A model generated the notes under the pieces. That model saw nothing but the letters and a program-made list of their open reading frames with translations, had not been told where the DNA came from and searched no databases. DNA of 30,774 nt, taken from the NCBI GenBank assembly GCA_030655595.1, contig JAUSNQ010000023.1:1-30774 (forward strand), given 5' to 3'. The DNA is from Paludibacter sp. (GTDB lineage Bacteria; Bacteroidota; Bacteroidia; Bacteroidales; Paludibacteraceae). The translations under genes were made by a program, and so were the position numbers. Of the stretch, positions 1-30,774 are shown piece after piece; within the stretch, counting starts at the first letter, position 1; each line of letters opens with the position of its first letter.

Positions 1-96
1 GTATGATGATTTCTGATATGTCTAGCTTTTTAGTATGAATATTTCTGATATGTCTAGTTTTTCAGTATAATGCTTTCTGATCTGTCTAGCTTTTCA
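1..96. repeat. 32-bp tandem direct repeat, three copies
   Basis: Three head-to-tail units of exactly 32 bp occupy 1-32, 33-64 and 65-96. Each starts GTAT and contains a TTTCTGATNTGTCTAG core followed by a T-run. A fourth, decayed unit starts with GTAT at 97 and keeps TGTCTA in exact phase at 115-120, so the array runs into the first codons of the next gene. There are no spacers, so this is not a CRISPR array. The array touches the window edge and may continue upstream. Confidence 0.85.
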
Positions 97-113
97 GTAT
101 TAAAGATTAAAAA

Positions 114-1100
114 GTGTCTACTAAAATCAGTAAAAGTCACATTGATAGAATTATTCAACTTTCAGCAGACATTCTAAATTCAAATGACTCGTATATATTA
201 ACTCGAACAGAATCTAGAATAAACTTATTTGATAAAGAAGTCAATCTTATTAGAAACAATTCGATTGGAAAATTGACAAATCATATTGACAAAGGATTTG
301 CTTTAATGGTTGGTAATAATCTATGTAATAATATTTCAAATAAAGAACAACCTATTCTTTTTAACACAGAGTATAAAGTTGATTGTAATATTCTTGCAGA
401 ATTCCTAAATTCAAACGATCGTTATAGCTGGGATTTTCAAGATTTATTTCTGGGTATCGACACAAGAAACAATGAACTAGGTCCGATAGAAATTAGTAGC
501 TGTCTTTTTGATATAAATCTATCCTTTTCATACTTTAAAAACACATATTTTGTTTCTACACTTGGTGAAATAAATTTTAATTACAGCGTTTTTGAAGAAG
601 TAGAGTTTTATTCCGAGTTATATAATATTGAGTTAAAAAAGAGCAAAATTAAAAACAGCAACTTTTACGGTATATTATCTAATGTTGACTTCTCTGATTG
701 TTCTCAATTAGAAAGTATAGGATTTAGCGCAATATATAACACAGTAATTATTGATAGTTTAAATCAACTAAATAGAAAGTATATCGCTTCCTTGAGCAAA
801 AGAAACAAGATTGTCATTCCTCAACAACTTGAATATTTTTATCAAAAAAGTTTGAATAATAAAATAAGAAGTTATGGTAAGAGTAAGAGTTTAAAAGAGA
901 TAAGGGAATTGAATCAGATTGTTAATTTTGTTCGTGTATTTGGCAAATCGTATTTAAATAAAATGAAAAGCAATCCGAATGAAATCAAAGAGATTTTTAT
1001 TTTTGTCAATTTTTTTGTAGAAAAAATATTCTACACAGCCTTATTAGAAAATATTGATATTGAAGATGCATTAAAAATCAATCAAAGTAAATCATTGTAA
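114..1100 (+). CDS. hypothetical protein with pentapeptide-like middle
   Basis: This 328-residue protein is not recognised. It would start at a GTG (114) preceded by an A-rich stretch; the first in-frame ATG is only at 306. There is no signal peptide or clear membrane segment, so it is probably cytoplasmic. Residues of about 118-205 show F, L or I recurring roughly every five residues with many N, S and D between (for example NSNFYGILSNVDFSDCSQL). This resembles a decayed pentapeptide-repeat beta-helix, but the match is weak. The C-terminal third is lysine-rich and helical in character. The gene is visibly more AT-rich than everything downstream, which suggests acquisition. It sits between the tandem repeats and a restriction-modification locus, a common place for accessory or defence genes, but no function can be assigned. 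Confidence 0.6.
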   Translation: MSTKISKSHIDRIIQLSADILNSNDSYILTRTESRINLFDKEVNLIRNNSIGKLTNHIDKGFALMVGNNLCNNISNKEQPILFNTEYKVDCNILAEFLNSNDRYSWDFQDLFLGIDTRNNELGPIEISSCLFDINLSFSYFKNTYFVSTLGEINFNYSVFEEVEFYSELYNIELKKSKIKNSNFYGILSNVDFSDCSQLESIGFSAIYNTVIIDSLNQLNRKYIASLSKRNKIVIPQQLEYFYQKSLNNKIRSYGKSKSLKEIRELNQIVNFVRVFGKSYLNKMKSNPNEIKEIFIFVNFFVEKIFYTALLENIDIEDALKINQSKSL

Positions 1101-1296
1101 AAAACGCCTAGCACCTAACACATGCCTTGTATGTTTGCATAATATTTCAAATTGAGAGAAAATTGAGATATTTGGAATAAAAGAGTTGCCCAAAATCTAT
1201 GTAAATCTTCTAACCTTGATAAAAGATTTGATAAGCCCTGATTATTTTGAGTATAAAATTGAGATGTCAAAATGACATAAATAAAAAATTAAACCC

Positions 1297-1304
1297 TATT
1301 TTTG
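1297..1304 (+). promoter_or_regulatory. Bacteroidota -7 element upstream of hsdR
   Basis: TATTTTTG followed by C matches the Bacteroidota -7 consensus TAnnTTTG. It lies about 72 bp before the hsdR ATG. No good TTTG -33 box is visible at the expected distance, so the call rests on the -7 element and its position. The rest of the 1101-1376 gap shows no gene. Confidence 0.4.
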
Positions 1305-1376
1305 CACTCAGTCTTATTACCCCATATACATTATCAAAAAACACTTGCATCCTAAAGATTTACTCAAAGAAATCAA

Positions 1377-4370
1377 ATGATTAAAGAAAATCAAATAGAA
1401 GAAAATCTGATCAAGCAATTAACAGAATTGAAGTACAACTATCGTCCGGACATCGTCGATAGAAAAACGCTCGAACAAAACTTCAAAACTAAGTTTGAAG
1501 CACTAAACCGTGTTCATCTGACTGAAAATGAATTCTTACGTTTGCGTGAAGAAATCATCAATCCTGATGTATTTGCAGCATCGAAGATGCTTCGTGAACG
1601 GAATTACTTTCAACGCGAAGATGGTACGCCCTTGCATTACACTCTGGTAAATATCAAAGATTGGTGCAAAAACGACTATGAAGTTATCAATCAGTTACGC
1701 ATCAATACCGAAAACAGCAATCACCGGTACGACATTATTTTACTGATTAACGGTTTGCCGGTGGTGCAAATTGAATTGAAGAAAATAGATATTTCGCCAC
1801 GTAAGGCCATGCAACAAATCGTGGATTATAAAAACGATTCCGGAAACGGATATAGCAATACATTGATGTGTTTCATGCAGTTGTTTATTGTAAGTAACAG
1901 CAATAGAACGTATTATTTTGCCAATAACAAAAATCAGCATTTCAGTTTCAATGCCGATGAACAGTTTTTACCAATTTACGAATTAGCTGACGAGGGCAAT
2001 AAGAAAATCAATTACCTGGAAGATTTTGCCGATAGGTTTCTTAAAAAATGTACGCTTGGCGAGATGATTAGCAAGTACATGGTGTTGGTTGAGAGCGAAC
2101 AGAAATTGCTGGTGATGCGACCGTACCAGATTTATGCGGTGAAAGCCATCGTTGATTGCATACACCAAAACCGGGGTAATGGCTATGTCTGGCACACCAC
2201 TGGAAGCGGTAAGACATTGACTTCTTTTAAAGCTTCTACCCTACTGAAAGATAATCCGGATATTGAAAAATGTTTGTTTGTGGTTGACCGCAAAGACCTC
2301 GACCGACAAACACGTGAAGAGTTTAATAAATTTCAGGAAGGCAGTGTAGAAGAAAACACCAATACCGAAACCTTGGTAAGGCGTATGTTATCGACCGATT
2401 ATGCCGACAAGGTGATTGTTACCACCATTCAAAAGTTGGGACTGGCTTTGGATGGCACATACAAGAAAAACTACAAAGAACGTTTAGAAACTTTAAGCAA
2501 AAAGCGTGTGGTATTTATCTTTGACGAATGTCACCGTTCGCAGTTTGGCGACAACCACAAAGCCATCAAAGAGTTTTTCCCGAATGCGCAATTGTTTGGT
2601 TTTACCGGAACACCCATTTTTGATACAAATGCCACGTATCAAATTCGTGAAGGTGAAGAGGCTTCGTACAAAACCACGGAAGATATTTTTGAAAAGCAAT
2701 TACATGCGTATACCATTACCCACGCCATCGACGATAAAAATGTATTGCGTTTCCACATTGATTATTACAAAGCCCGCGCTGAGCTTGCCGGACGCGACAA
2801 AACTCCTGCTCCTTCGGAAAGGTCGGGGGGTGAGGTCGCACAACAGGCAGTGGTGGAATCTATTTTGGACAAACACAATGCAGCAACCAATTCGAGGCGT
2901 TTCAATGCCCTATTGGCAACGTCTTCTATCAACAGTGCTATTGAATATTATCAATTATTCAAAACTGTAGAGACCTTGCATGCAAGGTCTCTACCTGATT
3001 ACAAACCTTTGAACATTGCGTGTGTGTTTTCTCCGCCTGCCGAAGGCAACAAAGACATACAGCAGATACAAGAAGATTTAGCGCAGGAGAAAGAAGATAA
3101 CAAACAAAATCCGGAAGAAAAGAAAGCAGCACTCAAAACCATTATTGCCGACTTTAATCAGCAATTTGGGACGAATCACACCATCTACGAATTTGATAAA
3201 TATTATCAGGATATACAGGCACGCATCAAAGATCAGAAATACAGCAACAAAGATTATCCGCACAAAAACAAAATTGACATTACCATTGTGGTGGATATGT
3301 TGCTCACGGGTTTTGATTCTAAATACCTGAACACCTTGTATGTGGATAAAAACCTGAAATACCACGGATTGATACAGGCTTTTTCACGCACCAACCGTGT
3401 ACTGAACGACACCAAACCTTATGGAAACATTTTGGATTTCCGTTCGCAACAGGATGCTGTGAATCAGGCCATTGCCCTTTTCTCAGGCGAAGATAGCGGA
3501 AAAGCCAAAGAAATCTGGTTGGTCGACCCTGCACCGGTGGTGATTGATAAATACAAGGAAGCAGTTGAGAAGTTGGGCGTATTTATGCAGGAGCATAATT
3601 TGGTAAGCGAACCGCAGGAAGTGTATAACCTGAAAGGGAATGCCGCACGCATTGCTTTTGTGAAAAATTTCAAGGAAGTGCAGCGACTCAAAACCCAATT
3701 AGACCAATATACCGACATCAACGAAGAGCAACAAGCCCGGATTGAAGCTATTTTGCCAAAGGAAACTTTGCAAGAGTTCAGAAGTTCGTACATTGAAACT
3801 GCCCGGAAATTAAGGGAAATACAGCAAACCGAAGGCAAAGATGCACCAACCGAAATTCAACAATTGGATTTTGAATTTGTGCTCTTTGCTTCTGCAGTGA
3901 TTGATTACGACTATATCATGAACCTGATTGCCGACAGTACGCAAAAGAAACCTGCCAAACAAAAAATGACCAAGGCACAGGTAATTAGCTTGCTGAGTGC
4001 CAATGCCAACCTGATGGATGAGCAGGAAGATTTAGCGGAATACATCAATGGGCTGGACTGGAATAGCGGACAAGATGCAGACGCCTTACGCAAAGGGTAC
4101 GAAACTTATGTGGTTGAGAAAAACGAAAAGGAACTGGCTGCCATTGCACACAAACACGGTTTACAAACGGCTGACCTGAAGACCTTTGTGGAGAAAATAA
4201 TGAACCGAATGATTTTTGACGGCGAAAAACTCACCGACTTGTTAGAGCCTTTGGCACTAAGTTGGAAAGAACGCAGGATAAAGGAATTGGCGTTGATGGA
4301 AGACTTGGTACCGCAATTAAAAAAATTAGCTCAGGGGCGTGAAATATCAGGATTAGCAGCGTATGAGTAA
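1377..4370 (+). CDS. hsdR: type I restriction enzyme, R (endonuclease/translocase) subunit
   Basis: HsdR is the motor and nuclease subunit of a type I R2M2S complex. It translocates DNA using ATP and cuts unmodified DNA away from the recognition site. The 997-residue length is normal. An N-terminal PD-(D/E)xK nuclease is visible as D119 and E133-L-K135. Two RecA-like helicase folds follow: RPYQ at 248-251, Walker A GSGKT at 276-280, DECH at 383-386, TGT at 410-412, and the second-lobe motifs TGFDS and QAFSRTNR around 635-680. The C-terminal part is the helical region that contacts the methylase core. The ATG at 1377 fits the family N-terminus. Two segments between the helicase lobes look inserted: one near residues 474-488 and one encoded by a 28-bp palindrome (residues 531-540). 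Both keep the frame open, so the protein may well be functional. Confidence 0.95.
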   Translation: MIKENQIEENLIKQLTELKYNYRPDIVDRKTLEQNFKTKFEALNRVHLTENEFLRLREEIINPDVFAASKMLRERNYFQREDGTPLHYTLVNIKDWCKNDYEVINQLRINTENSNHRYDIILLINGLPVVQIELKKIDISPRKAMQQIVDYKNDSGNGYSNTLMCFMQLFIVSNSNRTYYFANNKNQHFSFNADEQFLPIYELADEGNKKINYLEDFADRFLKKCTLGEMISKYMVLVESEQKLLVMRPYQIYAVKAIVDCIHQNRGNGYVWHTTGSGKTLTSFKASTLLKDNPDIEKCLFVVDRKDLDRQTREEFNKFQEGSVEENTNTETLVRRMLSTDYADKVIVTTIQKLGLALDGTYKKNYKERLETLSKKRVVFIFDECHRSQFGDNHKAIKEFFPNAQLFGFTGTPIFDTNATYQIREGEEASYKTTEDIFEKQLHAYTITHAIDDKNVLRFHIDYYKARAELAGRDKTPAPSERSGGEVAQQAVVESILDKHNAATNSRRFNALLATSSINSAIEYYQLFKTVETLHARSLPDYKPLNIACVFSPPAEGNKDIQQIQEDLAQEKEDNKQNPEEKKAALKTIIADFNQQFGTNHTIYEFDKYYQDIQARIKDQKYSNKDYPHKNKIDITIVVDMLLTGFDSKYLNTLYVDKNLKYHGLIQAFSRTNRVLNDTKPYGNILDFRSQQDAVNQAIALFSGEDSGKAKEIWLVDPAPVVIDKYKEAVEKLGVFMQEHNLVSEPQEVYNLKGNAARIAFVKNFKEVQRLKTQLDQYTDINEEQQARIEAILPKETLQEFRSSYIETARKLREIQQTEGKDAPTEIQQLDFEFVLFASAVIDYDYIMNLIADSTQKKPAKQKMTKAQVISLLSANANLMDEQEDLAEYINGLDWNSGQDADALRKGYETYVVEKNEKELAAIAHKHGLQTADLKTFVEKIMNRMIFDGEKLTDLLEPLALSWKERRIKELALMEDLVPQLKKLAQGREISGLAAYE
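2967..2994. repeat. 28-bp perfect palindrome inside hsdR
   Basis: The two 14-nt halves, GTAGAGACCTTGCA and TGCAAGGTCTCTAC, are exact reverse complements with no spacer. The palindrome starts exactly on a codon boundary of hsdR and encodes the core of VETLHARSLP (residues 531-540), without a stop. It has the look of a mobile palindromic repeat that has landed in a coding region. Confidence 0.9.
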
Positions 4371-4438
4371 AAGGGGTAGAAATTGACACTATAAAACCCT
4401 TGAATTAGAGGAAATTTGACTGAAAAAACTAAAAATAA

Positions 4439-5239
4439 GTGGCAAAAATTACAATAAAAGACACTGAAATAAGTGTAATCAAAATGGCTGATGTAGACTA
4501 TATCTGTCTTACCGACATGATAAAAGCGAAAGACGGAGACTTTTTCGTTACAGATTGGCTGCGCAACAGAAACACCTTGGAGTATATTGGAATTTGGGAA
4601 CAAGTAAACAACCCTGATTTTAATTATGGCGAATTCGCCACAATTAGAAATAAGTCTGGTCTTAACAGCTTCAAAATAAGCGTTAAAGAATTTGCAGAAA
4701 AAACCAATGCCATTTCCTTACAAGCAAAAGCAGGCAGATATGGCGGCACCTATGCACACAAAGATATTGCCATGGAGTTTGCTATGTGGATAAGTCCCGA
4801 GTTTAAAATTTATTTGGTGCTTGAATTCCAACGCCTCAAAGAAGACGAACAAAAGCAACTTGGATGGACAGCCAAGCGCGAACTGGCTAAACTCAATTAT
4901 CACATACACACCGATGCGATTAAACAAAATCTGATTCCGGCAGCACTTACCCCAATTCAAACATCCATCATTTACGCCAACGAAGCAGATGTACTTAATG
5001 TGGCTATGTTTGGTGTTACTGCTAAACAATGGCGCGATGCAAATCCCGATCTGAAAGGAAATATACGCGACTATGCTACTATTAACGAGTTGATTTGCCT
5101 TGCCAATATGGAGAATTTGAATGCAGTTTTTATCAATGAAAAAATGCCTCAAACCGAGCGATTGATAAAATTAAACCAAATTGCTATACAGCAAATGAAG
5201 GTGTTACACGAAGTGGAAAATAGAAAACTCCTGAAATAA
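4439..5239 (+). CDS. KilA-N domain protein within the type I R-M locus
   Basis: This 266-residue protein carries a KilA-N domain, a DNA-binding fold common in phages, large DNA viruses and bacterial accessory loci. The domain spans about residues 10-135. Its most diagnostic part is around 99-125, with GRYGGTYAHKDIAMEFAMW followed by an SPEF motif. The C-terminal half (about 140-266) is mostly helical and not recognised; it may be a second small domain. The start is taken as GTG at 4439. The gene lies 68 bp after hsdR, and its stop codon directly abuts the hsdS start, which implies co-transcription and probably translational coupling. A regulatory or accessory role in the restriction system is an inference from position. 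Confidence 0.85.
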   Translation: MAKITIKDTEISVIKMADVDYICLTDMIKAKDGDFFVTDWLRNRNTLEYIGIWEQVNNPDFNYGEFATIRNKSGLNSFKISVKEFAEKTNAISLQAKAGRYGGTYAHKDIAMEFAMWISPEFKIYLVLEFQRLKEDEQKQLGWTAKRELAKLNYHIHTDAIKQNLIPAALTPIQTSIIYANEADVLNVAMFGVTAKQWRDANPDLKGNIRDYATINELICLANMENLNAVFINEKMPQTERLIKLNQIAIQQMKVLHEVENRKLLK

Positions 5240-6445
5240 ATGAATAAAGAGAAAAAAATGATACCTGAATTGCGTTTTCCGGAGTTTGTGAATGAGGAGG
5301 AATGGGAGGAGAAAGCTTTTGAAGAGTTATTTACAATTGGAAACGGTAGAGATTATAAACATTTGGGAAAAGGAAAAATACCAGTCTATGGTTCAGGTGG
5401 ATATATGCTTTCTGTGGATGATTTTCTCTATGATGGTGAAAGTGTATGTATTGGAAGAAAAGGTACGATAGACAGGCCAATGTTTCTAACAGGTAAGTTT
5501 TGGACAGTTGACACTTTGTTTTATACTTACTCATTCAAAGGCTGTTTGCCAAAATACATTTACTATGTTTTTCAAAATATTGATTGGTTAAAGCACAATG
5601 AAGCAGGTGGAGTTCCAAGTTTGTCAAAAACCAATATTTGCAAAATTGCAACTTCGGTTCCCAAACCCCAAGAACAACAAAAAATCGCTTCCTGCCTTTC
5701 TTCCTTAGATGAAGTAATTGCAACTCACAGCCAAAAGTTGGAACTACTCAATGACCACAAAAAAGGTTTGATGCAAAATCTTTTTCCGCAAGAAGGCGAA
5801 ACGGTGCCGAAATTGAGGTTTCCGGAGTTTGTGGATGATGGGGAGTGGGTTGAGAAGAAGTTGGAAAATTACATTGATTTGTTTTCAGGAATTGCACTTA
5901 AAAGTGAAGAATTAAGTGATGACGAATCAGGTATTCCTATTCTTAGAGGTATTAATATAACCGAAGGATATATTAGACATTCAAAAGATATTGATAAATA
6001 TTTTTTAGGCGATTTAGAAAATCTTGAAAAGTACTTGCTAAATGAGAACGATATAGTAATCGGAATGGATGGTTCTAAGGTCGGAAAGAATGTTGCTATG
6101 ATTTCAAAGGAAGATGAGAATTCAATATTAATTCAGCGAGTTGCAAGAATCAGAACAAATAAGGATGCTGATATAAACTTCGTTTATCAATATTTCATAT
6201 CGGATAAGTTTAGAAGTTATGTAGATGCCGTAAACACAAGTTCAGGGATACCACACATCAGTGCACAACAAATAAAAGATCCGAAAGTAGGGGTCCCACC
6301 AAAGATAAAAGAACAACAAAAAATCGCTACTTGCCTATCTGCTTTAGATGCTTTAATTAGCGCGCAAGCGGAGAAAATTGAGCAGTTGAAGCAACACAAG
6401 AAAGGATTGATGCAGGGGTTGTTTCCAAAAATGAACACGAATTAA
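5240..6445 (+). CDS. hsdS: type I restriction-modification specificity (S) subunit
   Basis: HsdS sets the DNA target of both the methylase and the restriction complex. The 401 residues form the classic two-half layout. The first target recognition domain covers about 22-142 and its helical spacer about 143-188; the second domain covers about 203-355 and its spacer about 356-401. The halves are related: PELRFPEFV (9-17) matches PKLRFPEFV (190-198), and EQQKIASCLSSLD matches EQQKIATCLSALD. The start could be ATG 5240, which abuts the upstream stop codon, or ATG 5258 (Met7), which begins MIPELRFPEF and has an A-rich leader. The two recognition domains differ from each other, as expected for a bipartite asymmetric target. 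Confidence 0.95.
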   Translation: MNKEKKMIPELRFPEFVNEEEWEEKAFEELFTIGNGRDYKHLGKGKIPVYGSGGYMLSVDDFLYDGESVCIGRKGTIDRPMFLTGKFWTVDTLFYTYSFKGCLPKYIYYVFQNIDWLKHNEAGGVPSLSKTNICKIATSVPKPQEQQKIASCLSSLDEVIATHSQKLELLNDHKKGLMQNLFPQEGETVPKLRFPEFVDDGEWVEKKLENYIDLFSGIALKSEELSDDESGIPILRGINITEGYIRHSKDIDKYFLGDLENLEKYLLNENDIVIGMDGSKVGKNVAMISKEDENSILIQRVARIRTNKDADINFVYQYFISDKFRSYVDAVNTSSGIPHISAQQIKDPKVGVPPKIKEQQKIATCLSALDALISAQAEKIEQLKQHKKGLMQGLFPKMNTN

Positions 6446-6455
6446 AAAAATACAA

Positions 6456-7907
6456 ATGATGGACAATTGGATTGATACAGCATTACAGCTTTTACATAAA
6501 AGTCTTAGACCGATTCCGCAAGAATTGAATGAACTAGACTGGAAAAGTGGGTTGTCAGATAAAAGTGAACGATTGGCTCAACATATTTCTGCATTTGCCA
6601 ACTATCCAAATGGCGGTTATTTGGCTTATGGAATTGGAAATGACGGCTCTTCAAAATCATTGAGTAAGGAAGAAATGGATAGTATTGTTCAAAAACTCGG
6701 CAACATTGCACGGAATAATCTGGCTCAACCTATTGGCATTGAACACGCTGTGACAGAATTTAACGGACAACCTGTTTTAATTATCAAAATACCGGAATAT
6801 CAAGATAAACCAGTTCACTTAAGAGGAAGCGATATTTATAATAGCTATAAAAGAAGCGCAGGGCAAACAGTAAAACTATCTCGTACTGAATTGAAACAAT
6901 TAATCGCCTCATCTACAGGCATAGACTTTGAATCTCAAATAGCAGCATCCAATGTGAATGAAGATGAAGTACTAAAGCTGTTGGATTATGACAGCTATTT
7001 CACGTTACAGGAAAAGCGATTGCCTGACACTAAATTGAGTATTCTTCAAACTTTAGCGAGCGAAGATTTAATAAAAAAATCTTCAAGTTTCTGGAGTGTT
7101 TTTAATTTGGGAGCTGTTCTTTTTGCCAAAGATATAATGAGTTTTAAGGAACTCAAGCGAAAAGCGGTCCGCGTAATTGTTTACAAAGAAACCAGCCGTA
7201 TTAATGCATTAAAAGAACAAGAGGGCGGACGAGGATACGCTTCAGGATTTGAAGGCTTGGTCAATTATATTATGGATCAGCTACCTTCCAATGAAGTAAT
7301 AGAAAATGCTATTAGAAAGAATGTGAAAGTTTATCCGGAAGTGGCCATTCGTGAATTTGTAGCCAATGCACTCATTCATCAGGATTTTTCAGTTTCTGGT
7401 TCGGGAGTTATGATTGAAATATTTTCGGATAGAATAGAAATAACCAATCCCGGAGTTCCATTGGTTGATGTAAATCGTTTCATAGACACTGCGCCAAAAT
7501 CAAGAAATGAAAGTCTTGCTTCACTTATGAGACGCTTAAATATTTGTGAAGAAAGAGGCAGTGGAATAGACAGGGCGATTAGTGCCATTGAGGTTTTTCA
7601 ATTACCTGCACCCAAATTTATCAGAGGGGATGATTATACGCGCGTAATAATGTTTGCCCCAACTGCTTTAACCAGAATGACCATTGAAGATAAAGTAAGA
7701 GCTTGTTATCAGCACACCTGTCTGTATTATGTAAATAATCATACAGTAAACAATCAGTCGGTTAGAAAACGATTTAAAATAGGGGTAAATAATGTTTCAA
7801 TGGCATCAAAAATTATTTCAGAAACTATAGAAGCCGGATTAATTAAAGCTTCTGACCCTGAAAACAGTTCGAAAAAATTCGCTTCATATATACCCTATTG
7901 GGCTTAA
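6456..7907 (+). CDS. Schlafen AlbA_2 domain ATP-binding protein
   Basis: This 483-residue protein has the layout of the widespread AlbA_2 plus GHKL-ATPase-like family, often annotated as an ATP-binding protein or putative transcriptional regulator. The N-terminal AlbA_2 region is about residues 25-150, with FANYPNGGYLAYGI near 47-60. A HATPase_c_4-type region is about 299-395, with REFVANALIHQDFS and the hallmark ERGSGIDR (366-373). The C-terminal 80 residues look like a winged-helix DNA-binding region. ATG at 6456 and ATG at 6459 are both possible starts. The gene follows hsdS by 10 bp in the same direction. Members of this family are frequent in defence islands and beside type I R-M genes; whether this one regulates the system or is a separate defence protein cannot be read from the sequence. 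Confidence 0.85.
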   Translation: MMDNWIDTALQLLHKSLRPIPQELNELDWKSGLSDKSERLAQHISAFANYPNGGYLAYGIGNDGSSKSLSKEEMDSIVQKLGNIARNNLAQPIGIEHAVTEFNGQPVLIIKIPEYQDKPVHLRGSDIYNSYKRSAGQTVKLSRTELKQLIASSTGIDFESQIAASNVNEDEVLKLLDYDSYFTLQEKRLPDTKLSILQTLASEDLIKKSSSFWSVFNLGAVLFAKDIMSFKELKRKAVRVIVYKETSRINALKEQEGGRGYASGFEGLVNYIMDQLPSNEVIENAIRKNVKVYPEVAIREFVANALIHQDFSVSGSGVMIEIFSDRIEITNPGVPLVDVNRFIDTAPKSRNESLASLMRRLNICEERGSGIDRAISAIEVFQLPAPKFIRGDDYTRVIMFAPTALTRMTIEDKVRACYQHTCLYYVNNHTVNNQSVRKRFKIGVNNVSMASKIISETIEAGLIKASDPENSSKKFASYIPYWA

Positions 7908-7909
7908 TG

Positions 7910-7995
7910 TTTATTTCATTGGAAAATCACTGTATGGATCAATCTTGAATTATAATGCTGAATTTCAAATGATTATTTATTTCATTGGAAAATCA
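7910..7995. repeat. 20-bp direct repeat upstream of hsdM
   Basis: An identical 20-bp sequence, TTTATTTCATTGGAAAATCA, occurs at 7910-7929 and again at 7976-7995, start to start 66 bp. It fills most of the 112-bp gap before hsdM. The DNA between the copies is unrelated. The second copy ends 24 bp before the hsdM start. Confidence 0.85.
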
Positions 7996-8019
7996 ACAAA
8001 CAAAATTAAAACGGAATAA

Positions 8020-9651
8020 ATGACACTAAAAGACCAACAACAATTAGGTAAAACCCTTTGGAATATCGCAGATGACCTTAGAGGCGCTATGAATGCGGAT
8101 GATTTCCGTGATTATATGCTTTCTTTTCTTTTTCTTCGGTATTTATCATATAACTACGAAGAGGCAGCGAAAAAGGAATTAGGTAGGGACTATCCTGCAT
8201 TGGATGAGAATGACAGCCAAACTCCATTGGCGCAGTGGTACATGGTTAATGAGCCGGATGTGCCCATATACGAAACGCAGATGCGCAAAAAAGTGCATTA
8301 TGTTATTAAACCTGAGCATCTTTGGAGCAATATCAGCGAAATGGCCCGTACCCAAAATGGTGAATTGTTGGTTACGTTGGAGGCAGGCTTTAGATACATC
8401 GAAAATGAATCGTTTGAAAGTGCCTTTCAAGGCTTGTTTTCTGAAATCAATCTGAATTCGGAAAAACTCGGAAAAACCAATACCGACAGAAATAAAAAGC
8501 TTTGCACCATCATTCAGAAAATTGCGGAGGGAATTGCTGATTTTTCTACTGATGCAGATACGCTTGGTGATGCTTATGAGTATTTGATCGGTCAGTTTGC
8601 CGCAGGTTCGGGTAAAAAGGCTGGTGAGTTTTATACCCCACAACAAATCTCTACCATACTTTCGGAAATTGTTACCCTCGATAGCCAAGACCCAACAATG
8701 GGTAAGAAAAGCAAATTGGACAAAGTTCTCGATTTTGCTTGTGGCTCGGGTTCATTGTTGCTGAATGTAAGAAAGCGTATAAAAGATGCTGGTGGTAACG
8801 TAGGAAAAATATACGGTCAGGAAAAAAATATCACCACCTACAACCTGGCCCGTATGAACATGCTGCTGCACGGCATGAAAGACACGGAGTTTGAAATTTT
8901 CCACGGCGATACTTTGCTCAATCAGTGGGATGAACTCAACGAAATGAATCCCTCCAAAAAGTTAGAATTTGATGCCATTGTCGCCAATCCGCCGTTTAGT
9001 TTACGCTGGGAACCCAACGACACCTTAGCCGACGATTTTCGTTTCAAAAGCTATGGTTTAGCACCCAAATCGGCCGCTGACTTTGCCTTTTTATTGCACG
9101 GATTTCACTTCTTAGGCAAAGAAGGAACAATGGCCATCATATTACCTCATGGCGTTCTGTTCCGTGGAGGTGCGGAAGAAAGAATCCGCACAAAACTTTT
9201 GAAAGATAATCACATTGACACAGTCATTGGTTTGCCTTCAAATCTATTCTATTCAACCGGAATTCCTGTTTGTATCCTGGTCTTGAAAAAATGCAAAAAG
9301 CAAGATGATGTCTTGTTTATCAATGCCAGCGAGCATTATGAAAAAGGCAAAAGACAAAACACACTCAGAGAAGGCGAAAACGGAGAACCGAACGACATTC
9401 GAAAAATTGTAGAAACATACCAGTACCGACCAGACAATATTGAAAGATATGCGCGCCGGGTTTCAATGGAAGAAATCGAAAAGAATGGCTATAACCTGAA
9501 CATTTCGAGGTATGTAAGTACTTCGCTGGACGAAATACAAATCGACCTGAAAACCGTAAACAATAAATTGACTGCGATAAACGAAAGCATTCAAACAAAT
9601 ACTGACAAACACAATGAATTCTTGAAAGAATTGGGATTACCTCCAATTTAA
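8020..9651 (+). CDS. hsdM: type I restriction-modification DNA methylase (M) subunit
   Basis: HsdM transfers a methyl group from S-adenosylmethionine to N6 of adenine at the site chosen by HsdS. The 543-residue length fits the family. An HsdM N-terminal helical domain covers about 5-150. The catalytic domain has AGEFYTP (201-207), the SAM-binding motif I DFACGSGS (238-245) and the N6-adenine catalytic motif NPPF (323-326). The C-terminal helical tail (about 515-543) probably contacts HsdS. It is the last gene of the locus and is separated from hsdS by the AlbA_2 gene and a gap with a direct repeat, so it could be transcribed separately. No clear terminator is visible after the stop codon. Confidence 0.96.
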   Translation: MTLKDQQQLGKTLWNIADDLRGAMNADDFRDYMLSFLFLRYLSYNYEEAAKKELGRDYPALDENDSQTPLAQWYMVNEPDVPIYETQMRKKVHYVIKPEHLWSNISEMARTQNGELLVTLEAGFRYIENESFESAFQGLFSEINLNSEKLGKTNTDRNKKLCTIIQKIAEGIADFSTDADTLGDAYEYLIGQFAAGSGKKAGEFYTPQQISTILSEIVTLDSQDPTMGKKSKLDKVLDFACGSGSLLLNVRKRIKDAGGNVGKIYGQEKNITTYNLARMNMLLHGMKDTEFEIFHGDTLLNQWDELNEMNPSKKLEFDAIVANPPFSLRWEPNDTLADDFRFKSYGLAPKSAADFAFLLHGFHFLGKEGTMAIILPHGVLFRGGAEERIRTKLLKDNHIDTVIGLPSNLFYSTGIPVCILVLKKCKKQDDVLFINASEHYEKGKRQNTLREGENGEPNDIRKIVETYQYRPDNIERYARRVSMEEIEKNGYNLNISRYVSTSLDEIQIDLKTVNNKLTAINESIQTNTDKHNEFLKELGLPPI

Positions 9652-9698
9652 ATCAAGAAGAGCCAACTAATTGATTATCCGATTTAGAAATAATTCTC

Positions 9699-9706
9699 TA
9701 ACTTTG
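9699..9706 (+). promoter_or_regulatory. -7 element immediately upstream of sensor kinase
   Basis: TAACTTTG followed by C matches TAnnTTTG exactly and ends only 5 bp before the ATG at 9712. Transcription from it would start at or next to the start codon, giving a leaderless or nearly leaderless mRNA. No convincing -33 box was found. Confidence 0.5.
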
Positions 9707-9711
9707 CCCCC

Positions 9712-11892
9712 ATGAGCATAGAGCGCAAAATACGTTTCAAAGCTGCCGGATTATATCTCGTGACGGGGATTGCTGTGGCCATGGTGTGCATATATCTTTT
9801 CGGATTGAGAAGCGATATCATCAGTCAAAAAGCAGATATTGAACGACATCACCTCACTTCGTCACTCACCAATGAATTAATTTATGCGGTGGGCGAAGCA
9901 CAATTGTCGGCAAGCCTGTATTTGTCGACAAACAACACGCAGCACATAGCGCAACTACGCCGGGAAATCGTGTCGGTCGATTCGCTCATTGATATCCTTG
10001 CGGCAACTGAGCTGGCAGAAATGAATAAATTAAAAGCTATCAGCGAATTACTTTCACGTCAGGCTTCCAATATTTACGAACTGAATCGCAAATTCGGTGG
10101 CGAAAATCCGATCGACGATATCAGCAGGCGCATACAAAATTACGAGGTGCCAAAGAAAGAGAATATTAAAATCATCACCATCAAAGAAGATACAATCTTC
10201 AGAAAATCGGAACGGAAAAATCTGGCGCAAAGAATCTGGCAGGTTTTCAGTCCGGTGGTTGACAGTACGGTTATCGTTACCAATCAACGCATTGACACAC
10301 TGAAACTGGCGAGTACCGATTCGCTGCTTATCCTTTCCGAAGTCGATGAGATTGCCCGTTTGGCGAGCTTAAGTTATGATATAAATCTCAGGGCTATCGA
10401 AAAACAGGTGGCTGAATTGGTGAATGCCGACAGGCAGATTGCTTCTCAGATTTCTGCGTTATTGATTGAACTGCACCGCAAAACACTGAGTTCGATGCTT
10501 GGGGCGATAGAGAAAAGCGAAGCGGCCATTAACCGACATTACACCTTCTCCATCATCGGGGGGATTGTTGCGCTGGGACTGATTTTGCTGTTTATTCTGC
10601 TCATTATCTATGATGTAAACAAAGGAAAAGAAGCCCGCGAGAAAATCCGTCAGGTGATGGAAAGTCGGCATCAATTGTTACTGTCGGTTTCGCATGATAT
10701 CAAAAGTCCGCTGGGTTCAATCTTAGGTTACCTGGAATTACGCGAAAAGCAGGGGGAAGATATGCACGCGATGCAGCAGTCGGCTCGCCACATCATGGCC
10801 ATGCTCGAGAATTTGCTGGAGTTTTCGAGTCTCGAACAAGGTAAGCTGCAGGTTACCAGGTCAGATTTCGATCTTGATTATGTTGGTGATGAAATTCTCG
10901 AAATGTTCATGCCGATTGCCGGGCCGAAAGGATTGATTCTGAAATTCACTTCAGACAAAGTGCGTATCAATACAGATGCCATGAAAATCAAGCAAATCGT
11001 TATCAACTTAATTTCCAATGCTATCAAATACACGCAACAGGGCGAAGTTTGTCTGCAAATGCAGGTACATGGCGAAAAACTAATCATCAACGTACAAGAT
11101 ACCGGCGCAGGAATTCCGAAAGATCAGTTGGAAGAAATCTACAAACCTTTTACACGGGTTGAGAGCAACAATTCGCTGGCGAGTGGCAGTGGTTATGGCA
11201 TGTATGTGGTAAAGGGTCTGACAGATTTGCTGGGCGGCACAATCAATATTGAATCTGAAGTCGATCAAGGTACTGTTATACATATAGAAATACCTGTTGG
11301 AGAAGCTGCTGTTATACAAAAGGGAGCCAAAAAAATAGCGGTATTTGATGATGATGTTGTTTTGAAAAAATTAGTTTGTGAGATGCTTTTAGAATTGGGG
11401 CATCGGGTTGTTGAACAAGATTACGAGGTGATATTGACTGACATGGAAATGGGGGAAATATCGGGAGTTGATATTCTTGCATCTGCAGGCGATGTGCCGG
11501 TCATTTTGATGACAGGCAGGGGTGATTTTGATGCTGAAAAAGCCCGTCAACTTGGTTTTGCAGGCTATCTGTCAAAACCATTTACCATGAAAGATTTACG
11601 AGAAGTATTTGGCGAAGGAGATTATTTTATCTCCGATTTTTTCATGGATGAAGTTGATGATGAGATTATGGAACTCTTCCGCAGTTCAACCCAAGAGAAT
11701 TTTACTTCACTGCAATCGGCACTTGCTGCTGCTGATTTCGCAAAAGCACAGGCTGTTTGTCATAAAATGCTACCCATGTTCGCCCAACTCGGTTATCCCA
11801 TTGAAGCACTGAGTCGCATGGATGAACATCGAAGTGATGAGTATGAAGGGTGGCAGACCGACGTAGAAAAAATTCTATCAATTAAAGTTTAA
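9712..11892 (+). CDS. hybrid sensor histidine kinase (kinase-receiver-Hpt)
   Basis: This is a 726-residue inner-membrane sensor kinase. Transmembrane segments lie at about 12-31 and 279-301 and frame a helical periplasmic sensor region. The dimerisation domain has H-box SVSHDIKSP with His328. The ATP-binding domain has N-box NLISNAIKY (Asn436), DTGAGIP (463-469) and GSGYGMYVVKG. A receiver follows: FDDD at 545-548, phosphoacceptor Asp577, Lys622. The spacing from the acidic pocket to Asp577 is about 30 residues, against about 44 in typical receivers, so the receiver is short. The last 90 residues resemble an Hpt domain with His684, but the usual HxxKG is HKMLP here. The gene overlaps the convergent response regulator by 11 bp; the two are presumably partners. 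The signal sensed is unknown. Confidence 0.93.
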   Translation: MSIERKIRFKAAGLYLVTGIAVAMVCIYLFGLRSDIISQKADIERHHLTSSLTNELIYAVGEAQLSASLYLSTNNTQHIAQLRREIVSVDSLIDILAATELAEMNKLKAISELLSRQASNIYELNRKFGGENPIDDISRRIQNYEVPKKENIKIITIKEDTIFRKSERKNLAQRIWQVFSPVVDSTVIVTNQRIDTLKLASTDSLLILSEVDEIARLASLSYDINLRAIEKQVAELVNADRQIASQISALLIELHRKTLSSMLGAIEKSEAAINRHYTFSIIGGIVALGLILLFILLIIYDVNKGKEAREKIRQVMESRHQLLLSVSHDIKSPLGSILGYLELREKQGEDMHAMQQSARHIMAMLENLLEFSSLEQGKLQVTRSDFDLDYVGDEILEMFMPIAGPKGLILKFTSDKVRINTDAMKIKQIVINLISNAIKYTQQGEVCLQMQVHGEKLIINVQDTGAGIPKDQLEEIYKPFTRVESNNSLASGSGYGMYVVKGLTDLLGGTINIESEVDQGTVIHIEIPVGEAAVIQKGAKKIAVFDDDVVLKKLVCEMLLELGHRVVEQDYEVILTDMEMGEISGVDILASAGDVPVILMTGRGDFDAEKARQLGFAGYLSKPFTMKDLREVFGEGDYFISDFFMDEVDDEIMELFRSSTQENFTSLQSALAAADFAKAQAVCHKMLPMFAQLGYPIEALSRMDEHRSDEYEGWQTDVEKILSIKV

Positions 11893-13198
11893 TCCCGTAT
11901 TGGTGCATCTTGTTGTAGAGCGTTTTCCGATCAATTTTGAGAAGCTGTGCAGCCAATGTTTTGTTTCCACGTGCTTTCTGCAAGGCTGTTTCAATTTGTT
12001 TGCGCTCGTTATCGGGATGTAAAGCCAGGTCGCTGCCTGCCGGCGACGAATTCAAGACTGGAATATCAAGGGGCGTAATCACATCTCCCGATGCAAACAG
12101 CACCACACGCCTCACCATGTTGCGCAATTCCCGCAAGTTACCACTCCAGTGATATCGCTCCAGTAAGGCGATTGTTTCGGGTGTAAATCCTTTGATGTCT
12201 TTCTCGAGTTCTTTGTTTGCCTGGCGTAAAAACTCGGCTGCAAAAATAGCAATGTCGCCTTGCCTTTCTCTGAGTGGCGGGACAAATAGCGCAAATTCAT
12301 TCAAACGGTGGTATAAGTCTTCACGGAAACGACCTTCGGCAATGGCAGTCTCCAGATTTTCGTTGGTTGCAGCAAGCATGCGCACATCAACCGTTATATC
12401 TTTTGCAGATCCAACAGGACGAATTTTCTGTTCTTGCAAAGCGCGCAGCAACTGTGCCTGAACTTCATACGAAAGATTACCCACTTCGTCGAGCAATATG
12501 GTGCCGTGATTGGCTTGTGAAAATATCCCTGTTTTGTTTTCAACCGCCGAAGTAAAAGATCCCTTGAGGTGTCCGAACAACTCACTGGGGGCCAGTTCGC
12601 GCGACAAGCTACCGCAGTCGACCGCAATAAAATTTTGATTACGCCTCGGACTATTGTCATGAATCATCCGTGCAGCATATTCCTTACCTGTTCCACTTTC
12701 ACCCAGTATCAACACCGACATGCGTGTAGGTGCCACCCGCATGATGTGATCGTACATCTGCCTGGCAACAACACTGTTTCCCATCACCATATCTTGCATG
12801 GCGACTTCTTTCCTGGCGGGTTTCGCAGGGGTGGATTTAATTGCTAATGCCTGATCAATTTTTTCTTTCAGGATGGATGGAACAATCGGTTTTTCTAGGT
12901 AATCTTCGGCGCCGAATTTGATGGCTGCAACGGCACTTTGAATTTCTGCGTAGCTGGTCATCACCATGACAGGGATTGTCATTTTCTGCTCTTTGATCCA
13001 TTGCAGCAACATGATACCGTCGCCATCAGGCAAACGCAAATCAGTCAGCACCAGGTTGTAACTATTTTTATTAAGCTCTGATTGCGCTAAGGCAACCTTG
13101 GAACACAACGAAGCTTCGAAGCCGTTACGAAGAAACCACTTTTGCAACATGGTGCCAAAAGCGGTATCGTCTTCTACTATGAGTATCTTCTGTTTCAT
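11882..13198 (-). CDS. sigma-54-dependent response regulator, NtrC family
   Basis: This 438-residue protein has the full NtrC layout. The receiver (1-120) has D10/D11, phosphoacceptor D53 and K103. The AAA+ sigma-54 activation domain (about 138-370) has Walker A GESGTGKE (166-173), Walker B ILLDE (234-238) and a GNLREL motif (353-358). A Fis-type helix-turn-helix occupies about 398-438. When phosphorylated it should drive open-complex formation by sigma-54 RNA polymerase. The sigma-54 contact loop, normally GAFTGA, reads GSFTSA (213-218), with the central FT kept. It is convergent with the sensor kinase, and the last 11 bases of the two genes overlap. It has its own promoter close to the ATG. 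Confidence 0.95.
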   Translation of the reverse strand: MKQKILIVEDDTAFGTMLQKWFLRNGFEASLCSKVALAQSELNKNSYNLVLTDLRLPDGDGIMLLQWIKEQKMTIPVMVMTSYAEIQSAVAAIKFGAEDYLEKPIVPSILKEKIDQALAIKSTPAKPARKEVAMQDMVMGNSVVARQMYDHIMRVAPTRMSVLILGESGTGKEYAARMIHDNSPRRNQNFIAVDCGSLSRELAPSELFGHLKGSFTSAVENKTGIFSQANHGTILLDEVGNLSYEVQAQLLRALQEQKIRPVGSAKDITVDVRMLAATNENLETAIAEGRFREDLYHRLNEFALFVPPLRERQGDIAIFAAEFLRQANKELEKDIKGFTPETIALLERYHWSGNLRELRNMVRRVVLFASGDVITPLDIPVLNSSPAGSDLALHPDNERKQIETALQKARGNKTLAAQLLKIDRKTLYNKMHQYGIKL

Positions 13199-13206
13199 AT
13201 CGAAAG

Positions 13207-13239
13207 CAAAGTTAATTATTTTAACCTAAATCAATCAAA
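13207..13239 (-). promoter_or_regulatory. Bacteroidota promoter for response regulator
   Basis: On the minus strand a TTTG -33 box (13236-13239) is followed after 21 bp by TAACTTTG (13207-13214) and then C, matching the TTTG / TAnnTTTG consensus. The -7 element ends 8 bp before the ATG, so the transcript should be leaderless or have a leader of only a few bases. The -7 octamer is identical to that of the sensor kinase. Confidence 0.6.
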
Positions 13240-13332
13240 GAAACAGAAAATAAAATTAATTAACAAAACAGATATTTCATAGTTTAGGTTTAGGATCTCC
13301 TGATCTAATCTACTTGTCAGAAATTTGCAAAA

Positions 13333-14211
13333 TTAAATTTGAACAACCAGGTATTTTGAAACACTCCAGAATTTAACCGGATTAACAATTTCGAGGGTGA
13401 TTATTTTATTTTCGTCAGGCACTAAATTGTAACTGTCCTGTGGATGCGATGATAAAACCTTTGCTTTTTTACTTCCGGTTGTGACAGAAGAAATGATTCT
13501 TAAATCAGCTTGTTTAAATGCACTCGTATCAAAATCTTTGTCTAAAACTGTTTTGGGACGAAAGAGTCCGTTTGAGGAAACTACCTGAGCATCTTTGAGT
13601 TCCGAAGCAGTAGCAACGGTATACCAAACAGTATTGAGGTTTTTATCTTGGTTCTTGATGGTTTCCTCTTGTTTTCCTGCAACTTGATACAACTCAGCAA
13701 CATTGGTATTCAAATTTTCAACCGTAGTTGTAAGTTCTTCAATTTTTATATTTTTCTTTGCAAGTTCGTTCTGAAGTGAAGCTACCAAATTTGTTTGCTC
13801 TTCGAGTTCGGTTTGCATGCGTTTGATGGTCTGATTCAGCGTACTGTTTGTCTTGCCGCTATTGGCAGATTGACGTTGAAGTTGTTCGATACGAACTTTG
13901 TTTTGCGCCAAAATTTCTTTTACCTGATTAAGTTGAATGCCGATTTGTTGTTTTTTAGTCGTGTTATTGCCTTCAACGCTTTTGAGATCCAACGTCATTT
14001 TACCTTCTATTTCGCGAATAGCTGCGAATCCGGCTTCAACTTCGTTTAAAATTTCGATTGTTTCATTGTAACCGGCTTCAATGGTTTGAGCCTGCATTTG
14101 CAATGAATCACGCTCAGCAACGATCGTTTTGTATTTGTCCGACTTTTCGACACACGATGCTGTTGATAAAAGCAATACAGTAATTACTGCAAAAAATTTG
14201 AATGTTTTCAT
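13333..14211 (-). CDS. coiled-coil lipoprotein
   Basis: This 292-residue protein begins with a lipoprotein signal peptide: a hydrophobic run and STASC with Cys20 as the lipidated residue. It is therefore probably anchored in the outer or inner membrane and faces the periplasm or the surface. Residues of about 25-190 are a long charged coiled coil (heptads rich in L, I, E, K, Q and N). The C-terminal about 95 residues form a compact domain that begins VWYTVATASELKD and ends FWSVSKYLVVQI. This coiled coil plus C-terminal domain resembles Bacteroidota lipoproteins sometimes annotated as Cbp1-family collagen-binding adhesins; that name is from memory and uncertain. An AGAAG-rich stretch precedes the ATG. 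It lies upstream of, and in the same direction as, the response regulator, but that gene has its own promoter. Confidence 0.8.
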   Translation of the reverse strand: MKTFKFFAVITVLLLSTASCVEKSDKYKTIVAERDSLQMQAQTIEAGYNETIEILNEVEAGFAAIREIEGKMTLDLKSVEGNNTTKKQQIGIQLNQVKEILAQNKVRIEQLQRQSANSGKTNSTLNQTIKRMQTELEEQTNLVASLQNELAKKNIKIEELTTTVENLNTNVAELYQVAGKQEETIKNQDKNLNTVWYTVATASELKDAQVVSSNGLFRPKTVLDKDFDTSAFKQADLRIISSVTTGSKKAKVLSSHPQDSYNLVPDENKIITLEIVNPVKFWSVSKYLVVQI

Positions 14212-14399
14212 TTCTTCTAAGTTTTTAATTATTAGTTGAATATGAAACAGTCAATAGCCATACCATCAACCTAACGTTATGATTAACTGGCAGATATCAA
14301 TTTAATGTGTTGTGGAAAGTTGTGGAAGAATGTAGAAACATACATCACTTATGCACCCGAATATGATCTTAACGATGATGTGCTAGTTCATGTGATGTT

Positions 14400-15440
14400 C
14401 TACTTATCCAAATCAGCAGGATATACAATACCCATCTGTCGGCGGACTTCATCGATGATTTCAAGTGTAATCAGGGAATTTTCATGACTGTTAATGGCTG
14501 ATTCAGAATTCCCTTCCAACACCAAATCGATAAATTCTTTAATTTCATAATAGTACTCATCTTTATCTGCTTCAACAGATAAATCCTCGGGTTCCGACAG
14601 CATGCCTTTCCCCATCGATGCCGTGCCACCGCTTATAAATGTGATTTTTTTTATCAGGTTGATACGATCCAGCATCAAATTACCGGATTCTCCCTGGATT
14701 TCAGTTTGCAGGACAGAGTCGGATACCTTTGAATACAATACCGTAGCATTCATGCCGTTCTCATATTCAAAACTAACTGTACCAAACACATCGGCACCCG
14801 TTTCAAGTTTTACACCCTGTGCCTTGATTTGTTTAGGTCTTCCAAAAAGAACCACCATCGGATAAATGGTATATACACCAATATCCATCACAGCGCCATT
14901 GGATAGCGAAGGATCAAAAGCGTTGACCGGTATTCCGGCCTTGTATTTTTCATATCGTGATGAATACTGACAATAAGAGGAAAAATAATGGCGCAACTTC
15001 CCTACCCTGTGCAGGTTTTCCATCACAACCGAAAAATTTGGAGTTAATGTCGGTTTCATCGCTTCCATCAAAGTCACCCGATACTTTTCAGAAGCAGCAA
15101 TCATCGCTTTTGCTTCGCGGGCGTTCGATGCCAAAGGTTTCTCGCACAACACATGTTTCCCGTGCTCCATACAAAGCAAACTTTGCGAAGCATGCAGGAA
15201 ATTGGGAGAGGCAATGTACACCGCATCAATCAACTGACTTTGCGCCATGGCTTCGAGCGAAGTGAAGGTATGTGGAATCTGATGTTTCGCTGCAAAGGCA
15301 TCGGCTGTTTCCTGGCTGCGGGAATACACCGCAACCAATTCGAAACGCTCGTCCTGACTGGCTCCTGCGATAACCCAGTCGGATATGAAGTTGGTGCCGA
15401 CGACGCCGAAACGGATTTTGGGTGAATTATATTTTGTCAT
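14400..15440 (-). CDS. Gfo/Idh/MocA family NAD(P)-dependent oxidoreductase
   Basis: This 346-residue cytoplasmic enzyme is of the Gfo/Idh/MocA family, which uses NAD(P) to oxidise or reduce sugars and related polyols. The N-terminal Rossmann fold has GVVGTNFIS (12-20), and the family signature CEKPL is at 99-103 with Lys101. The C-terminal alpha/beta domain begins near residue 125. The length is normal. No substrate can be inferred. The gene stands alone, with its own -7 element and a terminator from the upstream gene directly before it; neighbouring genes do not suggest a sugar pathway. Confidence 0.92.
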   Translation of the reverse strand: MTKYNSPKIRFGVVGTNFISDWVIAGASQDERFELVAVYSRSQETADAFAAKHQIPHTFTSLEAMAQSQLIDAVYIASPNFLHASQSLLCMEHGKHVLCEKPLASNAREAKAMIAASEKYRVTLMEAMKPTLTPNFSVVMENLHRVGKLRHYFSSYCQYSSRYEKYKAGIPVNAFDPSLSNGAVMDIGVYTIYPMVVLFGRPKQIKAQGVKLETGADVFGTVSFEYENGMNATVLYSKVSDSVLQTEIQGESGNLMLDRINLIKKITFISGGTASMGKGMLSEPEDLSVEADKDEYYYEIKEFIDLVLEGNSESAINSHENSLITLEIIDEVRRQMGIVYPADLDK

Positions 15441-15466
15441 GTAATGAGTGATTAAATTTATAATGA

Positions 15467-15474
15467 CAAAAATA
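15467..15474 (-). promoter_or_regulatory. -7 element for the Gfo/Idh/MocA gene
   Basis: On the minus strand TATTTTTG matches TAnnTTTG and ends 26 bp before the ATG at 15440. It lies right after the terminator of the preceding gene, so any -33 box would fall inside the terminator hairpin. None is obvious there. Confidence 0.45.
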
Positions 15475-15476
15475 AG

Positions 15477-15512
15477 AAAAAAGGCTGATTCGGTTGTGTT
15501 CGAATCAGCCTT
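15477..15512 (-). terminator. rho-independent terminator of TonB-dependent receptor gene
   Basis: A perfect 12-bp stem (15481-15492 with 15501-15512, including GGCTGATTCG) closes an 8-nt loop. On the minus strand it is followed by a run of six T. It begins 4 bp after the stop codon of the minus-strand receptor gene. Confidence 0.9.
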
Positions 15513-15515
15513 TTA

Positions 15516-17885
15516 TTAAAAGTAAATTTTATAAGTCATCATCGGCATAAATCCCATTTGATAGGATGTGGATACTTCCTGTTTGTTGGGGTTCCAGTTT
15601 TGCGTGAAGATATTCTGGTGGTTGGTTAGGTTTTGCAGGTCGAGACCCCATTCCTGGTTTACCTTTTTGCCGTTTGTTCGCAAGGTTATGCGGGCATTGA
15701 TTCTGAAATAATCAGGGAATCTTTCGGTATTCACATTAGCCCAATCGTACACCGAACTGTTATTCACAGCCGATTGTTCTGCGTTAATTGGTAAATAGCG
15801 CATACCACCTGCCCAAACACCCTTCAGGTCGGCAGCAAGCGATGTTTTTTGGTTGAAATGCCATTCGTATCCGCCTAAGGCATTGAATACATAGTTGTTG
15901 TTGAAGATCGTATTTCGCCAGATGCCGTCGTATCCGGTGGCTTTTGCATCGAAAACCGATGCTGTAACCAGATAATAAAAGCCCTTATCAAGAAACTTCT
16001 CCAGCGTAAGTTCAACGCCCATATTTTTGCCTTTCCCTTCATTCACACAGTTGTGAAAAACATTATACGAAAATCCACCACCTGCGTTTAGCATCGAATA
16101 TTCAGGTCGATCAGGCGATACCGGTATGTTATAAAGGTATTGGTAATAGACTTCCAATTTCAACCGGTGCCTGTCACCCAACACCCGATCGTAACCGGCC
16201 ACTAAGTGCATGCTTTTCGAGAAATCAAGCTTTTCATTGGTGCGTTCGTGAATGTTGTTTGCCGAATCGGTCAGCAACTGCATGAAGTAAACCGGTTTAA
16301 GTTGCGACTGACTGTGCAATCCGGCGCCAAAACTAACAGCTTCTTTTTTAGTAGCTTGCCATTTAAGTGCCATCCTCGGCTCAATCGCATGAGAATCGTT
16401 CAGAAATAAATAAGCAGCATGCAGACCTGAATTCAGCGTAAGTTGATCAGAAAACTTGTATTGCCATTCTCCAAAAGCTTTTGCTGAAGAAAGGTTTTCA
16501 TGCATATCCATGTAATACCTGTAATCCCGGATGTGTTTGACATACTGTTTCCCTTTTTGCATGATGTCGAACAGGTCGAAAACAACTCCTGTGTTGATAA
16601 AATTTTGTTTGTTAATTCTTTGGGAGTATTTGCTAGAGAAAGCGTATTTTATTTCATAGATGTGCTCATTAATCATTTCGATGTCGGGATCAAAAACAAA
16701 GTCGGTCATAGATACTTTATTTCGATGCCCCGTCAGAGCCAGGTTGGTAGTCACCCGCGCGTCGTTCGAAAAATAGTGCACATGCGTTAAACCTGCCACA
16801 CCCATTTGTGAACCAAACAACAAATCGGTTCCCGAAAATCCAAATTGAGCCGAGTCGCCCTTGCTGTCGAGCATTTCGATATAGCTATCGCCGGCAATGC
16901 CGAAAAAAGTTAAACGACCCGATTTCGTGGGGAAGTTTAGTTTAAACGAAATATCTTTATACTGAGGCACCGCGCTGCCTGTACCGAAATCCATACCCAG
17001 TTTGTTTAACACTTCCATCGTGCTATAACGAATATTCACCAAATACGAAGCCTTTGTTTTTCTGCAAAGAGGTCCTTCTGCACCCAGTTCGAAACCATTG
17101 AATCCTACCTGTCCCATAAATTCATGCTTTTCGTTATTTCCGTTTCGCAGTCGCAAATCGAAAGCACCAGCCAACGCATTTCCAAATTCAGCAGGGAAAG
17201 CACCGGTATAGAAGTCGGAATTTGCCAGCAGGTTGTTGTTCAACATGCCAACCGGTCCGCCCGTTGAGCCCATGGATCCAAAGTGATTGGGGTTTGGGAT
17301 GTCAATACCTTCGAGTCTCCACAACAAACCCTGTGGCGAATTTCCACGGATGATGATATCGTTGCGTTGATCGCCCGCTGATGATACACCGGCAAAATTC
17401 TGTGCCATACGCGAAGGATCACCCAGGCTACCGGCATATCGTTCAGTTTGCTCCACGGTAAACGAACGGGCACTCGTAAGCGCCATCTCGTTGAGTGGTT
17501 GGTCTCTGTTAGCAGCTAAAATCTCAACGTCGCCAAGCGCAATCACTTGCTCTTCAAGACTTACATTCACGACTAATTCACGCCCGGTAGTAAGCAACAG
17601 GTTACTCATCACCACAGGATGGTAGCCCATCATCGAAACCTGAATTTCCGTCCGGCCTGTCAGCAATCTTTCGAAACGAAAAACCCCGTCATTATCGGTA
17701 GTGGTACCCTGAAACGGATCGGAGTTTAGAACCACAACAGTTGCCCCGGGCAACGGAAGTTTGGTAAAAGCATCCACCACTTCACCTCTTAATGTTTGGG
17801 TTAGATTGGTTTGCGAAAACGCAAACAGAGAAGATAAACAGAGTAGCAAGAGAAATCCTGATTTTTTTGCATTTAGTGTTAGCAT
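15516..17885 (-). CDS. TonB-dependent outer-membrane receptor
   Basis: This 789-residue outer-membrane transporter is predicted to take up a ligand using the TonB/ExbBD proton-motive coupling. A signal peptide covers about 1-24, with cleavage near FAFSQ. A carboxypeptidase-regulatory-like beta-sandwich covers about 32-112. A plug domain covers about 120-245, with IIIRGNSPQGLLWRLEGID. The rest is a 22-strand-type barrel ending in an aromatic residue (TYKIYF). It is not paired with a SusD-like lipoprotein, and the canonical SusC signatures are absent, so a polysaccharide role is not supported. It is divergent from the LolA/ABC operon, and the promoter region has a site shared with that operon. 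The ligand is unknown. Confidence 0.93.
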   Translation of the reverse strand: MLTLNAKKSGFLLLLCLSSLFAFSQTNLTQTLRGEVVDAFTKLPLPGATVVVLNSDPFQGTTTDNDGVFRFERLLTGRTEIQVSMMGYHPVVMSNLLLTTGRELVVNVSLEEQVIALGDVEILAANRDQPLNEMALTSARSFTVEQTERYAGSLGDPSRMAQNFAGVSSAGDQRNDIIIRGNSPQGLLWRLEGIDIPNPNHFGSMGSTGGPVGMLNNNLLANSDFYTGAFPAEFGNALAGAFDLRLRNGNNEKHEFMGQVGFNGFELGAEGPLCRKTKASYLVNIRYSTMEVLNKLGMDFGTGSAVPQYKDISFKLNFPTKSGRLTFFGIAGDSYIEMLDSKGDSAQFGFSGTDLLFGSQMGVAGLTHVHYFSNDARVTTNLALTGHRNKVSMTDFVFDPDIEMINEHIYEIKYAFSSKYSQRINKQNFINTGVVFDLFDIMQKGKQYVKHIRDYRYYMDMHENLSSAKAFGEWQYKFSDQLTLNSGLHAAYLFLNDSHAIEPRMALKWQATKKEAVSFGAGLHSQSQLKPVYFMQLLTDSANNIHERTNEKLDFSKSMHLVAGYDRVLGDRHRLKLEVYYQYLYNIPVSPDRPEYSMLNAGGGFSYNVFHNCVNEGKGKNMGVELTLEKFLDKGFYYLVTASVFDAKATGYDGIWRNTIFNNNYVFNALGGYEWHFNQKTSLAADLKGVWAGGMRYLPINAEQSAVNNSSVYDWANVNTERFPDYFRINARITLRTNGKKVNQEWGLDLQNLTNHQNIFTQNWNPNKQEVSTSYQMGFMPMMTYKIYF

Positions 17886-17933
17886 GATCGTTCTTTTAAT
17901 AGTGACGGGTAATATATAATTTTTATTTCACAG

Positions 17934-17941
17934 CAAAATTA
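17934..17941 (-). promoter_or_regulatory. -7 element for TonB-dependent receptor gene
   Basis: On the minus strand TAATTTTG followed by C matches TAnnTTTG. It lies 48 bp upstream of the ATG at 17885. It overlaps one copy of a 21-bp repeated AT-rich site (17934-17954). No clear -33 TTTG was found. Confidence 0.45.
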
Positions 17942-18143
17942 ACATTAATTCATTTTTGCAGGAATATAAAAGTTCCTGTAAGTGCTGTTTTGTGCGATGA
18001 ATGGCTGATTTTGTGATTTAAACGCCTAGGCAAACAAATAATCTTGCCACGGGGTATGTGAGGCAGATAGAAACATTTATCCCCGAAAAACAACCATTCA
18101 GCCTTTAAAACAAGCCATTTGCCAAAATTAATATTAATTTATT
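17934..18143. promoter_or_regulatory. paired candidate operators between divergent genes
   Basis: The 324-bp gap 17886-18209 holds two copies of a 21-bp sequence, at 17934-17954 and 18123-18143, with 19 of 21 identical bases. The second copy contains a perfect 16-bp palindrome AAATTAATATTAATTT (18125-18140). The first copy covers the -7 box of the receptor gene; the second covers the expected -33 region of the LolA operon. This arrangement fits a shared regulator, but the sequence is simple and AT-rich, so chance is possible. The rest of the gap shows no gene. Confidence 0.4.
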
Positions 18144-18156
18144 AACAGCAATAATA

Positions 18157-18164
18157 TATATTTG
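18157..18164 (+). promoter_or_regulatory. -7 element of the LolA-like/ABC operon
   Basis: TATATTTG followed by C matches TAnnTTTG and lies 45 bp before the ATG at 18210. It supports the internal ATG as the true start, since the longer reading frame from the TTG at 18162 would begin inside the promoter element. Confidence 0.6.
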
Positions 18165-18209
18165 CAAGCAAATAATCGTAGCAAACAGCTTCATTTAAAA
18201 AGAGAAAAC

Positions 18210-18965
18210 ATGAAACTAATCATTCAGATAACTTTAGTCATGCTCACCACACTAATGTGTACAAGCAATGCAAAAGCACAGAATTCGGCAGCAGATATCA
18301 TCAAGACAATGGAAGACCGGATGCGGGGTGTATCATCGTACAGTGAAATGAAAATGACCACGGTGCGTCCACGCTACACGCGCGAAGTGACCATGAAGAC
18401 CTGGGCAAAAGGGGAAGATTTCTCCCTGATTTTGATTACCGGTCCCGCGCGTGACAAAGGAACAGCGTACCTCAAAAGAGGTAAGGAAATATGGAATTAC
18501 GTGCCCAATATCGACCGGATGATCAAAATGCCACCGTCGATGATGTCGCAGTCGTGGATGGGCAGTGACTTCTCGAACGACGATCTGGTGCGCGAAAGTT
18601 CCACGATAGATGATTACATGCATCGGATTGTACGGTCTGAAACTTACAACGGCTACAACTGTTGGGTGTTGGAGTTGGTTCCCAAGCCCGAATCTTCCAT
18701 CGTGTACGGGAAAGTACTCATGTGGGTGGCTAAAGATTTATACGTACAATTAAAAGTAGAAAATTACGATGAGGATGGAATATTGGTTTCCTCCGTGCTT
18801 TTTGATGCGATCAAGGACCTGGGAGGGCGTAAAATTCCATCTAAAATGGAGGTCATACCGGCAGATAAAAAAAATCAGAAAACCGTGTTGGAATACTTAG
18901 ATGCCCGGTTTAATTTCGACATCAAAGAGAGTTTCTTTTCGCAACAAAATTTAAAAAACTTATAA
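18210..18965 (+). CDS. LolA-like outer-membrane lipoprotein-sorting protein
   Basis: This is a 251-residue periplasmic protein. The signal peptide is followed by a signal peptidase I site (NAKA|Q, after residue 23); the Cys in TLMC does not make a lipobox. The mature protein matches the LolA-like family often annotated as outer membrane lipoprotein-sorting protein: an incomplete beta-barrel with a hydrophobic groove that carries lipids or lipoproteins. Visible family-like stretches are KRGKEIWNYVPNIDRMIKMP and SDFSNDDLV. The start is ATG 18210, preceded by AGAGAAAAC and downstream of the promoter. It is the first gene of an operon with two permeases and an ATPase, 17 bp before the next gene. 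It probably shuttles a substrate from the ABC complex to the outer membrane. It is not necessarily the housekeeping LolA. Confidence 0.88.
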   Translation: MKLIIQITLVMLTTLMCTSNAKAQNSAADIIKTMEDRMRGVSSYSEMKMTTVRPRYTREVTMKTWAKGEDFSLILITGPARDKGTAYLKRGKEIWNYVPNIDRMIKMPPSMMSQSWMGSDFSNDDLVRESSTIDDYMHRIVRSETYNGYNCWVLELVPKPESSIVYGKVLMWVAKDLYVQLKVENYDEDGILVSSVLFDAIKDLGGRKIPSKMEVIPADKKNQKTVLEYLDARFNFDIKESFFSQQNLKNL

Positions 18966-18982
18966 AAACAAATTATAAGCGT

Positions 18983-20200
18983 ATGCAAACATTAATTATA
19001 TTGGCCTGGAGAAACATCTGGAGAAACAAACGCCGTTCGTTTATAAGCATAGCATCGGTATTATTTGCAGTTATGTTTGCCATCATGGCAGATTCTTTCG
19101 AAAGAGGTTCTTACGAGAACATGTTGAAGAATCTGGTGAATTTCAGTACCGGTTACATCCAGGTTCAGGATGTGCTGTATGAAGAAGAACCTTCGATCGA
19201 CAATATTCTATTGTATGATGAAGCATTGACTTCCACACTGGAAAAGTTTCAGGAAGATATTGACTTCACGGTTCCGAGATTGCAGGGTTTCGCACTGGCA
19301 GCGGGTACAACTAAAACGCGGGGTACATACATCTTAGGTATCGAACCGGAGAAGGAAAAACGACTTAACGACCTGGAATCGAGGATTACTGAAGGGGATT
19401 TCCTCACAGGGAAAGATGAGCGTGTCGTGATAGGTGAAGGACTTGCCAAAGTGATGAACCTTTCGGTGGGCGACACCCTGATATTGGTTGGACAAGGCTT
19501 TCAGGGTGTCAATGCAGCCGGTATGTTCCCTGTGAAAGGTATCGTGAAACTCTCCATTCCCGACATGAACAACAACACCGTTTACATGTCGATCGAAGCA
19601 GCACAACAGTTTTTTGGAGCTGAAGAACGCATTTCTTTTTTGATGGTGATGCCCAATAATCCATCTGCTACCCGCTCATTAGCCCATAAAATCAACGAAG
19701 AACTTGACAGCGAATGGTACAGGGCATTAACGTGGGAAGAGTTGTTGGTTGACATGCTCAAGATGATGGAAATCGACAGGGCCGGTAGCCGGATGATCAT
19801 TTATATCCTGTATGTGGTAATAGCTTTTGGGCTATTAGGAACCATTTTAACCATGACACTCGAACGGTTAAATGAATTTAAGATGCTGATATCCATCGGT
19901 ATGAAACGCTGGCAACTGGCAATAATCGGTTTGTTGGAATCTGTGTTCTTAAGTTTTATCGGGGTCATAGCCGGTATGGCCATAACATTTCCAATTACCT
20001 TGTACTATTACTTAAACCCGATTGAATTAACAGGTGAAATGGTTCAAATGATGGATGAATATGGCTTCGAGGCAGTCATGCCAGCGTCCATTGCACCCGA
20101 AATATTCATTTCAGAAGCGTTGACAATATTCTTTATTGCCTTGCTAATCGGCCTGTATCCTGTAGTCAAGATTTATCGATTAAAACTTCAAAGAGATTAA
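18983..20200 (+). CDS. ABC transporter permease, FtsX/LolE type (first)
   Basis: This 405-residue inner-membrane protein has the MacB/LolCE layout. One N-terminal transmembrane helix (about 18-37) follows an AWRNIWRNKRRS cytoplasmic start. A large periplasmic domain covers about 40-265. Three C-terminal helices (about 272-296, 316-342 and 375-398) form the FtsX domain. Transporters of this type work by mechanotransmission: ATP hydrolysis moves the periplasmic domains to extrude a membrane or periplasmic substrate rather than to carry it through a channel. It sits 17 bp after the LolA-like gene and 29 bp before a second, related permease, which suggests a heterodimer like LolC/LolE. Confidence 0.92.
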   Translation: MQTLIILAWRNIWRNKRRSFISIASVLFAVMFAIMADSFERGSYENMLKNLVNFSTGYIQVQDVLYEEEPSIDNILLYDEALTSTLEKFQEDIDFTVPRLQGFALAAGTTKTRGTYILGIEPEKEKRLNDLESRITEGDFLTGKDERVVIGEGLAKVMNLSVGDTLILVGQGFQGVNAAGMFPVKGIVKLSIPDMNNNTVYMSIEAAQQFFGAEERISFLMVMPNNPSATRSLAHKINEELDSEWYRALTWEELLVDMLKMMEIDRAGSRMIIYILYVVIAFGLLGTILTMTLERLNEFKMLISIGMKRWQLAIIGLLESVFLSFIGVIAGMAITFPITLYYYLNPIELTGEMVQMMDEYGFEAVMPASIAPEIFISEALTIFFIALLIGLYPVVKIYRLKLQRD

Positions 20201-20229
20201 ACCATTCACCAACAGTAGATAATAATAAG

Positions 20230-21453
20230 ATGAAGACAATATTAAAAATAGCATGGAGAAATGTGTGGCGAAACAAAGCCCGGAGTATCGTCATTATCCT
20301 GGCAGTTGGTTTCGGCTTGTGGGGTGGAATTTTTTCCACCGCGCTCATCAATGGGATGATGAAGCAACAATTTGATTCGGGTATCAAGAACATTGTTTCA
20401 CACCTCCAAATTCACCATCCGGATTACTTAGTCGAAAAGGAACCTGTTTACACGGTTTCAGATGCAGCATCCATTGTTCAGTTTTTAGAAAACCACGAAA
20501 AGGTAGCTGCCTTTACAACACGTGCGCGTACCAATGGCATGCTCGCAACCGCGTCGATGACATCAGGTGTTGAAATTTACGGTATCGACCCCATGCTCGA
20601 AAACCAAACAACGGCACTTCAAAGCAATTTGGTGGATGGCGACTATTTCGAACAAGTGACTCGTAACCCGGTGTTGATCGGTGAAAAGCTCGCCGATAAA
20701 ATGAAGATTAGCACGGGTAGCAGAATCATCATCACCTTTCAGGACCTGGAAAATGAAATTGTTTCTGCCGCTTTCAGGGTGTGTGGTGTTTACAAAACAT
20801 CCAACACGGCAAACGATGAACGCAACCTGTATGTTAAACAAGCTGATCTGGATGCCCTGTTGGGAGGAGCTGGCACGGTGAATGAAATAGCCGTATTGCT
20901 GCACGAGCTTGATAACTCGACAGTTTTTCAGTCCGAATTAAAAGATAAATTCCCCGGTAACGAAATAAGAACCTGGTTCGAGGTAAGTCCGGAACTTAGC
21001 TTTATGACTGAATTCTCCGGATTCTCGTTGATGATTTTGCTGATTATCATTTTATTCGCGATGGCTTTTGGTTTACTCAATACCATGCTGATGACCATTT
21101 ACGAACGCACCCGCGAGTTGGGCGTGTTGATGTCGGTTGGCATGAACAAGATACGGGTATTCTCGATGATTGTGCTCGAAACCAGCTTTTTAGTGCTTAG
21201 TGGCTCAGTTTTCGGGTCTTTCCTCGGGGGGTTGACTGTCTATCTCTCTTCCAAATCGGGACTCGACATCTCGGCTTTTGGTGGCGATGTATTGTCGGAA
21301 TACGGTTTCAGCGCGATTATCTATCCGACTCTCGAGCCTTCCTTCTTCTTTCACCTGGCAATATTGGTGCTCATCACGGCCATTCTATCGGCCTTATATC
21401 CGGCTTACAAAGCCCTGAAGTTAAATCCGGCAGAAGCAGTTAGAAAAGAATAA
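20230..21453 (+). CDS. ABC transporter permease, FtsX/LolC type (second)
   Basis: This 407-residue permease has the same layout as its upstream neighbour: AWRNVWRNKARS start, one helix at about 18-40, a periplasmic domain, then three helices in about 272-400. It ends with the common FtsX-family tail ALKLNPAEAVRKE. The two permeases share the start motif and domain order but differ in most residues, so they are old paralogues likely to form a heterodimer. The ATPase gene follows after 60 bp that contain a 9-bp periodic sequence. Confidence 0.92.
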   Translation: MKTILKIAWRNVWRNKARSIVIILAVGFGLWGGIFSTALINGMMKQQFDSGIKNIVSHLQIHHPDYLVEKEPVYTVSDAASIVQFLENHEKVAAFTTRARTNGMLATASMTSGVEIYGIDPMLENQTTALQSNLVDGDYFEQVTRNPVLIGEKLADKMKISTGSRIIITFQDLENEIVSAAFRVCGVYKTSNTANDERNLYVKQADLDALLGGAGTVNEIAVLLHELDNSTVFQSELKDKFPGNEIRTWFEVSPELSFMTEFSGFSLMILLIIILFAMAFGLLNTMLMTIYERTRELGVLMSVGMNKIRVFSMIVLETSFLVLSGSVFGSFLGGLTVYLSSKSGLDISAFGGDVLSEYGFSAIIYPTLEPSFFFHLAILVLITAILSALYPAYKALKLNPAEAVRKE

Positions 21454-21454
21454 T

Positions 21455-21490
21455 ACAAATAGCACGAATAAAACGAATCATACAAATTGT
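21455..21490. repeat. 9-bp periodic array, four degenerate units
   Basis: Four successive 9-bp units start ACAAAT, ACGAAT, ACGAAT and ACAAAT (21455, 21464, 21473, 21482). They fill the gap between the second permease and the ATPase gene. The consensus is ACRAAT plus three variable bases. No ORF or hairpin explains it. Confidence 0.6.
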
Positions 21491-21513
21491 AAACATTTTA
21501 AAATAGCAACACC

Positions 21514-22197
21514 ATGGCAATCATTAAAACAGAAAATCTGGTAAAAATATACAACAGTTCCATAGCGCCAGTTAAAGCCGTATCGAATGTAAACCTCGAA
21601 ATTCACGAAGGTGAATTTACAGCCATCGTTGGTCCGTCGGGTAGTGGCAAAACTACTTTCCTGAACCTGATAGGCGGTTTGGATAAGCCAACCGAAGGGA
21701 AAATCTTCATCGATGGCGACGACATCAGCAAGCTAACCGACAATCAACTGATCAATTACCGGCTGAAGAATATCGGCTTTGTTTTCCAATCATACAACTT
21801 AATCCCGGTGCTTACTGCCAAAGAAAACGTGTCGTTTATCATGCTCCTGCAAAAACGGAGTCATAAAGAAATGAACGAAAGAGCCGAGGAGTTGCTGCAT
21901 CAGGTGGGTTTATCCGACAAGATGGATGTGCGTCCGAACAAACTTTCGGGGGGACAGCAACAACGTGTAGCAGTGGCCAGGGCGTTGGCTTCAAGACCCA
22001 AATTCATTTTGGCCGATGAACCGACAGCCAATCTCGATACCGCATCAGCCTTTAATTTGCTCGACATCATGGCACGTTTAAACGAGGAGGAAAAAATCAC
22101 GTTGTTGTTTTCAACGCACGACCAACGGGTTATCGACAGGGCAAAAAGGGTGATTACTTTGGTTGATGGAGCCGTGAGTTCGGATGTAATCAAATAA
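21514..22197 (+). CDS. ABC transporter ATP-binding protein, LolD/MacB type
   Basis: This 227-residue ATPase has all the motifs of an active nucleotide-binding domain: Walker A GPSGSGKTT (40-48), Q-loop Gln92, signature LSGGQ (144-148), Walker B FILADEP with Asp168 and Glu169, and the switch His202. The sequence is closest in character to the LolD/MacB/FtsE group, which pairs with FtsX-type permeases. It should drive the two permeases encoded directly upstream. It is separated from the following outer-membrane protein gene by 19 bp. Confidence 0.95.
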   Translation: MAIIKTENLVKIYNSSIAPVKAVSNVNLEIHEGEFTAIVGPSGSGKTTFLNLIGGLDKPTEGKIFIDGDDISKLTDNQLINYRLKNIGFVFQSYNLIPVLTAKENVSFIMLLQKRSHKEMNERAEELLHQVGLSDKMDVRPNKLSGGQQQRVAVARALASRPKFILADEPTANLDTASAFNLLDIMARLNEEEKITLLFSTHDQRVIDRAKRVITLVDGAVSSDVIK

Positions 22198-22216
22198 AAT
22201 TGACAATAAGCAGGGA

Positions 22217-23407
22217 ATGAAAATGATTATTATTCGGTTGTTTGTATTGCTGGTGTTGATTTCAGCAACAACAGCAACAACAGCAAGCGCACAGGATGTT
22301 GGGAACGAAGCAGCGACCACAAACAAGTTCAGTATCCGTGGTTATATCCAGGAAATGCCAACTTTGCAATTTGTAAGGGGAGTCGATGGCTATAGTTTCA
22401 ACAACACCTTGCACAACCGCCTCAATATGCATTACCAATTCTCGTCGAACCTGCATGTGGCGTTGGAAGTACGCAACAGGTTGCTGTCAGGCGACATGAT
22501 TAAAGTTTTGTCGCCCGCAATAGTTGACTTAATCGAACAAGACAACGGACTGGTGGATGCTTCTATCGTGCCATTTTACGGTGATAATTGGCTTTGGCAC
22601 CTCAAGTCGGACAGGTTTTACATCGATTGGAAAAACAAGAATCTGCAAATTCGTCTCGGTCGGCAACGCATCAACTGGGGCATCAACATGGTTTCCAATC
22701 CCAATGATTTATTCAACACTTATTCCTTTTTCGACATCGATTATCCCGAACGTCCCGGAGCCGATGCCTTGCGGGTGCAATACTTCACGGGCGACCTCTC
22801 GAGGGTTGACTTTGCCGTGAGTCCCCATCGCGAGCTGAAAAACTCGACTGTAGCCCTGCTGTATGCTTTCAATAAAAATGCATACGACTATCAGTTGATG
22901 GGAGGATATTACAGGGAGCGATTTGCCCTGGGAGGCGGATGGGCAGGCAACATAGGCAACAGCGGGTTTAAAGGCGAATTTACCTTCTTCAACGACGTGA
23001 ACAAGATGAACTCGCTGAATGAAATCGACCTGGTGGCATCGGTTTCAGTCGATCATATCTTTCCCAACACCTTGTATGTTTTAGTGGAAGCTTTATACAA
23101 TGGCGGACACCAGCTCCAAGAACAAAACCTGTTGATGATGACGGAACCCATGCGGGCCGACAATATCTTCTTCTCGAAATATGCCTTAACAGCCAGTGCC
23201 ATGTATCCCATCTCACCCATCCTGAGCACCAGTTTGGCCGGATCCTATATGCCCGATATGAAAGCATTCTACCTGAGTCCAAACCTCACTTACTCGATGG
23301 CTACCAATTTGGATGTCAGTTTGCTGGCTCAATACTTTCATATTAAGCAAGAAATAAATACTGTAGAAAGTCTGGCATTTTACCTGCAGTTGAAGTATTC
23401 ATTTTAA
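22217..23407 (+). CDS. outer-membrane beta-barrel protein of the ABC operon
   Basis: This 396-residue protein has a signal peptide cleaved near TASA|Q (after residue 25) and then a pattern of alternating hydrophobic strands ending in an aromatic residue (LQLKYSF), as in outer-membrane barrels. Stretches such as QIRLGRQRINWGINMVSNP and the preceding strand layout resemble alginate-export or DUF1302-type porins, which accompany LolA-like proteins in some other bacteria; this link is from memory. It lies 19 bp after the ATPase gene. It is the best candidate for the outer-membrane part of the export pathway. The signal peptide is encoded by a 9-bp near-tandem repeat (22264-22290, ATTATTASA). Confidence 0.85.
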   Translation: MKMIIIRLFVLLVLISATTATTASAQDVGNEAATTNKFSIRGYIQEMPTLQFVRGVDGYSFNNTLHNRLNMHYQFSSNLHVALEVRNRLLSGDMIKVLSPAIVDLIEQDNGLVDASIVPFYGDNWLWHLKSDRFYIDWKNKNLQIRLGRQRINWGINMVSNPNDLFNTYSFFDIDYPERPGADALRVQYFTGDLSRVDFAVSPHRELKNSTVALLYAFNKNAYDYQLMGGYYRERFALGGGWAGNIGNSGFKGEFTFFNDVNKMNSLNEIDLVASVSVDHIFPNTLYVLVEALYNGGHQLQEQNLLMMTEPMRADNIFFSKYALTASAMYPISPILSTSLAGSYMPDMKAFYLSPNLTYSMATNLDVSLLAQYFHIKQEINTVESLAFYLQLKYSF

Positions 23408-23416
23408 ATCAATAAT

Positions 23417-24640
23417 ATGAAAAATGTTAAAAAATGCCAGTGCCCAACCGTTTTATTATTAACGCTTAATTTTATGCTTATAACCATGAATAATTCTTTA
23501 GCACAAAACAATATTGTTGACATTAAATCTGACGGAATAATATTTCCATTTGCGATAGAAATCGACCCGATGGAAAAACTGCTTCTGGTCAATTTCGAAA
23601 AAGACCCTGACTCGGTTTACATGGGTTTTGAACCTCAGGTATTCGATGACCCCATAAATGGGACCGGACATTTAATTATTGGCTGGAGAACAGACAAAAA
23701 GATTGATGTTTACCATCAAAAATCTCTGAAACCGGATACTTCAAAGTACAGCATTGCCGGAGCAGGTTTAAACAAAATGATTCCAGTCGATATGGAAAAA
23801 GCATTTTATGAAGTGAACGACTTTGGTGTTCAGGCACATTATAAGTTCAGGGACATGCTGGAAAGAGAAGTCGAAATTTCAATCAGAGAAAACAATCAAA
23901 GAAAACGAAAGCCATTCGGTTTGCTGGCACCAATGGGAGATGCTGCAACTCATCCCACAGCGCTGCCTATGGTCCTACTGCACGATTTTTATTTCGTCAG
24001 AAAAAACGAAACAGATATTCAGGTTTCCATCAATGACAAATATCACCAATTGGAAAATCTTCCAATACGTATGGATCGTCAAAAAATGACTTTTGTCCGA
24101 TATAGCCCTAAGCCTTTGATAGCAACATTTAATCCGGAGTTTAATGGCGTGTTGTATGATTTTCGACCATCAGTGGGGCAAGAAACTTTTCAAATGGGCG
24201 ACTATGTATATGATATTGAGTGGACTGACCATACAGCATTCATTAAATCAATGAGCGTAAAGAATAACATTCATATGCTAACCATGAGTTTTAGCCCTTC
24301 TTTTCCATGCTTGACTACGATTCCGGCAAACACCAGGTTTATGGGTGAGTTTACAATTACCGGACATGAGTCTGTAGGAAGTATTTCCGGAGCATATACC
24401 ATAGAATCCAGTAAGGAATCCATGCACATAAGCTTAGTTCCATCGAAAGGTTGGAAACCAAAAACAACCAAATTTTCCACTTGGTTTTTATTTTCTGTAG
24501 CCAAAGTTTTTAAAAAGTGGCCTACCACCTATCAATGGAATGCTGAATTACATAAGAGTCCCGAAGGTTTGTGGTATATGCAGTCAAAATGGATGCGTAC
24601 AGGGAAGATTTTGAAAGATCCTACACATCTAAAGCATTGA
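23417..24640 (+). CDS. secreted protein of unknown family in the ABC operon
   Basis: This 407-residue protein is not recognised. It has a signal peptide of about 29 residues with cleavage near NSLA|Q, so it is exported, probably to the periplasm. No lipobox and no clear barrel C-terminus are present. The body is mixed, rich in beta-type segments, with aromatic residues (for example VLYDFRPSVGQETFQMGDYVYDIEW split over about 235-275) and a conserved-looking tryptophan-rich end (KKWPTTYQWNAEL, LWYMQSKWMRTG). It is 9 bp after the outer-membrane barrel gene and is probably part of the same transcript. By position it may be an accessory factor or an enzyme acting on the exported molecule, but nothing in the sequence proves it. 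Confidence 0.8.
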   Translation: MKNVKKCQCPTVLLLTLNFMLITMNNSLAQNNIVDIKSDGIIFPFAIEIDPMEKLLLVNFEKDPDSVYMGFEPQVFDDPINGTGHLIIGWRTDKKIDVYHQKSLKPDTSKYSIAGAGLNKMIPVDMEKAFYEVNDFGVQAHYKFRDMLEREVEISIRENNQRKRKPFGLLAPMGDAATHPTALPMVLLHDFYFVRKNETDIQVSINDKYHQLENLPIRMDRQKMTFVRYSPKPLIATFNPEFNGVLYDFRPSVGQETFQMGDYVYDIEWTDHTAFIKSMSVKNNIHMLTMSFSPSFPCLTTIPANTRFMGEFTITGHESVGSISGAYTIESSKESMHISLVPSKGWKPKTTKFSTWFLFSVAKVFKKWPTTYQWNAELHKSPEGLWYMQSKWMRTGKILKDPTHLKH

Positions 24641-24704
24641 GGTTTATGCTATCACAAATTATTAAACCTTTGCTAGAAATTGAATAACCATAAATTATTA
24701 AAAC

Positions 24705-25169
24705 ATGACTGATTATATTATTTTTAGTTTGCTGTTTTTTATAATCCACCTTGTATGTTACGTAATTGCAGGAGTTATTGATCTCCAATTAGCTAGAAAA
24801 GTGTATTCAGGAAAAGACAGATTATATAAGTCATTTTTCAGAAACATGGAAGATGAAAAAGAAAACAAACGTATTGCAAAACTACTAATACCCTCTCAGT
24901 TTATTAGAGCAATATTAATGTCATTAGTGCTATATCCGATACTGCCTTTTCTAAGAAACCTGACATTCGAAATGCAGTTTATTTTTATGGCATCCCTCAT
25001 GTTTGTTTATGCAGATTTTGCCAGCGCAATTCCATTTTCCAATACCATTGAAGGAATGGTTTATTTAAAAAAAGAATTTGTAAAGAAAAGGGTGTTTTGG
25101 ACGATTCAACTGGAAGCAAGTTTATATAGTATCATGTTTGGATTGTTATCAGCTTGGATTTTAATATAA
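24705..25169 (+). CDS. small integral membrane protein, unknown function
   Basis: This is a 154-residue membrane protein with four likely transmembrane helices, at about 4-24, 63-83, 86-106 and 130-152. A charged cytoplasmic or periplasmic loop of about 30-60 contains RKVYSGKDRLYKSFF and a KEN-rich stretch. It is not recognised. It lies 64 bp after the preceding gene; AACCTTTG near 24666 differs from the -7 consensus at the first base, so a separate weak promoter is possible. It may be the last gene of the export operon. Confidence 0.8.
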   Translation: MTDYIIFSLLFFIIHLVCYVIAGVIDLQLARKVYSGKDRLYKSFFRNMEDEKENKRIAKLLIPSQFIRAILMSLVLYPILPFLRNLTFEMQFIFMASLMFVYADFASAIPFSNTIEGMVYLKKEFVKKRVFWTIQLEASLYSIMFGLLSAWILI

Positions 25170-25318
25170 TATAGCTATCCCTGATTCGTATTAATTATTC
25201 CGATAATTGATCGTTGAAATTTCACCCAATCCAGATTTGAACCTGAAAGTTCGTTGATTTAAAAACACAACTCCCTTACACTTTCTCACATTACTCTCCT
25301 ATTTCTAAAAAATTTAAT

Positions 25319-25326
25319 TATATTTG
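25319..25326 (+). promoter_or_regulatory. -7 element for the Lrp/AsnC regulator
   Basis: TATATTTG followed by C matches TAnnTTTG and lies 44 bp before the ATG at 25371. The -33 region is only weakly TTTC-like. The 201-bp gap before this gene otherwise shows no ORF. The octamer is identical to that of the LolA operon. Confidence 0.55.
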
Positions 25327-25370
25327 CAGCATATAAATAGAATATTTAATCATTTCCTCTAAATCAAACC

Positions 25371-25871
25371 ATGGCACAACACCGCATCGACCGTTTAGAC
25401 AAAAAAATCCTGCAACTCATTTCACAGGATGCCCGTATTCCTTTCTTAGAAGTAGCCCGCGAATGCAATGTTTCGGGTGCAGCCATTCATCAACGAATTC
25501 AAAAACTTAAAAACAATGGCATCATCAAAGGATCGGAATTTATCATCGATAATTATAAGGTAGGATACCAGACCTGTGCATTCATTGGAGTAACTTTATC
25601 CGACATCAAAGCTTTTGCCGAAGTGGCTGAGGAACTGAAGAAAATCCCGGAGATAGTAGAATGTCATTACTCAACCGGGAAGTATTCGCTTTTCGTGAAA
25701 ATTTATGCCCGCGACAACAAGCATTTGCTACAGGTAATTGTTGAAAGGATGACTGCCATAAGAGGAATTGCGCATACCGAGACTTTCCAAATTTCGCTGG
25801 ATGAAGTTTTTAGCCGGCAACTTTCTGTATTTGATACTGAGGAACCTGAAGAAGTAGAAAGTGTTGAATAA
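25371..25871 (+). CDS. Lrp/AsnC family transcriptional regulator
   Basis: This 166-residue protein is a one-component regulator that responds to amino acids or similar small ligands and binds DNA as dimers or octamers. An N-terminal helix-turn-helix covers about 8-55, with DKKILQLISQDARIPFLEVA and the recognition helix SGAAIHQRIQKL. The C-terminal RAM ligand-binding domain covers about 65-145. A short acidic tail (TEEPEEVESVE) ends the protein. It has its own promoter and a strong terminator region downstream. It could control the neighbouring export operon, but no site for it has been proved. Confidence 0.95.
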   Translation: MAQHRIDRLDKKILQLISQDARIPFLEVARECNVSGAAIHQRIQKLKNNGIIKGSEFIIDNYKVGYQTCAFIGVTLSDIKAFAEVAEELKKIPEIVECHYSTGKYSLFVKIYARDNKHLLQVIVERMTAIRGIAHTETFQISLDEVFSRQLSVFDTEEPEEVESVE

Positions 25872-25905
25872 ACGTGTAAAAAAAAACTTGTCAAACTAGC
25901 TTTTT

Positions 25906-25968
25906 AATTGCGTAGGAGAAAAATAAATAAATAGTTTTTCTCCTGTTTTATTTTCCTCCTACGCAATT
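25906..25968. terminator. nested hairpin terminator between convergent genes
   Basis: Two overlapping inverted repeats lie between the AsnC gene and the convergent outer-membrane protein gene. The inner one pairs GGAGAAAAA (25915-25923) with TTTTTCTCC (25935-25943) and is followed by a T-rich stretch, a normal plus-strand terminator. The outer one pairs 13 bp, AATTGCGTAGGAG (25906-25918) with its exact complement (25956-25968). The two share GGAG, so they exclude each other in part. The region probably terminates both genes. Confidence 0.75.
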
Positions 25969-25980
25969 TTACCTGTCTGA

Positions 25981-28815
25981 TTATCTGCGATATCCTCCCC
26001 CATCTGGTGATCGCATGCCACCATCAGGTCTCATTCCTGGCTCAAATCGTCCATCACCCCTCATTCTTGAGTCTCCATCTCTGCTCGCATTTCCTCCAAA
26101 TTGTCGGATGCGGTAGCTGAAGCTAACCAAAAAATAGGAAGTGAGGGTGTTGTATTTCGTAAACGAGACCGAGTTATCATTTACTACCTGACGGATGTTT
26201 AATTGTTGACGCAACATATCAACCCATTTGACAGATAAAACTCCTCTGTTTTTAAACATCGATTTCTCAACAGATGCATTCCAAATCAACTCGCTTTGAT
26301 CGAAATTGGAATAACCGAGTCGGTTCGAATAAACGATATCACTATTGAGAGACAGGTCGTAAGGCAAACGAATGACGATATTCCCCCGACCACTCCAGTC
26401 ATACGTTTCAGTAAGTCTGTCGCTTAAATTGTTCAGGGAATTTGAATAGCGCAAACTACCCCGAGCTCCTAACTCGATAACATCGTGCGTAAAAGTCAGT
26501 GATAATTGCTGCTGAGCTGTATAGCGCCGCGTAAAACTTGTATCTCCCAATTGTAAATTATCTATATCAATCTCATCAATGTTAAGTCCTTTTCTATTAT
26601 AACCATAGCTAGTATTATATCCGAGATTTGTGCTGGTATTGAAATGTAATCGCTTTTGAATGATGGGTGTATTGAACATGATATTACCGTTCAATGATAC
26701 CGGTTTTTCTTCAGCATTGACTGTCTGCGTATATTGTTTTCCTGAACTGTCGTAAATGCGGTTGGTAACCAATTCGTCTTTCACATAGTTTCCAGAGATC
26801 CAGGTACTGAATGAAGAAAAGGTTTTCTCGTTGAAGTTGCTGTACATCAAGCGCAAATAGTTTGAAAAGGATGGATTTAATCCGGGATTTCCGACTGTTT
26901 CCTGCATCAGATTGGTATTGTTTTTAACCGGTTGCATCTGATTTATGGATGGTTGACGGGTATATCCGCGATAATCAAGCCGCATAAATTCCTTTTTGCC
27001 GAAATTATATTGGAATCGACCATTCGGGGCAAAATTAAATACATTGTTTGTAACATCCCTGACATCACCATTGCCATAAAAAGTCTGACTGTGTGTTTGT
27101 GATGGTTCACCTTTGATACCTAAGGTCAGGTTATAAGCCTTTTCAGTATATTTATAATTGAACTCTAAAGTTTCTCTGAAAAACTTATTCTTAAAATTAT
27201 TGCTGTATTCATCTACATAAGTCGTATAATCTTCCGGATTTTTATTGAAAAATGCCGTCGAATCCGTTGAGGCGTATTGGTCTTTTACACTTGTCTGTGA
27301 ACTTGTAGTGAAAGCAATAACCGTTTCCAACAAGTTCTTATTATTCCACAAAGGCTCTACAAATGAAATACGTGCATCGAAGTTCAACCGGTCAGAAGTG
27401 TTTTTTGTATATTGATTGATTTGAGTTGGTGATGCAGAAATTCTATTCGAAAAATTAAAACTTTGATTGTCACTTTGTGTAAATCCGGAGTACACATTGG
27501 CTGTAAGAGTTCGCCCGAGCTTTGACGCAAACTTGCGACTCACAATCAATCTTAAACCAGCTGATAACGAATTATTTAATCCTGAATTTTGAGCTGTACC
27601 GTAACTTGTTGTATCCAAATCCTGCAAGTAAATATAGTCGCGGTAACTATCCGACGTTCCTGTATTGTAATTAATATTCGGTTGCACAATCAACGTTGTC
27701 AGACTGTCGATTTTCCACTCTGCCTCCAACCTCATATTGGCTTCGTAAGAATCGCTGTTCGAGCGGTTATAGGTTGAGTCGTTGAAGATGGATTCTTTGA
27801 GGTAACTCTCTTTGGTGCTGTTTGTTTCACTGAAGTTATTGGAATGATTGAACGAGCCGTCGCCTCCGATTTTAAATTTATCGTTTACAATGGCGTTGTG
27901 ATTTAAACCCAGATTCTGCGTTTCCGTAATTCCGTTGTTGGAGCCCCACCCACCTCTTCCACGACCGCTTCGTGCGGTATTCACATTGTTGGCTCCACCG
28001 ACAATTGAAGTCTGTGCATCACCTTGCATGATGTTGATATTGGCATTCGCATCATAACGGATGAAATCCTCCAAATCGAGCCCGGCTCCACCGTTCACAT
28101 TTCCGAAAACTCCCTTGCGGCGGTTCGACTTGGTAGTCAGATTAATAATTCTTTCTGTATCTTCATCTTCAAATCCTGTCAGCTGCGCCATATCCGATTT
28201 CTGTTCCAGCACTTGAATCTTTTCTATCATCTCTGCCGGTAGGTTTTTCGTTGCCATTTCTATATCTCCATCGAAAAACTTTTTGCCATCTACCCTGATC
28301 TTTTTAATCTCCTGACCATTGACCGTAATTTTTCCTTCCGCTGTAATCTCAACACCCGGTAGTTTCTTCAACAAATCTTCTACGACAGCATTTTCTTGTA
28401 CTTTGAATGCGGTAGCGTTGTATTCAAGCGTGTCGCCGCGTACTACCAACTGAGCAGCCGTTCCCATGACTTCCAGTTCTTTCAGTGCAAGCACATTTTC
28501 CTGCAATTGTATGTTCTTAAAAATGATGTCTTTTTTGTCCATGACAACGCTTTCTTTGTAATCCAGATAACCTACTGAACTTACGACCAGAACATATTTT
28601 CCGGGATTAACACGAGGTAAACTAAACCAACCATTTCCGTTGGTTTGCACGCCTTGCACCAAGGTCGAATCAGCGGCTTTCAGCAACCTCACTGTAACCA
28701 TTTCCAGCGGCATCCCGTTATTGGCATCAAATACAGTTGATTGAATCGATTTCTGGGCAGTAATACTGATACTAACAAACATCAACAACAGGGCAAAAAC
28801 ACTTTTTTTTATCAT
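25981..28815 (-). CDS. TonB-receptor-like outer-membrane beta-barrel protein
   Basis: This protein has 944 residues when started at ATG 28815. That start gives a clean signal peptide (MIKKSVFALL..., cleaved near ISITA|Q); the longer frame to 28872 would run into an inverted repeat and is not preferred. A carboxypeptidase-regulatory-like domain covers about 20-105. A plug-like region covers about 120-235 (VEDLLKKLPGVEI, TVNGQEIKKIRVDGKKFFDG). A large barrel follows, as in the OMP_b-brl_3 family. After the last barrel strand a 40-residue tail rich in Gly, Arg, Asp and Met follows, with repeated MRGDGR, MRPDGG and MRSPDGG units. The ligand is unknown, and no SusD partner is present. Confidence 0.92.
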   Translation of the reverse strand: MIKKSVFALLLMFVSISITAQKSIQSTVFDANNGMPLEMVTVRLLKAADSTLVQGVQTNGNGWFSLPRVNPGKYVLVVSSVGYLDYKESVVMDKKDIIFKNIQLQENVLALKELEVMGTAAQLVVRGDTLEYNATAFKVQENAVVEDLLKKLPGVEITAEGKITVNGQEIKKIRVDGKKFFDGDIEMATKNLPAEMIEKIQVLEQKSDMAQLTGFEDEDTERIINLTTKSNRRKGVFGNVNGGAGLDLEDFIRYDANANINIMQGDAQTSIVGGANNVNTARSGRGRGGWGSNNGITETQNLGLNHNAIVNDKFKIGGDGSFNHSNNFSETNSTKESYLKESIFNDSTYNRSNSDSYEANMRLEAEWKIDSLTTLIVQPNINYNTGTSDSYRDYIYLQDLDTTSYGTAQNSGLNNSLSAGLRLIVSRKFASKLGRTLTANVYSGFTQSDNQSFNFSNRISASPTQINQYTKNTSDRLNFDARISFVEPLWNNKNLLETVIAFTTSSQTSVKDQYASTDSTAFFNKNPEDYTTYVDEYSNNFKNKFFRETLEFNYKYTEKAYNLTLGIKGEPSQTHSQTFYGNGDVRDVTNNVFNFAPNGRFQYNFGKKEFMRLDYRGYTRQPSINQMQPVKNNTNLMQETVGNPGLNPSFSNYLRLMYSNFNEKTFSSFSTWISGNYVKDELVTNRIYDSSGKQYTQTVNAEEKPVSLNGNIMFNTPIIQKRLHFNTSTNLGYNTSYGYNRKGLNIDEIDIDNLQLGDTSFTRRYTAQQQLSLTFTHDVIELGARGSLRYSNSLNNLSDRLTETYDWSGRGNIVIRLPYDLSLNSDIVYSNRLGYSNFDQSELIWNASVEKSMFKNRGVLSVKWVDMLRQQLNIRQVVNDNSVSFTKYNTLTSYFLVSFSYRIRQFGGNASRDGDSRMRGDGRFEPGMRPDGGMRSPDGGGYRR

Positions 28816-28833
28816 ATCCAATATAGAAAACAA

Positions 28834-29008
28834 AACCACAAAAGGCACAAAAGAAAGACTAAGGGAACACAAAAGAACTAAAAGCTAAAAGCTAAGAGCT
28901 AAGAGCTAAAAACTGAAAGTGATAAATTGTATTCACTTAGGTATTCTAATGTGGTTTAATATTTATCTTTTGTGTTCCCTTAGTCTTTCTTTTGTGCCTT
29001 TTGTGGTT
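28834..29008. repeat. 43-bp perfect inverted repeat with 89-bp loop
   Basis: The arm at 28834-28876 and the arm at 28966-29008 are exact reverse complements over 43 bp. The arms contain repeated CACAAAAG words, at 28837, 28846 and 28868. A 10-bp further match, ACCACAAAAG, lies at 29035-29044. The structure fills most of the 360-bp gap (28816-29175) between divergent genes. There is no ORF inside it. It could be a small non-autonomous element or a strong cruciform. Confidence 0.9.
28876..28917. repeat. heptamer repeat, six degenerate units
   Basis: Six successive 7-bp units run from 28876 to 28917: AACTAAA, AGCTAAA, AGCTAAG, AGCTAAG, AGCTAAA and AACTGAA. The array lies in the loop of the 43-bp inverted repeat, upstream of the outer-membrane protein gene. 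Changes in unit number would alter promoter spacing rather than a reading frame. Confidence 0.75.
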
Positions 29009-29175
29009 AATAAAATTATAATAACTCCTCTAAGACCACAAAAGTAATAAAAGGTTTAATATAAAATTACTTTCCATTACTTGATTTAAGTGCTTCCGAT
29101 CAGATAAAATCTCCACTTTTTTTATTTACTTTGTATCGTTTTAAAAATTCAACCCTATAAATCAACGCCTGTTAG

Positions 29176-30408
29176 ATGATTTTAAATTATATCTGGATTG
29201 GTTTCCTGCTCATTGCGTTTGTAATCGCCTGTATACAAGCGCTTTTTTTCGGCAACACCCAAATATTTTCCGATATCATCAATTCTACTTTCGACTCGGC
29301 CAAAACAGGTTTTGAAATTTCATTGGGATTAACCGGCGTTTTATCCCTGTGGCTGGGTATCATGAAAATTGGTGAAAATGGAGGTGTTATTGCTGCTTTT
29401 TCAAGATTAGTTGCCCCATTCTTCTCAAAAATCTTCCCTGAGATTCCGAAAAATCATCCGGCAATGGGAAGCATCTTCATGAATATATCGGCCAACATGC
29501 TCGGTTTGGATAATGCTGCCACACCCATGGGGCTGAAGGCCATGAAAGAACTGCAGGAAATAAATCCGGATAAAGAAAAAGCATCCAACCCGATGATTAT
29601 GTTTTTGGTTCTCAACACCTCCGGCTTGACCATCCTCCCCATCAGCATCATGGTTTACCGTGCTCAAATGGGTGCAGCGAATCCTTCAGATATATTTTTA
29701 CCAATTTTACTGGCTACCTTTTTTTCAACTTTGGTTGGTTTTATCAGTGTTGCTTTGTATCAGAAAATCAACATCTTCAATAAAACCATTTTACTTACAC
29801 TCCTTGGCTTAATGTCATTTATTGGAAGTCTCATGTTCTTTCTGGGTCAATTACCGAAAGACCTATTAGCCAACTATTCAAACTTTGCTGCTGCCTTTAT
29901 ATTGTTTTCAGTAATCACGTCTTTTGTACTGATGGCGACTATCCGCAAAGTGAATGTATTTGAGTCATTTATTGAAGGAGCGAAAGACGGGTTCCATGTC
30001 GCAGTAGGCATCATCCCATATATGATTGCAATTTTGATGGCAATCGGAGTTTTCAGGGCTTCAGGTGCGATGGATTTTTTAATAGACGGCATCGGTAGTT
30101 TCGTTGCCTTGTTGGGTGTAAATACTGATTTCGTTGAAGCCTTACCCACAGCGTTGATGAAGCCCTTGAGTGGCAGCGGTGCCAGAGGTATGATGATTGA
30201 TGCGATGAACACCTATGGTGCAGATTCGTTTGTCGGTCGGCTTTCAAGCATTGTACAAGGTTCTACCGAAACAACTTTTTATGTGCTGGCGGTGTATTTT
30301 GGTTCAGTCGGCATTAAAAACACCCGCTATGCACTGGGATGTGGCCTGATTGCTGATTTTGCAGGAATCATCGCAGCCATCCTGATTGGATATTTATTCT
30401 TCTTTTAA
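29176..30408 (+). CDS. SpmA-SpmB fused spore-maturation-type membrane protein
   Basis: This 410-residue polytopic inner-membrane protein joins two nucleoside-recognition (Gate) domains. The N-terminal half matches SpmA, with NISANMLGLDNAATPMGLKA around 109-128. The C-terminal half matches SpmB, with SGSGARGMM and QGSTETTFYVLAVYFGSVG. In Bacillus these are two separate proteins needed for spore core dehydration. Fused copies occur in bacteria that do not sporulate, where the role is unknown, possibly transport. TTACTTTG at 29126-29133 is a near-match -7 element. The stop codon is 7 bp before ybeY, so the two are probably one operon. Confidence 0.9.
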   Translation: MILNYIWIGFLLIAFVIACIQALFFGNTQIFSDIINSTFDSAKTGFEISLGLTGVLSLWLGIMKIGENGGVIAAFSRLVAPFFSKIFPEIPKNHPAMGSIFMNISANMLGLDNAATPMGLKAMKELQEINPDKEKASNPMIMFLVLNTSGLTILPISIMVYRAQMGAANPSDIFLPILLATFFSTLVGFISVALYQKINIFNKTILLTLLGLMSFIGSLMFFLGQLPKDLLANYSNFAAAFILFSVITSFVLMATIRKVNVFESFIEGAKDGFHVAVGIIPYMIAILMAIGVFRASGAMDFLIDGIGSFVALLGVNTDFVEALPTALMKPLSGSGARGMMIDAMNTYGADSFVGRLSSIVQGSTETTFYVLAVYFGSVGIKNTRYALGCGLIADFAGIIAAILIGYLFFF

Positions 30409-30415
30409 TTGCGCC

Positions 30416-30774
30416 ATGATACAATTTATAAATGAAAATATTCCTTTTCCCGAAATTCATAAACTGAAAGTAAAATCCTGGATCAAGGAAACTGCAAAAA
30501 GATACGGCAAGAAAACAGGAGAGATCGCTTTTATTTTCTGTAACGATGAAAAGATACTCGAAATAAATCGCCAGTATCTCCAACATGATTATTATACCGA
30601 TATCATCACTTTCGATTATTCAGAAAATAACACCATTTCAGGAGATATCTTCATCAGCCTCGAAACTGTAAATTCGAATGCAACAGAGTTTGGAGTTCCG
30701 TACGACACCGAATTGCTGCGAATAATCATTCACGGTATCCTGCATCTTTGCGGACAAGAGGATAAAACCCCTGC
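30416..30774 (+). CDS. ybeY: endoribonuclease YbeY (rRNA maturation), 3' partial
   Basis: The reading frame starts at ATG 30416, 7 bp after the previous stop codon, and runs off the window after 119 full codons. YbeY is a zinc-dependent ribonuclease needed for 16S rRNA 3' end maturation and ribosome quality control. Family landmarks are the TDIITFDY stretch (61-68), SGDIFISL and the zinc motif starting HGILH, with His106 and His110. In the usual H3xH5xH motif the third ligand would be residue 116, which is Asp here (GQED). Asp can also bind zinc, and this may be normal for the phylum. The C-terminus is outside the window. Confidence 0.92.
   Translation, partial: MIQFINENIPFPEIHKLKVKSWIKETAKRYGKKTGEIAFIFCNDEKILEINRQYLQHDYYTDIITFDYSENNTISGDIFISLETVNSNATEFGVPYDTELLRIIIHGILHLCGQEDKTP

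Follow-up and report, generated by a model that had tools for sequence, protein, structure and literature searches.

What do the seven genes at 18210 to 25169 of this locus encode: one envelope-spanning transport system distinct from the housekeeping Lol machinery, or a conserved core to which other genes have been joined? The window, i.e., the whole 30,774-nt stretch of Paludibacter sp. DNA analyzed here, carries these genes on one strand with gaps of 17, 29, 60, 19, 9, and 64 bp. The ORF list thereby bears out an earlier note made from the sequence, which had described seven same-strand genes 9 to 64 bp apart. The features are as follows.

18157..18164, + strand: possible Bacteroidota-type −7 promoter element TATATTTG, found by pattern scan 45 bp 5′ of the carrier gene
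18210..18965, + strand: LolA_like periplasmic carrier, 251 aa (PF17131, DUF1329), core cassette
18983..20200, + strand: FtsX/MacB-type permease 1, 405 aa (FtsX and MacB_PCD matches), core cassette
20230..21453, + strand: FtsX/MacB-type permease 2, 407 aa (FtsX and MacB_PCD matches), core cassette
21514..22197, + strand: LolD-like ABC ATPase, 227 aa (ABC_tran, 136 bits), core cassette
22217..23407, + strand: outer-membrane porin-type beta-barrel, 396 aa (porin-type model), core cassette
23417..24640, + strand: p407, all-beta protein with a signal-like N-terminus (model pLDDT 88.2), likely an added gene
24705..25169, + strand: p154, small multi-helix membrane protein (helices from sequence), likely an added gene

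The element TATATTTG, which we take to be a Bacteroidota-type −7 motif, is short and could occur by chance, and the pattern scan found no −33 partner for the copy at 18157..18164. An AsnC/Lrp gene located 3′ of p154 has a TATATTTG element of its own.

The carrier belongs to the LolA_like family PF17131 (192.8 bits, cut-off 30) and barely exceeds the cut-off of DUF1329 (24.8 versus 23.1 bits); its nearest relatives in the PDB by sequence are 3buu, 4z48, 9tp6, and 3bk5. Among solved structures, permease 1 is nearest to LolE and permease 2 to LolF and LolC, while the ATPase is nearest to LolD, scoring 238 bits against TIGR02211, under its cut-off of 307.75. With an FtsX domain, a MacB-like periplasmic core, and a cognate ATPase, the pump is of the type VII (FtsX/MacB/Lol) ABC kind. 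The barrel reaches 17.6 bits against DUF1302 (PF06980), below the cut-off of 23.2, and is not assigned to that family. The fold-search matches listed for it are porin-type, other families being possible, and no Omp85 match was seen in Pfam. It would work like a DUF1302 barrel, though it is not filed as one. Neither p407 nor p154 matched any Pfam family above cut-off; for p407, AttH/CrtC-type lipocalin-like proteins were considered as possible relatives by fold and sequence.

Conservation analysis showed that the genes from 18210 to 23407 are a five-gene cassette whose order is kept in other Bacteroidota, and that conservation does not extend to all seven genes as a unit. The first set comprised 45 genomes from 45 of the 80 p407 loci and is a biased sample, since these genomes were picked for carrying p407. 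A barrel match was found in 27 of the 45, at 31 places, 30 of which were extended, and in 25 of these 30 loci a cassette-type ABC gene occurs together with the barrel. The exceptions are three barrels whose upstream flank is cut off by the end of the contig (L120, L134, L135), a fragmentary match (L139), and a locus with an MMPL pump (L140). In 13 loci, including one (L129) whose lolA is truncated where the contig begins, lolA, perm1, perm2, lolD, and the barrel gene follow each other unbroken, in this order and on one strand; L122 has all five genes, with other ORFs ahead of the barrel.

A second set of 296 genomes, drawn evenly across the Bacteroidota and including the seed genome, contained a barrel relative in 68 genomes at E ≤ 0.001, 41 of them above 150 bits. 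Cassette ABC genes accompany the barrel in 27 of the 29 new loci from this phylum sample, and a full-length lolD lies beside it in 25. In L150, lolD sits at the border of the stretch read; L189 shows the complete gene, separated from the barrel by one ORF. A contig begins 0.3 kb from L152 and 2.1 kb from L153. Both permeases and lolA are present in L154; lolD is absent from L137 and L154 within the stretch examined. Among nine further-extended loci (L188–L196), six run in order from lolA to the barrel, some with small ORFs inside, and two begin at a contig end; the upstream genes of L194 were left unlabeled by the simple ORF caller, yet tblastn shows them in L155. Thus, the barrel is conserved with the ABC genes, as the earlier note required for its proposal to stand.

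We compared the cassette with the housekeeping Lol genes in 16 of the 27 barrel-positive genomes, all of them relatives rather than the window's own genome. In each of the 16, a separate LolC/E-like permease (best 173–284 bits) outscores the cassette permeases against TIGR02212, and ten have two separate LolC/E permeases above 150 bits. Away from the cassette, a PF16584 LolA_2 gene is present in 14 of the 16 at E ≤ 0.001 and exceeds the cut-off in 11. The cassette is therefore not the housekeeping Lol set in these relatives, and the possibility that it represents the genome's main LolC/E set was rejected for them. PF17131 itself is found in all 16 and, if weak matches are counted, two or three times in 14, so that the carrier may not be dedicated to this pump alone. 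The earlier suggestion of a conserved, dedicated ABC engine with carrier and barrel, distinct from housekeeping Lol, holds in the 16 relatives compared, none of which has the cassette as its only LolA/LolCDE set.

The two downstream genes, which the earlier note had counted as parts of the system, have a different distribution and are probably later additions to the core. A single machine of all seven genes, in which p154 would be an accessory subunit in the membrane and p407 either an enzyme or a further periplasmic carrier, would fit the gaps of only 9 and 64 bp in front of them and the lack of a −7 element just before either gene in the pattern scan. It would also fit L048/L135, where p407 immediately follows the barrel, and L049, where perm1 lies 3.3 kb from p407. 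At the level of genomes, the barrel is found in 27 of 45 p407 genomes versus 68 of the 296 sampled and, with the seed dropped, in three of the five p407 genomes of the phylum sample (Fisher p 0.08). Nevertheless, we consider such a machine very unlikely: a cassette gene stands beside p407 in only 1 of 80 other p407 loci, members of the p407 family occur in Gram-positives as well and frequently lack a signal-like N-terminus, the family has other recurring neighbors of its own, and the GC3 of p407 (37.0) and p154 (28.4) is far from the 48.5–56.7 of the cassette genes.

For p154, no copy was seen by the cassette among the cassette loci read. The 120 homologs listed are 72–92% identical; the gene is present in 6 of the 45 p407 genomes versus none of the 296 in the phylum sample (Fisher p 4e-6, with habitat as a confounder). 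In three of these six genomes it lies within 5 kb of p407, adjoining it only in L019. In L186 and L187, p154 is near a gene like the TonB-receptor-like gene of the window (15516–17885), the L186 copy being 60% identical to it over 568 residues. A metagenome contig size of 107,779 is common to one barrel relative and one p154 relative; this coincidence, which would suit a seven-gene machine, may be a second case of linkage between barrel and p154. Of the seven genes that the earlier note had grouped, the barrel is conserved with the ABC genes in the loci read, and p407 and p154 are not.

The p407 family is concentrated in soda-lake bacteria of many phyla. Forty-one of the 80 p407 loci carry the sample codes CSSed, CSBr, T1Sed, T3Sed, or B1Sed, which the available project descriptions assign to the Kulunda soda-lake projects, with 871 and 1032 genomes. 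As Kulunda genomes make up at most 2.2% of the collection, their share among the p407 loci is at least ∼23-fold above expectation (binomial P 1e-45, an overstatement given that the genomes are not independent). Eight more loci are coded DLM2, GEM2, or PLM2, which we take from the lake initials to be Canadian soda lakes.

The nearest studied system is AmeABCD of Castellaniella defragrans, whose deletion makes cells less tolerant of monoterpenes and lets more Nile Red accumulate (PMC6394551). The cassette shares its hallmark, a LolA-superfamily carrier and an outer-membrane barrel beside a pump: AmeABCD joins a LolA-superfamily periplasmic protein (AmeB, DUF1329) and an outer-membrane DUF1302 barrel (AmeA) to an inner-membrane pump (PMC6394551). 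That pump is of the RND type (HAE3), whereas the cassette has a type VII ABC pump and no RND protein; AmeABCD further includes a COG4447 protein, and its barrel has 605 aa compared to 396 aa in the cassette, where DUF1302 is matched only below cut-off (PMC6394551). In Pseudomonas putida, PP_0765/PP_0766 with PP_2018/PP_2019 likewise pair a DUF1302 barrel, in a predicted complex with DUF1329, with an efflux pump and are needed for growth on Tween20; unlike in the cassette, pump and barrel lie in separate loci, and no ABC engine is described (PMC10866462).

Within the same phylum, Porphyromonas gingivalis (PG1178-1181) and Prevotella intermedia have operons of MMPL, LolA_like, and hypothetical genes, with an MMPL pump in place of the cassette's engine and two ABC ATP-binding genes nearby (PMC10434189, PMC10470040). 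The Borrelia cluster BBJ23-29 combines a MacB-like type VII ABC transporter, a LolA-like protein, and an outer-membrane barrel under the same proposed logic; it differs in an Omp85-type barrel, a proposed homodimeric permease, and two TPR proteins, and is reported only in Borrelia (PMC13078400). LolCDE/LolA has two FtsX permeases, a LolD-like ATPase, and a LolA-fold carrier in common with the cassette, in contrast to which it lacks a dedicated porin-type barrel and uses a carrier of another Pfam family. E. coli YbbAP-TesA, also a type VII ABC system, is described as extracting hydrophobic compounds. A MacAB-TolC system was ruled out by the separate ATPase and permease ORFs in place of a fused ATPase-permease, and the genes between 15516 and 28872 yielded no Pfam match to an HlyD-type adaptor or a TolC family. 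No description of this ABC cassette was found among the papers listed in the literature searches, which covered mainly open-access journal articles.

Type VII ABC complexes of the Lol type pull lipophilic molecules out of the inner membrane, and the open half-barrel of LolA-fold proteins holds acyl chains. The cassette would be the ABC-powered counterpart of the RND-powered AmeABCD type, with a Lol-type ABC pump powering the same kind of carrier and barrel. The LolA_like protein would hold the compound in its open half-barrel and shuttle it across the periplasm, where the barrel would take it over and pass it into or through the outer membrane. This pump-carrier-pore reading for a hydrophobic compound is based on the pairing of carrier and DUF1302 barrel in AmeABCD and PP_0765/PP_0766; both the export direction and the substrate are inferred. 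Overall, we consider it rather likely that the cassette, recurring in order as it does, is an ATP-driven export line for a hydrophobic or lipid-like compound, p407 and p154 probably having been added later. A contrary point is the barrel's resemblance to porins for polar solutes rather than to FadL-type lipid channels. The absence of lolD from the stretches read at L137 and L154, the several LolA_like copies per genome, and the missing regulator upstream of the carrier in the window also count against it.

Two other functions of the five genes have to be weighed against export of such a compound. The permeases nearest to LolC/E/F and the ATPase nearest to LolD would also suit a second, specialized Lol route by which certain lipoproteins travel to the outer membrane, the barrel then acting as a receptor, as an insertase, or as a partner in surface export. 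Individual Bacteroidota species are reported to have several LolA proteins, and some lipoproteins are reported to arrive at the outer membrane even when all known LolA and LolB proteins are missing; the same role has been proposed for Borrelia BBJ23-29 (PMC13078400). Such a route appears unlikely to us, however: the carrier is of PF17131 and not of the LolA_2 family present elsewhere in the same genomes, the barrel is porin-type and not Omp85 among the fold matches listed, and small hydrophobic molecules are what the related RND version exports (PMC6394551).

Transport could also run the other way, with an uptake or retrograde line that fetches a hydrophobic compound at the outer membrane and delivers it to the inner one. 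By analogy, the need of P. putida for its DUF1302/DUF1329 genes on Tween20 could mean uptake and would then speak against export (PMC10866462), and in the oral Bacteroidota the MMPL and LolA_like operons are strongly induced by iron or hemin limitation (PMC10434189, PMC10470040). MarR- and TetR-type regulators, which occur in relatives as described below, suit efflux equally or better. FtsX/MacB-type engines of known function work outward, and we hold uptake to be quite improbable.

A gene of 153–165 aa, belonging to one family, lies directly upstream of lolA in 9 of 19 relatives; the two members tested resemble MarR_2, with 24.9 and 26 bits falling barely short of the cut-off of 27. In two more of the 19 this position is taken by a TetR-type gene, one of which was tested and scored 65.6 bits. 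Together, the 11 of the 19 relatives with a MarR-like or TetR gene here point to an inducible exporter; in the window, neither is found upstream of the carrier. Other variants include a second permease pair in five loci (L115, L116, L118, L195, L196) and one gene family 3′ of the barrel in L114, L117, L118, L119, and L120, which is a patatin-like phospholipase in the one tested. One genome, G025, holds both an ABC version (L114) and an MMPL version (L140), the latter consisting of an MMPL protein, a LolA_like protein, and a DUF1302-like (sub-threshold) barrel.

Well-known tripartite exporters have a fixed periplasmic adaptor, and Lol uses a soluble carrier without a dedicated pore. Tentatively, Bacteroidota may possess a second, unnamed class of envelope-spanning exporter, in which a LolA_like shuttle and a porin-type barrel are coupled to two unrelated engines, RND and Lol-type ABC, so that a free carrier, moving a membrane-dissolved compound across the periplasm, would replace the fixed adaptor tunnel, and which some relatives might tune via the second permease pair. 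The ABC and MMPL versions within one genome make the idea of interchangeable engines directly testable, and a cassette that unites a pump with a soluble carrier and its own barrel would be a defined genetic system in which to study the passage of hydrophobic compounds across the periplasm.

Five related loci in other genomes (L115, L116, L118, L195 and L196) carry an additional permease pair of the same type within or adjoining the cassette of LolA-like carrier, two FtsX/MacB-type permeases, LolD-like ATPase and porin-type barrel. Downstream of the barrel, L114, L117, L118, L119 and L120 share a gene of one family, whose L117 copy, the only one of these five tested, is a patatin-like phospholipase. 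The genome that harbors L114, an ABC version of the system, also encodes an MMPL version (L140; genome G025), in which an MMPL pump is combined with a LolA-like carrier and a DUF1302-like barrel.

In the window, a TonB-receptor-like gene (15516-17885) is followed by the cassette and p407, and then by the membrane protein gene p154 (24705-25169). Relatives of this receptor-like gene lie close to p154 in two other genomes (L186 and L187). Elsewhere in the window, the region 1377-9651 contains the type I restriction-modification genes hsdR, hsdS and hsdM, among which two further genes are inserted, one for a KilA-N protein and the other of Schlafen/AlbA type.

In L041, L043, L046, L048, L049, L059 and L069, the all-beta protein p407 (window copy 23417-24640) carries an additional multi-helix segment fused to its N-terminal side; apart from these fusions, DUF6544 genes are among its neighbors at 12 of 80 loci. 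These loci (L001-L080) span many phyla, including Gram-positives, and 41 of them stem from Kulunda soda-lake metagenome projects. The p407 family may represent a marker family of haloalkaliphiles.
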